From: Nocardioides sp. Soil805
Lineage (GTDB): Bacteria > Actinomycetota > Actinomycetes > Propionibacteriales > Nocardioidaceae
Direction of reading: 5' to 3'
Assembly (NCBI RefSeq): GCF_001429625.1
Contig: NZ_LMSU01000003.1
Span: 145,148 to 209,147, forward strand
DNA: 64,000 bases
Below are positions 1 to 64,000 of the stretch, in pieces. Each line of letters starts with the position of its first letter. The first letter of the stretch is position 1. The notes below the pieces were generated by a model that did no database searches, was not told the DNA's origin, and was given only the letters and a program-made list of their open reading frames with translations. The position numbers and the translations under genes were made by a program.

Positions 1-356
1 AGGTCGGTCAGCAGGGCGCGGGCGAGGCGGAGCTTGCGGCGTCCCTCGTGGGGCGACTCGTGTCGGGCCAGGCCGACCTCGGTGCCGGTGCCGGCGTCCG
101 GGTTGGGGAGGCGCCGCGTGGGTTCGAGGATCCGGCGGGCGTGGTCCTGGGCGTGGCGGTGCTGGTCGATCTCGTGGGTGATGCGGGCCTGGGTGCCGCA
201 GATGGCGGACTTGAGGCGCTCGAGGGCGTCGAGCTGGTCGATGCCCTGGCGGGGGTCGACCGCGAGCGGGAGGTGCGACAGTGCCTCGCGCAGGGCGCGG
301 ACCTGCGCCGCGGGACCGAGGTCCCGCCGAGGAGTCGCGCCCACGTCGTCGAACAT
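1..356 (-). CDS. DUF222/HNH endonuclease family protein, N-terminal part
   Basis: This is the first ~118 residues of a protein that runs off the left edge, beginning MFDDVGATPRRDLGPA. The helical stretch with LERLKSAICGTQARITHEID and the later RHESPHEGRRKLRLARAL is typical of the DUF222 domain (13E12 repeat family), which in actinobacteria usually precedes a C-terminal HNH nuclease domain. That part is outside the window, so nuclease activity is inferred from the family. The ATG (356-354) lies inside a perfect LexA-type box, so the gene is probably DNA-damage inducible. There is no clear Shine-Dalgarno sequence, which may mean leaderless translation. These genes are often multicopy and variable. 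Confidence 0.8.
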   Translation of the reverse strand, partial: MFDDVGATPRRDLGPAAQVRALREALSHLPLAVDPRQGIDQLDALERLKSAICGTQARITHEIDQHRHAQDHARRILEPTRRLPNPDAGTGTEVGLARHESPHEGRRKLRLARALLTD

Positions 357-364
357 GTGTTCGA
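349..364. promoter_or_regulatory. LexA/SOS box overlapping a start codon
   Basis: TCGAACATGTGTTCGA fits the actinobacterial LexA operator TCGAAC-N4-GTTCGA exactly. The DUF222/HNH start codon lies inside it. Just upstream on the minus strand is GACTAGT (plus-strand 369-375), which also precedes the second LexA box at 7536. Confidence 0.85.
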
Positions 365-469
365 TTGTACTAGTCGGGGCGTGGTCCAACAACCCTTGTC
401 GATGCCCCTGTGCAGGGCCTCACTGGCGGGGAGGTTGACAAGACCGTCACGTACGGACTGGGCGTCGCG

Positions 470-1072
470 TCATTGCCGCGGGCCGGCGGCAGCGCAGCCA
501 GCTGTCGATGATGGCCCCGAAGCGTTGGGCGTCAGGGGGACCGACGCAGGCCAGCGGTGCCTGCGCCACCCCGCCCACGTCGGGAATCCTCCCGGCGGAG
601 CACCGACAGGCTCGCTGCCGTCGAGTTCCCCTTGAGTCGGGGCGCTGAAGAGGGCAGCCCATTCGGCGAGCTCCTCGTCGGACATGTGCCACGTGGTGTG
701 CGGCTCCTCGGCTTGGCGGCGGTCAAGTCGTCTCCGCTGCTCGGCCGCTGGAAGCTCGAAGTAGCGCATCTCCACCGACGCACCGAGGTCGGCAGCTGCC
801 TGACGTAGCGCGGAGCGCTCGTCTCGAGCCCAGAGACCGAAGTCGATGACGACGTTGATACCGAGCTCGAGTGCCCGCAGACCGATCTCGATGAGCCGTC
901 CTTCGATCACGTCTGAGGCCGACGGCGGGTTCGCAAGACCGTAGAGGACCTTCACCCACTCGTCCTTCGTGAGGCGCAGGGCCTGCTCCTCGACCTCGAT
1001 GCGCCGTGCCTCTGTGGTCTTCCCGGTGCCCGGCAGGCCTACGGTCAGGAACAGGGTCGGTCGTGTCGTCAT
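470..1072 (-). CDS. P-loop AAA-type ATPase / predicted small-molecule kinase
   Basis: A 200-aa protein with a Walker A motif GLPGTGKTT at residues ~13-21, followed by a zeta-toxin/kinase-like layout (LTKDEWVKVLYG, then NVVIDFGLWARDERSALR). This matches small predicted kinases that use ATP to phosphorylate a small substrate. The substrate is unknown. The family usually ends near 170-190 aa with a WxxxRWP-like tail, and TWAGWRRHRWPAS is seen here, so the reading frame looks intact. GGAGG lies just upstream of the ATG. It could instead be a nucleotide-modifying resistance kinase. Confidence 0.7.
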   Translation of the reverse strand: MTTRPTLFLTVGLPGTGKTTEARRIEVEEQALRLTKDEWVKVLYGLANPPSASDVIEGRLIEIGLRALELGINVVIDFGLWARDERSALRQAAADLGASVEMRYFELPAAEQRRRLDRRQAEEPHTTWHMSDEELAEWAALFSAPTQGELDGSEPVGAPPGGFPTWAGWRRHRWPASVPLTPNASGPSSTAGCAAAGPRQ

Positions 1073-1307
1073 CGCCTCCGCATCCTAATGGCGGCGAAAC
1101 GGTGGTGTTCTCGAGAAGAGACGTGGTCAGACGGCGAGAACGGCCGAGGCATCCATGGGGGCGACCTCGACCCGCCAGGAATGCCGGATGGGCCGGAACG
1201 GGGGCCTGCTTGTCGTCCCACCCGACGCGGCGAATCTCGGTGTCCTGGTCACCCGCCCAGGGTTCGGGCCGCGGCGACCGCGCGGTCGTGCTCGGCAGCA
1301 CAGGCGA

Positions 1308-1760
1308 TCAGGGCGACGGATCTGACGGTGGCTCCACGACCGCTCCCTCGGTGTCTCGAGGGTCCGAGGCCAACGTCGCCTCGATGGCCTCGAGCCGCCG
1401 GGCGATGTCGGTCAGCAGGCTGAGCGCCTCGGCATCGAAGACCTCTTGCGCCTGCTCCTCCGGTTCCTGTTCCTCGCGGACGAACATGGACGCGATCGCG
1501 GCGGTGACCATGGCCATCAGCGCGAAGCCGGAGACCATGAGGACCGAGGAGACGAGCCGACCCAACGTCGACTCCGGAGCCTCGCCGATGAAGCCGACGG
1601 TGCTCATCAGCGAGAGGGCCCACCACAGTCCCTCCCAGTAGCTGGAGACCTGCCGTGACTCGAAGGCGGCGAAGCCACCACCGGTGAGGAGCACGAGGAA
1701 ACCGGCGATGACGATGTAGGTGGTCAGGCGGCGGCGGAACCTGGAACCGGGTTTCTGCAT
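1308..1760 (-). CDS. Two-TM potassium-channel-like protein with atypical selectivity filter
   Basis: A 150-aa protein with TM1 at ~13-33, a pore helix (YWEGLWWALSLMSTVG), TM2 at ~69-93 and a charged cytoplasmic tail. This is the fold of bacterial Ion_trans_2 channels. The filter position reads TVGFIGEAP (residues 54-62), not TVGYGD-x-x-P, so there is one extra residue and the Tyr and Asp are replaced. Ion selectivity therefore cannot be assumed. It stands alone, 61 bp from the end of dnaE2. Confidence 0.72.
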   Translation of the reverse strand: MQKPGSRFRRRLTTYIVIAGFLVLLTGGGFAAFESRQVSSYWEGLWWALSLMSTVGFIGEAPESTLGRLVSSVLMVSGFALMAMVTAAIASMFVREEQEPEEQAQEVFDAEALSLLTDIARRLEAIEATLASDPRDTEGAVVEPPSDPSP

Positions 1761-1821
1761 GATCGACAGTCGCAGGCCGACGACGCCGGAGCCAAGGGAC
1801 CTTGGTCGGTCCTGTGGTCCG

Positions 1822-4800
1822 TCAGCGGAAGTCGCGCGACGACGCTCGGGCCTGCAGCACCGCGCCGGCGCCGGGCACGACGACGTCGATGCCCTCGACC
1901 TTGTCCGCGATGAGGTTGGTGACGCCCTCGTTGCGCTCGAGGCGCCCGCGGATGACGACGGCCACCCGGTTGCGGGCGGCGTGCCGGTGGGCCTTCATGA
2001 CCCCGACCGAGCACACGACGTTGAGCATCCCGGTCTCGTCCTCGAGGTTGAGGAAGGTGACGCCCATCGCGGTCCCCGGTCGCTGCCGGTGGGTGATGAG
2101 CCCGCCGACGTGGACGCGGCGGCCGGACTCGGCGGTGGCGAGCTCGGCGACCGAGCGGATCCCGGCGCTGCGCAGCTCGTCGCGCAGGTGCTCGACCGGG
2201 TGCCGCTCGGGCGAGACGCCCGTGGCCCACAGGTCGGCCAGGGTGATCTCCGGCTCGCTCATGCCGGGGAGGGTGGGCGCGGCCGGGGAGGGCGTGGTGC
2301 CAGGCAGGTGGTCGGCCCCTTCGGCGAAGCCGGCCGCCCACAGCGCCTCGCGTCGGTCCAGTCCCCAGGCGTCGAACGCGCCGGCGGTGGCCAGGGCCTC
2401 CAGCTGGGCGGAGGTCAGGCCCGCGCGGCGGGACAGGTCGGTGACGCCGGTGAACGGCGCCTCGTCACGGGCGGCGACGATGCGGCGTGCCACCTCGAGC
2501 CCGATGCCGCGCACCGAGTCCAGCCCGAGTCGTACGGCGAGCGCCCCGTCGCGCCGGTGGGCCGGGACCGGGTCGGGCGTGCCCGGCACCCACTCGGCGC
2601 GGGCGAACCGGGGACGGCAGCACTCATCGGGCCCGGTGGCCGTCACCGGTCCGGTCACGACCGCCTCCAGGTCGGCCTGCGCCGCGGAGCGGGTGACGTC
2701 GGGACGGCGTACGTCGACGCCGTGGCGCCGGGCGTCGCCGACCAGCGACTGCGGGGAGTAGAAGCCCATCGGCTGGTTGCGCAGCAGACCGGCCAGGAAC
2801 GCCGCCGGGTAGTGCAGCTTGAACCAGGACGAGGCGTAGACCAGCAGGGCGAAGGACAGCGCGTGCGACTCGGCGAAGCCGAAGTTGGCGAAGGAGAGGA
2901 TCTTGACGTAGATCGAGTCGGCCAGGTCGCCGGTGATGCCGCGCCGCTCCATGCCGGCGTAGAGCTTCTGCTTGACCGACTCGATGCGCTCGACCCCGCG
3001 CTTGGAGCCCATGGCCCGGCGCAGCAGGTCGGCGTCGTCGCGGCTGCAGTCGCCCAGGGTGACCGCCATCGCCATCAGCTGTTCCTGGAAGAGCGGCACA
3101 CCCTTGGTGCGCTCGAGCACGGGAACGAGCTCGGGGTGGTCGTAGGTGACCTCCTCCTTGCCGGTGGCCCGGCGCACGTAGGGGTGCACGGCCCCGCCCT
3201 GGATGGGACCGGGACGGATCAGCGCGATCTCGATGGCGAGGTCGTAGAACTCGCGCGGACGCAACCGAGGCAGGGTGCCGATCTGGGCGCGGCTCTCGAC
3301 CTGGAAGACCCCGATCGAGTCGGCCCGACAGAGCATGTCGTAGACCGCCGGCTCCTCCTTGGGCATCGTCGCGAGGTCCCACTGCTCGCCGAGGTGCTCG
3401 GCGACGAGCCGCATCATGTGGTCGAGCGCGCCGAGCATCCCGAGCCCGAGCAGGTCGAACTTCACCAGGCCCATCGACTCGCAGGCGTCCTTGTCCCACT
3501 GGAGCACCGTGCGCCGGTCCATCCGGGCGCGCTCGATGGGGCAGACCTCGCCGATGGGGCGCTCGGTGAGGACCATGCCGCCGGAGTGGATGCCGAGGTG
3601 GCGGGGTGCTCCCATCAGGTCCTCGGCCAGGGCCACCACCTGCGGCGGCACGTCGTGGGCGTCGGGGTCGCCCTGGTCGCCCGCCACGACCGACTTCCAG
3701 CCGTCGATCTGCTTGGACCAGGCGTCCTGCTGCCCGGGTGAGAAGCCGAGCGCCTTGGCCGCGTCGCGCACCGCCATCCGCGGCCGGTAGGCGATGACGT
3801 TGGCCACCTGGGCGGCGTTGCGGCGGCCGTAGGTGTCGTAGACCCACTGGATGACCTCCTCGCGCCGGTCGGAGTCGAAGTCGACGTCGATGTCGGGCTC
3901 CTCGTCGCGGTGGGCGGAGATGAACCGCTCGAAGGGCAGCCGGTAGAAGACCGCGTCGACCGCGGTGATGCCGAGGGCGTAGCAGACCGCCGAGCTCGCG
4001 GCCGATCCGCGCCCCTGGCACAGGATGCGCTGCTCGCGGGCGAAGGCGACGATGTCGTGGACGATGACGAAGTAGCCGGCGAAGTCCTTCTCGCCGATGA
4101 CGCGCAGCTCGTGCTCGAGGCGCTCGCGTGCCTCGCGCTCGTGGGGGACGCCGGCGTACCTCTCGGCGAAGCCCCGCTCGGCCAGCACCCGCAGCCACGA
4201 GTCGGCGGTGTGTCCGTCGGGGATCTGCCGCTTGGGCAGCGCGGGGGAGGCCTTGCGCAGGTCGAAGGCCAGCTCGTCGGCGAGCGAGACGCTGCGGGCG
4301 ACGGCCCGGCGTCCGACGTCATGGGGGTACGCCGCCAGGGCGGCGGCCGTCTCGGCACCGCTGCGCAGGTGGGCCGAGCCCGACAGGTCGAGCCAGCCGT
4401 CGAGCTCGGCCAGGCTCCTGCGGGCGCGCACCGCCGCCATCGCCGAGGCCAGCCGGCGCTGCTGCGGGGTGGCGTGGTGGACGTTGCCCGCCGCCACGAC
4501 GTCGAGGCCGTGGACGGCGGCCAGCCGGGCGAGGGAGGCGTTGGTCGCGTCGGCGCCCGGACGCGGCGAGAGCTCGACGAGGACGTCCTCGAGCCCGAAG
4601 AGCGACGTGAGCCGGTCCAGGGCCTCGGCCGCTGCGGCCTCGCCCCCGCGTGCCAGAGCCTGCTGGACGGCGCCCTTGCGGCAGCCCGTCAGCACCACCC
4701 AGTGGCCGCGCCCGCGCTCGCCCAGCTCCTCGAGGTCGTAGACCGGGCGCCCCTTCTCGTCGCCGCGCAGGTGGGCGTCGGTCATCGCGGCGGCGAGCCG

Positions 4801-5232
4801 GTGGTAGCCCTCGACCCCCCGCGCCAGCACCAGCAGGTGGCTGCCCTCGGGGTCGGGCACACCGTTCTGCGGGCCGGTGAGGCCGAGGGAGAGCTCGGCG
4901 CCGAAGACGGTCGGCAGGTCGTACGCCGCCGCGGCCTCGGCGAGCATCGGGGCGGCGTAGAAGCCGTCGTGGTCGGTGACCGCGAGCGCGTGCAGGCCGA
5001 GGCGCACGGCCTCCTCGACGAGCTCGGCCGGCGAGCTGGCACCGTCGAGGAAGCTGAAGTGGCTGTGGCAGTGCAGCTCGGCGTAGGGGGTGACCGCGGC
5101 GGGGCGCTCGATCGACCGGGCCTCGGTGGCGGCGTGCTTGCGTCGCGACACCGGGGCGTCGTCGGCTCCGGGCAGGCCGCTGAGCCGGCGCTCGAGCTCC
5201 TTCCAGTGCATGGCGGGGTTGTTCCAGCCCAT
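1822..5232 (-). CDS. dnaE2: Error-prone DNA polymerase III alpha subunit DnaE2
   Basis: An 1136-aa C-family polymerase, usual length for DnaE2. The N-terminal PHP domain (YAELHCHSHFSFLDGAS, residues ~51-67; AVTDHDGFYAAP) is followed by the polymerase palm with the catalytic aspartates in EEPDIDVDFDSDRREE, a helix-hairpin-helix region near residue 870, and an OB fold at the end (VHVGGLITHRQRPGTAMGVT). DnaE2 does translesion synthesis in SOS mutagenesis together with ImuA' and ImuB. The gene is last in the imuA'-imuB-dnaE2 operon, 27 bp after imuB, and should be driven by the LexA-boxed promoter at about 7.55 kb. DnaE2 rather than the replicative DnaE1 is supported by this context. Confidence 0.95.
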   Translation of the reverse strand: MGWNNPAMHWKELERRLSGLPGADDAPVSRRKHAATEARSIERPAAVTPYAELHCHSHFSFLDGASSPAELVEEAVRLGLHALAVTDHDGFYAAPMLAEAAAAYDLPTVFGAELSLGLTGPQNGVPDPEGSHLLVLARGVEGYHRLAAAMTDAHLRGDEKGRPVYDLEELGERGRGHWVVLTGCRKGAVQQALARGGEAAAAEALDRLTSLFGLEDVLVELSPRPGADATNASLARLAAVHGLDVVAAGNVHHATPQQRRLASAMAAVRARRSLAELDGWLDLSGSAHLRSGAETAAALAAYPHDVGRRAVARSVSLADELAFDLRKASPALPKRQIPDGHTADSWLRVLAERGFAERYAGVPHEREARERLEHELRVIGEKDFAGYFVIVHDIVAFAREQRILCQGRGSAASSAVCYALGITAVDAVFYRLPFERFISAHRDEEPDIDVDFDSDRREEVIQWVYDTYGRRNAAQVANVIAYRPRMAVRDAAKALGFSPGQQDAWSKQIDGWKSVVAGDQGDPDAHDVPPQVVALAEDLMGAPRHLGIHSGGMVLTERPIGEVCPIERARMDRRTVLQWDKDACESMGLVKFDLLGLGMLGALDHMMRLVAEHLGEQWDLATMPKEEPAVYDMLCRADSIGVFQVESRAQIGTLPRLRPREFYDLAIEIALIRPGPIQGGAVHPYVRRATGKEEVTYDHPELVPVLERTKGVPLFQEQLMAMAVTLGDCSRDDADLLRRAMGSKRGVERIESVKQKLYAGMERRGITGDLADSIYVKILSFANFGFAESHALSFALLVYASSWFKLHYPAAFLAGLLRNQPMGFYSPQSLVGDARRHGVDVRRPDVTRSAAQADLEAVVTGPVTATGPDECCRPRFARAEWVPGTPDPVPAHRRDGALAVRLGLDSVRGIGLEVARRIVAARDEAPFTGVTDLSRRAGLTSAQLEALATAGAFDAWGLDRREALWAAGFAEGADHLPGTTPSPAAPTLPGMSEPEITLADLWATGVSPERHPVEHLRDELRSAGIRSVAELATAESGRRVHVGGLITHRQRPGTAMGVTFLNLEDETGMLNVVCSVGVMKAHRHAARNRVAVVIRGRLERNEGVTNLIADKVEGIDVVVPGAGAVLQARASSRDFR

Positions 5233-5259
5233 CAGCGCGTCTCCCGCCCCGCCGGTGCG

Positions 5260-6840
5260 TCAGTCATACGCCGCCTCCAGCGACCAGCCGTCGGGAGCGC
5301 GCACCAGCAGCCACGCGCGTCCGTCGGCACCGACGACCTGGAACCGGGCGGACGGCCCGGTGCCGCCCGACCACCAGCCCTCGTCCGTGGGCCACGGACC
5401 CGCCCACGCGGTGACCGGCTGCCACGGCAGGCCCTGCCCGTCGGTTGCGTCGCGGACCCGGAACCTCCGGGGCTCGCCACTGACGACTCCGCGGTCGGTG
5501 ACGCACACCTCGTGGCCCGCGTCGTCCACGACCTCGGCGGCCGGGGGTGTGGCGAAGACCCGGACGGGCGCCGGACCCGGCACCCGTCCCGGCCACGGCC
5601 GGTCGACGGGACGCAGGTCGACCGCACGCTCGCCCCAGGGGACCAGCGCCTGCCTGGCCGCGGGACTGCGACCGCCCTGCAGCACCGGGCGGCGTACGGC
5701 GTCGAAGCCGACCATGCCCTGCACCCGGGCCACGCCCCGCTCGACGAGGTCGTCGCCCGCGCCACCCCACAGCGCCTCGCCGTGGGCGGCGGCGGGCTCG
5801 ACCACCTCGGGCACGAACCTCACCCGGTCGATCGGGGCGCGCACGGTCCCCGACTCCTTGCGGGCCCGCAGCGAGCCGCCGACCGTCGCGGACTGCAGCT
5901 GCCAGTGCACCCGGTCGACCAGGTCGCGCGCGCCGAAGTGGCGCGGGTGCAGCCAGGTGCGGGTCGAGCAGACGGCACCGTCGGACTCTGCCTCGATCCG
6001 CACCCCGGTGGCGACGAGCTGGTGGTGCGCGAGCTGGGAGACGAGGCGCTCGGCGGTGGTGCGGACGCTGAAGGTGATCGCCTCGACGGAGTCCAGGGGC
6101 GGCTCGAAGGCCACGTCCACGTCGAGCTCGGGGGGCGGGGTGCGGGCGGCGAACAGCGCCCTGTCCTCGCCCCGGGCCCGTCGTCGTACGGCGGCGCCGT
6201 AGGTGCCCAGCCGGTGCTCGACGGCCTGGCCCGGGAGGTCGGCCAGGTCGCCGAGCGTCCGGAGTCCGAGCCGTTGCAGCAGGCCGACCAGCTCCCGTCC
6301 CTGGGGGCCGTCGTCCTGCAGCCGGTGCACGGGCCGGTCCCGCAGGAACGCGGCGGACCCGCCCGCAGGGACGACCGCCCAGGACTGCACGTCCGCGGTG
6401 CGAGCGGCCTGCTCGGCCGTGAACAGGTCGTCGGCGATGCCGAGCCGGACGTCCCAGACGCCGCCGTCCACCACGGCCTGGCACGCCGTCGCGGCCGCGG
6501 CGGTCTCGGTGCCGTACCAGCTGCCGGGTGCCCGGACGGCGAGCAGGCCGGGGCGCAGTGCTGCCACCCCGGGGCGCAGGTCCTCGACCGTGGCCAGGAC
6601 CGGTTCGAAGGCACGGGCGTCGCGATCGGGGTTGGCGGGCAGCAGCGCCAGGTCGGGGCACCGGGCCTGGGCGTCACGGCGGCGCTGGCCCCGACGTACG
6701 CCCTCGGACCGGGCGGGACCGTTGCAGACCTCGACGACGTTGGCCGACAGCACCGCGGCGGGGGAGCGGGGCGACCTCTCGGCCTCGTCGAGCGCGGCGA
6801 CCACGGACCAGTCGGGGCACCACAGCACCATGACCCTCAC
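5260..6840 (-). CDS. imuB: ImuB, catalytically inactive Y-family polymerase-like mutasome subunit
   Basis: The start is taken as the GTG at 6840 (526 aa), giving MRVMVLWCPDWSVVAALDEAE, the usual ImuB opening; it lies 7 bp after imuA'. The N-terminal part follows the DinB/Y-family layout (LPANPDRDARAFEPVLATVE; LGIADDLFTAEQAA; LQRLGLRTLGDLADLP), but the conserved SxDE polymerase motif is replaced by SWYGTE. The protein is therefore probably non-catalytic, as known for ImuB. In mycobacteria ImuB scaffolds the mutasome by binding the beta clamp, DnaE2 and ImuA'. A clear clamp-binding peptide was not spotted. Confidence 0.92.
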   Translation of the reverse strand: MRVMVLWCPDWSVVAALDEAERSPRSPAAVLSANVVEVCNGPARSEGVRRGQRRRDAQARCPDLALLPANPDRDARAFEPVLATVEDLRPGVAALRPGLLAVRAPGSWYGTETAAAATACQAVVDGGVWDVRLGIADDLFTAEQAARTADVQSWAVVPAGGSAAFLRDRPVHRLQDDGPQGRELVGLLQRLGLRTLGDLADLPGQAVEHRLGTYGAAVRRRARGEDRALFAARTPPPELDVDVAFEPPLDSVEAITFSVRTTAERLVSQLAHHQLVATGVRIEAESDGAVCSTRTWLHPRHFGARDLVDRVHWQLQSATVGGSLRARKESGTVRAPIDRVRFVPEVVEPAAAHGEALWGGAGDDLVERGVARVQGMVGFDAVRRPVLQGGRSPAARQALVPWGERAVDLRPVDRPWPGRVPGPAPVRVFATPPAAEVVDDAGHEVCVTDRGVVSGEPRRFRVRDATDGQGLPWQPVTAWAGPWPTDEGWWSGGTGPSARFQVVGADGRAWLLVRAPDGWSLEAAYD

Positions 6841-6847
6841 GAGACCC

Positions 6848-7525
6848 TCACCCGGACGCCTTGCGGATCTCCCGCACGCGACGGTCGACGTCGGAGTCGG
6901 CACGCTGCACCCCCGGCCACGTGAGCTCCGCCTGCCGTGGCGGTCGCGCGCCCCGCCGCAGGGCGACCCGCGCGTGACGCTCCTGGAGGTGTCCCGACCC
7001 GGACGCCGGGCCGCGCCAGCGCGACTCCTCGATGCTGAGCCGCGCCTCGACGCGCGGCCAGTCGCCGTGCACGACGAGCACCCCGGAGCGCGTGCGCAGA
7101 CGCGAGTCGAGGATGCCGGCCGTGCGCTCGTCGACGCGAGCCGGCGGGCGCAGGACGACCACCCGCAGCACGTCGACCAGAGCCGCGGTCACCTCCAGCC
7201 AGTGCTCGCCGGGATCGGGAACCAGGACCGTGCGCGACAGCTCGATCCCGAGCTCCGCGGCGGCCTCCACGCCGAAGTCGGCGCACCCGGCGAACCCGAC
7301 CCACTCGCCGGCCTGCGAGGCCCCGGCGGCCAGGGCGAGGGCCAGCGAGGCCGAGTCGACGGCGTACGTCGCTCCCGCGTGCAGGGGCACCAGGCTCGCC
7401 AGTCCCGGCAGCGTGGCGATGGGCTGCGTGGCAGGCTTGCGCTCCATGGCCGCGACCCGCTCGCGCAGCTGCTCGACCACCGGACGACCGGGGTCGAGCG
7501 CGGGGAGGGAGCGGCTGGTCGACAC
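6848..7525 (-). CDS. imuA': ImuA', RecA-like mutasome accessory protein
   Basis: A 225-aa protein, first in the damage-inducible operon. It has the ImuA'/SulA-RecA-like core (PIATLPGLASLVPLHAGATY, then LVLVPDP-like and VVVLRPPARVDERTAGILDSR segments) and lacks a good Walker A motif. In mycobacteria the homologue interacts with ImuB and is needed for DnaE2-dependent mutagenesis. The start is GTG at 7525. No strong ribosome site is present, and the LexA box begins only 10 bp upstream of it. Confidence 0.88.
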   Translation of the reverse strand: MSTSRSLPALDPGRPVVEQLRERVAAMERKPATQPIATLPGLASLVPLHAGATYAVDSASLALALAAGASQAGEWVGFAGCADFGVEAAAELGIELSRTVLVPDPGEHWLEVTAALVDVLRVVVLRPPARVDERTAGILDSRLRTRSGVLVVHGDWPRVEARLSIEESRWRGPASGSGHLQERHARVALRRGARPPRQAELTWPGVQRADSDVDRRVREIRKASG

Positions 7526-7535
7526 CCAGCCATGA

Positions 7536-7551
7536 TCGAACAGGCGTTCGA
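7536..7551. promoter_or_regulatory. LexA/SOS box of the imuA'-imuB-dnaE2 operon
   Basis: TCGAACAGGCGTTCGA is an exact TCGAAC-N4-GTTCGA operator. On the minus strand it is preceded directly by TTGACTAGT (plus-strand 7552-7560), a candidate -35 region, so bound LexA would cover the promoter. The whole promoter sits in the short gap after the 85-aa gene. Confidence 0.9.
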
Positions 7552-7576
7552 ACTAGTCAAGCGGGTCGGGCAGGGG

Positions 7577-7834
7577 TCAGGTGCCCTGGGTCCGTGCCAG
7601 CCAGACGAAGAAGCCGACGAAGGCGCCCGTCGCGAGAGCGATGATCGCGGCGGAGATGGCCAGGTCGACCAGGAGCGGCAACCGCACCGGGCGGAAGACC
7701 CCGTCCTCCTCGTGCTCGTCGCGCACCAGCGCTCGAAGCCGTTGCCTCCAGGACGATCGGCCCACTCGTGCCGCGGCCGTGGCGGGACGGTCCTCCCGCG
7801 GCCTGTCCATCGACGTGCTTGCGCGTGCTTCCAC
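7577..7834 (-). CDS. Small single-pass membrane protein, unknown function
   Basis: An 85-aa protein (GTG start at 7834; an alternative start at the internal Met9 gives 77 aa). The first half is charged and the C-terminal half has one strong transmembrane segment (LPLLVDLAISAAIIALATGA onward) ending RTQGT. No family was recognised. It ends 25 bp before the imu operon LexA box, so it is not part of that operon. Confidence 0.5.
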   Translation of the reverse strand: MEARASTSMDRPREDRPATAAARVGRSSWRQRLRALVRDEHEEDGVFRPVRLPLLVDLAISAAIIALATGAFVGFFVWLARTQGT

Positions 7835-7950
7835 GACCCGCCACCCCCGAGATCTCCGTTGCCGGAGGCCAACCTAGACCGCGCTCGCCCCGTCGTCACG
7901 GACCTGCGTCCTCGCGACCGCCCGACTCCTGGGACCATGGGCCCCCCGGA

Positions 7951-8067
7951 CTACTCGTCGCCTCGTTTGGACCGGAAGTACGCGAGGAGAACGCCCCCAC
8001 CGATGATGACGAGGAAGGTCAGGGAAAGGATCAGGTAGACACCGGTGCTGGTGATCATTGCGAACAT
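7951..8067 (-). CDS. 38-aa single-pass membrane peptide
   Basis: A short reading frame starting MFAMITSTGVYLILSLTFL, with one hydrophobic helix followed by a basic end (YFRSKRGDE). The ATG is preceded by AAAGAGGTG at a suitable distance, which supports translation. It lies just downstream of the DUF1269 gene in the same direction (41 bp) and is probably cotranscribed. Function unknown. Confidence 0.55.
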   Translation of the reverse strand: MFAMITSTGVYLILSLTFLVIIGGGVLLAYFRSKRGDE

Positions 8068-8108
8068 GCGGCCCGCACCTCTTTTCGGTCCTCGTGGGGA
8101 AGGGGCAG

Positions 8109-8672
8109 TCAGGCGTCGGTCTGCTGGGCTTCCTTGGCTGCCGCCTTGATGTCGTCGGCCTCGACCTTGTCGATGGCTGATTCGACGATGGCGTCGGCGC
8201 GCTCGAGCGCCTGCCGGATCTTGACGGCACCCGGGTCGGAGACGAGGGCGAGCAGGCCGGAGTGCCCGGGTGGGATCGCGTCCTCGAGCTGCTGCTCGAG
8301 CTCGCCGTGGTGGTGGCGCTGTCGCAGCTTGCCGGCGAGAGCGCCGGCGCTGCCGACCACGGCAGCGCTGCCGAGGATCGACGGCGGGAAGATCACGCCG
8401 AGGGCGATGCCGCCCACCACGCCCCACTTGAGTCCCGACTTCGTGCTGTGGTCGGTCGCCTTCTGGATCTCCAGCTTGCCCTCCGCGGAGCGGTTGACCA
8501 CGATGACGCCTTCGATCTCGACGGTGCGGCCGTCCTCGACGGACTTGAGGGCCTCGTAGGCCTCCCACGCGGTGCTGGTGTCGCTGAAGTCCGCGACGAG
8601 GAGGGTGTACGCGCCGTCGGAGACCGCGGCCGCCCTGACGTCCTGCTCGGGTGTGGTGTTCTCGTCTGACAT
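8109..8672 (-). CDS. DUF1269 family protein
   Basis: A 187-aa protein with the DUF1269 layout: a short alpha/beta start (DGAYTLLVADFSDTSTAWEA), VEIEGVIVVNRSAEGKLEI, a glycine-rich hydrophobic hairpin (WGVVGGIALGVIFPPSILGS), then a charged half ending in a Glu/Ala/Lys helix. Such proteins are common in actinobacterial general-stress regions, but their role is not established. An AGGAGAG site precedes the ATG. The neighbours are other small membrane or envelope proteins in the same direction. Confidence 0.8.
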   Translation of the reverse strand: MSDENTTPEQDVRAAAVSDGAYTLLVADFSDTSTAWEAYEALKSVEDGRTVEIEGVIVVNRSAEGKLEIQKATDHSTKSGLKWGVVGGIALGVIFPPSILGSAAVVGSAGALAGKLRQRHHHGELEQQLEDAIPPGHSGLLALVSDPGAVKIRQALERADAIVESAIDKVEADDIKAAAKEAQQTDA

Positions 8673-8746
8673 GTCTGGCTCTCCTCTGATCGGGTTTTCG
8701 CTGGTGGACGGTCGGACTTCTTCTCGGGCTCACCCGGCACGGGTGC

Positions 8747-9142
8747 TCAGGCGAGGGCCTTGGCCTTCAGGGTGGCGAACTCGCTCTCGTCGATGACGCC
8801 GGAGTCGAGGAGCTCCTTGGCATGGGCGATCTGCTCCGCGGACGAGGTCGGCGTGGCGGCGACCTGCTTGATGTAGTCGGCCTGGGCGGCCTGGAGCTCC
8901 TTGGCCTTGGCCACCTGTCGTTCGGTCATGCTGCGGCCGCGGGCGATCAGGTAGATCAGGGCGCCGACCCAGGGCACGAAGATGAGGAGCACGGCCCATC
9001 CGGCCTTGCCCCAGCCGCTGAGGGTGTGGTCGCCGAACAGGTCGAACAGGCAGCGGAACCAGACCATGAGGGCCGCGATCCAGATGAAGAACCAAAAGGA
9101 CCACAGGAGCACTTCTCCGAAGTCGTTGGTCATGGCGTCCAT
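8747..9142 (-). CDS. PLDc_N/SHOCT domain membrane protein
   Basis: A 131-aa protein with two TM helices (LLWSFWFFIWIAALMVWFRC and WAVLLIFVPWVGALIYLIAR) matching the phospholipase-D-nuclease N-terminal membrane domain. It ends in a SHOCT motif (SSAEQIAHAKELLDSGVIDE, then SEFATLKAKALA). SHOCT is thought to mediate oligomerisation. The function is unknown, though the architecture is common in actinobacteria. GGGAGG lies upstream of the ATG. The gene is divergent from the redox operon that starts at 9329. Confidence 0.85.
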   Translation of the reverse strand: MDAMTNDFGEVLLWSFWFFIWIAALMVWFRCLFDLFGDHTLSGWGKAGWAVLLIFVPWVGALIYLIARGRSMTERQVAKAKELQAAQADYIKQVAATPTSSAEQIAHAKELLDSGVIDESEFATLKAKALA

Positions 9143-9328
9143 GGCAGGCCTCCCGTTTCGCTGGTCCCGGTTCTGCTCGACCGGTCTGGTGGAGTCTGGG
9201 CCGTCGGTTGCGCACTGGGCTTCACCCGTAGCGGGTGAGGCCGTCCGGTCGTGCGGGACCTAGCGTCGCCGTGGTTGGAGCTCGTCGAGCTCTGGGTACC
9301 TGGGTTGCTCGAGTCGGGGAGGACATCC

Positions 9329-9877
9329 ATGGGCGGACGAGGTGGCGCAGCCACGCAACCGGGGATCAGAGTGGGGCCGACGAGCGAGTTCAGCCTGTTC
9401 TTCCGGGTCAAGGCCGGCCAGGCACAGCCGTTGCGGGCGGCGTTGCTCGCTCTCCAGGACACTCCCGGGTATCGACCCGGCGACTACGGGATGGCGATCC
9501 AGACGATCCACGAGGCGCGCTTCGTGCTGTTCGACGACGACACCCGGCTGGCGTTCATCACGAGCTTCGACGGTCCGTGGGACGCCTACATGGAGGACTT
9601 CTTCACCTCCGGGCCCACGCTGGCGCTGTTCGACGTCATCTTCGGCCATGTGGAGGGGTACGACGGGCTGCCCGATGTCGCGGCCGTGCGTGCGTTCGTC
9701 CTCGGTGCGGAGCAGACGGCCGCCGCGTACGCCCGGAACTACGGCGGGACGGTGAAGGAGATCCGGACGGCGCAGCGTGTGAATGCCGCGTTCCAGCAGG
9801 TGCTCGACCACCCGGAGGCCGCGGAGGCTCTCCAGCATCCAGCACTGCAGCCCTTGCTGGACGAGGCCGCCGTCTAA
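9329..9877 (+). CDS. Uncharacterised protein, possible ferredoxin-like alpha/beta fold
   Basis: The start at 9329 (182 aa) is chosen because GGGGAGGA precedes that ATG. The sequence opens with TSEFSLFFRVKAGQAQPLRA and contains ARFVLFDDDTRLAFITSFDG, a beta-alpha-beta pattern resembling dimeric alpha/beta-barrel or DyP half-domains. No catalytic motif was recognised. It is the first gene of a tight five-gene operon (gaps 19-31 bp) with DUF4331, DyP peroxidase, a crotonase and a sulfite-oxidase-type enzyme, so a redox-related role is inferred. Confidence 0.65.
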   Translation: MGGRGGAATQPGIRVGPTSEFSLFFRVKAGQAQPLRAALLALQDTPGYRPGDYGMAIQTIHEARFVLFDDDTRLAFITSFDGPWDAYMEDFFTSGPTLALFDVIFGHVEGYDGLPDVAAVRAFVLGAEQTAAAYARNYGGTVKEIRTAQRVNAAFQQVLDHPEAAEALQHPALQPLLDEAAV

Positions 9878-9902
9878 CGCCGGCCGAGACAGGACCCAAC
9901 TC

Positions 9903-11051
9903 ATGTCTGACCACATCTCGGGGCCACGTGCCCTGGCGGATCCGATCGCGGACATCACGGACGTCTACGCCTTTCCGAGCCCCGAGGTCGCAGGTCGCCT
10001 CGTCCTCGTCCTCAACACCCTGCCGATGGCCAGACCCACCGACCTGTTCTCCGCAGGACTGATCTACCGCTTCCGCCTGCGAGCGCTGACCTCGCCCGAG
10101 AGCGGTGGGTCCGGGTGGCTGTTCGTCCCTGGACCGGAGGAACTGGTCCTGGACTGCGTCTTCGATCCTCCGCAGCACGTGCCTGCTCGGGGCGCGGGCC
10201 AGTCGGAGCACCAGCAGCACGGCAGCTGCACGACACCAGCGGGGGAGCCGGTATCTTTCCGCGTCGACGACGAGCAGGGGGGCGTGGGACGGGGCATCCG
10301 TGTCTTCGCCGGACTGCGGTGGGACCCGTTCATCATGGACGCCCGCGCGGCCCTGGCCACGATCGCGACCGGCAAGCTCGCCTTCACCGACCCCGGGTCG
10401 ATCTTCCTCGACGGCAAGAACGTGCTGAGCATCGTGGTCGAGATCGACACGGAGCTCCTGGCGGACTGGGTGCTCGTCGGAGTCGTGGCCGAGACCCTGA
10501 CCCGTGGCGAGTTCAACGTCCGGATCGAACGGGCGGGACGCCCCGAGGTGAAGAACATGATGCTCGCGCCGAAGCAGTTCGACCCCGTCAACCGGGACCT
10601 GGAGATCCGTGACCTGTACAACATGGACGACGCGTTCCACCTCGGAGAGGCGTATCTCGGCGCCTTCAGGGCGCGGCTGGATGCCAACCTCGCCTTCTGG
10701 GACGGCCTCGACGGGCAGCAGGACTGGCCGACCGGCGAGAGCGGCGGGCACCCGCTCACCGACCTGATGCTCGCCGACTACCTCGTCCTCGACGTCACCA
10801 AGCCGTACGTCGAGCAGGGGTCGTTCCTGGAGATCGAGCTCGCCGCGCGACGGGCGGAGGCGCACGTGACCTGCGGTGGCCGGACGTTGAACGACGACGT
10901 CATGGACACGATCTTCACCCAGCTCGTCAACGCCGGCCGTGGCCCCACCATCCGCGACGGCGTCGACGCCGCCACCCGGCCGGGCACGGTCACCTTCCCC
11001 TACCTGGCGTCGCCCAACCCGGACCCGCCCGAGCCTCCCGAGCACCACTGA
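9903..11051 (+). CDS. DUF4331 domain protein
   Basis: A 382-aa protein starting MSDHISGPRALADPIADITD, a typical DUF4331 opening, with DVYAFPSP and LVLVLNTLP following. Later segments include DPGSIFLDGKNVLSIVVEID and LGEAYLGAFRARLDANLAFW. There is no signal peptide, whereas many DUF4331 proteins are exported. The biochemical role is unknown. It is second in the five-gene redox operon, 25 bp after the first gene and 19 bp before the peroxidase, and ends in a Pro/Glu/His tail. Confidence 0.8.
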   Translation: MSDHISGPRALADPIADITDVYAFPSPEVAGRLVLVLNTLPMARPTDLFSAGLIYRFRLRALTSPESGGSGWLFVPGPEELVLDCVFDPPQHVPARGAGQSEHQQHGSCTTPAGEPVSFRVDDEQGGVGRGIRVFAGLRWDPFIMDARAALATIATGKLAFTDPGSIFLDGKNVLSIVVEIDTELLADWVLVGVVAETLTRGEFNVRIERAGRPEVKNMMLAPKQFDPVNRDLEIRDLYNMDDAFHLGEAYLGAFRARLDANLAFWDGLDGQQDWPTGESGGHPLTDLMLADYLVLDVTKPYVEQGSFLEIELAARRAEAHVTCGGRTLNDDVMDTIFTQLVNAGRGPTIRDGVDAATRPGTVTFPYLASPNPDPPEPPEHH

Positions 11052-11070
11052 CCGAGGAAGGGGGCTGAGG

Positions 11071-12426
11071 GTGGAGGACGCCATGGAGGGCGGCATGGAG
11101 AACGCATCCTTGGAGCTCGACGACATCCAGGCCGGAGCGTTGTTCGAGCGCCCCTCGCCGTACGTCGGCACCTACCTGCTGCTGCGCATCGCCGACCGTG
11201 CCGACGGCCGCGAGCTCGTACGGCGGCTGCACCGCTTGGCCATTCCGGCGTCGGGAGCCGGCTCCGCGGACGACACATCGATCACTGTCGCCTTCACCTA
11301 CCGAGGGCTGGAGGCGCTCGGGGTGCCGCAGACGTCGTTGGACAGCTTCGCCCCGGAGTTCAAGCAGGGGATGGCTGCCCGTGCCGAGATCCTCGGCGAC
11401 ACCGGTGAAAGTGGACCCGACCACTGGGAGAAGCCGCTGGGTACTGCCGAGGTCCACGTCGCCGTCGCGGTGCTCTCCTCCGACGAGGCCACGCTCCAGG
11501 CCGTCGCCGAGCGGGCTCGCGATGCCCACGCCGAGCTTCCCGGGGTCGACCTGATCTGGAGACAGGACTGCTACCAGCTCGCCACCGGACGCACCTCCTT
11601 CGGGTTCAAGGACGGCATCGGGCAACCCGCGGTCGAGGGGAGCGGCCGACCCCCCTCCAACCCGCGCGAGCGACCTCTCCGGGCTGGGGAGATCATCCTC
11701 GGCTACCCCGACGAGACGGGTGAGCTGCCGCCCATGCCCACCCCACCGGAGCTGGGTCGCAACGGCACGTACGTGGTGTTCCGCAAGCTCCACACGAAGG
11801 TCGCTGCCTACCGGAGCTACCTGCGTGACCGGGCCACGACGCGCGCTGAGCGGGATCTTCTCGCCGCGAAGATGGTCGGGCGCTGGCAGAGCGGCGCACC
11901 CCTCGCCGTCTCCCCGGACGCCGACGACCCCGAGCTGGGGAGCGACCCCCGGCGCAACAACGACTTCCTCTACGCCGACGACCCGAGCGGTTTCAAGTGC
12001 CCGGTGGGTGCCCACGCACGCCGGGCCAATCCGCGGGACGCGCTGGACGGAGAAGGCAGCGTGGACGTCCGGCTCCACCGGATGGTCCGGCGCGGCACCA
12101 GCTACGGACCGATGCTCCCCGACGGCGTCACCGAGGACGACGGCGTCGACCGCGGCATCATCTTCGTCTTCGCGGGCGCCCACCTGAAGCGCCAGTTCGA
12201 GTTCGTCAAGACCCAGTGGCTCAACGACGGCATCTTCATCGGTGCGCCGCTCGAGTCCGACCCCCTTGTCGGGCCGCACCACGACTCGACCCGCTTCACG
12301 ATCGCCCGACGTCCGATCCGCCGGAGGCTCCAGGACCTTCCGCCCTTCGTGATCACCCGCGGTGGCGAGTACTGCTTCGCCCCCGGCCTGAGCGCGCTCC
12401 GCTGGCTCGCCGACCTGGACACGTGA
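11071..12426 (+). CDS. DyP-type heme peroxidase
   Basis: About 451 aa from the GTG at 11071, which has AAGGGGG upstream; Met starts at 11083 or 11095 are possible. The DyP signature GFKDG (residues ~178-182, catalytic Asp) and the heme-ligand region PVGAHARRANPR (His ~315) are both present. DyP enzymes oxidise substrates with hydrogen peroxide. No Tat signal and no encapsulin-targeting tail are seen, so it looks cytoplasmic. It is third in the operon with DUF4331, a crotonase and a molybdoenzyme; the physiological substrate is unknown. Confidence 0.92.
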   Translation: MEDAMEGGMENASLELDDIQAGALFERPSPYVGTYLLLRIADRADGRELVRRLHRLAIPASGAGSADDTSITVAFTYRGLEALGVPQTSLDSFAPEFKQGMAARAEILGDTGESGPDHWEKPLGTAEVHVAVAVLSSDEATLQAVAERARDAHAELPGVDLIWRQDCYQLATGRTSFGFKDGIGQPAVEGSGRPPSNPRERPLRAGEIILGYPDETGELPPMPTPPELGRNGTYVVFRKLHTKVAAYRSYLRDRATTRAERDLLAAKMVGRWQSGAPLAVSPDADDPELGSDPRRNNDFLYADDPSGFKCPVGAHARRANPRDALDGEGSVDVRLHRMVRRGTSYGPMLPDGVTEDDGVDRGIIFVFAGAHLKRQFEFVKTQWLNDGIFIGAPLESDPLVGPHHDSTRFTIARRPIRRRLQDLPPFVITRGGEYCFAPGLSALRWLADLDT

Positions 12427-12451
12427 GGACGTCACCGAGAGAGGAAGCACC

Positions 12452-13312
12452 ATGAGCTCATCCAGCACGGACCGTTGGGCAGCACTCGACTTCGGCCCGC
12501 CCGCGCCCGACGTCGAGGAGACCGAGGCACCCGTTCTCCTGGACTACCTCTCCGAGGGTCGCGTGGCGGTGATCACCCTGAACCGACCCCACGCCGACAA
12601 CGCGATCACCACCGAGATGGGTGCCCTGCTGACCGAGGTGGTCGAGGAGATCGCGGTTCGTACCCACGTCCGGGTGGTCGTCCTGACCGGCGCCGGTGAG
12701 CGCGCTTTCTCGGTGGGAAGCGACCTGCGGCAACGCAAGGCGATGACCAAGGAGGACTGGCTGCGCCAGCGCCAGGCTTTCGACCGGACCCTGTACACGG
12801 TCCGCCAGCTGCGCAAGCCGATCTTCGCCGCCGTCAACGGGATCGCCTACGGGGGAGGCTGCGAGCTCGCGCAGAGCACCGACTTCATCATCGCCTCGAC
12901 CAACGCGACCTTCGGCCAACCGGAGGCCATGCTCGGTCTGGCGGCCGGTGGCGGGTCACCTGCCCTCCTGCCCCGGCTCCTCCCGCGCGGCAGGGCCCTG
13001 CAGATGCTCCTGACCGGCGACCCGGTCGCGGCCCCGGAGGCCTACCGGATCGGGCTGGTGAACGAGCTCCACGACCCTTCGGAGCTGATGTCGGCGGCGC
13101 GGGGGATCGCCGACAAGATCGCCGGCAACTCGCCGACCGCCGTCCAGTCCGTCAAGCGTGCGGTGCAGCTGGGCGAGGGGCAGCCGATCGAGCAGGCGAT
13201 CGCGATCATGATGGACGCGCATTGGCGCTCCGCGGTGCATCCCGACCGCATCGAGGGCATCGGCGCCTTCAACGACGGCCGCGAACCGACCTTCGACGAC
13301 TCCGATTTCTGA
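12452..13312 (+). CDS. Enoyl-CoA hydratase/isomerase family protein
   Basis: A 286-aa crotonase-fold protein. VAVITLNRPHADNAITTEMG, the oxyanion-hole segment AFSVGSDLRQRK, NGIAYGGGCELAQSTDFIIA and FGQPEAMLGLAAGGGSPALL are the family landmarks, and both acidic positions are present (E in GCEL and in QPEA). It should act on an acyl-CoA. A ~30-residue extension precedes the core. It lies fourth in the redox operon, 25 bp after the peroxidase and 31 bp before the sulfite-oxidase-like gene. The substrate cannot be deduced. Confidence 0.9.
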   Translation: MSSSSTDRWAALDFGPPAPDVEETEAPVLLDYLSEGRVAVITLNRPHADNAITTEMGALLTEVVEEIAVRTHVRVVVLTGAGERAFSVGSDLRQRKAMTKEDWLRQRQAFDRTLYTVRQLRKPIFAAVNGIAYGGGCELAQSTDFIIASTNATFGQPEAMLGLAAGGGSPALLPRLLPRGRALQMLLTGDPVAAPEAYRIGLVNELHDPSELMSAARGIADKIAGNSPTAVQSVKRAVQLGEGQPIEQAIAIMMDAHWRSAVHPDRIEGIGAFNDGREPTFDDSDF

Positions 13313-13343
13313 GGACCTCCACCCGACCCTAGGAGACAGATCC

Positions 13344-14423
13344 ATGACCGTCGCTGATGACCTCGAGGCGGCACGCGCCGCCCTGGTGATGATCAACCCG
13401 GCGCCCTACAACGCCGAGGCACCGCCGGCCGCTCTCGTCGGCGACGTCACCCCCACCGAGCTCCACTACGTGCGGAGCAACTTCGCCGTGCCCGATCACG
13501 ACGGCACCCTCGAGATCGGCGGCGCGGTCGGCGTCCCGATGAGCCTGACCCTCGACGACCTCCGTTCCCTGCCCGCGCACGACCACACCGTCACCCTCGA
13601 GTGCGCCGGCAACGGTCGCCTGGACATGCGGCCCCTGCCGACGGGAGAGCCCTGGGGCGACTTCGCCGTCTCGACCGCCCGCTGGACCGGGGCGCTCCTG
13701 CACGAGGTGTTGGCCAAGGTCGCCCCCGCTGCGGAGGGGGTCGAGGTCGTCGCCCACGGCGCCGACCACGGCCCGTACCACCTCCAGGCGATCCTTCCCG
13801 AGACCGACCAGGACGAGCTCACCTTCGCCCGTGCCCTGGCGATCGGCGAGGCCATGGACCCGGCGTCGGGGATCCTCATCGCCTACGAGATGAACGGCCA
13901 ACCGCTCGGACGCGACCACGGGGCACCGTTCCGACTGATCGTCCCTCACTGGTACGCCGTCGCGTCCGTGAAGTGGCTGAAGCGTCTCGACGTCCTCACC
14001 GAGCCCTACGCCGGCGAGTTCCAGACCGGCCACTACATCTACCAGTGGCCGGACCGACCCCACGAGCCGGTGACCCTGATGCGGGTACGCGCCCGGATCA
14101 CCGACCCTGCGCCCGGCTCCACGGTCGACGCCGACACCTGCACCGTCCGGGGCAAGGCGTGGTCCGGGACCGGCCCCGTCGTTGGCGTGGACGTCAGCCT
14201 CACCGGGGAGGGCGACTGGCAGCCCGCACGGCTCGAGCCACCTCGAGGCGACTACCAGTGGCAGGACTGGAGCTTCACCTGGGACTCGATCGGTGTCGGT
14301 CGGCACACCCTGCGGGCCAGGGCGACCGACGCCGCCGGAAACGTGCAACCCGACGTGCCGCCGTGGAACCGACTCGGCTACGGCAACAACGCCATCGAGG
14401 TCATCTACGTCGACCGTCGTTGA
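13344..14423 (+). CDS. Sulfite-oxidase-family molybdopterin enzyme
   Basis: A 359-aa protein with the SUOX catalytic domain: GVPMSLTLDDLRSLP, VTLECAGNGR (Cys87, expected molybdenum ligand), MNGQPLGRDHGAPFRLIVPH and VKWLKRLDVL. A C-terminal dimerisation domain of the Mo-co type follows (ARITDPAPGSTVDADTCTV onward). There is no heme b5 domain and no signal peptide. Family members oxidise sulfite or reduce S-/N-oxides. The electron partner is not evident. AGGAGAC precedes the ATG. It is the last gene of the five-gene operon and converges on the MMPL gene. Confidence 0.9.
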   Translation: MTVADDLEAARAALVMINPAPYNAEAPPAALVGDVTPTELHYVRSNFAVPDHDGTLEIGGAVGVPMSLTLDDLRSLPAHDHTVTLECAGNGRLDMRPLPTGEPWGDFAVSTARWTGALLHEVLAKVAPAAEGVEVVAHGADHGPYHLQAILPETDQDELTFARALAIGEAMDPASGILIAYEMNGQPLGRDHGAPFRLIVPHWYAVASVKWLKRLDVLTEPYAGEFQTGHYIYQWPDRPHEPVTLMRVRARITDPAPGSTVDADTCTVRGKAWSGTGPVVGVDVSLTGEGDWQPARLEPPRGDYQWQDWSFTWDSIGVGRHTLRARATDAAGNVQPDVPPWNRLGYGNNAIEVIYVDRR

Positions 14424-14494
14424 CCAGCGCGCCCGGGCGACGTGGATCATCGTCCCCCGGGCGCCGGCGGCGTCGGCGTCGTACGAGCGGACGC

Positions 14495-16675
14495 TCAGAG
14501 CGGGACGAGCTCCTCCGGGCGGGGATCCGCCGTCCGGTCGTCGGGCACGGTCGGGAGGTGCTGGTCGGCACCCTCGACGTCGAGGACCGGCAGGACACGG
14601 TCCAGCCACCGGGGCAGCCACCAGTTGGCGTCGCCGAGCAGCGACATGGTCGCGGGCACCAGGACCATGCGGACCAGGGTGGAGTCGATCGCGATGGCGG
14701 TCGCCAGCCCGAGGCCGAGCATCTTCAGCGACGGTATCGGGCTGCCGACGAAGCTGAGGAAGACGGCGATCATGATGAGCGCGGCCGAGGTGATGATCCG
14801 TCCCGTCCCGGCCAGGCCGCGGGCGACCGACTCGGCGTTGTCACCGGTCGCGGCGTACTCCTCCCGGATGCGCGAGAGCAGGAAGACCTCGTAGTCCATC
14901 GAGAGCCCGAAGAGGATCGGGAACATGATCACGACGATGATCGAGGTGATGGGGGTCGGCCCCTCGAGTCCCAGGAGCTCCGCTCCCCAGCCCCACTGGA
15001 AGACCATGACCAGCACTCCGTACGCCGCGCCGATCGAGAGCAGGTTCATCACGGCTGCCTTCAGCGGGACCGCCACGGACCGGAAGAGGAGCATCAGCAG
15101 GAGGAACGAGATCCCGATCACGGCGCCGACGAAGAGCGGGAGGGTCTTCCCCAGCTGGGTGTTCAGGTCGTCGGTGATCGCGGTGATCCCCGAGACATAG
15201 GTGTGGTCCGGGATGACCGACCGGACACGATCGATGGTGGCCGAGGTCTCGGCGTCGGCCGGACCACCGTCGGGAAGGGCGCTGAACACGACCGTGCTGC
15301 CGTCGGCGGAGGTCCGGGGCTCGCCCACGGACACGATGCCCGGGACGTCCGCGATCGTCGCCGACACCCTCGCCACGTCGTCGGCCCCGACGGCCGAGGA
15401 CTCGCGGTCCATCACGATCGTGAGCGGGGCGTTGAACCCGATGCCGAAGCCCTCGGTGAGGAGGTCGTACGCCTGGCGGTGGGTGGTGTGCGTGGGGGCG
15501 TCACCCGCCGCCGGGAAGGCGGTCTGGATCGACAGGGCGGGCACGGCGAGAGCGGCCAGCACGGTGACCGAACCGAGGAGGTAGGGCCAGGGGCGACGCG
15601 ACACGTGGTGGCCGAACCGCCACCAGCGGCTCTCCTCGGTGCGGACGGCGGGGCGGTGGCGTCGTACGACCCGGCCGGAGTCGATCCGGTCACCGAGCAG
15701 GGTGAGCAGGGCGGGGAGCAGGGTCACGGCTGCCGCGACGGCGCTCAGCACCATCAGGGCGGTGGCGAGCCCGATCGAGGTCAGGATGCCCAGGCCCGTG
15801 ATGCCCAGCGCCGCGGTCGCGATCATCACGGTCCCGCCCGCGAAGACCACCGCGGTGCCGGAGGTGCTCATCGCACCGGACAGGGCTCGGGTGTTGTCCT
15901 GGCCCGCCGACCGGTTCTCCCGGTAGCGGGCGACGACGAACAGCGCGTAGTCGACGCCCACGCCCAGCCCGACCAGTCCGGCCACGGCGATGGCGGAGAC
16001 CGACACGTCCATCGTGCCGGCCATCAGCATGATGCCTCCGATGGAGGCGCCGACGGCGACGAGGGACAGCCCGATCGGCACGATCGCCGCGACGGCCGTC
16101 CCGAAGACGACGAGCAGCACGACCAGGGCCACGAGCAGGCCGATCGCGGTGTGGGACGAGGTCTCGTCCGCGGCGTTGAGGAAGACGGCGTCGCCCCCGA
16201 GCTCGACCTGGAGGTCGGGGGACCCCATCGAGGAGACGGCCTCGGACAGGACCGCGAACGCCGGCTTGCCGATCTCGCGCTCGGGCGAGTCGAGGGTCAT
16301 GACGGCGTACCCGATCCGCCCGTCCTCGGAGATCGTGCCGGCCGTGAACGGGTCGGCCACCGACTCGACGCGGGCGACGCCGGACGCGTCGTCGAGGACC
16401 CGCGCGATCTCGTCCCGGTGCTCGTCGAGCGTCGTGCCCTCGCGAGCCGCGAGCACGACCATGGCCGACCCCTTGGCGGCCTCGGGGAAGCCGTCGTCGA
16501 GCAGCTCCAGCGCCGTGGCGCTCTGGCTGTCCGGCGCGGAGAAGTCGTCGACGAACGTGCCTCCGACCGCGATGGCCAGGAAGAAGACCGCCCCTGTGAC
16601 GGCGAGCCAGCCGGTGATGGTGCGCCACGGGTGCCTGGCGCTGGCGGACGCAATGCCGCGAGTGAGCTTCTGCAT
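14495..16675 (-). CDS. MMPL/RND family transporter
   Basis: A 726-aa membrane protein with the MMPL layout: TM1 after MQKLTRGIASASARHPWRT, an extracytoplasmic domain, five TM helices (VALVVLLVVFGTAVAAIVPI onward, with GVDYALFVVARYRE), then a second domain and six more helices with LSMDYEVFLLSRIREEY. The paired GxDYxxF/MDYEVF segments are the proton-relay regions of this family. The substrate is unknown. The start at 16675 is preferred over one 45 bp upstream because a GAAGGG site precedes it. It is divergent from a LAL regulator, which is the likely controller. Confidence 0.92.
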   Translation of the reverse strand: MQKLTRGIASASARHPWRTITGWLAVTGAVFFLAIAVGGTFVDDFSAPDSQSATALELLDDGFPEAAKGSAMVVLAAREGTTLDEHRDEIARVLDDASGVARVESVADPFTAGTISEDGRIGYAVMTLDSPEREIGKPAFAVLSEAVSSMGSPDLQVELGGDAVFLNAADETSSHTAIGLLVALVVLLVVFGTAVAAIVPIGLSLVAVGASIGGIMLMAGTMDVSVSAIAVAGLVGLGVGVDYALFVVARYRENRSAGQDNTRALSGAMSTSGTAVVFAGGTVMIATAALGITGLGILTSIGLATALMVLSAVAAAVTLLPALLTLLGDRIDSGRVVRRHRPAVRTEESRWWRFGHHVSRRPWPYLLGSVTVLAALAVPALSIQTAFPAAGDAPTHTTHRQAYDLLTEGFGIGFNAPLTIVMDRESSAVGADDVARVSATIADVPGIVSVGEPRTSADGSTVVFSALPDGGPADAETSATIDRVRSVIPDHTYVSGITAITDDLNTQLGKTLPLFVGAVIGISFLLLMLLFRSVAVPLKAAVMNLLSIGAAYGVLVMVFQWGWGAELLGLEGPTPITSIIVVIMFPILFGLSMDYEVFLLSRIREEYAATGDNAESVARGLAGTGRIITSAALIMIAVFLSFVGSPIPSLKMLGLGLATAIAIDSTLVRMVLVPATMSLLGDANWWLPRWLDRVLPVLDVEGADQHLPTVPDDRTADPRPEELVPL

Positions 16676-16743
16676 GATCGTGCCCTTCGGGAGTGGGGGT
16701 GCCGGGTCGGCCTGCTGCATGGCCGGAACCTAGGGACGGACGT

Positions 16744-16783
16744 GGTGAGCGCGGCTCACCAGAGGTGGTGAAGGAGGTGGTGA
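16744..16783. promoter_or_regulatory. Candidate LAL-regulator operator cluster
   Basis: The MMPL-LAL divergent region holds a perfect inverted repeat GGTGAGC-GCG-GCTCACC (16744-16760), followed by two GGTGGTGA copies 12 bp apart (16764 and 16776). A related palindrome lies downstream of the regulator at 19620. This suggests binding by the regulator, but that is inferred only from position and similarity. Confidence 0.55.
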
Positions 16784-16844
16784 ACCCTGCGGCGCCGGGT
16801 GCTGTCTGGACCAGCGACGTCGCAACCCCTCGCGAGGAGGAAGG

Positions 16845-19592
16845 ATGGAACGGGTCATGCCGCACCCGCTGATCGAGACCAAGCTCTACCTGCCGTCGCC
16901 GCGGCCCGGACGCGTGGCGCGTCCGCGCCTGCGCGAGCGACTCGACCGAGGGCTCGCGGCGAAGCTCCTGGTGGTCTCGGCCCCGGCCGGCTTCGGGAAG
17001 ACCACCCTGCTGGTCGACTGGCTGGCGTCCGCCGGCGGGGCGCGCGACGGCGAGCAGGTCCGCGGGGCGTGGCTGGCCCTCGACGCGGCGGACAACGATC
17101 CCGCACGGTTCTGGCGCTACGTGGTGGGCGCCCTGCGCACGGTTCTTCCGGGCGTCGGCCAGGACGCGCTCGGACTCCTGGAGGACTCGCGGCCACCGGC
17201 CGTGGAGCTGGTGCTGACCACGCTCCTCAACGAGCTCTCGGCGCTCGACCTGGACACCGTCCTCGTGCTGGACGACTACCACGTCATCGATGCACCCCCC
17301 GTCCACGAGGGGATGGCCTTCCTCCTCGCCCACCTGCCCGCCCGCCTGCACCTGGTGCTCGCCACGAGGAGCGACCCACCCCTTCCGCTGCCGCGACTGC
17401 GTGCCAGCGGCGACCTCGTCGAGGTCCGGGCCGCCGACCTCCGCTTCACGGCGCAGGAGGCGGCGTCGTACCTGAACGACGTCATGGGACTCGAGCTGGG
17501 ACCGGACGACGTGCACGCGCTCGAGGGCCGGACGGAGGGCTGGATCGCCGCCCTGCAGCTCGCCGCACTGTCCATGACCGGCCGCACGGACGTGTCCGGC
17601 TTCATCGCCGGCTTCACCGGCGACGACAGGTACGTCGTCGACTACCTCGTCGAGGAGGTGCTGCAGCGACTGCCTGTCGACCTCCGGGACTTCCTGCTGC
17701 GGACCTCCGTCCTCGACCGGATGACCGGCTCGCTGTGCAACGCCCTGACCGGACGGGTGGACGGTCGCAGCGTGCTCGAGGCGCTGGAGCGGGACAACCT
17801 GTTCGTGGTCCCCCTGGACGATCGTCGTCACTGGTACCGCTACCACCACCTCTTCGCGGACGTCCTGCGCGGGAGGCTCCTGGACGAGCAGCCGGGCGTG
17901 GTGACGGGGCTGCACACGACGGCTGCGACCTGGTACGAGCAGCAGGGCGACGTCGAGGAGGCGATCCGGCACTCGCTGCTCGGCGAGGACTTCGAGCGTG
18001 CGGGGGAGCTCGTCGAGACGGTCCTGCCGGCGTTCCGGAGGGACCGTCGCGAGGCGACCCTGCGGGGATGGCTCGAGGCCCTGCCGCGACCGGTCCTGCA
18101 GGACCGTCCGATCCTCGGCAACGCCCTGGCGGGTGCCCGGATGTCCACCGGGGAGTTTGACGGCGTCGACGACCTGCTGGACGCGACCGAGGAGTGGATG
18201 CGCGGCGTTGGCCACGCGCTGGAGGGGCGAGCCCGAGGAGCCGCCGTGGACGAGGAGTACCGGCGCCTGCCCGCCGACCTGGCAGTCCACCGGGCGGGTC
18301 TCGCGCTGGTGCGCGGCGACGTCGAGCAGACGGTGACGCACGCACGCGCCGCGCTCGACCTGGTGGGGGAGGAGGACCACGTGTCCCGGGGGGCCGCCCT
18401 CGCGCTGGGTGGACTGGCCGCGTGGTCGACCGGGGACCTGGAGACCGCGCACACGGCCTACGCTGCGTGCCTGGTCGAGTTCGAGCTCATCGACCACGTC
18501 TCGGACGTGCTGGGCTGCTCCATCACCCTGGGTGACATCGAGGTCGTCCAGGGTCGACTGCGCAGCGCCGCGCGCACCTATCGAGCAGCCCTGGACCTGG
18601 CCGACCGCCACCACAGGCCGGTGCTGCGGGGCCGTGCCGACATGCACGTCGGGCTGGCCGCCCGACACCTCGAGGCCGACGACCTCGCCGCGGCTCGTCA
18701 GGAGCTCGCCCGATGTCGCGAGCTGGGGGAGTCCGCGGGTCTCCCGCAGGACGCCTACCGCTGGCGCGTGGTCCTGGCCGGGATCTGCGAGGCGGAGGGT
18801 GACGTCGAGGGTGCTGTCGATCTCCTCGACGAGGCCGAGCGGCTCTACGTGGGCGACTTCTCGCCCCCTGTCCGACCGGTCCCGGCGGTCCGCGCCAGGA
18901 CGTGGGCCAGGCACGGGGCGGTCGACGCCGCCCTCGACTGGGCCGACCGGGTCGGCCTGTCCCTCGACGACCCCCTGAGCTACCTGCGCGAGTTCGAGCA
19001 CCTGACGCTGGCGAAGGTGCTGGTGGCCGACGCGCGGCACCACGAGGGCGGCGACCTGTCCCTCGTGGTCACCTTCCTCGACCGGCTGCTCGAGGCCGCC
19101 ACCGAGGGGGGACGGGGCGGATCGGTCGTCGAGATCCAGGTGACCCGCGCCCTGGCCCTCCAGCAGCTCGGCGACGACGAGGGGTCCGTGCGAGCACTCG
19201 CCGCGGCCCTCGGGCTCGCGGAGCCGGAGGGGTACGTCCGCACCTTCCTCGACGAGGGTGTACCCATGGCCACCCTGCTGGCCGCGGTCGAGCGGCGCGC
19301 GCCCTCGGCGTACGTGCGCCGCCTGCGGTCGGCGTCCTCCCCGGCTCCGGCGACGCAGCCGGTCCCGAGGCGGTCGGGGTCCGCCCACGTCGTGCCGGTC
19401 GAGCCCCTGAGCACGCGCGAGCGCGACGTGCTCCGCCTCCTGGACACCGAGCTGAACGGTCCGGAGATCGCCCGCGAGCTCGTGGTCTCGCTGAACACGG
19501 TGCGCACCCACACCAAGAACCTGTACATGAAGCTCGGCGTGACGAGCCGCCGCGCGGCCGTCCGGCGCGGCAGGGAGCTGGACCTGCTCTGA
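16845..19592 (+). CDS. LuxR-family ATP-binding (LAL/MalT-like) transcriptional regulator
   Basis: A 915-aa regulator. The N-terminal STAND-type ATPase has Walker A APAGFGKTT (residues 46-54) and a Walker B-like VLVLDDYHVIDAPP. A long TPR-like helical middle follows, and the C-terminal LuxR HTH reads LSTRERDVLRLLDTELNGPE then NTVRTHTKNLYMKLGVTSRR. LAL/MalT proteins activate transcription when ligand and ATP are bound. The ligand is unknown. GAGGAGGAAGG is a strong ribosome site. The divergent MMPL gene and the downstream 88-aa and MOSC genes are candidate targets, because similar palindromes flank the regulator on both sides. Confidence 0.92.
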   Translation: MERVMPHPLIETKLYLPSPRPGRVARPRLRERLDRGLAAKLLVVSAPAGFGKTTLLVDWLASAGGARDGEQVRGAWLALDAADNDPARFWRYVVGALRTVLPGVGQDALGLLEDSRPPAVELVLTTLLNELSALDLDTVLVLDDYHVIDAPPVHEGMAFLLAHLPARLHLVLATRSDPPLPLPRLRASGDLVEVRAADLRFTAQEAASYLNDVMGLELGPDDVHALEGRTEGWIAALQLAALSMTGRTDVSGFIAGFTGDDRYVVDYLVEEVLQRLPVDLRDFLLRTSVLDRMTGSLCNALTGRVDGRSVLEALERDNLFVVPLDDRRHWYRYHHLFADVLRGRLLDEQPGVVTGLHTTAATWYEQQGDVEEAIRHSLLGEDFERAGELVETVLPAFRRDRREATLRGWLEALPRPVLQDRPILGNALAGARMSTGEFDGVDDLLDATEEWMRGVGHALEGRARGAAVDEEYRRLPADLAVHRAGLALVRGDVEQTVTHARAALDLVGEEDHVSRGAALALGGLAAWSTGDLETAHTAYAACLVEFELIDHVSDVLGCSITLGDIEVVQGRLRSAARTYRAALDLADRHHRPVLRGRADMHVGLAARHLEADDLAAARQELARCRELGESAGLPQDAYRWRVVLAGICEAEGDVEGAVDLLDEAERLYVGDFSPPVRPVPAVRARTWARHGAVDAALDWADRVGLSLDDPLSYLREFEHLTLAKVLVADARHHEGGDLSLVVTFLDRLLEAATEGGRGGSVVEIQVTRALALQQLGDDEGSVRALAAALGLAEPEGYVRTFLDEGVPMATLLAAVERRAPSAYVRRLRSASSPAPATQPVPRRSGSAHVVPVEPLSTRERDVLRLLDTELNGPEIARELVVSLNTVRTHTKNLYMKLGVTSRRAAVRRGRELDLL

Positions 19593-19619
19593 CCGACAGC
19601 GGCTTTCTCACCACGACAA

Positions 19620-19647
19620 TCACCACCTGTGGTGAGGCCTGCTCACC
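19620..19647. promoter_or_regulatory. Palindrome upstream of the 88-aa gene, like the MMPL operator
   Basis: TCACCACCTGTGGTGA (19620-19635) is a perfect inverted repeat (7-bp arms, 2-bp centre), and GCTCACC follows at 19641. The same GGTGGTGA and GCTCACC elements occur at 16744-16783. Its place 37 bp upstream of the next start fits an operator. Confidence 0.55.
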
Positions 19648-19671
19648 TCGTGGGCTCCTAGCGTCCACGGC

Positions 19672-19938
19672 ATGGACCAACTACGCACCGCCGTCGACCC
19701 CGCGCCGGACGAGGGGTGGTACCGCATCCGTGTCCGGGGACGCCTCGACCAGAGGTGGAGCACCTGGTTCGGCGACATGAGCCTGACCGGCGGCGAGGAC
19801 GGCACCACGGTGCTGCGAGGGCGGGTCGGTGACCAGGCGGCCCTCCACGGCCTGATCGAGAAGGTCCGCGACCTCGGTCTCACCCTGCTCGAGGTCAGCC
19901 ACGAGGCACCGGACGCAGCCGCGGAGCCGGACCGATGA
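19672..19938 (+). CDS. Conserved 88-aa protein of unknown function
   Basis: The protein opens MDQLRTAVDPAPDEGWYRIR, with RWSTWFGDMSLTGGEDGTTV and a C-terminal AALHGLIEKVRDLGLTLLEV helix-strand unit. It looks like a small soluble alpha/beta domain that seems widespread in actinobacteria, but I know of no assigned function. It follows the LAL regulator by 79 bp, and a palindrome matching the MMPL operator region lies directly upstream, so regulation by the LAL protein is plausible. Confidence 0.7.
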   Translation: MDQLRTAVDPAPDEGWYRIRVRGRLDQRWSTWFGDMSLTGGEDGTTVLRGRVGDQAALHGLIEKVRDLGLTLLEVSHEAPDAAAEPDR

Positions 19939-19965
19939 GCACGACCGGAGTGGCAGGGTGTCGGC

Positions 19966-20721
19966 ATGCACGTCGCCAGGATCGGGTTCACCCCGCTCAA
20001 GGGGGGCCGGCACCGGGCCCACGAGGCGGTGCGGCTGACCCGGCGCGGGCCGGTGGGGGACCGGATGTTCTGTCTCGTCGATCCGGACCGCGACCGTTGC
20101 CTGCGCACCGTGGAGAGCCCCACCCTGCTCCAGACCTCCGTCGCCTGGGACGGGACGGTCCTGACCGCCGAGCTCCCGGCGGTGACGGTGAGCGCCGCAC
20201 CGGTGCCGACCCCGGAGGTCCGAGAGGTCGACTACTGGGGTCGGACCGCCGCCCTCCGGGTCATGGACGGGCCGTGGGCCGCGGCGTACTCCACCCACCT
20301 GGGCCGCGAGGTGGTGCTGGCCCGCGCCGCGCCGGGCGAGGTCGTGTACGGCGCCGTGGTCACCCTGGTCACCAGGAGCTCGCTGGCGCGGCTGGCCGAG
20401 GAGGTCGGCGCGCGGGTGGACGGTGCGCGGTTCCGGTCGACGTTCGAGCTGGACGGCGACGACCTGGCGCCGATGGTCGAGCGGGACTGGGTCGGTCGCC
20501 GGTTGCGGATCGGCGACGCCGAGCTGCGGATCCGGGGCATAGTGCCGCGCTGCGCGGTGGTCGACCTCGATCCGGCGACCGGCGTCCGTGACCTGCCCCT
20601 CGTCAAGGCGCTGGCCTCGTTACGTCAGCCGGGCGGCGGGGTGGTGTTCGGCGTCGATGCCGACGTCGTCGTGCCGGGCCAGGTCACGACCGGCGACCCC
20701 GCCGAGCTGTCGGACCGCTAG
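19966..20721 (+). CDS. MOSC domain protein
   Basis: A 251-aa protein with a MOSC N-terminal beta barrel (VARIGFTPLKGGRHRAHEAV; GDRMFCLVDPDRDRCLRTVE) and a MOSC domain with the conserved cysteine in IVPRCAVVDLDPATG, the position that binds the molybdenum cofactor in mARC-type enzymes. Relatives reduce N-hydroxylated compounds or carry cofactor sulfur. The stop overlaps the end of the convergent beta-helix gene by 4 bp. Confidence 0.85.
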   Translation: MHVARIGFTPLKGGRHRAHEAVRLTRRGPVGDRMFCLVDPDRDRCLRTVESPTLLQTSVAWDGTVLTAELPAVTVSAAPVPTPEVREVDYWGRTAALRVMDGPWAAAYSTHLGREVVLARAAPGEVVYGAVVTLVTRSSLARLAEEVGARVDGARFRSTFELDGDDLAPMVERDWVGRRLRIGDAELRIRGIVPRCAVVDLDPATGVRDLPLVKALASLRQPGGGVVFGVDADVVVPGQVTTGDPAELSDR

Positions 20722-21866
20722 CGCCACTCGTAGGCGCCGAGGTCGACCCTGCCGACGGCGGGTCGGCGCACCTGCCGCGTCGGGTGGACGTACTCCCAGG
20801 TCGCCCGCCACCGTGGGGGAACTCGGGCGCCCCGGTCGATCGCAGGGGAGCCGGCCACCAGCCGGAAGTCGTCGCCGGCGGCGTCGACGAAGGCGGCCGG
20901 TCCCACCCGTCGGTTGGCCTTCGCCGGCACCCCGGCCAGGTCGGTGAGGTCACCCGGCCCGACCAGCAGGTTGTTGCGCAGGTGGGCCCGGGTGCCCTCG
21001 GCGAGGGCGACGTAGGTGCCGCTCGTCCGGCGGTTGACGAAGGTGTTGTTGACCACCCAGAGCCGGCGCGAGGCCCGGGTGAGGCCCTCCGCGCCGTACG
21101 AGACCAGGGTCGGGTTCTCCGAGGCGGGTCCCTGGATGACGACGTTGCCGGCGACCAGCGAGCGACCGCCCTCGGGCAGGTCGATGGAGTAGCTCGCGGT
21201 GGTGCCGGCGTCGGTGATCCGGTTGCCGACGATGGTGTTGGTGGCGGCGCGGGACTTGACCTCGTGCCCGACGTCGGCACCGCGGAACCAGGTGCCGGTG
21301 ACGGTGAGCGAGCGCACGGCGCCGACGTACAGGTTGTGTGTGTAGCCGTCCCCGCCGCCGTTCTGGAAGAAGCGGGAGCGCCGGATGACGATGTCGCTGA
21401 CCGGGTTCGCGCCGGTCAGGATGCCGTTCTCGTTGTGGTGGAACCAGCTGCGTGTCACCGTCAGGCCCGCCCCCTCCTGGCGGATGCCGGCGCCGTTCCG
21501 GTCAGGGACCGCCGCCCCGCTGAGCTCGATGCGGTCGACCGTGGTGCCGTCGCCCGCGATCACCCAGATCGCCTTTCCCTGGGCGCTCCGCCCGTCCGCC
21601 GCCAGGTGCGCGCGACCATTCACACCGCGCAGGGTCAGGCCGTCCTGGGTCCAGGTGGCCACGTCGCCGACGTACGTCCCCGCGTCGATCAGCACCGTGT
21701 CGCCGTCCCCCGCGACCGCGGCGGCTGCGCTCGGGGCGGCGAGGGTCCGCCCCGGTCCCACGTGCCACGTGCGAGGTGAGCGCTCGGCCGCCACCGGTGC
21801 CGCCGGCCCGCCGACGGTCAGGAGGGTCGCGCACAGGACCACCGCACAGCTCCGCGCCGTTCGCAT
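20718..21866 (-). CDS. Secreted right-handed parallel beta-helix protein
   Basis: A 382-aa protein with a signal peptide (MRTARSCAVVLCATLLTVGG, likely cleavage near PVAA-ER). Repeating beta-helix coils follow (GDTVLIDAGTYVGD; LTVTRSWFHHNENGILTG; IVIRRSRFFQNGGGDGYTHN; RLWVVNNTFVNRR), ending RVDLGAYEW. This is the NosD/pectate-lyase-like superfamily, and the FHHNENG segment is typical. It probably acts on or binds a polysaccharide outside the cell. No pectate-lyase calcium site could be assigned, so the activity is open. Confidence 0.85.
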   Translation of the reverse strand: MRTARSCAVVLCATLLTVGGPAAPVAAERSPRTWHVGPGRTLAAPSAAAAVAGDGDTVLIDAGTYVGDVATWTQDGLTLRGVNGRAHLAADGRSAQGKAIWVIAGDGTTVDRIELSGAAVPDRNGAGIRQEGAGLTVTRSWFHHNENGILTGANPVSDIVIRRSRFFQNGGGDGYTHNLYVGAVRSLTVTGTWFRGADVGHEVKSRAATNTIVGNRITDAGTTASYSIDLPEGGRSLVAGNVVIQGPASENPTLVSYGAEGLTRASRRLWVVNNTFVNRRTSGTYVALAEGTRAHLRNNLLVGPGDLTDLAGVPAKANRRVGPAAFVDAAGDDFRLVAGSPAIDRGARVPPRWRATWEYVHPTRQVRRPAVGRVDLGAYEWR

Positions 21867-21920
21867 CGCGCCATTGTGGGGCCTCGGCTTCCGACCCGGG
21901 GGCCGGGGCCGGCGGCCGCG

Positions 21921-22664
21921 TCAGGCCTCGGTCGCCTCGGCGAGGGGCGCAGCGCCGGCGTCCTTCCCGAGCAGCCAGGCGTAGGTCGCTCCGGCGATCG
22001 CCGCCCCCGCCAGGGGCGCGGCCCAGAACACCCACAGCTGTGCCAGGGCGTCGGTCCCGGCGAACAGGGCGGGTCCCGTGGAGCGGGCCGGGTTCACCGA
22101 CGTGTTGCTCACGGGGATGCTCACCAGGTGGATCAGGGTCAGGGACAGACCGATCGCGAGTGGCGCGAAGCCCTTGGGTGCGCGGGTGTCGGTCGCACCC
22201 AGGATCACGTAGAGGAACACCGCGGTCAGCACGATCTCGATCACGATGACCGCGAGCAACGAATAGCCGTCCGGCGACCGGTCGCCGTACCCGTTCGTGG
22301 CGAAGCCGGAGTCCTTGGCGCTGAAGCCGTCCTTGCCGTTGGCGACGACGAAGAGCACCGCTGACGCCGCGATGGCCGCCGCCACCTGGGTCACGACGTA
22401 GGGCACGACGTCCGCCCAGCGGACCCGACGCCCCAGGGCGAGGCCCAGGGTCACCGCCGGGTTGAAGTGCCCCCCGCTGACGTGGCCCACGGCGTAGGCC
22501 ATGGTGAGGACGGTCAGGCCGAAGGCGAACGAGACGCCGAGGAACCCGATACCCACGTCCGGGACGCCCGCGGCGAGCACGGCGGCACCACACCCACCGA
22601 GGACGAGCACGAAGGTGCCGAGGAACTCGGCCGCCAGTCGTTGGGCCAGGGAGTGCTCGTCCAT
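21921..22664 (-). CDS. aqpZ: Aquaporin Z-type water channel
   Basis: A 247-aa MIP-family protein with six hydrophobic segments and both pore motifs: [10 protein letters not shown] in the first half and [12 protein letters not shown] in the second. The Arg after the second NPA and the overall pattern match AqpZ water channels, not glycerol facilitators. The opening [20 protein letters not shown] is also AqpZ-like. It is a single gene, upstream of the beta-helix gene in the same direction. Confidence 0.9.
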
Positions 22665-22834
22665 GGGGCCTCCTGAGATCTCGGCCTGGGACGACTCCGG
22701 TGCGTGGACCGCGCGGCGTGGTCACCTCTGGCGTGGGGTTGTCCCCGAGCACCAGCGTGGAGGGAGTGCGCTCCGTGCGCGACGGGCATTGGTCCCGCGT
22801 CGGGGGCCTTTCGCCCTGACCGTCGTTCGGCTCG

Positions 22835-23671
22835 TCAGGCCCTTCCCCACAGGTCGTGAGGCATCCGTCCCGGCCTGAAGCCGTGCGCGTCGGCCATCTG
22901 TGCTGCCTGCGTGAAGTGGTGCGCGATCGACTCGGGCGCATGCGCGTCACTGCCGAACGTGATGGCCGTGCCCCCTTCCTCGCGCCACCACTGCAGGATC
23001 CGCGCGTGCAGGGGGACCTTGGTGTTCACCTCGAGGGCTCGACCCGAGGTCGCAGTGACGTGGAGCGCGTGGCGGAACTCGGCCTCGAACGCGAGGGGGT
23101 CGAACCTCCCGGCGCTCGGGGGCCATCCGCGCACGGGGTAGTCGATGTGGGCCAGCACCTCGAAGGACTGGTCGGAGGCGACGAGCACCGTCACCTCCGC
23201 GAGGTAGGAGCGCAGCACCTCCGCGGGGTCGCGGTGACCGTAGAGCCCGACCGGCTCGGCGTACTGTCCGCCGTCGGCGAGGCTGTGCAACGAGCCCAGC
23301 ACGCGGTCGAAGGTCCCCCTCGCCAGCAGCCCGGCGACCACCTCGGGGTGACGGTGTGGCTCGCCCAGCTCCAGGCCGCTGAGGATCCGGAGGCCCGGGT
23401 AGCGCTCCCGGCACTCCTCGACCTCCTGGAGATACCCCGCCGCGTCGAAGGCGGGCGGGTGCAGCAGCCCGTCGCGGGCGACCTGCGCGAGGTGGTCGCC
23501 GGGATCGAGCTCCTCCATCGCCACCCGCCACACGGTGTGGTCGACGTGCTCGGTGAACGCGATCGCGGGGAGGCCCACGCGGATCGCACGCTCGCACGAG
23601 GCACGCATCGACCCGTGCGGGGCGTCCCACGACCAGTTGGTGTGGACGTGGCTGTCGACCGGGAGCGGCAC
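22835..23671 (-). CDS. PHP domain phosphoesterase, histidinol-phosphatase-like
   Basis: A 278-aa PHP protein with the metal-binding signatures DSHVHTNWSWDAPHGSM (start), IAFTEHVDHTVW, LSGLELGEPHRHPE, FDRVLGSLHSL, LAHIDYPVRGW and ITFGSDAHAPESIAHHF. All the expected His/Asp metal ligands are visible. HisK-type enzymes dephosphorylate histidinol phosphate, but related PHP proteins act on other phosphates. No histidine genes are nearby, so the specific substrate is uncertain. Confidence 0.85.
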   Translation of the reverse strand: MPLPVDSHVHTNWSWDAPHGSMRASCERAIRVGLPAIAFTEHVDHTVWRVAMEELDPGDHLAQVARDGLLHPPAFDAAGYLQEVEECRERYPGLRILSGLELGEPHRHPEVVAGLLARGTFDRVLGSLHSLADGGQYAEPVGLYGHRDPAEVLRSYLAEVTVLVASDQSFEVLAHIDYPVRGWPPSAGRFDPLAFEAEFRHALHVTATSGRALEVNTKVPLHARILQWWREEGGTAITFGSDAHAPESIAHHFTQAAQMADAHGFRPGRMPHDLWGRA

Positions 23672-23705
23672 GGCCCCAACGTAACCGGAGCCGGCCGGCC
23701 GGCCT

Positions 23706-24362
23706 CTACTCCCGGACCCGGCCGGTCTCGTAGCCCCACATCGCGACCTCCACCCGGTTGCGGGCGCCGAGCTTGGCCATGAGGCTGCCGATGTGGGTCT
23801 TCACCGTGCTGAGGCTGATGTGGAGCTCGGCGGCGATCTCCGCGTTGGTGCGACCCCGCGCGATGGTGAGCAGCACCTGCTCCTCACGGTCGGTGAGCGG
23901 GTCGAGGGGCTGGGCGGGAGGGGCCGTCCGACCCGTGCCCGCGAACGTCGACAGCAGCCGGCGGGTGATGCTGGGCGAGATGAGCGAGTCACCTCGGGTG
24001 GCCGCGCGGATCGCCTCGCCGAGCAGCTCGGGTCCGGCGTCCTTCAGCAGGAAGCCGGTGGCGCCGGCCGACAGCGCACCGTGCACGTACTCGTCGAGGT
24101 CGAAGGTGGTGATCACGACGACCGCGACCGGGTCCTCGACCTCCGGCCCGGCCAGCAGGCGGGTCGCCTCGACGCCGTCGAGGACGGGCATCCGGATGTC
24201 CATCAGGCACACGTCGGGACGGAGCTCGCGGGCCAGCCGCACCGCCTCCTGGCCGTCGCGCGCCTCGCCCACGACCTCGATGCCGTCCAGGGTGCCGAGG
24301 ATCAGCCGCAGTCCGGTCCGCACGAGATCCTGGTCGTCAGCGACCAGCACCCGGATGCTCAC
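23706..24362 (-). CDS. NarL/FixJ-type response regulator
   Basis: A 218-aa regulator. The receiver domain has VLVADDQDLVRTGL (acidic pair), phospho-acceptor Asp in DVCLMDIRMPVLDG, and the conserved Lys in TGFLLKDAG. The C-terminal LuxR HTH is LTDREEQVLLTIARGRTNAE then HISLSTVKTHIGSLMAKLGA. The start GTG overlaps the kinase stop (GTGA), so the two are translationally coupled. The divergent ABC transporter at 25644 is the likely target. Confidence 0.93.
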   Translation of the reverse strand: MSIRVLVADDQDLVRTGLRLILGTLDGIEVVGEARDGQEAVRLARELRPDVCLMDIRMPVLDGVEATRLLAGPEVEDPVAVVVITTFDLDEYVHGALSAGATGFLLKDAGPELLGEAIRAATRGDSLISPSITRRLLSTFAGTGRTAPPAQPLDPLTDREEQVLLTIARGRTNAEIAAELHISLSTVKTHIGSLMAKLGARNRVEVAMWGYETGRVRE

Positions 24363-25504
24363 GCCGACACCTGCCGCGGCAGTGTGGCGCTGACGGCCCA
24401 GCCGCCACCGGGGCAGGGACCAGCCCGGCAGGCCCCACCCAGGAGCAGTGCGCGTTCCACCATCCCGGTGAGCCCGAACCCCGCTCCCGGGGCAAGGTCA
24501 GCCGCGCCCGGATCGCCGTCGTCGCTGACGACGAGGCTGACCGTCGACCGGTCGCCGGCGACGCGCACGTCGACCAGGGTGGCGTTCCGGGCATGCCGCA
24601 GGGCATTGGTGACCGCCTCCTGGGCGATCCGGAAGACCGCGGCGTCGATCGCCGCCGGGAGGGCGGCCAGGTCACCCGAGACCGTGACCTCCACTCGCGG
24701 CCCGGTCGGCGACGTCCCGGACAGCCGCTCGAGGTCGGGCACACCGGGCTGCGGGGCGTAGTCGACGGGTGCCTCGTTGCGCAGCACTCGGACCATCGCC
24801 CGCATCTCCGCGAGCGTGCGCGACGCCTCCACCTCGATCACCTCCAGCGCCTCGAGCGGCGACGCCGGGCTGGTGGCCGCGAGAGCGCGCCCTGCCTGTG
24901 CCTGGACGGCGATGGCGGAGACGTGGTGGGCCACGGTGTCGTGCAGCTCGCGCGCCAGTAGGACCCGCTCCTCCGACTTCACCTGCTCCAGCCTCCGCTC
25001 CTGGGCGTCGTGCTGGGAACGCGCGGCCCAGCCCAGGGCACAGGCGGCCAGCAGGACGGCGACCGCGGCGACCGCGTCGGCGACCCCGGTCCAGCTGACG
25101 ACGAGCGCCATGGTGGCCGGGACCGTGATGATCGCCAGGCCCGCAGCCGCCTCTCGGCCGGAACCCCACCGGAAGAGTGAGTAGGGCAGCAGCAGGAGGT
25201 AGACCATCGTGTTCATGTCGAGCGCCGGTGCGTCCGATGCGAGCAGGGCGATGTCCACGGCCGCGGTCACGCCGAAGGCGGTCGCGGCCACGGCGAGCGG
25301 GTGGGTACGTCGCCACAGCAGCAGCGGCGCCAGTCCGACCGCCAAGGCGAGCGACAGCCCCGGTAGCGGCAGGTCCTCCCGGAGGACACCCTCCAGCACC
25401 GCGGAGACCGTCACGACCGCCAGTAGCGCCCAGTCCCGCCAGACCCGGACCGATGGGGCCGAGGGCCGGGGTTCCTCCAGCAGGGACCGCAGTGGATTGA
25501 TCAC
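24359..25504 (-). CDS. Two-component sensor histidine kinase (HPK7/DesK-like)
   Basis: About 381 aa from GTG at 25504. Four to five TM helices occupy the first ~150 residues (LLAVVTVSAVLEGV; LSLALAVGLAPLLLW; YLLLLPYSLFRWG; AVAAVAVLLAACALGW). The HisKA_3 motif RELHDTVAHHVSAIAVQAQA contains the phospho-accepting His, and an HATPase domain follows (VFRIAQEAVTNALRHARNAT; GAGFGLTGMVERALLLGG). There is little extracellular domain, so it probably senses a membrane or antibiotic-related signal, as in kinases paired with ABC transporters. Confidence 0.9.
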   Translation of the reverse strand: MINPLRSLLEEPRPSAPSVRVWRDWALLAVVTVSAVLEGVLREDLPLPGLSLALAVGLAPLLLWRRTHPLAVAATAFGVTAAVDIALLASDAPALDMNTMVYLLLLPYSLFRWGSGREAAAGLAIITVPATMALVVSWTGVADAVAAVAVLLAACALGWAARSQHDAQERRLEQVKSEERVLLARELHDTVAHHVSAIAVQAQAGRALAATSPASPLEALEVIEVEASRTLAEMRAMVRVLRNEAPVDYAPQPGVPDLERLSGTSPTGPRVEVTVSGDLAALPAAIDAAVFRIAQEAVTNALRHARNATLVDVRVAGDRSTVSLVVSDDGDPGAADLAPGAGFGLTGMVERALLLGGACRAGPCPGGGWAVSATLPRQVSA

Positions 25505-25643
25505 CCCCTCAGCGTAGGGATGGAGCGTCGCCGGGGGACCGGCCGAAAGTCTGACTCCGGCCGCTTTCACCCATGCTTTCGGCCGGGTCGAGACTGGCCA
25601 TCGCACCGATGTGCGCACCCCGCGAAGCGGCGAGGGTCGTCAC

Positions 25644-26567
25644 ATGATCACTGTTGAGTCACTGACCCGGAGGTACCCTTCGACAGGCTCAGGACGGCGC
25701 GCCGGCTTCACCGCCGTCGACAGCGTCTCCTTCACCGCCCAGCCCGGCCGTGTGACCGGTTTCCTCGGTCCGAACGGCGCCGGCAAGTCCACCACGATGC
25801 GCGTGATGGTCGGTCTGACCGTCCCGACGTCCGGCTCCGCGACCATCAACGGAGAACGGTTCGCCGACCTCCCCAACCCCGGCCTCGAGGTGGGCGTCCT
25901 GCTGGACGCCTCCGCGCAGCACGCCGGTCGCACCGGCCGCGAGATCCTCGCGGTCGCCGCCGCCACGATGGGCCTGCCCGACTCTCGCGTCGACGAGATG
26001 CTCGAGCTGGTGAGCCTGACACCCACCGAGGCGAAGCGCCGGGTGCGCCACTACTCGCTGGGCATGCGTCAACGGCTCGGTATCGCCACGGCACTCCTCG
26101 GAGACCCCCGGGTGCTGATCCTCGACGAGCCCGCCAACGGACTCGACCCCGCCGGGATCCGGTGGATGCGCGACCTGCTGACGGGCTTCGCCAGCCGGGG
26201 CGGCACCGTGCTGCTGTCCTCGCACCTGCTGCACGAGATCGAGGTCATCGCCGATGACCTGGTCGTCATCGGCAACGGCAGGATCGTCGCGTCGGGCACC
26301 AAGGACGAGCTCCTCTCCGCGGCCGGCACGCTGGCCCGCTCGACGTCACCGCGCGACCTCGCTCACGCGCTCGAGGAGGCCGGGGTCCCCAGCACGCTCG
26401 CCGGGGACGGTTCGGTCCGCACCGATGCCGACCCCGCTCGGGTCGGGGCCGTGGCCCTGACCGCCGGCATCGCCCTCACCGAGCTCCGGTCCGCCGAGGG
26501 CGCCGGGCTCGAAGACATGTTCCTGTCGCTCACTGCCGACACCCAACGAGAAGGAGCTGCGGCATGA
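25644..26567 (+). CDS. ABC transporter ATP-binding protein
   Basis: 307 aa from the ATG at 25644 (CGAGGG upstream). Walker A GPNGAGKST, the signature-like YSLGMRQRLGIATALL and Walker B VLILDEPANGLDP are intact, followed by SSHLLHEIEVIADDLVVIG. The family is multidrug/bacitracin-type exporters. Residues 11-20 (YPSTGSGRRA) are extra compared with the usual RRYG..TAVDDVSF start and correspond to an inserted short repeat. The gene overlaps the permease by ATGA. It is divergent from the two-component system. Confidence 0.93.
   Translation: MITVESLTRRYPSTGSGRRAGFTAVDSVSFTAQPGRVTGFLGPNGAGKSTTMRVMVGLTVPTSGSATINGERFADLPNPGLEVGVLLDASAQHAGRTGREILAVAAATMGLPDSRVDEMLELVSLTPTEAKRRVRHYSLGMRQRLGIATALLGDPRVLILDEPANGLDPAGIRWMRDLLTGFASRGGTVLLSSHLLHEIEVIADDLVVIGNGRIVASGTKDELLSAAGTLARSTSPRDLAHALEEAGVPSTLAGDGSVRTDADPARVGAVALTAGIALTELRSAEGAGLEDMFLSLTADTQREGAAA
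25677..25693. repeat. Dispersed actinobacterial short repeat inside a coding region
   Basis: CCTTCGACAGGCTCAGG is a short element that I recall as widely scattered, mostly between genes, in Nocardioides and other high-GC bacteria. Here it lies in frame in the ABC ATPase and encodes the PSTGSG peptide. The dispersal is from general knowledge and was not checked. Confidence 0.6.
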
Positions 26568-27376
26568 CCGCCATGACCATCCCCACCGACACCGCGCAGG
26601 TCACACCGGTCCGCCGGACCGCTCGGCCCATCCCGACCAGCCAGCTCGTCAGGGTCGAGCTCCGCAAGATGTTCGACACGCGCTCGGGATTCTGGATGCT
26701 CGTCAGCATCGGCGTCCTGTCGGCCATCGCGGCCGGGTCGGTCGTCGTCTTCGCTCCCGACAGTGACATCACCTACGCGACCTTCGTGAGGGCGAGCGGG
26801 TTCCCGATGTCGGTGATCCTGCCGATGATCGCGATCCTGGCTGTCACCAGCGAGTGGAGCCAGCGCAGCGGGCTGACGACGTTCACGCTGGTGCCGAGCC
26901 GCGGCCGGGTGATCGGCGCCAAGGGGATCGCGACCGTGCTGGTGGGGCTCGGCTCCGTCGCGCTCGCCTTCGCTGTGGGCGCCCTCGGCAACCTGGCCGG
27001 CTCCGCACTCGCCGGCGTCGACACCGTCTGGGACGTGTCGTGGTCCATCGCCCCCCAGATCGTGCTCGGCAACCTGGTCGGCATGGCGATCGGCTTCACG
27101 CTCGGCGTCGTCATGCGCAACTCCGCGGCGGCGATCGTCGGCTACTTCGTCGTCTCACTGGTCATGCCGGGCATCCTGGTGCTCCTCGCCCAGGTGCGCT
27201 CGTGGTTCGAGGACCTGCAGCCGTGGATCGACTGGAACTACACGCAGGTGGAGCTCTTCGAGGGCGCCACGAACACCGGTGAGGAATGGGCGATGCTCGG
27301 CTCGACCACGATGATCTGGATCGTCATTCCGCTCATCGTCGGATTGCTGTTCCTGCGCCGCTCCGAGGTCAAGTAG
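26564..27376 (+). CDS. ABC-2 type transporter permease
   Basis: A 270-aa protein with six hydrophobic segments (GFWMLVSIGVLSAIAAGSVV; MSVILPMIAILAVTSEW; VLVGLGSVALAFAVGALGNL; IVLGNLVGMAIGFTLGVVM; IVGYFVVSLVMPGILVLLA; WIVIPLIVGLLFLRRSEVK). SEWSQRSGLTTFTLVPSRGR after TM2 is a typical loop of this permease class. It pairs with the ATPase directly upstream (4-bp overlap) and is likely controlled by the neighbouring two-component system. Confidence 0.92.
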   Translation: MTAMTIPTDTAQVTPVRRTARPIPTSQLVRVELRKMFDTRSGFWMLVSIGVLSAIAAGSVVVFAPDSDITYATFVRASGFPMSVILPMIAILAVTSEWSQRSGLTTFTLVPSRGRVIGAKGIATVLVGLGSVALAFAVGALGNLAGSALAGVDTVWDVSWSIAPQIVLGNLVGMAIGFTLGVVMRNSAAAIVGYFVVSLVMPGILVLLAQVRSWFEDLQPWIDWNYTQVELFEGATNTGEEWAMLGSTTMIWIVIPLIVGLLFLRRSEVK

Positions 27377-27703
27377 TCGCACACAGGCGGCGGAACCGCC
27401 GTTTCGTGGTGGACCGGCCAGCGTGCGGGCGAGTCGAGCCCGGAGAGCTCACACACGACCTGAGGCAGGATCACCCTCGAGCAGTCTTCGCGCCCGAGGA
27501 CGACCTCCCGCCCGGCCCCGGGCGAGTGGGTTGTGAGTGACCGCGCCGGGAGGGTCCTCGACCGCTTCGCAGGCTGGGACGACGCGCGGGACTGACACTC
27601 AGTCCAGGAACATCCGGATCTGCCTCGATGGGGACGGCTACGCTCGTGCTGCAAGGTCGGAGCCCTCGCGACTCCTGCCCACCCGGCGACAGGAGATCAA
27701 TCG
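27377..27703. other. Intergenic region, no gene seen
   Basis: I see no convincing gene or RNA here. The end just before 27704 carries GACAGGAGATCAATCG, a good ribosome binding site for the 25-aa frame that follows. Confidence 0.5.
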
Positions 27704-27781
27704 ATGGCTCACGTCCTCGGAGCGCTTGCGGCTCTCGCTGCCGGACTCGCCTTCATCTGGATGATGCAGAGGCGCGCATAG
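27704..27781 (+). CDS. Possible 25-aa membrane peptide
   Basis: A short frame beginning MAHVLGALAALAAGLAFIWM and ending QRRA: one hydrophobic helix with a basic end. AGGAG sits 8 bp before the ATG, an unusually good match for this region. No homologue is known to me. It could be a real small membrane protein or a chance frame. Confidence 0.35.
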   Translation: MAHVLGALAALAAGLAFIWMMQRRA

Positions 27782-27975
27782 CGATCTGACATGAGGTCTC
27801 AGGCCTCATGGAGCATCCGGCTCTGCCGCGACGTGCGCAGACCTGCCGATGTGGTCGTGCGCGGGTGTGCCACGTCCGGCGCGCCTGGACGTGCGGCGTG
27901 CCGTTTGACACCTCGTGCCTGCGACTGGGCGCGGACTCCGACTTCCTCGTCACGCGGGGCAGATGATCGTTCGGA

Positions 27976-29079
27976 TCATCGCTCGGACTGGATCGTCATG
28001 TGCCATGTCCAGAGAGCCGCGAGGTCCGTCCTCCAGACGGTCGGCACCCCTCTGTGCTGCAGGTGGACCGCACACCGCGGGGCGTCACCGGGTGCTGCGC
28101 TTGCCGTGATCGTCATGGTGACCACGCTGTCCTCGGTCAACAGGCGGGGTCGCTGGTCGAGTGGATACGGTCGAGACGGACTGGCGTCGACCTCTGGCAC
28201 CCAGTTCCAGGCCATGACGAGGTGTCGTGGTCCGTGGAGCTCGAGCAACGTCGTCACGATGTGGCCGACGCTGTCGTACGCACCCTCGAGCTCAGGCAGG
28301 GTCGCGTCGTAGTACGCGGGCCGGCCGACCCTGTCGCCGGACCCCGACACGCCACGGCACGGAGGCCATGCGAACGTGTACCGGAGGCGGTTGAACAACG
28401 TGGTTGGCGTGCCCGGAAGGTCGAGGTCGAGGGAGATGTCACCGACGTCCCCGGGGATGGGTCGCGATCCAGGCTGGCGCCGCAGGTCACGTACAAGCGC
28501 CCTGGCTGCTTGGAGACCCGGCTCGTGCTCGGACGGCCGCACCGGCTCCGGGGGGTCCAGGAGCTCGCGCGCATGGCGACTGTCCTGCCGCAGGATGACG
28601 GCGGGAGTCGCCGCGGCGGGCCACACCTCGACGAGGAAGTGCTCCAGGGCCTCCCAGTCCTCTGGCTCGTCCTCGTCCGGAAAGGAAGTGGACCGCTCGT
28701 ATCCCTCCGTGCGCCCGCGCGCTGCAAGTCGCATGCGATAGGTCCCGGACGGCACCTGGAGGGAAGCGACGTAGCCCTCGACGACCTCGTTCAGGCTCAT
28801 CTCGCCCATGGCCGTGACGGACACCTCGACAATGTCCTCCCAGCGCCCGTCTGGATCGCCAGGGTCGTCGTCCGACAATCGCGCGGTGATGGCGAAGGGA
28901 CCCCACTGCGATCCACCGGACGCGAAGAACCCAGAGAGTTCTGCGTCGGTATCGGGCCACCAACGGACCAACGTGTTGTCCTCGATCGCCTGGCTCGCCG
29001 AAAGCGCAGGGACCATGCCCTCGATCACGAACCCGCCGTGACTGGACTCGATGTTGACCGTGACCTCGCGCCTGTCCAC
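27976..29079 (-). CDS. Uncharacterised protein
   Basis: About 367 aa from the GTG at 29079; a start about 50 bp further upstream is also possible and the ribosome site is weak. The N-terminal half reads VNIESSHGGFVIEGMVPALS, TLVRWWPDTDAELSGFFASG and WEDIVEVSVTAMGEMSLNEV, a compact beta-rich domain with many acidic residues. The C-terminal half has YTFAWPPCRG and HLVMAWNWVPEV. There is no signal peptide or membrane helix, and no family was recognised. It is a single gene. Confidence 0.6.
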   Translation of the reverse strand: MDRREVTVNIESSHGGFVIEGMVPALSASQAIEDNTLVRWWPDTDAELSGFFASGGSQWGPFAITARLSDDDPGDPDGRWEDIVEVSVTAMGEMSLNEVVEGYVASLQVPSGTYRMRLAARGRTEGYERSTSFPDEDEPEDWEALEHFLVEVWPAAATPAVILRQDSRHARELLDPPEPVRPSEHEPGLQAARALVRDLRRQPGSRPIPGDVGDISLDLDLPGTPTTLFNRLRYTFAWPPCRGVSGSGDRVGRPAYYDATLPELEGAYDSVGHIVTTLLELHGPRHLVMAWNWVPEVDASPSRPYPLDQRPRLLTEDSVVTMTITASAAPGDAPRCAVHLQHRGVPTVWRTDLAALWTWHMTIQSER

Positions 29080-29267
29080 TCCACGACCGTAACGCCAGGC
29101 ATCCCAGCACAGCGCCATCTCGTGCGGGTGCCCGTCTGAGGGGCCCTGCCACCATCCGGATCTGCCGCGTCGAAGGTAGTGACGCTGGCCCGGATGTGCC
29201 GCTGATCGTGCGCGACGGGCGCCGACGAGAGGACGTACCCGCCCTTGCGAGGAACTAGCGTCACGCC

Positions 29268-29618
29268 ATGCCCATCGTCGAGGTGACCCACGACCCTCTG
29301 ATCGCCACGGCACAGCTGCAGACCCTCGCCGAGGCTCTCCCGCACGCCGTCTCACTCGCTGTCGAATGTCCTGAGGAGCCGTACGACGGCATGCTGCAGC
29401 CGGGTGACGTGGAGGTCCGATTCCGCCCACGAGGTCCCTACGATGCCGGCGGGCTGGACATCGTCGTCGAGGTTCGGTCGAAGTGGTTCGCCAGTCGAGC
29501 GGAGACACGTCAGGAGCGGTGTGACCGACTCTGCAACGCGGTGGTCGAAGCCAGCGGGACGACCGAGGTCGGGGTGTACCTGTCCTTGCCGGTCGCCGCG
29601 TGGGCGCAAGGCGAGTGA
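29268..29618 (+). CDS. Uncharacterised 116-aa protein, tautomerase-like start
   Basis: It starts MPIVEVTHDPLIATAQLQTL, so Pro would be N-terminal after Met removal, as in tautomerase-superfamily enzymes. The middle has GDVEVRFRPRGPYDAGGLDI and VVEVRSKWFASRAETRQERC, then EVGVYLSLPVAAW. The two beta-alpha-beta halves would fit a tautomerase fold, but this is only suggestive. It stands alone between two minus-strand genes. Confidence 0.55.
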   Translation: MPIVEVTHDPLIATAQLQTLAEALPHAVSLAVECPEEPYDGMLQPGDVEVRFRPRGPYDAGGLDIVVEVRSKWFASRAETRQERCDRLCNAVVEASGTTEVGVYLSLPVAAWAQGE

Positions 29619-29652
29619 CAGGCACGACGTCGAGGACGTCCCGCATGGCCGT

Positions 29653-30384
29653 TCACAAGGCTGCGCGCACCACCAGGAACACCCCCGCTGCGATGCACGC
29701 CAGCGCCACGATCCGCCGGAGCCCTTCAGCGCGGATGCGTGTGGCCACCACCGCGCCGGCCACGACCCCGAGGGCGGCGACGCATCCGAGCACGGTGCCC
29801 TGGCGTACGTCGACCAGGCCCGTCTGCAGGTAGCCGGCCGAGCCAGCGACGACCACGGGCAGCTGCACCGCCTGGCTCGCCGCGACCGCCCGCAACGGCG
29901 GCACCCCCAGCGTCAGCAGCACCGGGACGAGCAGTACCGGCCCTCCGGTCCCGGTCAGCGCGGATCCGAACCCGACGAAGGCGCCGACCGTGACCAGCGC
30001 CGCCGTGCCCAGCTCGTCCCGCGTCTCCTTGGCGGCCCGGGGACGCAGCTGCTGTACACCGACGAACAGCGTGAGCGCCGCCAGCCCGAGCATGACGATC
30101 GATGCGGGCAGTCTCGCGTTGACGAGCGCACCGAGGAATGCCGCGGGTACGACCCCGATGGCCAGCCGGCCGACCATGCCCCACGGCACGACCCCCCGCC
30201 ACGCGTAGGCGACCGTGCCGACCACACCGGTGAACACGAAAGCCCACGTGCTCGTCGCAGTTGCCTCGTTGGCGGTCAGGCCGCCAAGGGCGACGAGCCC
30301 GGGCGGCAGCAGCACGCCACCGACGCCGACCATGCCGATGAGGACACCGACCACCACTGCGAGCACGGAAAGGGCGAGTCCCAC
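29653..30384 (-). CDS. TauE/SafE family sulfite/anion exporter
   Basis: 243 aa from GTG at 30384, chosen because GAAGGAG lies 8 bp upstream. The protein has about eight TM helices with the two-fold TauE repeat: VVVGVLIGMVGVGGVLLPPG and VGAFVGFGSALTGTGGPVLL. Family members export sulfite, sulfoacetate or other organosulfur anions. The substrate here is unknown. It lies just outside the left end of the island, and probably followed glnA before island insertion. Confidence 0.88.
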   Translation of the reverse strand: MGLALSVLAVVVGVLIGMVGVGGVLLPPGLVALGGLTANEATATSTWAFVFTGVVGTVAYAWRGVVPWGMVGRLAIGVVPAAFLGALVNARLPASIVMLGLAALTLFVGVQQLRPRAAKETRDELGTAALVTVGAFVGFGSALTGTGGPVLLVPVLLTLGVPPLRAVAASQAVQLPVVVAGSAGYLQTGLVDVRQGTVLGCVAALGVVAGAVVATRIRAEGLRRIVALACIAAGVFLVVRAAL

Positions 30385-30563
30385 GCAGCGGTCTCCTTCG
30401 GTCGGCAAGACGTCCCTCGCACGCTAGTGCCAGCCGGTCCGGGCGAGAGGAGCGCGTCACCGGCTCGTGGAGCGATGTCCTGCTCACTCCACCACCTGCC
30501 ACGGGAGGCAGCGGGCACCTGACGTCGCTTTCCGTGGGGCGTTCGCGCAGGCCGGCAACAGCG

Positions 30564-30601
30564 AACGCCGCCGATCGACCACGGGGTCGATCGACGGCGT
30601 T
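30564..30601. terminator. Hairpin, probably the original glnA terminator
   Basis: The arms AACGCCGCCGATCGACC and GGTCGATCGACGGCGTT pair at 16 of 17 positions around an ACGG loop. It lies about 65 bp past the truncated glnA 3' end at 30667 and closely resembles the hairpin at 55879-55918 behind the complete glnA. Confidence 0.7.
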
Positions 30602-30666
30602 CCTTCAGGCAGAGGCTGTCGTCACGGCTGCCCGGCGTTGCCGGACGGCCGCAGTCGGCAGCGGTC

Positions 30667-30682
30667 AGATGTCGTAGTAGAG
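30667..30682. other. attL: partial copy of the glnA 3' end
   Basis: AGATGTCGTAGTAGAG, read on the minus strand, encodes ..LYYDI then a stop (TGA ends at 30665), the same C-terminus as GlnA. The matching copy at 55987-56002 differs at one position. This is the expected distal attachment scar of an element inserted at the end of glnA. Confidence 0.65.
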
Positions 30683-30730
30683 ACCGACGATGGCCGCTGA
30701 CCTGCGAAAACGTGATGCTGAAGCGGTTAA

Positions 30731-30747
30731 TGTAACGACCATGTAAC
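30731..30747. repeat. Paired TGTAAC repeats beside attL
   Basis: TGTAACGACCATGTAAC: two TGTAAC units 11 bp apart, between attL and the integrase. The same arrangement occurs just inside the right end at 55841-55857. They are candidate arm-type integrase binding sites. Confidence 0.5.
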
Positions 30748-30779
30748 ACGCGAAACCCTCTCCCCGTCCGTCGTGGTCG

Positions 30780-31937
30780 TTATCGGGCGCTACTCGTGCT
30801 GTTTCGTGCTGCAGCGAATGCGGCATCGACTGCGCCTCTAGTGCGCTCGGAGCTGTCGGGCATCAGGTGCGTGTAGGTGCGCAGGGTGAAGCCTGGATCG
30901 CTATGCCCGAGGTACTCCGAGACGGCGCGGATGGACTCACCGGCGTCGAGCAGCACCGACGCGTACCAGTGGCGCAGGGCATGGCAGCCGTTGTCGCGGG
31001 TGGGCTCGACGTGGGCTTGCTTCTGAGCCGATCGCCAGAGACTGCTGTTGAAGTAGTTGCGGTTCAGCGCAGTGCCCTCGCGGGTGGTCAGTAGGAGCGG
31101 CACGGTCGCGCGCTCGAGGTTCTCCGGCGTCAGCCGCGGCAGGCTGACGCGCACAGGAGGGAACTCGGCGAGGTGCGCATTGACCTCGGCCGCAACGCTG
31201 GAAGGCAAGGGGACGGTCCGCGTCTTGCGACCTTTGGGCGGAGCGAACACGAGTTTGTTGCCGGCGAGGATGCGCACCTGGCGCTGGATGTCGACCGTGC
31301 CCGCGAGGAAGTTGAAGTCGTTGGGAGAGAGGCCGAAGATCTCACCCTGCCGCAGGCCCAGGCCCGAGCCCAACGTGACTAGGAGCCGGTAGCGCGGGGG
31401 CAGGGCGTCGTGCATGGCACTGACCTGCTCGACCGGCCACGGCACAACTCTGCGTCGAACTACAGACGGCCGCGTCACCGATCCGGCCCTGCACGGGTTC
31501 TTCGCGATGAGCTCGTCGTCCACGGCGGCGCTGAAGATCGCCGACACGTTCGCCAGGATGACGCGCCGGTAGGTGTCCGACAGGGCCAGCGAGCGCATCA
31601 GCCCTTGGATCGTGGATGGCTTGATCTGTCGCAGTTGGAGATGACCGATGACTGGGAGGACGTGGACCCGCAGCCGAAGTTCGGTTGCTTCGTAGGTGGT
31701 CCTGTCGAACGTTCTGTTCGCGAGCCACTCAGCGGCATAGTCGCGGAACATGACCCGCCCGGCGTCGACGTCGATGTAGGTGCCGCGGATCTTGTCCGTC
31801 TCGACCGTGCTGCGGAACGCTTCCGCGTCCGACTTCCGCCGGAACGACTTCCGTCGTTGACGCTCTTCGGGATCGCGGTAGTTGACGACGTAGCGAGGGC
31901 TACCGTCCGAGCCGCGCTTCGTGGTGATGCTGGCCAT
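30780..31937 (-). CDS. int: Tyrosine site-specific integrase
   Basis: A 385-aa phage-type integrase. The N-terminal AP2-like arm-binding part (GSPRYVVNYRDPEERQRRKS) and SAM-like core-binding domain are followed by the catalytic domain with GLRQGEI (Arg), a beta-hairpin Lys in PPKGRKTRTVPL, HALRHWYAS (HxxR), LGHS, and the nucleophile Tyr in FTLRTYTHLM. It should excise and insert the island at the glnA att site, which starts about 100 bp beyond its stop codon. Confidence 0.95.
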   Translation of the reverse strand: MASITTKRGSDGSPRYVVNYRDPEERQRRKSFRRKSDAEAFRSTVETDKIRGTYIDVDAGRVMFRDYAAEWLANRTFDRTTYEATELRLRVHVLPVIGHLQLRQIKPSTIQGLMRSLALSDTYRRVILANVSAIFSAAVDDELIAKNPCRAGSVTRPSVVRRRVVPWPVEQVSAMHDALPPRYRLLVTLGSGLGLRQGEIFGLSPNDFNFLAGTVDIQRQVRILAGNKLVFAPPKGRKTRTVPLPSSVAAEVNAHLAEFPPVRVSLPRLTPENLERATVPLLLTTREGTALNRNYFNSSLWRSAQKQAHVEPTRDNGCHALRHWYASVLLDAGESIRAVSEYLGHSDPGFTLRTYTHLMPDSSERTRGAVDAAFAAARNSTSSAR

Positions 31938-32007
31938 GAGAACCTCCGAGACGGTTCACGCTAGCTGTGACGACGGACAAGGGACAGCCGGTTGTGTAGT
32001 CCGGGCA

Positions 32008-32391
32008 TCACCGAGCGCCCCATCGAAGCGTCGGGCGCGTGGGGGAGCGATCGCGCTCCAGCTCACTAGCGACCGGAGACCACCGGGCATCGTCGAGCTT
32101 GCCGGCGTCGTGCCGCTCGCGCAGATCTCTCAGCACGCGCCGGCATGCCGCCGGCGACGCAAGCACTGCGAGCACGTGGTCGTCGAGGGAAGCATCGATC
32201 TGCACGAACTTGGTCGCAATAGCTCCGGCCGCCGCTGCTCGCCGCTCTTCAGATGCGGCGCGGCGACACTTCGCCGAGCACCAGCGCCGTGGGCGGCCAG
32301 GCAGTCTCGGATAGACGTCCGCCATTGACGAGCCGCACCTCGGGCAGGACCTCTGATTCTCGATCGGCTTGATCTCGTCTGGCTCGGTCAA
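32008..32391 (-). CDS. Small zinc-ribbon-like protein of the integrase module
   Basis: 127 aa from a TTG start at 32391 that overlaps the stop of the excisionase-like gene (TTGA), implying coupled translation. The N-terminal part has paired cysteines (SCPRCGSSMADVYPRLPGRP then WCSAKC), a probable zinc site. A helical C-terminal half follows (HVLAVLASPAACRRVLRDLR). The function is unknown. It lies between int and the HTH gene, so a recombination accessory role is inferred. Confidence 0.6.
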   Translation of the reverse strand: MTEPDEIKPIENQRSCPRCGSSMADVYPRLPGRPRRWCSAKCRRAASEERRAAAAGAIATKFVQIDASLDDHVLAVLASPAACRRVLRDLRERHDAGKLDDARWSPVASELERDRSPTRPTLRWGAR

Positions 32392-32690
32392 CGCTGCCGC
32401 TCGAGCTCGATCGTCCAAGAGATGACCGTTGATGCACGCCACCGCAGGTGCTTGCCGACGCGAAAGCCGGCCGGACCGTAGCCACTCGTCCGCCAGCAAT
32501 ACACGGTCTGCTTGGGCACCCCTAGGTAACTGGCGACCTCGTCGATTGTCCAGAGATCGCTGGCTTCCGCCGTCTCGCGGTTTCTGTGCGAGGTCGTTCG
32601 CGCGGGCGTGCGAGCCTTCGTCTGCGCGGCGGCCGCAGATGTGTCGTCCCAAAGAGTCGGCTGGGACGGATGGTCGGCGTTCTGATGCAT
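32388..32690 (-). CDS. HTH excisionase-like DNA-binding protein
   Basis: A 100-aa protein with a polar N-terminal ~45 residues, then a MerR/excisionase-type winged HTH: LWTIDEVASYLGVPKQTVYC, WRTSGYGPAGFRVGKHLRWR. This is the common 'helix-turn-helix domain' protein next to integrases and probably sets the direction of recombination (Xis role) or represses transcription. It is coupled to the downstream zinc-ribbon gene. Confidence 0.85.
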   Translation of the reverse strand: MHQNADHPSQPTLWDDTSAAAAQTKARTPARTTSHRNRETAEASDLWTIDEVASYLGVPKQTVYCWRTSGYGPAGFRVGKHLRWRASTVISWTIELERQR

Positions 32691-33212
32691 GGCGAGTGCT
32701 CCTCACGTGTGCCTCGGCGCTAGCCGTGGTCGTTTGTCGATGGGTGAGGAAGAAGCAAGGCGACCGAGAACGGATCGGACAGCTCGTCAGCGCGGCCGTC
32801 ACGGCAGGCGGTGTCCGTCCGTGGCGCCGCCATCATGCTGCGTTGTCCAGTCGTCAGCGTGCGAAGCCAATACCGCGGCACGCGGATGGCGTCGCGAATG
32901 CCTGGCTTGCTCCGAGTCGGCGACGTGGTGAGCGAGACGGTGAGCGGAATGGTGAGCGACTGCGTCAACGTCACGCTCAGCGCCTGCAGATTGTGCGAAC
33001 AAATGTGCGGGATCAGAGAGACACGGCATGGCGTCGACGGGCGGTTGGAATGGGTGAACGACAACTATCGATTGTCGAGCCAGGTAGTCAGGTGGCTTGG
33101 CCTCGCGTTCGGGCACCGTGCCCAGTCAGCTACACCAAGGCCGGCGTTAGTCCCGGCGCGGCCAACTACCGCAGGTGAAGCCTGCCGAGCGGGAGAGCCG
33201 CGGGTCGTTCAA
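32691..33212. other. Gene-free region with iteron-like repeats
   Basis: There is no convincing gene in this 522-bp gap upstream of the excisionase-like gene. It contains three GGTGAGC units (listed separately). Open frames here have no ribosome site and unusual composition. Confidence 0.5.
32927..32957. repeat. Three GGTGAGC repeats, 12-bp period
   Basis: GGTGAGC starts at 32927, 32939 and 32951, each followed by a 5-bp variable spacer. The same unit with the same period occurs at 40910-40928 and 54062-54104. Confidence 0.6.
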
Positions 33213-34295
33213 CTAGGTAGTCGGGTTCGGCGAAAGGCCCAAATCGCGTCGTATGCGCGCGTCATCCATGCCGGCCGCCACAGACCACTGCGTTGCGACG
33301 GCGTCCCACAGGTCCGGCCACGGCTGGTAGTTCCACCCCAAATAACGCTGCAGGCGGTCACCAAGCTCACGGACCACCAAGATGCCGGGAAGCGTGTGGT
33401 AGGCCACGGACTCAACTCGCTGCCAAGGCTTCATCTCGTGAGGGAGCGTGTACTCGCCGTAGATCAGCAGATGCGATCGGCGCGAATGGGCAACCGCCGA
33501 CATCGACCGCCACATCGTGATGCCCACGCCAGGTAGGACACTCTCAATGATCGAACTGGCCGAATCGTGACGCCCGTCCGGCGGCTTGATTCTGGGAGGT
33601 AGAAGGTCGCTCGACTTGTACCTGTTGAGATCGAATCCCGCGAACCCGGCGAAGTCGACCAGTTCTGCGAGCTCGGCTTCGCACTCCTCCTGCTCTTCCG
33701 AGCCCCGCCGCTCATTCGACGCTTCCTTGGTCTGCGCCATGTGCAGGTTTAGAGCTCGACGACGGCGCTCGCGTGATTCGACGCTAGGGTCGACAACGAA
33801 GCATCCGGTGGCCGCTGCCTCGAGTACGGAACGGGCAAGGGTGATCGGAGCTCGAAGCCGTTGCGACCCATCCACCAGTTGCGCGATTCCAGCCAAATTG
33901 TCAGAGACCGTGTGGAAGCACCGCTCTAGGTACTCGATTGCCCAGTCAGTGGGGTTGCGAGTCGGATTCGTCTCGAGCCAGTGAGTGCTGGACAGTTCAC
34001 GCGATTCGCAGAACGACTCAACCGCCGGAGCAATCTGCTCGCGATCGTCGAACGCCGTCGAGCCCTCAAGGGGAAGCCAGGCATAGGTCTGCCTCGGCGA
34101 GACGCCGCGCGTCTCACAAGCTTTGAGCCGCAAGAGTTCCGTCCAGTCATAGAGGAGCTGGGCGGCGTTACCGAGGGATTCCGAGAGCTGCTCCCCGCCA
34201 GGGCGCTGCGCCACTACACGAGCGTGTTCCGCAGTTGAGCGCTCAAGATCCCTCATGAACTTCTCTGCATCGAAGGGTGAGTTGTCGGCCGTCAT
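33213..34295 (-). CDS. Uncharacterised 360-aa island protein
   Basis: A soluble, mostly helical protein starting MTADNSPFDAEKFMRDLERS. Recognisable only by features: a charged region around residues 175-215 (ESRERRRRALNLHMAQTKEA; EEQEECEAELAELVDF) and a C-terminal part with MWRSMSAVAHSRRSHLLIYG. It resembles hypothetical proteins often found in islands, but no activity can be assigned. Codon use is less GC-biased than in the flanking core genes, consistent with transfer. A 53-aa gene lies 12 bp upstream, probably in the same operon. Confidence 0.65.
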   Translation of the reverse strand: MTADNSPFDAEKFMRDLERSTAEHARVVAQRPGGEQLSESLGNAAQLLYDWTELLRLKACETRGVSPRQTYAWLPLEGSTAFDDREQIAPAVESFCESRELSSTHWLETNPTRNPTDWAIEYLERCFHTVSDNLAGIAQLVDGSQRLRAPITLARSVLEAAATGCFVVDPSVESRERRRRALNLHMAQTKEASNERRGSEEQEECEAELAELVDFAGFAGFDLNRYKSSDLLPPRIKPPDGRHDSASSIIESVLPGVGITMWRSMSAVAHSRRSHLLIYGEYTLPHEMKPWQRVESVAYHTLPGILVVRELGDRLQRYLGWNYQPWPDLWDAVATQWSVAAGMDDARIRRDLGLSPNPTT

Positions 34296-34307
34296 CGTCC
34301 CGCCGCG

Positions 34308-34469
34308 TCAGCGGAGGAGGTTCAGTTGGTTGAGGCGATCCAGACTGTCTTGATACTCCGACTGATTCGGCAGATCAGCGACGATGTCGTCGAGCATCCC
34401 CCAGATCAGTTCGAGCGCTTCACTGACCAACGACGTGTCGGCCGCCCCGTCCACCTCTAAAACGTCCAT
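34308..34469 (-). CDS. 53-aa acidic protein
   Basis: It starts MDVLEVDGAADTSLVSEALE and ends SLDRLNQLNLLR. It is acidic and predicted helical, with no cysteine and no membrane segment. It ends 12 bp before the 360-aa gene and reads the same way, so the two probably form an operon. An antitoxin or immunity-like role is conceivable from size and charge but is not supported by any motif. Confidence 0.45.
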   Translation of the reverse strand: MDVLEVDGAADTSLVSEALELIWGMLDDIVADLPNQSEYQDSLDRLNQLNLLR

Positions 34470-35113
34470 GCCGCTGACGCTAATGCAGCCAACTGACAGC
34501 GCATCACGCGCAAGCCATCAGCCCCCTCCCACGGGTTTGCGAGCTGTAGCGACTCGACCGAGTTGTCGACCGAAGTCAGAGCAGGCCGGGTTTCGTTTAG
34601 CGTCCGAGCTGCGGCGAAGTGAGCGCGCTCGATCAACCATCGGCCTCAAGCGCGGGCCAGGCGACGAGTGGATCAAGCGGCATCGAGGGTGGTTCAAGGG
34701 CCCGTGTACGTCGGGCTCGCCTGCGCGGGAACGCAGGGAAGCGGGCCTGTCCCATTTCGTGCGGACGAAACCATGGCCCGTGAATGCATGGGGTGCGAGG
34801 TACTTGGTGAGTAGTGCACAGACGGCCGAAGGGGCTCCTCGACTGGAGTCGAAGGGACGGCCTGCTCACGCATGTGAGCATGGAGGGGCTCAGGACGGCG
34901 CCGACGGTCTCGGACGGATCGTGGCGGTAACCGGGTCAGCGTTTGTCGATCCTGGCGGCGCGAGTGGACTGGCCACTTGGTTGTATTGAGTGACCCAACA
35001 CACTGCCCCGCCGACACAGCACTGCTGATACGGGTGCTCGAGACCACCCGGCGGAGGAGGCAGTCAGGTAGTCCCAACTCGGCCGGGTCCCCACAGTCCG
35101 GCGTCGCGGTCCG
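34470..35113. other. Gene-poor region
   Basis: About 640 bp in which I see no supportable gene. Open frames on both strands lack ribosome sites and recognisable sequence. It may hold the promoter of the minus-strand pair to its left. Confidence 0.4.
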
Positions 35114-35437
35114 TCAGTCGACGGCGAGCTCACCGAGCTCGGACCAGTCGTCCTGATCGACCGTCTGGCTGATGATCTTCGGCGTCGAGGCGAGGTAGGG
35201 CGGTAGCTCGGCCTGGGCGGCCTTGAAGTGGTCCGAGCCGACGTGAGCTGCACCGGCGTCGCCGTCGCGGAACGCCTCGACCAGGACGTACTCGTTCGGG
35301 TCGTCGAGGCTGCGCGACCAGTCGTACCAGAGGCAGCCCTCCTCGGCGCGGGTCGCCTCGGTGAAGGCCCGGGAGATCTCGGGCCACGCCTCGGCGTGCT
35401 CGGGCTTGATGGCGAACTTGGCAGTGATGAAGATCAA
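35114..35437 (-). CDS. Antibiotic-biosynthesis-monooxygenase (ABM) domain protein
   Basis: A 107-aa dimeric alpha/beta-barrel protein: MIFITAKFAIKPEHAEAWPE, EEGCLWYDWSRSLDDPNEYV, AHVGSDHFKAAQAELPPYLA. This is the YgiN/quinol-monooxygenase-like ABM family (Glu/His/Phe pattern FKA..). It lies 115 bp after the DUF1097 gene, at the end of the alcohol-dehydrogenase operon. A role in detoxifying a quinone or an oxidised by-product is inferred. Confidence 0.85.
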   Translation of the reverse strand: MIFITAKFAIKPEHAEAWPEISRAFTEATRAEEGCLWYDWSRSLDDPNEYVLVEAFRDGDAGAAHVGSDHFKAAQAELPPYLASTPKIISQTVDQDDWSELGELAVD

Positions 35438-35552
35438 GGAGCTCTCCTAGGTCGAGTCGGGTGGCGAAACCTGTTCGTTCGCAAAGCTTGTCGGGGCCTA
35501 CCGGCTCAGCTTGACGCCGGGCCGGTAGGTCCCAGTCTTCACGGGTGCCCGT

Positions 35553-36065
35553 TCAGGCGGTCCGAGCATCCTGCGTCGGCGTCGGCGTCGGCGCCGGCTG
35601 CGGTGCACCGTCGACGGCCGACTGGATCATCGAGCCCAGCTTCTCCGAGATGATGCCGAGCACGGCGCCGGCAACAATCGCGATGAGCGCGCCGCTGAGG
35701 TCGAAACCGGACCCGAAGAACACGGCCGTGCCCGCGAACCCGCCGGGAATGAACGACAACAGCGGCAGCGCGGCCTCGATGCACAGGATGAACCCGACGA
35801 TCGTCACCATGATGGCGAGCGCAAGGGTAGAAGCGCTGACGGTTTCCAGCCCCTGGCTGATCACCCACCCCCAGAACACGCCGGCCAGGTTCGCGGCCAG
35901 GCCCTTGGCCAGACCGGTGGTGCCGCCTCCGGCGGCGAAGAAGCAAGCCCAGGCGACGAACGCGATCCAGGTGATGAGGGTGAGCTCCACGCTCGCGTAC
36001 GTCCAGATGCCGGCGAGCACGCCAACGGAGACGCCGATGCCCAGCAGGGCCTTGATACCGCTCAT
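35553..36065 (-). CDS. DUF1097 membrane protein
   Basis: 170 aa from ATG at 36065 (GAGAAGGAGC upstream). About five TM helices with the DUF1097/YcdZ pattern: GVLAGIWTYASVELTLITWI, AFVAWACFFAAGGGTTGLAK and NLAGVFWGWVI. It ends in a Pro/Thr-rich tail (PQPAPTPTPTQDARTA). The family role is unknown, perhaps small-solute transport. It lies 14 bp after the alcohol dehydrogenase and is part of that operon. Confidence 0.85.
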   Translation of the reverse strand: MSGIKALLGIGVSVGVLAGIWTYASVELTLITWIAFVAWACFFAAGGGTTGLAKGLAANLAGVFWGWVISQGLETVSASTLALAIMVTIVGFILCIEAALPLLSFIPGGFAGTAVFFGSGFDLSGALIAIVAGAVLGIISEKLGSMIQSAVDGAPQPAPTPTPTQDARTA

Positions 36066-36079
36066 GGTCGTGCTCCTTC

Positions 36080-37114
36080 TCAGGGGGTGAGGATGGCGCG
36101 GCCGCGTACGCGACCGGCGTCGAGGTCCGAGATCGCCGACTGGAAGTCGTCCAGGGCGTACTTCTGGGTGTGCAGGGTGACCAGGCCGCGAGCAGCCAGA
36201 GCCATGAGGTCGCACAGGTCGTTGTATGACCCGACGAGGTTGCCGACGATGTTCTTCTCCGCCGAAATGAGGTCGATGGTCGGAACGTTCACGTTCTCCC
36301 CGTACCCGACGACGTGGTAGTCGCCGGCCTGGCGGGTCATCGCGAGACCCTCGGCCGTGGACCCGCCCTCGCCGACGAAGTCGAGGACTACCTCGGCGCC
36401 GAGGCCGTGGGTGATGTCGAGGACCTCCTCGACCTGCTTTCCCTCGGCCACCACGCCGTGGTCGGCGCCCAGGCCCAGCGCCAGCTTCAGCGCCTCAGGG
36501 TTGCGGTCCACGACGACCAGCTGCGCGGGCGAGAGCGCCTTCATGACCTGGATGCCGATGTGACCTAGGCCGCCTGCGCCGATGACGACGCACGTGTCGC
36601 GCGGTGTCAGCCGCTCCGCTGCCTTCGCAGCGGCGTGGTAGGCCGTGAGGCCTGCGTCGGCGAGGGCGGCGACGTCGGCTGGCTCGAGGGAGTCGTCGAT
36701 CGGAACGACGCTGCGGGCCGATGTCTTGAGGTACTCGGCGTACCCGCCGTTGGTGTTGATGCCGGGAAACTGGTTGTTCTCGCAGTGGACGTCGTCACCG
36801 GTGCGGCACGCGCGACACAGGCCGCACGTGATGAGCGGATGCACGATGACCTTGTCGCCCTCACGCACGTTGGTGACCGCGGAACCGACGGCCTGCACCC
36901 AGCCGGCGTTCTCGTGGCCGATCGTGTACGGCAGCGTGACGCCGGACTTCTCCTCCCACTGCCCCTCGAGGATGTGGAGGTCGGTGCGGCACACACCAGC
37001 GCCTCCGATCCGCACGATGACGTCGAACGGGCCGGTGGCCTCGGGGACGTCGACCTCGGTCATCTCGAGATCCTGGTGATAGCCGACGACCTGGACGGCT
37101 CGCATTTTGCTCAT
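36080..37114 (-). CDS. Zinc-dependent NAD(P) alcohol dehydrogenase
   Basis: A 344-aa MDR-family enzyme. Catalytic zinc residues are in GVCRTDLHILEGQW and IGHENAGWVQAVG, the structural zinc site is CGLCRACRTGDDVHCE with four cysteines, and the Rossmann motif is GAGGLGHIGIQ. In propane and ketone monooxygenase clusters an enzyme of this type oxidises the secondary or primary alcohol product. It overlaps the DUF59 gene by ATGA. The substrate is inferred from the cluster only. Confidence 0.92.
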   Translation of the reverse strand: MSKMRAVQVVGYHQDLEMTEVDVPEATGPFDVIVRIGGAGVCRTDLHILEGQWEEKSGVTLPYTIGHENAGWVQAVGSAVTNVREGDKVIVHPLITCGLCRACRTGDDVHCENNQFPGINTNGGYAEYLKTSARSVVPIDDSLEPADVAALADAGLTAYHAAAKAAERLTPRDTCVVIGAGGLGHIGIQVMKALSPAQLVVVDRNPEALKLALGLGADHGVVAEGKQVEEVLDITHGLGAEVVLDFVGEGGSTAEGLAMTRQAGDYHVVGYGENVNVPTIDLISAEKNIVGNLVGSYNDLCDLMALAARGLVTLHTQKYALDDFQSAISDLDAGRVRGRAILTP

Positions 37115-37938
37115 CGGGAGTGCTCCTTGTTGGAGTGGGTGGCCAAGGTGGACAGGGGGATGAAGGTCCCGTCGTGACCGGGCGCGTAGGCGGCATCGGC
37201 GGGCTCCTCGCCGTCGACCCGACGCGTCTGGTCGTCGCCCGAGCCCGGGTAGCGAGTGCGGAGCAGGCCGCGGCAGAAGTGCGCGTTCCCGTCGATCGAG
37301 ATCCGAGTCGAACGGGCCCGCCGCAACGCCATCGGCACCTGGTCGGGCTCGTAGCCGACACCGTGCTCATCGACCATGACGGGCGCCGCGTCATGGTTGC
37401 CAAGGCCGAGCGTCGAACGACGCCGTAGCAGTGAGTCCTTCTCCAGCCCATCGGGCAGGTCGTCCAGGACCACGTCCGCGAGAGCCGTCTCCGCCAGGTC
37501 GGGACTCGACCTCAGCAGGCCCGTCAGGCATCGTTCCATCGCCGCGGTGTGCGCTTTGACCTGGAAGGTGCGGCGCAGCTCGTCGAGGCTGTCCTCGGCC
37601 TCGTGACGGAAGGTGCCCTTGTAGCCGGCGTCAGTGGCCAGGCCGTGGTTGATGATTTCGGAGTCGTGGTGGTCATCGAGCCGGACCACGACCGAACGAG
37701 TCCACGGAAGCGCGGTGAGGACGTCCTTGGAGTCCGACGCCATCAGGTAGGCGAAGTTCGGCGAGCAGAACGAGGTCGGCAAACGTAGGTGCACCTCCAC
37801 GTCACCGTCTTTGCCGACCTCGACTGTGCGGACGAAGCCGAGGTCGGTGATGGGCTCGTCGAGCTCCGGGTCGAACACGGCGCCGAGGGCCTCGCGCACC
37901 GCGTCGGCGTACGTGTGGCGGGTGACGGTGAGCGTCAT
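37111..37938 (-). CDS. DUF59 (iron-sulfur assembly-like) protein
   Basis: 275 aa from ATG at 37938, 2 bp after the amidohydrolase stop. The first ~95 residues are a DUF59/PaaD-like domain: AVREALGAVFDPELDEPITD, LGFVRTVEVGKDGDVEVHLR, then LPTSFCSPNFAYLMASDSKD with a cysteine in the usual place. The C-terminal ~180 residues are a helical extension seen in monooxygenase clusters. It probably assists metal or cofactor assembly of an oxygenase. It is coupled to the alcohol dehydrogenase by a 4-bp overlap. Confidence 0.85.
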   Translation of the reverse strand: MTLTVTRHTYADAVREALGAVFDPELDEPITDLGFVRTVEVGKDGDVEVHLRLPTSFCSPNFAYLMASDSKDVLTALPWTRSVVVRLDDHHDSEIINHGLATDAGYKGTFRHEAEDSLDELRRTFQVKAHTAAMERCLTGLLRSSPDLAETALADVVLDDLPDGLEKDSLLRRRSTLGLGNHDAAPVMVDEHGVGYEPDQVPMALRRARSTRISIDGNAHFCRGLLRTRYPGSGDDQTRRVDGEEPADAAYAPGHDGTFIPLSTLATHSNKEHSR

Positions 37939-37940
37939 CG

Positions 37941-38993
37941 TCACACCGACGCCATTTGGCCGAGGTCTGCCGCGTCGGGCTGTCGCGGACCGGTCTCGGG
38001 CTCGTCTGCATCGGGCAGCCGCAGCTCGGCAGGCACCTCGATGTCGTACATCTTGGCGGCGTTGAGGCCGAGGACCTTCTTCTTCGCCTCGGTGGTGAGG
38101 GGGGCGTACTCGGTCATGTCGTCGGGGATCTGGAAGTCGACGAACTGCTCGATCAGCCACCTTGGCGTCCACAGGGCGTAGTCGGAGGAGAACTGGATGC
38201 GGTCCTCACCGATCCAGTACATGAGCTCGCCCATGATCTGCGCGAAGTAGCGCGGCCGGGTGTGGATGAACGGCATCGCGACTGCCAGGCCGCCGTGGAC
38301 GTTCGGCTCCTGAGTCGCGATCCAGCAGAAGTCCTCGAGCCGGGGCAGGCCGACGTGCTCGATGATGAAGTTGAGGTCGGTGAAGTCCGTGGCCACGTGG
38401 TCGACGTCGGCGACGTCGAACGCGTCGCGGTCGAGGGGGCGGATGGTGGGGCCCTTGTGGATGTGGATGTTCGTGATGCCGAGCTCACGGCACAGTTCGA
38501 AGTATTTGTAGGCCATCGGGTCGTCGAGCTTCCAGCCGCGCGAGTCGCCGTGCCATTCGGCGGTGTAGAGCTTCACGCCCTTGAGCCCGAAACGCTCGGC
38601 GTCGGCACGAAGCTGGTCGAGGCCGGCCTCGCCATTGCGTGGGTCGAAGTTGTGGTTGTACGTCAGCTTGTCTGAGTTGGCCTGGGTGAGGGCGAACGCC
38701 TCTTCGGTCTGCCCGAACCCGTTGTTGTAGAACTCCCCGAGCTGGGCTGGCTGGAAGATCGCGTGGTCGACGTAGCCGTCGGTGAAGAGGTCCTTCATCA
38801 GGCGCTCGCCACCCTGGTAGAGGTACTCCTCCTTGGGCCAGACCTCCGACTCCGGGGAGAGGTTCGCGTGGTAGTCGTAGAAGCAGTCGATGAACTGCTG
38901 GCCTTGGAGGTTCTTGATGTTCTCCGGGCGTGCGTCCCACAAGGCGATGTGAGCGTCGACGATGAAGTAGTTCTCGCCGTCCTTGGTGTACAT
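37941..38993 (-). CDS. Amidohydrolase-2 family protein of monooxygenase clusters
   Basis: A 350-aa TIM-barrel amidohydrolase: YFIVDAHIALWDARPENIKN, GLKGVKLYTAEWHGDSRGWK, ITNIHIHKGPTIRPL, LNFIIEHVGLPRLEDF and RIQFSSDYALWTPRW. The first metal motif reads DAHIAL, not DxHxH, so metal binding may be altered. Homologues accompany mim/prm-type propane monooxygenases, where they are needed for function, perhaps as a folding or assembly factor. It is first in the operon, next to the divergent activator and its palindromes. Confidence 0.88.
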   Translation of the reverse strand: MYTKDGENYFIVDAHIALWDARPENIKNLQGQQFIDCFYDYHANLSPESEVWPKEEYLYQGGERLMKDLFTDGYVDHAIFQPAQLGEFYNNGFGQTEEAFALTQANSDKLTYNHNFDPRNGEAGLDQLRADAERFGLKGVKLYTAEWHGDSRGWKLDDPMAYKYFELCRELGITNIHIHKGPTIRPLDRDAFDVADVDHVATDFTDLNFIIEHVGLPRLEDFCWIATQEPNVHGGLAVAMPFIHTRPRYFAQIMGELMYWIGEDRIQFSSDYALWTPRWLIEQFVDFQIPDDMTEYAPLTTEAKKKVLGLNAAKMYDIEVPAELRLPDADEPETGPRQPDAADLGQMASV

Positions 38994-39089
38994 GTGCGTC
39001 CTCCGTCGATCGGGGTGATGTCGGTGACGTCGGTCACTCGATGGGTTCGGACGTTAGGTGCCGTCGACGACCTTTCGACCCGCGAGAAC

Positions 39090-39127
39090 GTCTCAATGTG
39101 AGACCAGCGGGTGTCTCAATTTGAGAC
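39090..39127. promoter_or_regulatory. Two tandem palindromic activator sites
   Basis: GTCTCAATGTGAGAC (39090-39104) and GTCTCAATTTGAGAC (39113-39127) are 15-bp palindromes with 6-bp and 7-bp perfect arms and centres 23 bp apart (about two helical turns). They lie between the amidohydrolase operon and the activator gene, the expected place of an upstream activating sequence. Confidence 0.8.
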
Positions 39128-39186
39128 GCGACTCTGGGGTCGCTCGCCGGTGCCAGCTGTAACGTCGGTCACATGACGGGAGACGG

Positions 39187-40707
39187 GTGATGGACGACGC
39201 CCTGCCCGAGCGCGCGCGCCGGCACCACGAGCTGCAACGCTCGATGGGCGGCGCACCGATGGTGACCGGCTCGCACGTCTCCGACCGACTCGTCGCATCC
39301 TGGCAGCGCAGCGAGGGCTACGGCGTCTCGCTCGAGTCCATCGAGCCCAGCTTCACCGGCACCTTCGACGACGAATCACTGTTCTTCGAGTGCGGACGCG
39401 AGGTGCTCGCCGGCCTTCACCAGACCCTGATCAATGAGCCCGTCTCCCTCATGCTGACCGACGCCGACGGGCTCGTCCTCAACCGCATGAGCGGCGACAC
39501 CTCGCTCCTGCGGGCACTCGACGCCGTCCATCTCGCCCCCGGTTTCGCCTACGCCGAGCGCACCGTCGGCACCAACGGCCTCGGCCTCGCCATCGCCGAC
39601 CGCGCGCCCACCGTGGTGCGCGCCGACGAGCACTATGCGCTCAGCCTCTGCACCTACACGTGCGCCGCCGTTCCGGTCCTTGACCCGCTTAGCGGCCAGC
39701 TCGAGGGCTGCGTCAACCTCACGACCTGGTCGAGCCAGTCCAGCGACCTGCTCCTCGCGCTCGCCCAGTCCGCGGCCAGCAACACCTCCGCGATGATGCT
39801 GGCCCGCTCACGCGGACAGAAGCCCCGCGCCGCCCAACGCGGCGAGGTGTTCCGCGTCGAGACACCGCGCCTCGAACCCGGAACCGGCACCATCGCCGAC
39901 CTCGGTCCCAGCTGGACCGACGTGCTCGGTCGCGTCGGCGCCGCGATCCGCGACGAGCGCATCATTCTCGCCGTCGGCGAGGAAGGATCCGGTCGGGCCA
40001 CCGTCCTCGCACAGGCGTTGCGCGAGCAGTTCCCCCGCGAGCGCATCCTCGCCGCCTCGCCGCCCCCGCCCCAGGACTGCGAGGCCTGGCTCGGACTGTG
40101 GACCCCCGAGCTCGGCAAGCCCGACACCGGCATCCTCGTCCGCGACGTCGACCTCCTCCCCGAGTGGGTCGCCGAACACGTGCGCGACCTCGTCGTCCAA
40201 GCACGGGTCCGCGCCCACGCCGGCGACCACGTGCCGTTCGCGATGACAGCCAGCCGCTACGACGCCATACCGCCCGCCCTCGCCCCGCTCGTCGACACCA
40301 TCGTCTCCGTTCCGCCCCTTCGCGAACGCCCCGACGACGTCCTCCCTCTCGCCCACCTCGCCGCTCGCCGGGCACGCGGACGAGAGGTCGCCTTCACCCA
40401 CGCCGCTGAGTCGGCCTTACGCGACTGCGGCTGGCCCGGCAACGCCCGCCAGCTCGTCGACGTCATCGCGCAGGCCGCCCGGCGCGGCGACACCATCGAC
40501 GTACGACACCTGCCCGCCGACGTGCTCTCCGGCACCTCACGACGCCTCACCCGCATCGAGACCTTCGAGCGCGACGAGATCGTCCGCGTCCTCACCCGCC
40601 CCGGCACCTCCATGAAGGACGCTGGCGAGGAACTTGGCATGAGCCGAGCGACCGTCTATCGCAAGGTGGCCCAGTACGACATCAACATCCCCCGCTACGA
40701 CTCCTGA
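39187..40707 (+). CDS. MimR/AcoR-like Fis-family activator with degenerate AAA+ domain
   Basis: 506 aa (GTG 39187, or ATG 39190). The N-terminal GAF-type sensor has YAERTVGTNGLGLAIADRAP and LTTWSSQSSDLLLALAQSAA. The central enhancer-binding-protein domain has a weak Walker A (GEEGSGRAT, Arg in place of Lys), no GAFTGA loop, and a C-terminal part with VPPLRERPDDVLPLA and WPGNARQLVDVI. The Fis HTH is KDAGEELGMSRATVYRKVAQ. Such proteins control propane/ketone monooxygenase operons in actinobacteria, which generally lack sigma-54. It should bind the adjacent palindromes. Confidence 0.87.
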   Translation: MMDDALPERARRHHELQRSMGGAPMVTGSHVSDRLVASWQRSEGYGVSLESIEPSFTGTFDDESLFFECGREVLAGLHQTLINEPVSLMLTDADGLVLNRMSGDTSLLRALDAVHLAPGFAYAERTVGTNGLGLAIADRAPTVVRADEHYALSLCTYTCAAVPVLDPLSGQLEGCVNLTTWSSQSSDLLLALAQSAASNTSAMMLARSRGQKPRAAQRGEVFRVETPRLEPGTGTIADLGPSWTDVLGRVGAAIRDERIILAVGEEGSGRATVLAQALREQFPRERILAASPPPPQDCEAWLGLWTPELGKPDTGILVRDVDLLPEWVAEHVRDLVVQARVRAHAGDHVPFAMTASRYDAIPPALAPLVDTIVSVPPLRERPDDVLPLAHLAARRARGREVAFTHAAESALRDCGWPGNARQLVDVIAQAARRGDTIDVRHLPADVLSGTSRRLTRIETFERDEIVRVLTRPGTSMKDAGEELGMSRATVYRKVAQYDINIPRYDS

Positions 40708-40721
40708 GAGTGTCCTGACGC

Positions 40722-40746
40722 GACCGCATAAGGACGCGTTGCGGTC
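40722..40746. terminator. Possible hairpin after the activator gene
   Basis: GACCGCA and TGCGGTC form 7-bp perfect arms around an 11-nt loop, 15 bp past the stop codon. There is no T-run, so this is weak evidence. Confidence 0.3.
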
Positions 40747-40894
40747 ATCGCTGTACTGGCCCGGCCTGCGAGAACCCGACACGACGTCGAACGAATTCTA
40801 CGGGCGACCCGCGAGGTGTGCGGCGCCGGCGCTCATCGCGGGACCGCAAGGATGCAACGTTGCTCATGTCCAGCGGCGCTGGGACCTGGGAAGC

Positions 40895-41106
40895 GCTGTC
40901 GTCAGCGATGGTGAGCAGGGTGGTGAGCGGGCCAGCAGGCTCGCTCGGCCCTCAATCTGCCCTCAGCAGGACCGAACTCGATGCTGATGATCAACGATTA
41001 CAGATCACGTCGCGCCTGCATCTATGCAGGTCAGAGCCACTTTCGAATGATCACGACGAGTATCGGAAACCCACGTTCTCGTTCCGCAGCAACCTCTGAG
41101 ACTGCC
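40895..41106. repeat. Repeat region A, related to region B at 54.05 kb
   Basis: The 629-bp gap 40708-41336 has no supportable gene. This part contains two GGTGAGC units (40910, 40922), two copies of CCCTCA-type units (GGCCCTCAATCTGCCCTCA), a CCTGCA/TGCAGG hairpin (41015-41030) and GCAACCTCTGAGACTGCC. The same elements occur in the same order near 54045-54290, at roughly 60% identity by eye. Confidence 0.55.
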
Positions 41107-41336
41107 GGCTCGCAGTGGGGGAGTAACGCACCGGACTACGAGGGGTAGGCGCAGGCCGTCGAGGGCACCAACGTCCAGAATTGCCGATGGGCGGACGGCA
41201 CTCCTAGTCAAACTTGACCGCGGCACGGTCCACCGGACTTGTAAGTCTGGGTTGAGATGCACCGCCCTGAGAAGTTTCTCAGCGCCATTAGCGTTTTGAC
41301 TTGTCACGGCGTGGCCTGGGGTCAGCCCTCTCATGT

Positions 41337-42128
41337 CTATTTCAGCGTCGACGGGGACAGGTACGCAGCAAGCGCACATGCGACGGCGAGGCAGCCGCAG
41401 GTGACCTCCATCAGCTGCAGACCAAGGTGGTCGTGCTCGGCGAGCGTGCCGCCAAGGACCAGTCCTAGTCCCGAGATGAGGATGACGGCGGCTGCGATGC
41501 GGTGCCGATCGGGGACCACAGCGACCCGCAGTCCGCAGAGGCCGAGCAGGATGGCGCACCCTGTGTCGCGGAAGTTGTTGCTCGCGCCGGTGGCGTTGTG
41601 AGCCACCAGGTTCCACTGGGACACGACAAGGGTGGCGGTGATGAGCATGCACATCCAGCCTGCGACGGGAGCCCAGTGAGCCTTCGAGGGATGGTGGGCC
41701 GCGTCCTCCAGGCGGCGGGTGCATTGATTGGATGCGGCCGCGTCGGCATGGGCCCGGTCCGTGTTGACCATCTCGCCGGGAACGACCCCCGGGTGCACCA
41801 CACCGTCGCGCACCTGCCGAAGCTCTCGCCGCGGAGAGAACGCCGAGACGGCGTCGTAGAGCACGCCACCGCGGACGCTGCACCCCACGCCCAGGACCAG
41901 CACCACGGTGCCCATCACGGACAGCGGTCCGGACAGCAGCACCACGCCGACGCTCAGGACGACGGCACCGCTGAGGGCTCCGACGAGTCCGCCCCAGACC
42001 CAACGGGGCCGGACCAGGTGCCCGGCCCGCCTGGCACCGGGTGTTGAGTCATCGGAAGTTGCTTCATGGGAGGTTGTGGCGTCTGCGGTCATGTCGGCGC
42101 CGCTTTGCAAGTGCCGGGGTGTCGTCAT
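41337..42128 (-). CDS. Uncharacterised multi-pass membrane protein
   Basis: 263 aa from ATG at 42128, which overlaps the stop of the preceding gene (ATGA). After a polar Thr/Ser-rich start there are TM helices at VWGGLVGALSGAVVLSVGVV, MGTVVLVLGVGCSVRGGVLY, and in the second half WMCMLITATLVVSQ, ILLGLCGLRVAVVP and CLAVACALAAYLSP. A hydrophilic loop (FSPRRELRQVRDGVVHPGVV) separates the halves. No family was recognised. It is last in a four-gene operon with GH15 and SDR enzymes. Confidence 0.65.
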   Translation of the reverse strand: MTTPRHLQSGADMTADATTSHEATSDDSTPGARRAGHLVRPRWVWGGLVGALSGAVVLSVGVVLLSGPLSVMGTVVLVLGVGCSVRGGVLYDAVSAFSPRRELRQVRDGVVHPGVVPGEMVNTDRAHADAAASNQCTRRLEDAAHHPSKAHWAPVAGWMCMLITATLVVSQWNLVAHNATGASNNFRDTGCAILLGLCGLRVAVVPDRHRIAAAVILISGLGLVLGGTLAEHDHLGLQLMEVTCGCLAVACALAAYLSPSTLK

Positions 42129-42502
42129 CGCCGGATCTCCTGCAGGTCGAGCGCTGAAAAGGTGAGAGCAGTGACCGCGCTGATGAGTGCGAGGCGTCGG
42201 TACTTCGCTGAGACGACCGCCAGGGCGAACATGGTGGCGGCATGCGTCACCTCGACGGTGACGTCCAGCTCTCGCACCCACGGTCGACATTCGCTCGAAT
42301 CCGGAGGCCGCCGCTGCGACCGCGAAGCGGCGAGGCCTATCGCCGACTGGGCGAGGTAGCGGGCTCCCAGGATGCGGACCGCCGCGCGCTCGTGCTGCTG
42401 CGTCCGTCCGCCGCTAAGTCGCAGTGCCACCTCCGGACAGGTCAGGGTCACCAGCCCAAGACCGAGCCGGACAACATCGACCGGACGTCGTGCCGTGCTC
42501 AT
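42125..42502 (-). CDS. Small uncharacterised membrane-associated protein
   Basis: 125 aa from ATG at 42502, overlapping the SDR stop (ATGA). It has hydrophobic segments at [20 protein letters not shown] and [20 protein letters not shown] then [35 protein letters not shown] suggests an amphipathic helix. The function is unknown. The tight overlaps on both sides indicate a real operon member. Confidence 0.6.
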
Positions 42503-43515
42503 GCCGTCCGCCTTGCGCGCACGGCGAGGCCGCCGGCGAGCGATAGGGCTGTGACGCCGAGGGCGCGGCGGTGCTGCGAGGCCCACTGCTGCGGCGAGTG
42601 GGCGATGGCGCGGTCGTCGAAGACTCCGTGGGCGCCGTGGTCGTGACCGTCCTCGCCGTCGACTGGTTCCCACAGGTTGGCCTTCTGGTCGGCGGGGCGG
42701 GGCGTGTCTGTCTGCTGCGACGACGCGCCGGTGCGCGCGAGGTAGCGGTCCAGTAGTCCGCCTGCGACCCGGTTCGCCACGATGGTGGCGGCGGTGGTGG
42801 CGCCCACCCAGTACGCGCGCCGTTGAGGGTGTGCCGCGGCGTAGAGGACGGCGCGAGCAGCGACTTCCGGTTGGTAGAACGGCGGGACTGGTTGGGCCTG
42901 CATGGGCAGTCGGGATGACACCCACCTGAATTGGGGGGTGTTGACGCCCGGCATAGCCACCGAGGTGACGTGGACGTTGCTGTGCTCGTGGCGCAGCTCG
43001 GTGAGCAGTGACTCGTGGAACCCCCACATGGCGTGCTTGGCGCCGCAGTAGGGCGACTGGAGGGGGATGCCGCGGTGGGCCAGGGCGGACCCGACCTGGA
43101 CAATCACCCCGCGGTCGCGGGGCAGCATCCTTGTCAGAGCGGCGCGGGTGCCGTTCACGAAGCCGAGGTAGGTGACCTCGGTGACGCGTCGGAACTCTTC
43201 GGGGTCGATGTCGACGAAGCGTGCGAACACCGAGGTGAACGCGTCGTTGACCCACACGTCGATGGGGCCAAGCTCAGCCTCGACCCGGTCTGCGGCCTGC
43301 TCGAGGGCGTGGTGGTCGGCAGTGTCCACCGTGATGGTCAACGGGTCGCCGCCGAGGTCGCGGACCTCTTGGGCCGCTGCCCGCAGGCCGGTGCTGCCAC
43401 GCGCGAGCAGCGCCACGTGGTCGCCTTCGCGGGCGAACAGGCGAGCGCTGGCCCGGCCGATGCCACCGGATGCTCCGGTGATGACGACGATGCGGGGGCT
43501 CTTCTTGAGTTCCAT
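42499..43515 (-). CDS. Short-chain dehydrogenase/reductase
   Basis: A 338-aa classical SDR with cofactor motif [17 protein letters not shown] in place of NNAG, active-site Ser in VGSALAHRG, and [10 protein letters not shown] (YxxxK). The C-terminal ~90 residues beyond the SDR core carry a His/Asp-rich stretch ([12 protein letters not shown]) and a final hydrophobic helix, which may anchor it at the membrane. It lies 49 bp downstream of the GH15 gene. The substrate is unknown. Confidence 0.9.
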
Positions 43516-43564
43516 CTGCTCCTCCTGGGGAGTCGTTTGTTGGTTCCTTGCGGCGGCGGGCCGC

Positions 43565-45373
43565 TCACCTGGCGCGGGCCTGAAAGCCGTGCGAGCTCAC
43601 ACCGGCCTCACCCAGGCGGTGGGCGGTCTCGATCAGTTGGGCGTGTACGAAGGCCTGGGGCAGGTTGCCGCGCAGCTGGCGTTGGACGACGTCGTACTCC
43701 TCGGCCAATAGGCCCGGAGGGCCCATGGCGGCGCGGTTGCGCTCGAACCAGCGCAGCGCGTCCTCGCGTCGACCCAGGTTGAGCAGTGCGAGCGAGAGCC
43801 AGAACCCGCACAGGACGAACGCACCCTCACTCTCGTGCAGTGGGCGGTTGTCGTCGTGGCGGAACCGGTAGACGAAGCCGTCATCGGTCAGGTCCTCCAG
43901 TACCGCCCGGATGGTCGCGATGTTGCGGGGGTCGTTGGGGACGACTGCGCCTCGGATGCCGGGCAGGAGAAGCGCGGCGTCGACGGAGTCGTCGAGAGGT
44001 GAACGCTGCCACCGTCCGGAGGTGTGCCGGCAGTCCTGGTCCACTGAGTTGATCAGCTCCTCGGCGTGTCGGCGCCACGTAGCAGCGGCGTCGCCGTGGC
44101 TGCCCAGGGTCGGCGCATCTGCGGCGGCTTTCAGGCCGGCGGCGCACATGAGCCTCGAGTGGGCCCACCGGCGATCGTCGATCTCCCAGATCCCGGCGTC
44201 GGGGTCCTGGTCACGTTTGCGGATGGCCTCGACGAGCGTGGTGACGGCGCGGCGGCCGTCGTCGTGCAGCCGGCCGCGGCCCTCGGCCGCGGCGAGCAGG
44301 AGCAGCGCCTCACCGAGCGCGTCGAGCTGGAACTGATGGTTGACCCAGTTGCCGGTCCGCACCGGGGCCCCGGGGTATCCCGGAAGCGTGACGTCGTGCT
44401 CGTCCGGGACCCGACCTCCCGTCACCGTGTATGCGGGCCGCAGGTCCGGGCCGTCCGCGAGTACGCGCTCGGACACGAACTCAACAGCGCTGTCGAGCAG
44501 CGTGTGGTCACCGATGACGGCTGCTGCTCGCCCGGCGTAGCACTGGTCGCGGATCCAGGCGTAGCGGTAGTCGTAGTTGCGCCCCTGGGCGGCGCGCTCG
44601 GGCAGCGAGGTGGTGGCGGCCGCAACCATCGCGCCGGTGCTGGAGGTGAGGCCGCGCAGGACGGCATAGGAATGACTGGATGCTCCCGGAGTCGCGGAAG
44701 CGCTCATGTCGGGAGTCGCTTCGTGCCACGCGCGCAGGGTGCGGTCCCACAGCTCAAGCGGGTCGGGCAACCGCCGGGGGAGCTCGTCACGCGAGATCTC
44801 CAGCACTAGGTCGCGGGACTCGCCAGCGGGTACCACCAGGTCCAGGACGAGTCGCCCGTCCTCCAGGTGGGCGTGCTCGGTGGAACCGGTCCATCGGTAG
44901 GCGAGCTTGCCGGAGTGACCGTGCCAGTGACCGTCCTCGCTGCGAGCCACCGTCATCGTCCGGGCGCCGAAGTCCGCGCGTAGATCCAGCCCGACGTGGA
45001 CGTGGGCGACGCCCAGCGTTGCCTCGATCCGGCGCAGCAGCACGACCCGGTGCGGGTCGCCGGGAAACGCGAGCGCCTCGCGGCACTCGGTCACGGCGGT
45101 GGTCGAGACCCATCGGCTGCGCCAGATCAACGTCTCAGGCTCGTAGTAGCCGCCCCAGACGAACCGGTCGTCCGCAGGGCTCACGCCGTACCCGCCGTGG
45201 CCGCCCAGCAGGCTGGAGAACACGGCGTCGTCGTGCCAGCTCGGTGCGCACATGAACGCGATGTCCCCGCGGGGTCCCACCAGGGCACCGCGCTCGCCGT
45301 CGGCGATCAGCGCGTACTGACGCAGCACCTGCGGGACCGGGCGGATGACCTCACCGGTCGCTTGTCGCGTCAT
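43565..45373 (-). CDS. Glycoside hydrolase family 15 protein (glucoamylase/trehalase-like)
   Basis: A 602-aa GH15 enzyme: [20 protein letters not shown], then [18 protein letters not shown] (N-terminal domain), [20 protein letters not shown] (first acid region), [20 protein letters not shown], and [20 protein letters not shown] then GLLAEEYDV with the second Glu. Actinobacterial members often hydrolyse trehalose or maltooligosaccharides. There is no signal peptide, so it is cytoplasmic. It is first in the four-gene operon, with a strong palindrome 63 bp upstream. Confidence 0.9.
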
Positions 45374-45435
45374 CGACCCACGACCACTATCCGCGGATCC
45401 ACTGTCGTTCTAGTCATGCGGCCCTCCCGTTCAAT

Positions 45436-45461
45436 GCGTAACGGCATGTATGCTGTTACGC
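45436..45461. promoter_or_regulatory. 26-bp operator-like palindrome upstream of GH15
   Basis: The arms GCGTAACGGCATG and TATGCTGTTACGC match at 11 of 13 positions. TetR- or GntR-type regulators bind such sites. It could control the GH15 operon on the left, the ZIP gene on the right, or both. No regulator gene is adjacent. Confidence 0.6.
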
Positions 45462-45680
45462 AACGAAAGCACGATGAGGGAAGGGACACAAGGTGCGACT
45501 TCGTCCGCCGCGGCGGGCCCCAGGCACAGCGCCCGGTGTCGATGTCGGACGACCCCACCACTTCTCGGTCTCGCCGCAGTTCCCGCCCACGCCGCCTGTC
45601 CCGCCAAGCGCGACGCCCCGCAGTTGTCGCATCACGCCCAGTCCTCCCGGCGAGCCGACACCCCCAGCAAACGGGCAAGC

Positions 45681-45728
45681 CAACGAGCACCGCAACGAGC
45701 ACCGCAACGAGCACCGCAACGACCAAGG
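45681..45728. repeat. 12-bp tandem repeat
   Basis: CAACGAGCACCG is present three times in a row (45681, 45693, 45705), followed by a degenerate fourth unit CAACGACCAAGG. Its function is unknown. Confidence 0.7.
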
Positions 45729-45791
45729 AGACCGCCATGCTGGACGAACCTTCCCTGAGCACCGCACCGTTCCTGCGACCTTCCTGCTGAC

Positions 45792-46544
45792 ATGCCGATC
45801 TGGGCGCAAGCGGGACTGTGGGGCCTGATCGCGGGGGGTGCGCTGGTCATTGGCGCCCTCGTCGCTTGGCTGACCGCCGTGCCTCAGCGCGTCGTCGCCT
45901 CGGTGATGGCTTTCGGTGCTGGTGTGCTCATCTCCGCCCTCGCGTTCAACCTGGTCGACGAGGCGGAACGAAGCGGAGGCCTGCTGGCGACCGTGGTTGG
46001 CTTCCTGGCTGGCGCCGTCGTCTACCTGCTGGCCAACCTCGTCCTGGCCAGACGAGGCGCACGGCACCGCAAGCGGTCCGGCAACCAGCAGCCGAGCGAG
46101 CAGGACCACGACGGCAGCGGATCCGCCATCGCCATCGGTGCACTGCTCGACGGCATACCCGAGTCCGTCGTCCTCGGGCTCTCCCTGCTAGGCGGTAACG
46201 GCGTCGGCATCCCCGTGCTCGCGGCGATCTTCATCTCCAACCTGCCCGAGGGGCTCTCGAGCGCGGCCGGCATGAAACGCAGCGGCCGGTCAGCGCGCTA
46301 CGTCTTCGGTGTTTGGGTCGGTGTGGCCCTCGCCAGCGGCGCCGCCGGGCTCCTGGGCTGTCTCCTCCTGCAAGGTGCCTCAGCCCAGGTGGTCGCCGTC
46401 ATCACCGCCCTGGCGGCCGGCGCCATCTTGACGATGGTCGCCGACACCATGATTCCGGAGGCGTTCGAGCGCACCCACCTCTACGCCGGTCTGCTCGCCA
46501 CCGTGGGCTTCCTGACCGCGTTCACGATCGGCCGTGCCGGATGA
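45792..46544 (+). CDS. ZIP family metal transporter
   Basis: A 250-aa protein with about eight TM helices. The metal-transport motifs are GALLDGIPESVVLGLSLL (TM4, here His is replaced by Asp in the usual HxxPEG position) and ISNLPEGLSSAAGMKRSGRS (TM5). A His/Lys-rich loop (RRGARHRKRSG) precedes TM4. ZIP proteins bring zinc, iron or manganese into the cytoplasm. A second ZIP gene lies at 48528. The two differ enough not to be a recent duplication. Confidence 0.88.
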   Translation: MPIWAQAGLWGLIAGGALVIGALVAWLTAVPQRVVASVMAFGAGVLISALAFNLVDEAERSGGLLATVVGFLAGAVVYLLANLVLARRGARHRKRSGNQQPSEQDHDGSGSAIAIGALLDGIPESVVLGLSLLGGNGVGIPVLAAIFISNLPEGLSSAAGMKRSGRSARYVFGVWVGVALASGAAGLLGCLLLQGASAQVVAVITALAAGAILTMVADTMIPEAFERTHLYAGLLATVGFLTAFTIGRAG

Positions 46545-46665
46545 CGCTCCATCGCACGCCAAGGAGCCCGGACCCGGCTCCACCGACCACAACCCCGCAA
46601 GCCCCTACGTCTCAGTCAGCTAACACACGAAGGAAGTCCGCCAACCCGATAGAAGGAAGTGACCG

Positions 46666-46953
46666 ATGTTCACCCTCACCCGCGAAGCACACGAAGCGGT
46701 GCGGCAGATCTCGAGCTCAGGAACCGCCGCGGAGATTCCGGGCCTGCGCATAAGCCGCCGCAGCGACCGTCCCACCTTCGCCGTCCGGCGCGCCGCCGCC
46801 CCTCACGAGATGGATCGAATCGTCGAGCACGACGGTGCTCGCGTCTTCCTCGCACCCATCGCCGCCCTGCGCTTCGCTGACAGCGTGCTCGACGTCCGCA
46901 CCGACCAGTCCGGTCGACTCGAGTTCATCGTCCGCGACCACGATGATGACTGA
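46666..46953 (+). CDS. HesB/IscA-like small protein lacking cysteines
   Basis: A 95-aa protein starting MFTLTREAHEAVRQISSSGT, then GLRISRRSDRPTFAVRRAAA and a C-terminal VLDVRTDQSGRLEFIVRD, matching the HesB/IscA beta fold in order and length. The three cysteines that bind the cluster in true IscA/HesB are absent, so it probably does not carry iron-sulfur clusters. GAAGGAAG lies upstream of the ATG. It is located between metal-related genes. Confidence 0.7.
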   Translation: MFTLTREAHEAVRQISSSGTAAEIPGLRISRRSDRPTFAVRRAAAPHEMDRIVEHDGARVFLAPIAALRFADSVLDVRTDQSGRLEFIVRDHDDD

Positions 46954-47236
46954 CCCCAGCCGGGTCCGCCGGACCCGTGACGAAGCGCGCGTGGCGCCAC
47001 GTCGAGGCCCAACGGCAAGGGGCACCGTAGAGACACAGCGCGTTGTCCTGGGTCGAGCCGAACCCGCCGTACCCGACCCGGTTCAACAGCTCTCACCGAA
47101 TGGTTACGACGTCGTGACCTTCAGGCTCGGCCGGTGGCCTCGTGGCCAGTTCGGCGCGGACGCTGTGCCCGGAAACCGTGCCGACGGACCTTCGCAACGG
47201 CGTCTGTCTCACCGGGGTCTTGGTAGTGGTGGAGAC

Positions 47237-47797
47237 ATGCCTCGCACCGAGATGGACGACCGCACACTGATGGACGAACCGGGCCTACATCGCCGCCACG
47301 GCCACGGCCACGGCCACGGCCACCGTCCCCGCCACCGCGACCGCCACGGCCACCGCCGCACGGGTTCAAGACATCGGCTGAGGGTGGTGATGCTGGTCGT
47401 GTGCGTGGCCCTTGCCGGCCTGTTGTCCTCCTGCGGCCAGGAGGGTGTGAGCGGGGCGGCGCCCTTGAGCGAGCGGGCGGAGAACGACGTCCCCCTCAAC
47501 CCTCCGACATTGCGGTTCCACGTGTCCAAGGACGGTCAGGTCGGCGCATCACCGGACCGGGAGGCCGAAGCCGGTGAAGTCGTCGCCATCGTCCTCGAGA
47601 ACGAGAGCGACGCCCGCTACGAGCTTCACCTGATGGACCCCGACGGTGAGGACGTGTTCACCGTCGATGCGCCGGCAGGCGAGCGCGGAGACGGTCGCAC
47701 GATGCCGCGCGTCGTCGGAAGTCACGTCGTCAAGATCTACCCGGCAGACACCCCGCAGGCTGCGGAGGAGTTCCTCGTTGACGTGTCGAAAACCTAG
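47237..47797 (+). CDS. Lipoprotein with cupredoxin-like domain and His-rich N-terminus
   Basis: 186 aa from ATG at 47237 (GGTGGAG upstream); a start nearer the hydrophobic helix is possible. Residues ~18-38 are almost all His/Gly/Arg (HGHGHGHG, from a GGCCAC simple repeat near 47293-47324). The signal helix with lipobox LLSSC follows, then a mature domain (TLRFHVSKDGQVGAS; VVAIVLENESDARYELHLMD; VVGSHVVKIYP) with a cupredoxin-like beta pattern. It lacks a clear full copper site. Metal binding or periplasmic delivery is inferred. Confidence 0.65.
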   Translation: MPRTEMDDRTLMDEPGLHRRHGHGHGHGHRPRHRDRHGHRRTGSRHRLRVVMLVVCVALAGLLSSCGQEGVSGAAPLSERAENDVPLNPPTLRFHVSKDGQVGASPDREAEAGEVVAIVLENESDARYELHLMDPDGEDVFTVDAPAGERGDGRTMPRVVGSHVVKIYPADTPQAAEEFLVDVSKT

Positions 47798-47807
47798 GAG
47801 GGCTCAG

Positions 47808-48362
47808 GTGCGAATCACCCGGACCACCCGGACCGCCCGAGCCGCTGAGCGGCGACCTGCCGGGAGAGCACGCATGCGCGGGGTTCGACGAGCACGGTGG
47901 ATCGGGGGATTCCTCTTGGCACCGGCGCTGTTGTCCGGGTGCTCGGTGGGAGCCCCGGTCGAAGCGAAGTCCTACCAGCCATCGATCGGCAGCAACGCCC
48001 GTACCGAGCAGGTCGACGCCCTGGGCGTGGCGATCGTGGTCGACGGCGACAGGAACGGACGAGTCGTCGGCACGTTGCTCAACACCGAGAGCCGGCGACA
48101 CGCGCTGACAGGCGCCACCGTCAAGAGCGATGGGGTGCCGTTGAGATCCGCGCTGCTCGCCGACGTGGTCCTCCTGCCGCCGGGCGAACCGGTGAACCTG
48201 GCCCACGAGGCGCCCGTGTCCGTGCCAGCCGACCAGCTGTCCGTGGGGTCGTTCGTCGAGCTGACGCTGGACGTCACCGATGGTGAGCTCGTTCAGATGC
48301 TCGTCCCGGTCGAGGCGAAGAGGGGCCCGTACGCAGACTTGGACGTGGTCGCCGTCTCGTAG
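47808..48362 (+). CDS. Lipoprotein of unknown function
   Basis: 184 aa from GTG at 47808, with AGGAGG at ideal spacing and only 10 bp after the previous gene. A basic start leads to a signal peptide with lipobox LLSGC. The mature part (TEQVDALGVAIVVDGDRNGR; VVGTLLNTESRRHALTGATV; VGSFVELTLDVTDGELVQML) is a beta-rich domain resembling copper-chaperone or LpqE-like lipoproteins, without their metal ligands. It is cotranscribed with the cupredoxin-like lipoprotein. Confidence 0.75.
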   Translation: MRITRTTRTARAAERRPAGRARMRGVRRARWIGGFLLAPALLSGCSVGAPVEAKSYQPSIGSNARTEQVDALGVAIVVDGDRNGRVVGTLLNTESRRHALTGATVKSDGVPLRSALLADVVLLPPGEPVNLAHEAPVSVPADQLSVGSFVELTLDVTDGELVQMLVPVEAKRGPYADLDVVAVS

Positions 48363-48527
48363 CGCCCCGTCAGGTGAGTTTGCCATTCGAGGGGACGCAC
48401 CCTCCGGCAACTATCGCTGAGCTCTGCCGAGGTCTGCCGAGGCCTGCAGTGTGCCTTCGTTCGACGCATCGGCCGGCGCCGATGGACATGTCGGGCCCGG
48501 CGCCACGCACAGAGGCCGCCTCCAGTG

Positions 48528-49214
48528 TCAGAGGCTCAGCAGGAAGCCGGTAACGAAGCCTGCAGCGCTGGCCAGGGCGATGGCCGGGCCACCGTCACCG
48601 AACGCCTCGGGGGCGAGCGTGTCGATGACGGAGGCGAGGACCGCGCCGCCAGCGAAAGCAAGCGGATACGCCAGGGTCGAGGGGTCGGCGCCGACGAACA
48701 GGTACCGGCCAGCGAACACGGCCCCACCAAGCAGCACGGTCGCGGCGCCCCACACTCCGATGACGAACCTCGGACTGCGGTCGCGGTCCAGCATGCTCCG
48801 CGCGCCGGCCAGGGCCTCGGGAAAGTTGCTCACGAACACCGCGACGAGCAGCGCGACACTGGCTGTGCTGTTGAGTGAGACCCCAAGCGCCGTGTTCTCC
48901 GGGATGCCGTCGAGCGTGACCCCGGCCAGCAGAGCCAGCCCGGCGGCGCTGCCCGACGTACGACGGTCGAGCCACGTGTCCGCGACCACGAAGACCAGCG
49001 CACCCGCCGCGAAAGACAGCCCTGCTCGCCACGGGCCGCCGCCCTCGTAGGCCGGCTCGAACAGCTCAAAGGACGCCGACACGATCAGCGCGCCGGCCGC
49101 GAAGGCGAGGACGGAGGCCACCAGTCGCTTCGGCGGCTCCCACCGCACGCCGACGATGGCACCCGCGAGCAACGGTAGTGAGGCGCCGGCGGCGTACACG
49201 ATGGTCGTCCACAT
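48528..49214 (-). CDS. Second ZIP family metal transporter
   Basis: 228 aa from ATG at 49214, which shares one base with the stop of the dehydrogenase gene (TGATG). Eight TM helices; the motifs are GVTLDGIPENTALGVSLNST and VSNFPEALAGARSMLDRDRS. The acidic/His pattern of classical ZIP is reduced (DGIPEN, NFPEAL), as in the other copy. It probably imports a divalent metal. It is cotranscribed with the MarR regulator and dehydrogenase. Confidence 0.85.
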   Translation of the reverse strand: MWTTIVYAAGASLPLLAGAIVGVRWEPPKRLVASVLAFAAGALIVSASFELFEPAYEGGGPWRAGLSFAAGALVFVVADTWLDRRTSGSAAGLALLAGVTLDGIPENTALGVSLNSTASVALLVAVFVSNFPEALAGARSMLDRDRSPRFVIGVWGAATVLLGGAVFAGRYLFVGADPSTLAYPLAFAGGAVLASVIDTLAPEAFGDGGPAIALASAAGFVTGFLLSL

Positions 49215-50275
49215 CAGACGACTCCGTCCTCGAGGGTGACGACGACCTTGACGTCCTCGCCCGGCCGATCGAACGCCGAGGCCGCCTCGTCGAGCGGGAC
49301 GGTCGTGGTGATGAGCCGGCGCAGCCAGTCCCGGTCTGCGGCGGCGAGCGCCTCGGCGGCGGCTTGGTAGTGGCGCAGGTTGGCGTTGACGGAGCCAATG
49401 ACGGCGTCGTTCTCCAGCACGAGGCTGCGGTTGAGGCCGCCCGCGTCCACGGTCAGGTCCCGTCCGCGCGGCGACACCCCGGTGAGGCAGACGATGCCGT
49501 AGGACCCGGTGCCGGCGATCGCGTCGAAGACGACAGATCCGGCCCCGGTGGCCTCGATGACCACGTCGGGTCGTGCCCGGTCGACGACCCGGTCGACGCT
49601 CGTGTGGTGGTAGGTCGCCCCGAGGTCGCGTACCAGTTTGGGCTTGATTCCGTCGGCGACCCTGTCGAGGACGTGCACGTCGAGGCCGCGTTGCACCCCG
49701 AGCATCGCTGCCAGCAACCCGATGGGTCCCGCGCCGGTGACGAGGACCGTGCGGGGGTCGAACCACGCGCGCCCACCGACGCGGTCGACCTGCTCCCACG
49801 CCTTGGCCACCACGCTGGTCGGCTCGGTCAGGACCCCTGCGAGGCCCAGGCCGGCGTCCACGCGTACGGCATACCGCTCGGGGACGGTCCACCATTCGCT
49901 GCCGAAGCCGGGCAGCTCCTTGATGCCGCGCTCGGTGTAGCGACCGTTGCGGCACATGTCCCACTCGCCGACCGCGCACGCCCCGCACGGCTCCGGGTCC
50001 GGACGGCGCACCGCCCCGACGATGAGGTCACCGCGGTCGAACGTGCTGCCCGATGGCACCTGCTCGACGCGACCGAGGGATTCGTGGCCCAGCACGAGCC
50101 GGTCCTGTCCGGGTGGAGCCCAGCCGTAGTCACCGCGAACGATCTCCATGTCGGTGCCGCAGACACCGACCGCGAGTCCGCGCACCAGCAGTTCACCAGC
50201 GGCCGGCTCGGGGTCGGGTACGTCTTCGATGCGTAGTGAACCCGGTGTGCTGGGTTGGACGGTCAGGGCTCTCAT
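49214..50275 (-). CDS. Glucose-1-dehydrogenase-like zinc MDR enzyme
   Basis: 353 aa from ATG at 50275. GVCGTDMEIVRGDYGWAPPG, LVLGHESLGRVEQVPSG, the metal loop EPCGACAVGEWDMCRNGRY, and the Rossmann motif GAGPIGLLAAMLGVQRGLDV match archaeal/bacterial glucose dehydrogenases with a Gluc_dehyd_C domain. It should oxidise a sugar or polyol with NAD(P)+. It overlaps the MarR gene by ATGA, so regulator, enzyme and ZIP transporter form one operon. Confidence 0.88.
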   Translation of the reverse strand: MRALTVQPSTPGSLRIEDVPDPEPAAGELLVRGLAVGVCGTDMEIVRGDYGWAPPGQDRLVLGHESLGRVEQVPSGSTFDRGDLIVGAVRRPDPEPCGACAVGEWDMCRNGRYTERGIKELPGFGSEWWTVPERYAVRVDAGLGLAGVLTEPTSVVAKAWEQVDRVGGRAWFDPRTVLVTGAGPIGLLAAMLGVQRGLDVHVLDRVADGIKPKLVRDLGATYHHTSVDRVVDRARPDVVIEATGAGSVVFDAIAGTGSYGIVCLTGVSPRGRDLTVDAGGLNRSLVLENDAVIGSVNANLRHYQAAAEALAAADRDWLRRLITTTVPLDEAASAFDRPGEDVKVVVTLEDGVV

Positions 50276-50742
50276 CGTTCCGCCTCGTCGCTGATGCTGC
50301 TCGCGACGGTCTCTGTCTCGTGGGCTGCGGCGTTGAAGGCATGCAGGACCTGCACAGCGGGGCGCCAACTGGTGGGAGGCATGGCAGCGACGACGGCCCG
50401 CAGCTCGCGCAATCGATGCTCGCTGACCGCGTCGAGCACGCGTCGCCCCGCAGCAGTGGCCTCGACGACCGAGGCCCGGCCGTCCGCTGGGTCGGTTGTC
50501 CGCCGCACGAGGCCCTGATCGACCAGGCGGGCCACCAGCCGGCTGGCGTTGGACTGGTTGACGCCGAGGTCGTCGGCCAGGGTGCCGATACGTCGCGGAC
50601 CGTCGGCGGAGACGAGCACGAGCAGCCGGTGCTGGGGGACCGTCAACGGGACCGGGGCCGCTGCCACGGACCGCAACGACATGCCCAGCAGCGCTCGGCT
50701 GGCGGTCATGAACGCCGCGGCGGCGGCTTCTGCGTCGGTCAT
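50272..50742 (-). CDS. MarR family transcriptional regulator
   Basis: 156 aa from ATG at 50742. The winged-helix core reads LTVPQHRLLVLVSADGPRRI, GTLADDLGVNQSNASRLVAR, LVDQGLVRRTTDPADGRASV. It is divergent from the molybdopterin oxidoreductase and first in the operon with the dehydrogenase and ZIP genes, so it may control both directions through the palindrome at 50794. The ligand is unknown. Confidence 0.9.
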   Translation of the reverse strand: MTDAEAAAAAFMTASRALLGMSLRSVAAAPVPLTVPQHRLLVLVSADGPRRIGTLADDLGVNQSNASRLVARLVDQGLVRRTTDPADGRASVVEATAAGRRVLDAVSEHRLRELRAVVAAMPPTSWRPAVQVLHAFNAAAHETETVASSISDEAER

Positions 50743-50793
50743 CTTCTTGGCTCCGTTCTGCTCAGTGGCGTCATTGGCCAGGTCTTGTAGGTA

Positions 50794-50807
50794 ACCCCCG
50801 CGGGGGT
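50794..50807. promoter_or_regulatory. Perfect 14-bp palindrome in the MarR divergent region
   Basis: ACCCCCGCGGGGGT lies 52 bp upstream of the MarR start and 85 bp upstream of the oxidoreductase start. It could be an operator. In such GC-rich DNA a chance hairpin is possible. Confidence 0.4.
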
Positions 50808-50891
50808 GGACCGGCCTTGTCGGGCCGTGCCACACTCGCAGTGTATGCGCTAGGGCATGCAAAGTGTTGGGATGTCGAAGGAGGAATGGAC

Positions 50892-53408
50892 GTGAGCGAC
50901 CGGATCGCCGACATCTACGGAGCTCGTACGCCGCACACGAAGGGGACGGTGTGGCCTGCGCGGGTGGACCAGTTCCTCGACCCAGGGATCGGCGAGGACA
51001 GTGTCGACTCCTGGGTGCAGTCGGCGTGCCTGCTGTGCAGCAACGGCTGCGGCGTCGACATCGCGGTCAAGGAAGGCCGCATGGTCGGCGTCCGAGGCCG
51101 CGCGACGGACGTGGTCAACCACGGCCGCCTCGGCCCCAAGGGCCTCTACGGGTCCACCAGGTGGGCGAACTCCGGGGACAGGCTGACCCGACCGCTGGTG
51201 CGCGAGGACCGGCGGCTGGTCGAGACCGATTGGGAGACCGCCATGGGCCGCATCGTGGAAAGGTCGAAGTCGCTGCTGGAGAAGAAGGGGCCCCTGAGCC
51301 ACGGTTTCTACACCTCCGGGCAGCTGTTCCTCGAGGAGTACTACGCCCTCGCCGTCATCGGCAAGGCCGGGCTCGGCACCCCGCACATGGACGGCAACAC
51401 CCGGTTGTGCACCGCGACCAGTGCCGCGGCGTTCAAGGAGTCCTTCGGCGCGGATGGCCAGCCTGGGTCCTACACCGACATCGAGCACTGCGACGCGATC
51501 TTCCTCTACGGCCACAACATGCCCGAGACCCAGACCGTCCTCTGGGCGCGCATCCTCGACCGGACGCGAGGCGATGACCCGCCGGTGGTGGTGTGCGTCG
51601 ACCCACGCCGAACCCTGGTCGCGATGGAGGCCGAGCGCACCGGCGGCGTGCACCTCGCGCCGCGCGTCGGCACCAACCTCGCGCTGATGAACGGCCTGAC
51701 CCGCGAGCTCCTCGTCAACGGGTGGGTCGACCAGGACTGGGTGGCCGCCCACACGCTCGGCCTCGAGGATCTGCGGTCCACTGTCGAGCCGTACACCCCC
51801 GAGCACGTCGCCGACATCTGCGGCGTCGGCGCGGACGACGTACGCCGGGCGGCACGGATCTTCGGCGAGAGCGAGGCCGTGCTCTCAACAGTCCTGCAGG
51901 GCTTCTACCAGTCGCACCAGGCCACGGCCGCCTCCGTCGCCGTGCACAACCTGCACTTGCTGCGCGGGATGATCGGCCGCCCGGGTGCCGGCATCCTGCA
52001 GATGAACGGCCAGCCCACCGCCCAGAACAACCGCGAGTGCGGAGCCGACGGGGACCTGCCGGGTTTTCGCAACTGGGACAACCCCCACCACGTGCAGCAA
52101 CTCGCCGACGCCTGGGACGTCGACGCCATGACCATCCCGCACTGGGCGCCCCCCACCCACGCGATGCAGATCTTCTCCTACGCCGAGACCGGCTCCATCG
52201 AACTGCTGTGGATCTCCGCGACCAACCCCGCCGTGTCGATGCCGGAGTCGGCCCGCATCCGCCGGATCCTCGGCGGCGACCAGTGTTTCGTCGTGGTGCA
52301 GGACCTGTTCCTCACCGAGACCGCCGAGCTCGCCGACGTCGTCCTGCCCGCCGCCGGCTGGGGAGAGAAGACCGGCTGCTTCACCAACGTCAACCGCACA
52401 GTCCACCTGTCCGACAAGGCCGTCGACCCGCCGGGAGAGGCGAGGGGCGACCTCGACATCTTCTTGATGTACGCCGACCGCATGGGGTTCACCAACCGGT
52501 CCGGCGAGCCGTTGATCGGGTGGCGAACAGCCGAGGAGGTCTTCGACGCGTGGGCGGCCATTACCGCCGGCCGGCCGGTCGACTACACAGGACTGTCCTA
52601 CGACAAGCTGCGCGGGCCCACGGGCATCCCGTGGCCGGTCAACGACGACCACCCCGACGGCACCGACCGGCTGTACACCGACGCCGTCTTCCCGACCGAC
52701 ACCGACTACTGCGAGACCTACGGCCACGACCTCATCACCGGCGGCACCGTGACCGAACAAGAACACCGCGCCATGGGCCCCTCCGGACGGGCCTTCCTCA
52801 AGGGCGCGCCGTACACGCCACCACACGAGGAGCCGTCCGCCGACTTCCCGCTGCGGTACACCACCGGCCGCACCGTGTACCAGTTCCACACCCGCACCAA
52901 GACCGGCCGCTCCGGCGACCTCAACCGGGCGGCACCGGACGCGTGGGTCGAGATCTCCCCAACCGACGCAGATGCGCGCGGCATCGTCGAAGGCGACTGG
53001 GTTCGCGTGGAGTCCCCCCGCGGTGCCATCGAAGTCCGCGCCAGGGTCGGTGACGTCATGCACGGCGCGGTGTTCGCGCCGTTCCACTACGGCCACTGGG
53101 AGCCGGCCGCCGCGAAGGGGGGAGGACATGACGACGCCAACCACCGGCTCGCCAACGAACTCACCATGACAGTGTGGGACCCGGTGTCGAAGCAACCGAC
53201 CTTCAAGACCGCCGCGTGCCAGGTGACCCGCCTACGCGACGGCGACGGCCCCGCTCCTGCCCCCACCACGGGCGCATCCGCACCAGCAGAGCGTCACGGC
53301 GCACGCCGGCGCCGCCCGCGGCCCACCCAGGGTGGTGGGCCGACCACCAGCACCACACTTGCTCAGACCCCGACCTACCCCCTCGACCCGGCCCAAGGAG
53401 CGTCGTGA
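50892..53408 (+). CDS. Molybdopterin oxidoreductase (formate dehydrogenase/nitrate reductase superfamily)
   Basis: 838 aa from GTG at 50892, chosen because AGGAGG is 8 bp upstream; an ATG at 50886 is too close to it. The N-terminal cluster motif is ACLLCSNGCG (Cys 46, 49, 53), but the usual fourth cysteine is replaced by Gly in NHGRLGPKG (about residue 81). The expected Mo ligand Cys is in GNTRLCTATSAAA (~173). The molydopterin-binding C-terminal domain (AWVEISPTDADARGIVEGDW) is present, followed by a Pro/Thr/Arg-rich tail. Electron partner and substrate are unknown. It overlaps the next gene by one base. Confidence 0.88.
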   Translation: MSDRIADIYGARTPHTKGTVWPARVDQFLDPGIGEDSVDSWVQSACLLCSNGCGVDIAVKEGRMVGVRGRATDVVNHGRLGPKGLYGSTRWANSGDRLTRPLVREDRRLVETDWETAMGRIVERSKSLLEKKGPLSHGFYTSGQLFLEEYYALAVIGKAGLGTPHMDGNTRLCTATSAAAFKESFGADGQPGSYTDIEHCDAIFLYGHNMPETQTVLWARILDRTRGDDPPVVVCVDPRRTLVAMEAERTGGVHLAPRVGTNLALMNGLTRELLVNGWVDQDWVAAHTLGLEDLRSTVEPYTPEHVADICGVGADDVRRAARIFGESEAVLSTVLQGFYQSHQATAASVAVHNLHLLRGMIGRPGAGILQMNGQPTAQNNRECGADGDLPGFRNWDNPHHVQQLADAWDVDAMTIPHWAPPTHAMQIFSYAETGSIELLWISATNPAVSMPESARIRRILGGDQCFVVVQDLFLTETAELADVVLPAAGWGEKTGCFTNVNRTVHLSDKAVDPPGEARGDLDIFLMYADRMGFTNRSGEPLIGWRTAEEVFDAWAAITAGRPVDYTGLSYDKLRGPTGIPWPVNDDHPDGTDRLYTDAVFPTDTDYCETYGHDLITGGTVTEQEHRAMGPSGRAFLKGAPYTPPHEEPSADFPLRYTTGRTVYQFHTRTKTGRSGDLNRAAPDAWVEISPTDADARGIVEGDWVRVESPRGAIEVRARVGDVMHGAVFAPFHYGHWEPAAAKGGGHDDANHRLANELTMTVWDPVSKQPTFKTAACQVTRLRDGDGPAPAPTTGASAPAERHGARRRRPRPTQGGGPTTSTTLAQTPTYPLDPAQGAS

Positions 53409-53869
53409 TGCCCCACCTCACCACCTACGTCGGGCTGGCCGACCACAGTGAACACACCCTCGCCGACTCGTTTCGCACGGTCGCCGAGGGCCACGCCCGG
53501 GCAGCCGACGTGTTCCACACCTGCCGCCTCCTCGCAGGCTGGTCTGACGAACACCGCACGGCCCTGGCACCCATCATCGAGCGCTACGGTGAAGCCGACG
53601 TCGACGAACCCGAACGCCTCCACGCCGCCGGCCTCGCCGAGAGCCGAGACGGGGACATCGGGTTGTTGCGCGACCTGCAAGACCTCCACGTCCTCGCAAC
53701 CCTCGTGCAGACCACCTGGACCGTCATCGCCCAAGGAGCACAAGGGCTGCGCGACCACGAATTGCTCGACGTCGCCACCAGCTCCAACGCGCACACTGCA
53801 CGCCAACTGACCTGGCTCAACACCCGACTGAAGGCCGCCGCCCCACAGGCACTCATCGTCGCCCCGTGA
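53408..53869 (+). CDS. Helical partner protein of the molybdopterin enzyme, unknown function
   Basis: 153 aa, start ATG at 53408 sharing one base with the previous stop (TGATG). It is all-helical in appearance: HSEHTLADSFRTVAEGHARA, LRDLQDLHVLATLVQTTWTV, HELLDVATSSNAHTARQLTW. Scattered His and Glu suggest a four-helix bundle such as ferritin-like or hemerythrin-like proteins, but no metal motif is certain. Translational coupling implies it works with the oxidoreductase. Confidence 0.7.
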   Translation: MPHLTTYVGLADHSEHTLADSFRTVAEGHARAADVFHTCRLLAGWSDEHRTALAPIIERYGEADVDEPERLHAAGLAESRDGDIGLLRDLQDLHVLATLVQTTWTVIAQGAQGLRDHELLDVATSSNAHTARQLTWLNTRLKAAAPQALIVAP

Positions 53870-53941
53870 GTTGCCACCGTGCCTGGGGCCGCCGGATATC
53901 GGCGGACTCCCAGGACTATCTGAAGCGTCACGGGTCTGATG

Positions 53942-54003
53942 TCGCTCCCAGGCAAGAGTCGAACTTGGGACCTTTCGCTTAGGAGGCGGCTGCTCTATCC
54001 ATC
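53942..54003 (-). pseudogene. tRNA-Arg(CCU) 3' fragment, possible att scar
   Basis: On the minus strand this reads GGATAGAGCA, then an anticodon loop CTCCTAA (anticodon CCU), a T-loop TTCGACT and an acceptor end CTGGGAG. The 5' acceptor strand and D-arm start are missing, and the anticodon and T stems have mismatches. tRNA 3' halves are typical attachment sites. Repeat region B lies on its right. Confidence 0.6.
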
Positions 54004-54044
54004 CACGCGCAAAGTCCTTTGCCTACAGAGCTCCGGAGTCGGAA

Positions 54045-54290
54045 GAGCTGTCGATGGCGGTGGTGAGCAGGGTGGTGAGCAGGGTGGTGAGCAGGGTGGT
54101 GAGCGGTTCGACGGGCACCGCTCTGCCCTCAATCTGCCCTCACCAGACCCGAAAACGATGCCAACCGACGGTGATTACTGAAATGCTCGGCATCGGAGTT
54201 GGTGCAGGTCAGGAGCACATCACGAGTGATTACGATTAACGTCCAAAGCCCGCGCTATCGTCCCGGAGCAACGTCTGACACTGCCCTGCT
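54045..54290. repeat. Repeat region B with four 12-bp GGTGAGC units
   Basis: The gap 53870-54436 has no gene. GGTGAGC starts at 54062, 54074, 54086 and 54098, separated by AGGGT. Then come a doubled CTGCCCTCA unit (54122-54142), GATTAC, GTGCAGGTCAG and GGAGCAACGTCTGACACTGCC-like text ending near 54285. Region A (40895-41106) has the same elements in the same order. Confidence 0.6.
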
Positions 54291-54436
54291 GTGGCGGGAG
54301 GCGGGATGCTCGCGGACCGGGCCTGGAAGAGCCTGCGGAGGCATCTGGCTCCGGTTGGGCGACCTGGTGCGTCGCTCGCGTTACCCGAGGACGGCGTGCT
54401 CGGTGGAAAAGGCTTCCGCTCAGCAGCGATCAATGA

Positions 54437-54900
54437 CTAGGGAGTCGGGGCGGCCACCGGGGACCGCCATTTGAGGCGTGCAACTCCTGGGAGCGGTGTC
54501 TCCGTCGTGACCGCGGTGTCGGCGGTAGCAAAGAGGACGGCGTTGTACATCGGGAGTCCGGGGACGGTCAGGTGCTCGAGCGGCAGCACCTCGTGAGCCG
54601 TCGCGGTAATGCGGTCGTGTCCGGTGCGGTCGATCGTGATGTGGACGTCGAGCGCGGTAGTAGTGCCGCTGTTGGTGAACGCGACGCCTGGGAGCGTCTC
54701 GTCGCGGTGGTGCGTCCATTGCACGTCGCGCCATTCGCCAGCAATGTCCTCGGCGCGTTTGGCGCGCTCGTCGGCGGCGGCGGCAAGTGCGATGGCCTCG
54801 GATGCGTGCCGGTTGGCGGTACGCGCGTAGGCCCAGTCACGACAGCGGCGCCGAGGGCGAGCACGATGCCGAGGAACGTGAGCTGCTCGGTCGCGCTCAT
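54437..54900 (-). pseudogene. Frameshifted gene for a membrane-anchored protein
   Basis: From ATG 54900 the frame gives MSATEQLTFLGIVLALGAAV (a membrane anchor), then becomes Pro/Arg/Thr-rich. One base out of phase, starting at about 54835, the sequence continues sensibly as WAYARTANRHASEAIALAAA, DERAKRAEDIAGEWRDVQWT and a beta domain to 54437. A single-base loss (mutation or sequencing error) explains this. No classic slippery heptamer was seen. It lies 13 bp downstream of the wHTH gene, same operon. Function unknown. Confidence 0.6.
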
Positions 54901-54913
54901 GGAACTTCGGCGG

Positions 54914-55636
54914 TCACTGTGTGCCTGGGATTTGGCCGGTGAGCGCGGCCGTTACCACGCTGATGCCGATCTCGCGTCCGGCGCCGCGTAGGCTCTCCAA
55001 CACCTTCTGGGCTCGAGTGCGGGTGTCCTCGTCCTCGCGGGTGTTATCGGCAATCGCTTGTAACGCGGCGATCATGCGGTCGAGGGCCGAGTCGGGGGTG
55101 GGCCAGAGTTCGGTCTCTCGAAGCCCGCGTTCGCTGAGACGGATGCCGAAGAATTCTCCGCCAGAGTCGTAAGTGAAAGTCGCGGTCACGAAGCCGGTGC
55201 GTTGTAGCACGTCGTACGACTTGATCACGTCCCGCGGGCGGAGGTTGAGGCGTGCGGCGATGTCGTCCACGAGTGCAACGTCTGCGTCGCTCTCGGCGCC
55301 TCTGGCGAGTTCGCGAAGCACTGGAAGGTCGACGCGGTTCCACCGATCGAGTCGCAGGTCGGTGTCCGTCTGGTCGGAGGCCTCGTCCAAGCTGTTGTGG
55401 GCGACTGCTGCTCGTCCCTCAATGGTGAGTGCGACCCAGTGGTCGAGGTGCGTGTCGCCCAGGCGAGCCTGGGACGGGGTGGTTTTCACAAGCTCACGGT
55501 TCTCGAGCCGTTCGAGGAGCTGGCTGGCGCGGGCGAAGTCCCAGCCAAGGGCGTCCGCGATCGTCTGAGACGTGGGGTCGGCGTCGGATGCCTGCTGACG
55601 GGCGAGCTCGGCTAGAAACGTGCGCTGGTCGGTCAT
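54914..55636 (-). CDS. Winged-helix-like DNA-binding protein, unknown role
   Basis: 240 aa from ATG at 55636 (GAAGGAAA upstream). Two winged-helix-like units are visible: FLAELARQQASDADPTSQTI, DALGWDFARASQLLERLENR near the start, and ALVDDIAARLNLRPRDVIKS, YDVLQRTGFVTATF in the middle. The C-terminal third is helical (LDRMIAALQAIADNTREDED). It may be a regulator or the sensor half of an island system. It precedes the frameshifted gene by 13 bp. No family was recognised with certainty. Confidence 0.65.
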   Translation of the reverse strand: MTDQRTFLAELARQQASDADPTSQTIADALGWDFARASQLLERLENRELVKTTPSQARLGDTHLDHWVALTIEGRAAVAHNSLDEASDQTDTDLRLDRWNRVDLPVLRELARGAESDADVALVDDIAARLNLRPRDVIKSYDVLQRTGFVTATFTYDSGGEFFGIRLSERGLRETELWPTPDSALDRMIAALQAIADNTREDEDTRTRAQKVLESLRGAGREIGISVVTAALTGQIPGTQ

Positions 55637-55840
55637 CGCGTTTCCTTCGGGCCGGTGGTCGAGATGTTGGCGACCGTACCTGCGCCCTCCGACAGCCGGC
55701 AGGCACTCTCGCATTGGCGGATCGGGCCTGACTTCGCCGCGGTGGACGGATGCCCCGTCGATCGCGCTTACGCAAGTCCCACGCGTCTCGTCCGGGCGCC
55801 ACATCCGTAACCGAGCCACAGATGGTTGAAAACTGTACCG

Positions 55841-55857
55841 TGTAACATCTGTGTAAC
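55841..55857. repeat. Paired TGTAAC repeats inside the right island end
   Basis: TGTAACATCTGTGTAAC: two TGTAAC units 11 bp apart, in the same orientation and spacing as at 30731-30747. The surrounding gap 55637-55984 holds these repeats and a hairpin, and no gene. Confidence 0.5.
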
Positions 55858-55878
55858 GAGGCATTGGCAATCCACGCG

Positions 55879-55918
55879 AAACGCCGCCGAACGACCAGAA
55901 GGTCGATCGGCGGCGTTT
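55879..55918. terminator. glnA terminator hairpin (island-borne copy)
   Basis: The arms AAACGCCGCCGAACGACC and GGTCGATCGGCGGCGTTT pair at 17 of 18 positions around an AGAA loop, about 67 bp beyond the glnA stop. It closely resembles the hairpin at 30564, as if the element brought its own version of the glnA end. Confidence 0.8.
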
Positions 55919-55984
55919 GTGCAGGTCAGAGGCGGTTTTCTTCGGTTGCTGGGCAACGTCGGAGACCGCCCCGAATGGCCGAAA

Positions 55985-57415
55985 TTAGATGTCGTAGTAC
56001 AGCTCGAACTCGTGCGGGTGCGGCCGCAGCTGCACGGGCAGGATCTCGTTGGTGCGCTTGTAGTCGATCCAGGTCTCGATCAGGTCGGGCGTGAAGACGT
56101 TGCCCGCCGTGAGGAACTCGTGGTCCCTCTCCAGGTTGTCCATCACCGCGTTGAGCGACGTGGGGACCTGGTCGATGTCGGCCATCTCGTCCGGCGGCAG
56201 CTCGTAGATGTCCTTGTCGATCGGCGCCGGCGGCTCGATCTTGTTCTGGATGCCGTCGATGCCGGCGAGCAGCAGCGCCGAGAAGGCCAGGTAGGGGTTG
56301 GCCGACGGGTCGGGGCAGCGGAACTCGACGCGCTTGGCCTTGGGGTTGGCACCCGTGATCGGGATGCGCACGCAGGCCGAGCGGTTGCGCTGGCTGTAGA
56401 CCAGCGAGATCGGGGCCTCGAAGCCGGGCACCAGGCGGTGGTAGGAGTTGACCGTCGGGTTGGTGAAGGCCAGCAGCGACGGGGCGTGCTTGAGGATGCC
56501 GCCGATGTAGTGGCGCGCGGTGTCGGACAGTCCGGCGTACCCGGTCTCGTCGTAGAAGAGCGGCTCGCCGTCCTTCCAGATCGACTGGTGGCAGTGCATG
56601 CCGGAACCGTTGTCGCCGAAGATCGGCTTGGGCATGAAGGTCGCGGACTTGCCGTTGCGCCAGGCCGTGTTCTTGATGATGTACTTGAACTTCATCACGT
56701 CGTCGGCGGCCTTGAGCAGCTCGTCGAACTTGTAGTTGATCTCCGCCTGGCCGGCCGTGCCGACCTCGTGGTGGGCACGCTCGACGAGCAGGCCCGACTT
56801 CTCGAGCTCGATGACCATCTCGTCGCGGAGCTCGCCGAAGTGGTCGTACGGCGCGACAGGGAAGTAGCCGCCCTTGTACTTCACCTTGTAGCCGCGGTTG
56901 GGGTTGTCCTCGGTGCCGATGGAGCCCGAGTTCCAGGCGCCGGCCTCGGAGTCGATGTGGTAGTAGCCCTCGTTCTGCGACGTGGCGAACCGGACGCTGT
57001 CGAAGACGTAGAACTCGGCCTCGGGCGCGAAGTAGGCGGTGTCGCCGATCCCGGTGGAGGCGAGGTAGGCCATCGCCTTCTTGGCGATGTTGCGCGGGTC
57101 GCGCGAGTAGGCCTCGCCGGTGATCGGGTCGTGGATGAAGAAGTTGACGACCAGCGTCTTGGAGACGCGGAAGGGGTCGATGTAGGCGGTGGTGACGTCC
57201 GGGAACAGCGACATGTCGGACTCGTGGATGGCCTGGAAGCCACGGATCGAGGAGCCGTCGAAGGCGAGGCCGTCGTCGAAGACAGACTGGTCGAACGAGG
57301 ACACGGGCACAGTGAAGTGCTGCATCACACCGGGCAGGTCACAGAAGCGGACGTCGACCATCTCGACGCCCTCGTCCTTGATGTACTTGAGCAGCTCGTC
57401 GCTGTTGCTGAACAT
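55985..57415 (-). CDS. glnA: Type I glutamine synthetase
   Basis: 476 aa from ATG at 57415 with AGGAGG upstream. GSI landmarks: [64 protein letters not shown], the ATP-binding [17 protein letters not shown] and [11 protein letters not shown], and the adenylylation loop [10 protein letters not shown] with its Tyr. It makes glutamine from glutamate, ammonia and ATP, and is probably regulated by adenylylation. The 3' end coincides with the island attachment site, yet the C-terminus (FELYYDI) is intact. Confidence 0.97.
55987..56002. other. attR within the glnA 3' end
   Basis: AGATGTCGTAGTACAG, covering the last codons of glnA, matches 30667-30682 at 15 of 16 positions. It marks the right island border. 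Confidence 0.65.
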
Positions 57416-57610
57416 GCGTCCTCCTGGGTGGCGACCGGACGGTCGCGGCACCGAAGTGTGTGGAACCGACGTGGAGTACGGCGCACCGTTGCACCGGATG
57501 CCCGTGAACCTACGCACGGGCCGTTTCTCGACCGTATCTCGTTTGTTTCGTGCAGGTAACAGATGTCCCGCCCACCGGGCCGCGCCGAGGCTCCTCCTAG
57601 GGTCGGGGTC

Positions 57611-58393
57611 ATGCGTTCCCCCCATCGTCCCGCCCGTCCGACCTCCGTCCTGGTCGCTGCCCTCACCACCTGCGCGCTGGGACTCAGCGCCTGCAGCGGC
57701 GGCGGGAGCGACGGCGAGGGTGGGGCAGGCGACGGTGACGGCGCGGCGTACGACACGACGACGCTGATGCCCGCGGTCAGCGCCGCGGTCGCGGACGAGG
57801 AGTCGGCCCACGTCACCCTCGGCACCAAGGAGTCGGCCGGCGACATCGAGGCCGACGTCAGCTGGGGCGAGGACCCGGCGCTGGTCGCCGTGACCGGGGA
57901 CCAGACGGGTGCCGGGCTGGAGGTGCGCCGCGTGGGCGGCCGCGTGTACGTCGGCGGCGCGGCGGCCAAGGACCGGTGGCGCTACCTCGAGGAGGACGAC
58001 CCGCGCCTGCAGGGCGCGGAGGGCTTCGACGCCGGCGTGGTGCCGATCCTGCTCGCCATCGACGTCCCGGCCGAGGTGGCGGCCCTCGAGGCCGGGGTCA
58101 CCGACGTCGGCGAGGCGACGCCCGACGAGGTCGCGGGGGAGGACGCGACCCGCTACGACATCACGCTCGACACGAAGTCGTGGCTGGCCGAGCTGCCGCA
58201 GGAGTCGATCTACCGGGTGATGGACGTGCCCGCAGAGCTCGAGGCGGAGCTGTGGATCGACGAGGACGCCCGGCCGGTGCAGCTGGCCTACCAGGTCGGC
58301 GACGATGCCGCGCGGTCGGCGCTGGTGGGCTGGAGCGCGTGGGGCGAGCAGGTGCAGGTCGAGGTGCCCGAGGGTGCGAAGCCGGTGCGCTGA
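57611..58393 (+). CDS. LppX/LprG-like lipoprotein
   Basis: 260 aa from ATG at 57611. A signal peptide ends in lipobox LSAC (after [14 protein letters not shown]), followed by a Gly/Asp-rich linker. The mature domain ([80 protein letters not shown]) follows the LppX/LprAFG beta-sheet pattern. Relatives bind lipids or act in cell-envelope transport. It is divergent from glnA. Confidence 0.82.
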
Positions 58394-58416
58394 GGCGCGC
58401 CACCTAGGCTGGGGCG

Positions 58417-58818
58417 GTGACCGAGACCCCCTCCGTCGGGACCGCCTCCTGGGGGCGCCGCATCCTCGCCCTCGTCGTCGACTGGTTCGCCTGCACGCTG
58501 GTGGTCGTGGCGCTGATCGGCCCGCGGGGCTGGAGCGACGACCCGCTGTCGGGCTTCTACGTCCTCGGCGTCTTCGTCGCCGAGTCGGCGCTGTTCACGG
58601 CCGTCGCCGGCGGCTCGTTCGGCCAGCTCGCGACCCGCATCCGGGTCGTGCGCGACGACGGGTCCTACGGGCCGGTGTCGCTGTTGCGCTGCGTGCTGCG
58701 CCAGCTGCTGGTGGCCCTGGTGGTTCCGCCGCTGGTCTTCCGTCCCGACGGGCGCGGCCTGCACGACATGGCGGCCGGCTCCCGCACCGTCCGGGTCGAG
58801 GACCTCCGCACGATCTGA
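58417..58818 (+). CDS. RDD family membrane protein
   Basis: 133 aa from GTG at 58417. The RDD opening [20 protein letters not shown] (Arg/Asp) is followed by [20 protein letters not shown] and [20 protein letters not shown], the two other family blocks. Three TM helices. The role in transport is unknown. An RDD gene at this place between glnA and the DUF4191-lipA pair is common in actinobacteria. Confidence 0.9.
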
Positions 58819-58916
58819 GGTGGTCCGGGTCCGCGCACGGGGAGTTGTCCCGATGTGCGCGGGGGTGCCTCAGGGCGAGAGTCGGGTGTACCAGCCGCCC
58901 ACCCGAGGAGCCCATC

Positions 58917-59102
58917 GTGTACACCACCTACGGCATCCAGTCCGTCGCCCGCCAGCAGGTCGCGGAGCGTGTCGCCGACGCTGAGCAGGCCCGCCGAGGC
59001 CGGGCGTTCCGCCGTACCTGGCGCGACGCCGGCAAGGAGCCCGTGCCCGCGCGCCGGGCCGTCGGCCGGGTCGCCGCGATCCGCATCGTCCTGCCGCACT
59101 GA
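58917..59102 (+). CDS. Small basic protein, 61 aa
   Basis: It starts at GTG 58917 with CGAGGAG 7 bp upstream: MYTTYGIQSVARQQVAERVA, then basic (RRGRAFRRTWRDAGKEP; ARRAVGRVAAIRIVLPH). It is helical at the start, with no cysteine or membrane segment. No function is known; similar short basic proteins occur in Nocardioides-type genomes as far as I recall. Confidence 0.55.
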   Translation: MYTTYGIQSVARQQVAERVADAEQARRGRAFRRTWRDAGKEPVPARRAVGRVAAIRIVLPH

Positions 59103-59146
59103 GGGTCGCGGCCGGGGGACTGCCCGGGCTGGCGTCGGCGTGAGGG

Positions 59147-59851
59147 TCAGCGGCCGCGCTGCTGGCCGCGCTGGCCCTTCATCGAGGTCGGCACCGGGCC
59201 CTTGGGCAGCGGGACGGCGCCGCGCTGCGCGTCGATCGCCTTGAGGCGGTTGAGGACGTCGGTCATCTCGCCGGGCTTGAGGCTCTTGCCGAGCTTGGAG
59301 ACGTGCCGGACCAGCTTGGGCAGCGGGACCTCGCCCGCGCCATTGCCGCAGACGACCTCGTGGATCGGCGTCTCGGGGAGCACCCGTGCGTGCTTGCGTC
59401 GCTCGGTGGCCATCAGGGCGCGCAGGCGTTGGGGGTTGCCCTCGCCGACGAGCACGATGCCGGGCGGGCCGACGACGCGGTGCACGACGTCCTGCTGGCG
59501 GTTGAAGCCGACCACCGGGTCGGTCTTCCAGCCGCGCCGCAGCATGGTGAGCGCCGAGGCGGCCGCGCCGACCTGGCCCTCCATCTGACCGTACGCCGCC
59601 TTCTGCGCCCGGCGCCCGAAGACGGTGAGGGCGAGCAGGAGGCCGACGAGGAACGCGCCGACGATCGCGAGCACGAGCGCGAGGGTGCCGTCGCCCGGCA
59701 GGAACCAGATGACCGCGAAGCCGACCACGGCGCCGAGGAGGAACGCACCGAGGATCCACAGCCCGATGGTGCGGTCGGTCTTCTTCGCCATCCGGTAGGT
59801 CTGGATGAACTGCTGCCGCCGCGAGGTGGGCGGAGTGGCGGGGGTCGACAT
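59147..59851 (-). CDS. DUF4191 membrane protein
   Basis: 234 aa with two TM helices near the start (TIGLWILGAFLLGAVVGFAV; LALVLAIVGAFLVGLLLALT). The DUF4191 core follows (GQVGAASALTMLRRGWKTDP-like text, then VVGFNRQQDVVHRVVGPPGI and LVGEGNPQRLRALMATERRK) and a basic tail. It is usually located directly after lipA, as here, but its role is not known. It lies 70 bp downstream of lipA in the same direction. Confidence 0.9.
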   Translation of the reverse strand: MSTPATPPTSRRQQFIQTYRMAKKTDRTIGLWILGAFLLGAVVGFAVIWFLPGDGTLALVLAIVGAFLVGLLLALTVFGRRAQKAAYGQMEGQVGAAASALTMLRRGWKTDPVVGFNRQQDVVHRVVGPPGIVLVGEGNPQRLRALMATERRKHARVLPETPIHEVVCGNGAGEVPLPKLVRHVSKLGKSLKPGEMTDVLNRLKAIDAQRGAVPLPKGPVPTSMKGQRGQQRGR

Positions 59852-59889
59852 GCGGGCCCTTTGCGATGTGCGGAGTGCGGTGGTTGAGA

Positions 59890-59931
59890 CGGATCAGGCG
59901 GTGCGGATCAGGCGGTGCGGATCAGGCGCTG
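59890..59931. repeat. Three tandem 14-bp repeats at the lipA stop
   Basis: CGGATCAGGCGGTG occurs at 59890 and 59904, and CGGATCAGGCGCTG at 59918. The third unit contains the lipA stop codon, so each extra unit adds a spare in-phase-independent TGA. It probably arose by slippage. Confidence 0.7.
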
Positions 59932-60866
59932 ACGCTGGCGGAGTCGCGCGCGTCCATGGCCTGACGGTACAGCCGTCCGGCCCGGTAGGACGAACGCACC
60001 AGCGGTCCGGACATCACGCCGGAGAAGCCGATCTGGTCCGCCTCGTCCTTGAGCTCGACGAACTCCTCGGGCTTGACCCAGCGCTCGACGGGGTGGTGCC
60101 GGGGGGAGGGGCGCAGGTACTGGGTGATGGTGATCAGCTCGCAGCCGGCCTCGTGCAGGTCGCGCAGCGCCTGACTGACCTCCTCGCGCGTCTCGCCCAT
60201 GCCGAGGATCAGGTTGGACTTGGTCACCAGGCCGAAGTCGCGGGCCTGGGTGATGACGTCGAGGGAGCGGTCGTAGCGGAAGGCGGGACGGATCCGCTTG
60301 AAGATGCGCGGCACGGTCTCGACGTTGTGGGCCAGCACCTCGGGGCGGGACTCGAAGACCTCGGTCAGCAGGTCGGGCTTGCCGTTGAAGTCGGGGATCA
60401 GGTTCTCCACGCCGGTGCCCGGGTTGAGCTCGTGGATCGCGCGCACCGTCTCGGCGTACAGCCAGGCGCCGCCGTCGGGCAGGTCGTCGCGGGCGACGCC
60501 GGTGATGGTGGCGTACTTGAGCTCCATCTTCTGAACCGACTCCGCGACGCGGCGCGGCTCGTCACGGTCGAGCGGCTTCGGCTTGCCGGTGTCGATCTGG
60601 CAGAAGTCGCAGCGCCGGGTGCACTGGTCGCCGCCGATGAGGAAGGTGGCTTCCTTGTCCTCCCAGCACTCGAAGATGTTGGGGCAGCCGGCCGACTGGC
60701 ACACCGTGTGCAGGCCCTCGGACTTCACGAGGTTGGTGAGCGAGGTGTACTCCGGCCCCATCTTGGCCCGGGTCTTGATCCACTCCGGCTTGCGCTCGAT
60801 CGGCGTCTCGGCGTTGCGGATCTCCAGGCGGAGGAGCTTGCGTCCTTCAGGTGCCGGTGCAGTCAC
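59922..60866 (-). CDS. lipA: Lipoyl synthase
   Basis: 314 aa from GTG at 60866. The radical-SAM cysteines are in [20 protein letters not shown] (CxxxCxxC) and the auxiliary cluster in [20 protein letters not shown]. The C-terminal RSSYRAG(R) end carries the conserved Ser ligand. It inserts two sulfur atoms into octanoyl-lipoyl domains. lipB, usually next to it, is not seen in the window. Confidence 0.97.
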
Positions 60867-60920
60867 GCCGTCACTGTACGCCGCGCCCCGAGGGCGCCCA
60901 ATTCGGCCTCCGGGCCCGCT

Positions 60921-61913
60921 TCACGGGATGTCGCGGCGCCGGAAGGACCCCAGCGACGCGGCTCCGACCAGGCCCAGACCCGAGAGCAGGTACGCCGCCG
61001 CGGTGCGTGCCTCCAGGACGCGTTCGCCCGAGCAGACCATGCCCGTTCCGTCGTCGACGCACGTCTGCGGCGTCTCGGTGTAGTAGACGGCCCCGTCGCC
61101 GATCCAGGCCAGCACGTTGAGGTGCGGCAGCCACCGCTCGGGGGACTCGAAGGGGAGCACCGCGATGAGGAACGAGCCCGCGACGACCACCGCGAAGAGG
61201 ATGCCGAGGGTGGCGACCGTGCTGCGGAACAACATGGTGGTCACCAGGCCGGCGAGCCCGGCCGCGGCGGCGAGCAGCGCGCCGCGGACGACCTGCCAGC
61301 CGACGTCGCCGGCCGTCCCGCCGGCGATCGTGAGGTCGCGGGCACGCGCGACGCCGGCCAGTCCCAGCCACCAGGCGGTTGCGACGACCAGTCCGAGCAG
61401 CAGCCCGGTGACGACGACGGCGCCGGCCTTGGCGGCGTACACGCGCAGGCGTCGTGGCTCGAACAGGAGCTGGTTGCTCATCGACCCGCTGGCCCAGTCG
61501 GCACCCACGAACGTCGCGCCGAGGAGCATCATCAGGCCCGCCACGACGATCGCGATGCCGGTGCCGCTGCCCTCGAGCTCGCGACGCAGGTCGAGGGGCT
61601 GGCGGAACTGTCCGGACCACCACGAGGTGACCAGCGTGCGGCACTGCTCGGAGACGTCGGCCTGGTCGTCCGGCACCTCCTCGGGCGGGAAGAACTGCTC
61701 GGGCTTGCGCTCGCAGCGGCGCAGCTCCTGGGCGAAGCCGGGCTGGGCCTGCGCCTGCTCGGTGGCCCGCTGGACCTCGGCGTCGGAGTAGGGACGCGTG
61801 CCCCACACGGTGCCCGCCCAGATGAGGGCGGGGACCACGAAGGACGCGACCAGGAGCACCAGGCAGGCGCGCCGCCAGCGCAGGCGGGTGAGCTCGACCC
61901 CCAGGAGCCTCAT
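60921..61913 (-). CDS. ABC-2 type permease
   Basis: A 330-aa protein with a TM helix at the start (RACLVLLVASFVVPALIWAG), a ~75-residue extracytoplasmic loop with two cysteines (ELRRCERKPEQF; VSEQCRTLVTS), then five TM helices (IAIVVAGLMMLLGATFVGAD onward). The end RWLPHLNVLAWIGDGAVYYT resembles that of the partial permease at 63497. It overlaps the ATPase gene by ATGA. The substrate is unknown. Confidence 0.85.
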   Translation of the reverse strand: MRLLGVELTRLRWRRACLVLLVASFVVPALIWAGTVWGTRPYSDAEVQRATEQAQAQPGFAQELRRCERKPEQFFPPEEVPDDQADVSEQCRTLVTSWWSGQFRQPLDLRRELEGSGTGIAIVVAGLMMLLGATFVGADWASGSMSNQLLFEPRRLRVYAAKAGAVVVTGLLLGLVVATAWWLGLAGVARARDLTIAGGTAGDVGWQVVRGALLAAAAGLAGLVTTMLFRSTVATLGILFAVVVAGSFLIAVLPFESPERWLPHLNVLAWIGDGAVYYTETPQTCVDDGTGMVCSGERVLEARTAAAYLLSGLGLVGAASLGSFRRRDIP

Positions 61914-62878
61914 GCGTGCACACCCCCGTCCGCGGTGGTGCTGCCGAGGGTGTCCTGGGACGTCAGCTCGAGGAACACGGTCTCCAGGTCGGGCCGGACC
62001 GAGGTCAGCTCGGAGAGCCAGACCCCCGCCTCGCCCAGGGTGCGGGTGATCTCGGCCGGCGGGACGTCGGTCTCCACGCGCAGCGAGGTGGCCCCGTCAC
62101 CGTCACCCGACACGGCGTACGGGCCGCCCCCGAGGGCCCGACGGGCGGCGTCGGGGTCGTCGACGACGATGCGGTACGACGTGCTGGCGCCGAGCAGGTC
62201 CTCGACCCGTCCGGAGGCGAGCAGCCGGCCGTTGCCGATGATGGTCGCGGAGGTGCAGACCTGCTGGACCTCGGCGAGGATGTGGGAGCTGAGCAGCACG
62301 GTCACGCCGGCCTCGCCCAGGGTGCGGATCGTCTCGCGGATCTCCCGGATGCCGGCGGGGTCGAGACCGTTGGTGGGCTCGTCGAGGATGAGCAGCTGCG
62401 GGTCCTTGAGCAGGGTGGCGGCGATGGCCAGGCGCTGCTTCATGCCGAGCGAGTAGGCCCGGTAGCGGTCCCCGTCGCGACCCCTCAGGCCGACGGTGTC
62501 GACGGCGGCGTCGACGCGCTCGGCGGCGATGCCCTTCGAGCGGGCCAGGATGGTGAGGTTCTGCCGTCCGGTGAAGTGAGGGAGGAACTTCGGCATCTCG
62601 ACCACGGCCCCCACCCGGTCGATCACCCCCGGCAGTCCCGCCGGCACCGGGGTGCCGAAGAGCGCCATGTCGCCCCGGGTGGCCCGGGCCAGGCCCAGCA
62701 GCATCCGGATGGTGGTGGTCTTGCCGGACCCGTTGGGGCCGAGGAACCCGTGCACCCCGCCGCGCGGGACCGCCAGGTCGAGGTCCTGCACCGCGACGCG
62801 GGTGCCGCGCCTCCCGCTGAACTCCTTGCGCAGCCCCCGGGTCTCGATGACCAGGTCTGCCGTGGCCGTGCTCGACAC
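61910..62878 (-). CDS. ABC transporter ATP-binding protein
   Basis: 322 aa from GTG at 62878 (AGGAGAG upstream). Walker A GPNGSGKTT, signature-like YSLGMKQRLAIAATLL, Walker B LLILDEPTNGLDPAGIREIR and the switch His in SSHILAEVQQV are all present, plus a C-terminal domain of ~90 residues. It pairs with the permease directly downstream, probably for export of an antibiotic or lipid-like compound. Confidence 0.92.
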   Translation of the reverse strand: MSSTATADLVIETRGLRKEFSGRRGTRVAVQDLDLAVPRGGVHGFLGPNGSGKTTTIRMLLGLARATRGDMALFGTPVPAGLPGVIDRVGAVVEMPKFLPHFTGRQNLTILARSKGIAAERVDAAVDTVGLRGRDGDRYRAYSLGMKQRLAIAATLLKDPQLLILDEPTNGLDPAGIREIRETIRTLGEAGVTVLLSSHILAEVQQVCTSATIIGNGRLLASGRVEDLLGASTSYRIVVDDPDAARRALGGGPYAVSGDGDGATSLRVETDVPPAEITRTLGEAGVWLSELTSVRPDLETVFLELTSQDTLGSTTADGGVHA

Positions 62879-63033
62879 GGCTCTCCTCTCCTGGACGTCA
62901 CCGCGACGTCCTCCCCGTGGAGGGCACTGTGGCAGTCGCCGGGGACAGTCGTCCCGCGGCACGCCGGGACGGGCCGCGAGCCGGGCGTTGACCGGCGCGG
63001 TGCCGGCGAGGACGCTGGGAGTCGGGAGGAGCG

Positions 63034-63480
63034 ATGGGGACCCTGCGGCACCGCTTCACGAGGACCGGCAACGTGATCGGCGTGTGGCTGCACCACGTGG
63101 CACGTGGTCACCTGGACAGCGGCGGGCGCGCGCAGGTGCTCATGGTGACCTCGCCGGGCCGGCGCACGGGAGTGCCCCGCTCGACGATGGTGCGGTTCCT
63201 CGAGCACGAGGGTGCCTACGTGGTGTGGGGGAGCGGCTCCGGCTCGCCCACCGACCCCGACTGGTTCCGCAACCTGCGGCGGGCCGAGCGGTCGAGGATC
63301 GAGATCGGCACGCGCGGCCTCGAGGTGCGACCGGAGGTCCTGACCGGGGAGGAGCGCGACCGGGTCTGGCGCGAGGTCGTGCTCGCTCGCGTCCCCGAGG
63401 TGGCGAAGTACGAGCGCAAGGCGGGACGGACGATCCCGGTGGCCTTGCTCCGGCCGGTCGGAGCCGCCGACCCGACGTGA
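63034..63480 (+). CDS. Deazaflavin-dependent nitroreductase family protein
   Basis: A 148-aa protein with the DUF385/Ddn pattern: QVLMVTSPGRRTGVPRSTMV, EGAYVVWGSGSGSPTDPDWF then RNLRRAERSRIEIGTR, and PEVAKYERKAGRTIPVALLR. The split-barrel fold binds cofactor F420. Family members reduce quinones or nitro compounds. F420 dependence is inferred from the family. The gene stands alone between two ABC genes. Confidence 0.88.
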   Translation: MGTLRHRFTRTGNVIGVWLHHVARGHLDSGGRAQVLMVTSPGRRTGVPRSTMVRFLEHEGAYVVWGSGSGSPTDPDWFRNLRRAERSRIEIGTRGLEVRPEVLTGEERDRVWREVVLARVPEVAKYERKAGRTIPVALLRPVGAADPT

Positions 63481-63496
63481 CGAGCGGAGCCGGCGC

Positions 63497-64000
63497 TCAA
63501 CCGTGCCGGCGCCGGCGAGACGTCATGGCCGTGGCCGTGGTCGCCGTGAGCAGGAGGACGCCGGACCAGCCGACCAGGTAGGTCGCGGCCGCGCCCGTCG
63601 TGCGAGTGACGTCACGGGTGCAGTACCCCGGGCCCGGGGCAGAGGTGCCGGGACCCGGGAACACCAGGAGCGGGAAGTCCTCGTCCGGCAGGGTGCACCG
63701 CTCGGCCTCGGGTGGGCCCCCGTACACGGCGCCGCCGAAGAGGAAGGCCTCGACGTTGAGCGGGGGGAGCCAGGGGTCGATCGGGGCCCGGGGGAGCAGC
63801 AGGACCACACCCGCCGCGACCGCTGCGCCGGCCAGCGTCAGCACCACGCGCAGGCGGCCGCGCAGGAGCACGCCGGCCGACGTGCCCGCGACGGCAGCCA
63901 GTGCGACCAGCAGCGCGCCGTACCGCACGAAGGACCAGGTCTCCTCGCCGACGAACGGGTCGGTGCCCCGCATGCGGGCGCTCAGGCCCAGGCCCAGCCA
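63497..64000 (-). CDS. ABC-2-like permease, C-terminal part (runs off the right edge)
   Basis: The frame is open to the window end. It shows TM helices YGALLVALAAVAGTSAGVLL and VVLTLAGAAVAAGVVLLLP, then an extracytoplasmic segment IDPWLPPLNVEAFLFGGAVY with two cysteines, a final TM helix YLVGWSGVLLLTATTATAMT and a basic end. This closely follows the C-terminal part of the permease at 60921 (WLPHLN..GGAVY-type region, paired Cys), so the two are paralogues. Confidence 0.7.
   Translation of the reverse strand, partial: WLGLGLSARMRGTDPFVGEETWSFVRYGALLVALAAVAGTSAGVLLRGRLRVVLTLAGAAVAAGVVLLLPRAPIDPWLPPLNVEAFLFGGAVYGGPPEAERCTLPDEDFPLLVFPGPGTSAPGPGYCTRDVTRTTGAAATYLVGWSGVLLLTATTATAMTSRRRRHG

Follow-up and report, generated by a model that had tools for sequence, protein, structure and literature searches.

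A conserved five-gene block in Nocardioides sp. Soil805 as a candidate actinobacterial variant of a more widespread P1-DyP module

Do the five closely packed genes at positions 9329-14423 of the window (the whole 64,000-nucleotide stretch of Nocardioides sp. Soil805 DNA that was analysed) encode products that act together, and do they represent a new system? The preliminary description had proposed both, and had called the block a same-strand operon with gaps of 19-31 bp; on checking, we found five ORFs on the + strand with every coordinate unchanged and the strand and gaps as described. The first gene (9329..9877, +, 182 residues), with GGGAGG 5' of its ATG, encodes a protein that we designated P1. 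It is followed by genes for a short, non-exported DUF4331 protein (9903..11051, +, 382 residues), a predicted DrDyP-like DyP-type heme peroxidase of class C/V (11083..12426, +, 447 residues), a crotonase/enoyl-CoA hydratase family protein (12452..13312, +, 286 residues), and a sulfite-oxidase-fold (SUOX-type) molybdoenzyme that carries no export signal (13344..14423, +, 359 residues). The intergenic gaps are, in gene order, 25, 31, 25, and 31 bp, the second shrinking to 19 bp if the DyP gene starts at a possible GTG at 11071. The bordering genes are both on the - strand, one (8747-9142) divergent from the block and the other (14495-16720) convergent with it. A scan for sigma-70-like promoters and intrinsic terminators inside and around the block detected none, which says little at 70% GC. 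The earlier statement that the set has no exported members also held, as the N-termini of all five proteins showed neither a strongly hydrophobic segment nor a twin-arginine motif.

P1 had no match in Pfam, NCBIfam, or PHROG, and no credible relative was found by sequence in the PDB. The label "ferredoxin-fold-like" given to it in the preliminary description agrees with its model, predicted at a mean pLDDT of 73 as a ferredoxin-like/dimeric alpha+beta barrel domain. A Foldseek search with this model of middling confidence gave a best E-value of 4e-4, and VIA-align comparisons of the same pLDDT 73 model with several barrels gave Z scores of 7-8 at 2.9-3.3 A over about 100 residues; the structural matches were to ABM/SchA-like proteins (the best including WhiE-ORFI), polyketide cyclases, decarboxylases, and mutarotase barrels. 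By sequence, P1 could be placed in neither the ABM/SchA-like nor the NIPSNAP group, with just one of the 19 members of the P1 family alignment touching ABM (E 0.05). Residues H61, R64, D69, D81, D85, Y87, and D90 are invariant in that alignment, and, as judged from these searches, P1 is an undescribed family. The second protein scored 91.2 bits against PF14224 (DUF4331; gathering cut-off 27; E 1e-25), the match being split over two partial stretches with no single full-length match, and it has no signal peptide; the genome's second DUF4331 copy, on contig C2, is matched over positions 1-421, and its N-terminus is hydrophobic. We aligned 25 members of the DUF4331 family, and all six plasmid relatives of the window protein (6/6) adjoin a DyP of the window DyP's family. 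Its model was poor (pLDDT 62.5), and Foldseek returned meaningless matches to antibody chains with probabilities up to 0.06.

The catalytic residues predicted for the three enzymes (the DyP motif, the crotonase Glu residues, and the Mo-ligand Cys) are all intact. The DyP scored above the NCBIfam cut-off for TIGR01413 (117.2 vs 100.5 bits) and had a DyP_N match in Pfam, and its closest solved structures were 8re3 and 8re2 (E 1e-123). GFKDG at residues 174-178 (K or R in the third place), H311, and R336/R337 are kept in 26/26 family members, and this profile, motif, His, and Arg place the protein in class C/V, the DrDyP group, with heme binding and peroxidase activity predicted. The crotonase (PF00378, E 3e-51) has both catalytic Glu residues (GGGcELA and FGQPEAMLG), invariant in all 26 members, and it scored below cut-off against 25 of the 25 NCBIfam equivalog models listed, the best being EchA19 at 217 of 400 bits. 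The SUOX-type enzyme matched Oxidored_molyb (PF00174, E 9e-45), Mo-co_dimer (PF03404), and chicken sulfite oxidase (E 2e-46); its Mo-ligand Cys87 is present in 26/26, and the chicken pocket residues R138, R190, W204, and Y322 are kept. By pairwise sequence alignment, however, K200 of the chicken enzyme is replaced by T, V, or A and R450 by L or I in every one of the 26 proteins, and the scores against the NCBIfam SorA, SorT, and SoxC equivalogs (166 of 600, 153 of 570, and 164 of 420 bits, respectively) were all far below cut-offs. Because two sulfite-oxidase pocket residues are missing, plain sulfite would not be the obvious substrate, and the sulfur-dependent modification suggested earlier found little support for the same reason.

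We then asked how widely the block occurs, since by the preliminary description's own criterion a set private to this strain would have refuted it. The set proved not to be private but is shared by many soil actinobacteria, and the refutation failed. Across genomes, 28 of the 33 loci found by a scan with P1 alone carry the five genes in identical order, spanning a dozen actinobacterial genera together with MAGs labelled Chloroflexi and Acidobacteria; four further regions also have them in fixed order. No gene family in the flanks is common to more than a few loci, and we accordingly rejected the idea of a dedicated regulator or transporter. Recurrence of the gene set is far beyond chance, because the same order returns in 28/33 of the P1-found loci while the flanks vary. 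The five proteins co-diverge (pairwise Mantel r 0.78-0.93, p 0.001), although a linked block inherited jointly would also give such a pattern, and all five genes are under purifying selection (dN/dS about 0.08-0.34). The operon is rare and patchy, its prevalence having been measured within its own family, order, and phylum; despite this patchiness, the order kept across genera, the co-divergence, and the purifying selection together give good support to the earlier proposal that the five products act together.

The five-gene form, the only one covered by the preliminary description, is a derived variant of something wider. In a DyP tree the operon DyPs formed one clade of 31 tips nested inside the P1-DyP family, and P1 adjoined a class C/V DyP in essentially every locus examined. 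All plasmid records with a P1 match (33/33) also hold a match to the window-type (P0003-like) DyP, and P1 was present too in loci reached through DyP alone. What is widespread is the pair of P1 and DyP, which the DrDyP locus of Deinococcus radiodurans also has. The third partner varies, being a catalase-like protein, a P450, a patatin, an unknown protein, or DUF4331; that these represent a single subunit under several names was rejected, as profile comparisons among the catalase-like protein, HYP337, and DUF4331 gave probabilities under 1%. Also rejected was an apparent P1-DyP gene fusion at locus L097, where the 1192-residue ORF that spans both matches is just an open frame in high-GC DNA and the DyP has its own 507-residue ORF. 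The P1-DyP module is apparently undescribed. Within a searched literature that covers few subscription journals, we found no paper on DUF4331 or its function, none joining a DyP-type peroxidase, sulfite oxidase, and enoyl-CoA hydratase, and none joining oleate hydratase and a Dyp-type peroxidase.

Neighbours of P1-DyP loci are often fatty-acid genes. Relatives in Agrobacterium and Roseomonas lie near TetR, 3-hydroxyacyl-CoA dehydrogenase, acyl-CoA thioesterase, oleate hydratase, and catalase-like genes; 3-hydroxyacyl-CoA dehydrogenase is found near relatives in Deinococcus and Acinetobacter, a patatin or thioesterase near those in Sphingomonas, a patatin at locus L098, and a P450 in some loci. 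Some DUF4331 relatives occur with an acetoacetate-decarboxylase-like protein and an SDR, and some are fused to a lipid-transport-type domain. The peroxide-dependent modification of an acyl compound suggested in the preliminary description would fit the company kept by the wider family (oleate hydratase, 3-hydroxyacyl-CoA dehydrogenase, acyl-CoA thioesterase, patatin, catalase-like protein, and P450), although this lipid context belongs to relatives with other third partners and not to the five-gene loci. The reading that we consider most likely, and hold tentatively, is a joint one, namely that the five genes form a functional operon, an actinobacterial derivative of the P1-DyP module, and that P1 and DyP work together in the cytosol as a peroxidase on an acyl or lipid compound, which then passes to the crotonase and molybdoenzyme for further processing. 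P1, a barrel of the general fold class shared with DyP domains, would bind or assist DyP, and in the cytosol the two would draw on H2O2 or an organic hydroperoxide for the oxidation of a hydrophobic compound that is acyl or derived from lipid. As a CoA ester, the product would then be hydrated or isomerised by the crotonase, and the SUOX-type enzyme might perform another two-electron oxidation, or an oxygen transfer, with some substrate that is not free sulfite. The short DUF4331 protein would probably serve as a binding or scaffold subunit with no catalysis of its own, and for the cell the operon may be a means of using or detoxifying fatty-acid-like molecules that have been oxidised. Against this stands DrDyP, the sole studied relative found, which alone is inactive at pH 7.5 (PMC10820274). 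A further-reaching version, which we regard as doubtful, would turn that inactivity to account: P1 would be dedicated to class C/V DyPs in many bacterial phyla, as their activator or second subunit, its absence explaining why lone DrDyP shows no activity at neutral pH, and the operon would be a new peroxide-driven acyl oxidation pathway joining DyP to a SUOX-fold enzyme of new specificity.

Of the other explanations, defence against peroxide or oxidative stress survives best, though we think it somewhat unlikely. P1-DyP would scavenge hydroperoxides while the other proteins deal with oxidised products by repair or clearance, and there would be no dedicated pathway; a catalase-like protein does hold the third place in many relatives, and UVC/vacuum treatment of D. 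radiodurans raises both the DyP DRA0145 and its catalase-like neighbour DRA0146 (PMC5731708). The five-gene form, however, has no catalase, scavenging needs no crotonase and SUOX-type enzyme in fixed order, the operon is rare and patchy, and the inactivity of DrDyP at neutral pH counts here too (PMC10820274). Less probable again is a small pathway that tailors or breaks down an aromatic or polyketide-like compound and in which P1 would be a cofactor-free enzyme of the ABM/SchA type. The top folds matched by the P1 model (ABM/SchA-like WhiE-ORFI, polyketide cyclases, and decarboxylases), the aromatics that the literature gives as common DyP substrates, and FUSC/aromatic-exporter-type genes near two relatives are consistent with it, but a common fold does not show function, and biosynthetic core genes and transporters are not conserved beside the five genes. 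Sulfite or organosulfur oxidation, with the SUOX-type enzyme as a sulfite oxidase and DyP removing its H2O2, is very improbable, since the matching fold, dimer domain, and positions (Cys87, R44, R92, W104, and Y231) are set against the K200 and R450 replacements in 26/26, scores far under the SorA, SorT, and SoxC cut-offs, and no conserved cytochrome or sulfur genes near the five genes.

What DyPs act on in the cell is a recognised question in the field, which a conserved partner gene (P1) and fixed downstream enzymes in one clade make testable; the operon also supplies a gene context for DUF4331 and yields an enzyme of the SUOX fold whose pocket is altered. Among the closest known systems is DrDyP of D. 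radiodurans (DRA0145, class C/V, PDB 8RE2/8RE3), with about 45% identity over 96% of the window DyP; the proximal His and distal Asp and Arg are common to both, and D. radiodurans has a P1 homologue as the gene just before DrDyP. In contrast to the window, with its crotonase and SUOX-type genes, a catalase-family gene comes after DrDyP, and DrDyP has Met for the last Gly of GXXDG where the window family has GFxDG in 26/26. The alphaproteobacterial catalase-P1-DyP loci (for example, those of Agrobacterium pusense and Roseomonas mucosa) likewise have P1 directly upstream of a same-family DyP, but the third partner is catalase-like and the neighbours are TetR, thioesterase, 3-hydroxyacyl-CoA dehydrogenase, and oleate hydratase. 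Rhizobial loci (Sinorhizobium chiapasense, Bradyrhizobium CB82, and Rhizobium CC1099) have a DyP followed by a window-type DUF4331, which in two is fused to an SRPBCC-type domain, and they contain no crotonase or SUOX-type gene; others have a xanthine-oxidase-type molybdoenzyme, or an ADC-like protein and an SDR. Finally, the sulfite oxidase family (chicken and plant SO and SorA/SorT/SoxC) shares the Mo-binding and dimerisation domains and the Mo-ligand Cys with the window enzyme, which differs in having no heme domain, no export signal, and no K200 or R450 equivalents, and in falling below the SorA/SorT/SoxC cut-offs.

The five genes at 9329-14423 of the window encode, in order, P1 (182 residues), a short DUF4331 protein (382 residues), a DyP-type peroxidase (447 residues from the ATG at 11083, with the GTG at 11071 a possible alternative start), a crotonase (286 residues) and a sulfite-oxidase-fold (SUOX-type) molybdoenzyme (359 residues), the family names being taken from Pfam and NCBIfam; P1 itself had zero matches across Pfam, NCBIfam and PHROGs. 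The preliminary description had claimed five same-strand genes with short gaps and no exported member, and this held: all five ORFs are on the + strand, the gaps are 19-31 bp (25, 31 or, with the GTG start of the DyP, 19, then 25 and 31), and none of the five proteins has an export-like N-terminus. Because the operon has a divergent gene on its 5' side and a convergent MMPL-family gene on its 3' side, we regard it as a closed unit of five. That MMPL-family transporter (14495-16720, -) and a 915-residue MalT/LuxR-type regulator (16845-19592, +), both just 3' of the operon, were not kept beside it in other loci. Further upstream, two ORFs resembled, by eye and from translation only, an ImuB-type Y-family polymerase (5260-6903, -) and an ImuA-like RecA-type protein (6848-7525, -).

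The five-gene order, proposed for checking in other genomes, was indeed kept there: a genome scan with P1 alone as query returned 33 loci, and the complete set was present in identical order and orientation in 28 of them. Among the others, L052 had all five genes with the last interrupted by the contig end, L054 had a contig break after the second gene, L056 had four genes with the fifth absent from the remaining 1.3 kb of contig, and in L066 (an Acidimicrobiales MAG) the DyP directly followed P1. The operon was internally rearranged in L065 (Rhodococcus sp. ARC_M6), where the P1/DUF4331/DyP segment (3980-6802) is broken and partly inverted, owing either to decay of this copy or to misassembly. 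Four further five-gene regions, some possibly overlapping in species with the P1 scan, came from whole genomes. Among the hosts are Nocardioides, Jiangella, Arthrobacter, Kribbella, Solirubrobacter, Leifsonia, Occultella, Oerskovia, Actinomycetospora, Terrabacter, Streptomyces and Paractinoplanes, as well as MAGs assigned to Chloroflexi and Acidobacteria, which may have been misbinned. Median gaps in the other loci were 26, 8, 26 and 41 bp, and comparison across loci found no broadly shared gene family in the operon flanks. The set is rare and patchy (a close DUF4331 relative in 7/198 genomes within the family; P1-family matches in 17/294 genomes of the order and 11/396 of the phylum), which suggests horizontal transfer and loss.

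Inter-protein distances correlated for all five proteins (Mantel r 0.78-0.93; 26 loci), which shows joint inheritance and is not alone proof of joint function. By the Nei-Gojobori method dN was well below dS for all five. In 26/26 loci the DyP and the crotonase had invariant catalytic residues and the molybdoenzyme an invariant Mo-ligand Cys. The operon is conserved with its active-site residues intact, as is the P1-DyP pairing.

This pairing extends beyond the operon. Each of the 33 plasmid records that gave a P1 match also gave a same-family DyP match, mostly directly adjacent, and loci found through DyP or DUF4331 carried a P1-type gene adjacent or close to the DyP in Terrarubrum, Rhizobium ACO-34A, Granulicella, Nostoc, Rhizobium T136 and CC1099 (the match being weak in the last two). 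The pair includes DrDyP of Deinococcus radiodurans (L067), where the P1 gene carries only the annotation 'hypothetical protein'. What the third gene encodes differs between loci (a catalase-like protein, an unclassified 337-residue protein, DUF4331, P450 or patatin), with no detectable relationship among the catalase-like, 337-residue and DUF4331 groups. In a tree of 66 DyP sequences the five-gene DyPs formed a single clade of 31 (support 0.86) nested in the P1-DyP family, and by this placement the five-gene operon is a derived form of the P1-DyP module. Since 6/6 plasmid relatives of the window DUF4331 adjoin a DyP, DUF4331 joined DyP repeatedly, or early.

In Streptomyces, Nostoc and another actinobacterial family, the third partner of P1-DyP is consistently the 337-residue protein (L071 6953-7966, L075 7383-8411, also L092-L095), which forms a conserved family without a Pfam match (alignment A4). 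A Streptomyces NBC_01340 plasmid (L139) has P1 copies at 1241-1882 and 7876-8517, ~6.6 kb apart and equal in identity and score against the window P1 (P0001); L069, L120 and L123 also have two P1 genes. The Soil805 genome itself has a second, canonical DUF4331 gene (contig C2, L136 6264-7754) with an exported-looking N-terminus, followed 3' by a TPR-like protein and then a HupE/UreJ-like membrane protein (read by eye); TPR and HupE/UreJ genes likewise lie 3' of the DUF4331 fusion in L069 (S. chiapasense).

The P1 model consisted, at moderate confidence, of a helical tail and a ferredoxin-like barrel domain, the nearest folds being ABM/SchA-like, mutarotase and NIPSNAP barrels. Residues H61, R64, D81, D85, Y87 and D90 are invariant in the family and may line a binding site. 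One open frame (L128) contains two P1 domains, as expected if the barrel works as a dimer.

A fatty-acid link of P1-DyP is supported by gene context: in relatives its neighbours repeatedly include TetR regulators, oleate hydratase, 3-hydroxyacyl-CoA dehydrogenase, acyl-CoA thioesterase, patatin, P450, an ADC-like protein and SDR. In the proposed pathway P1-DyP would use peroxide to oxidise an acyl or lipid-derived compound, the crotonase would act downstream on a CoA ester, and the SUOX-type enzyme would perform another oxidation.

Aligned with chicken sulfite oxidase, the SUOX-type enzyme keeps four sulfite-pocket positions but not K200 and R450 (chicken numbering; 26 loci), and it scored far under all three cut-offs for SorA, SorT and SoxC. 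For both reasons the name sulfite oxidase should not be used for it. The open-access literature yielded nothing on DUF4331, P1 or the five-gene combination. The sole characterised close relative found for the window DyP was DrDyP. We take DRA0145 to be the locus tag of DrDyP, with which the gene order in L067 agrees (neither PMC10820274 nor PMC5731708 states this). DRA0145 and its neighbour DRA0146 were both elevated after UVC/vacuum (PMC5731708). DrDyP belongs to class C within class V and is low-spin and inactive at pH 7.5, its authors calling its physiological substrate and activation open (PMC10820274). We rate the operon as an undescribed, conserved grouping of enzymes from known families with a partner family, P1, that is itself undescribed.
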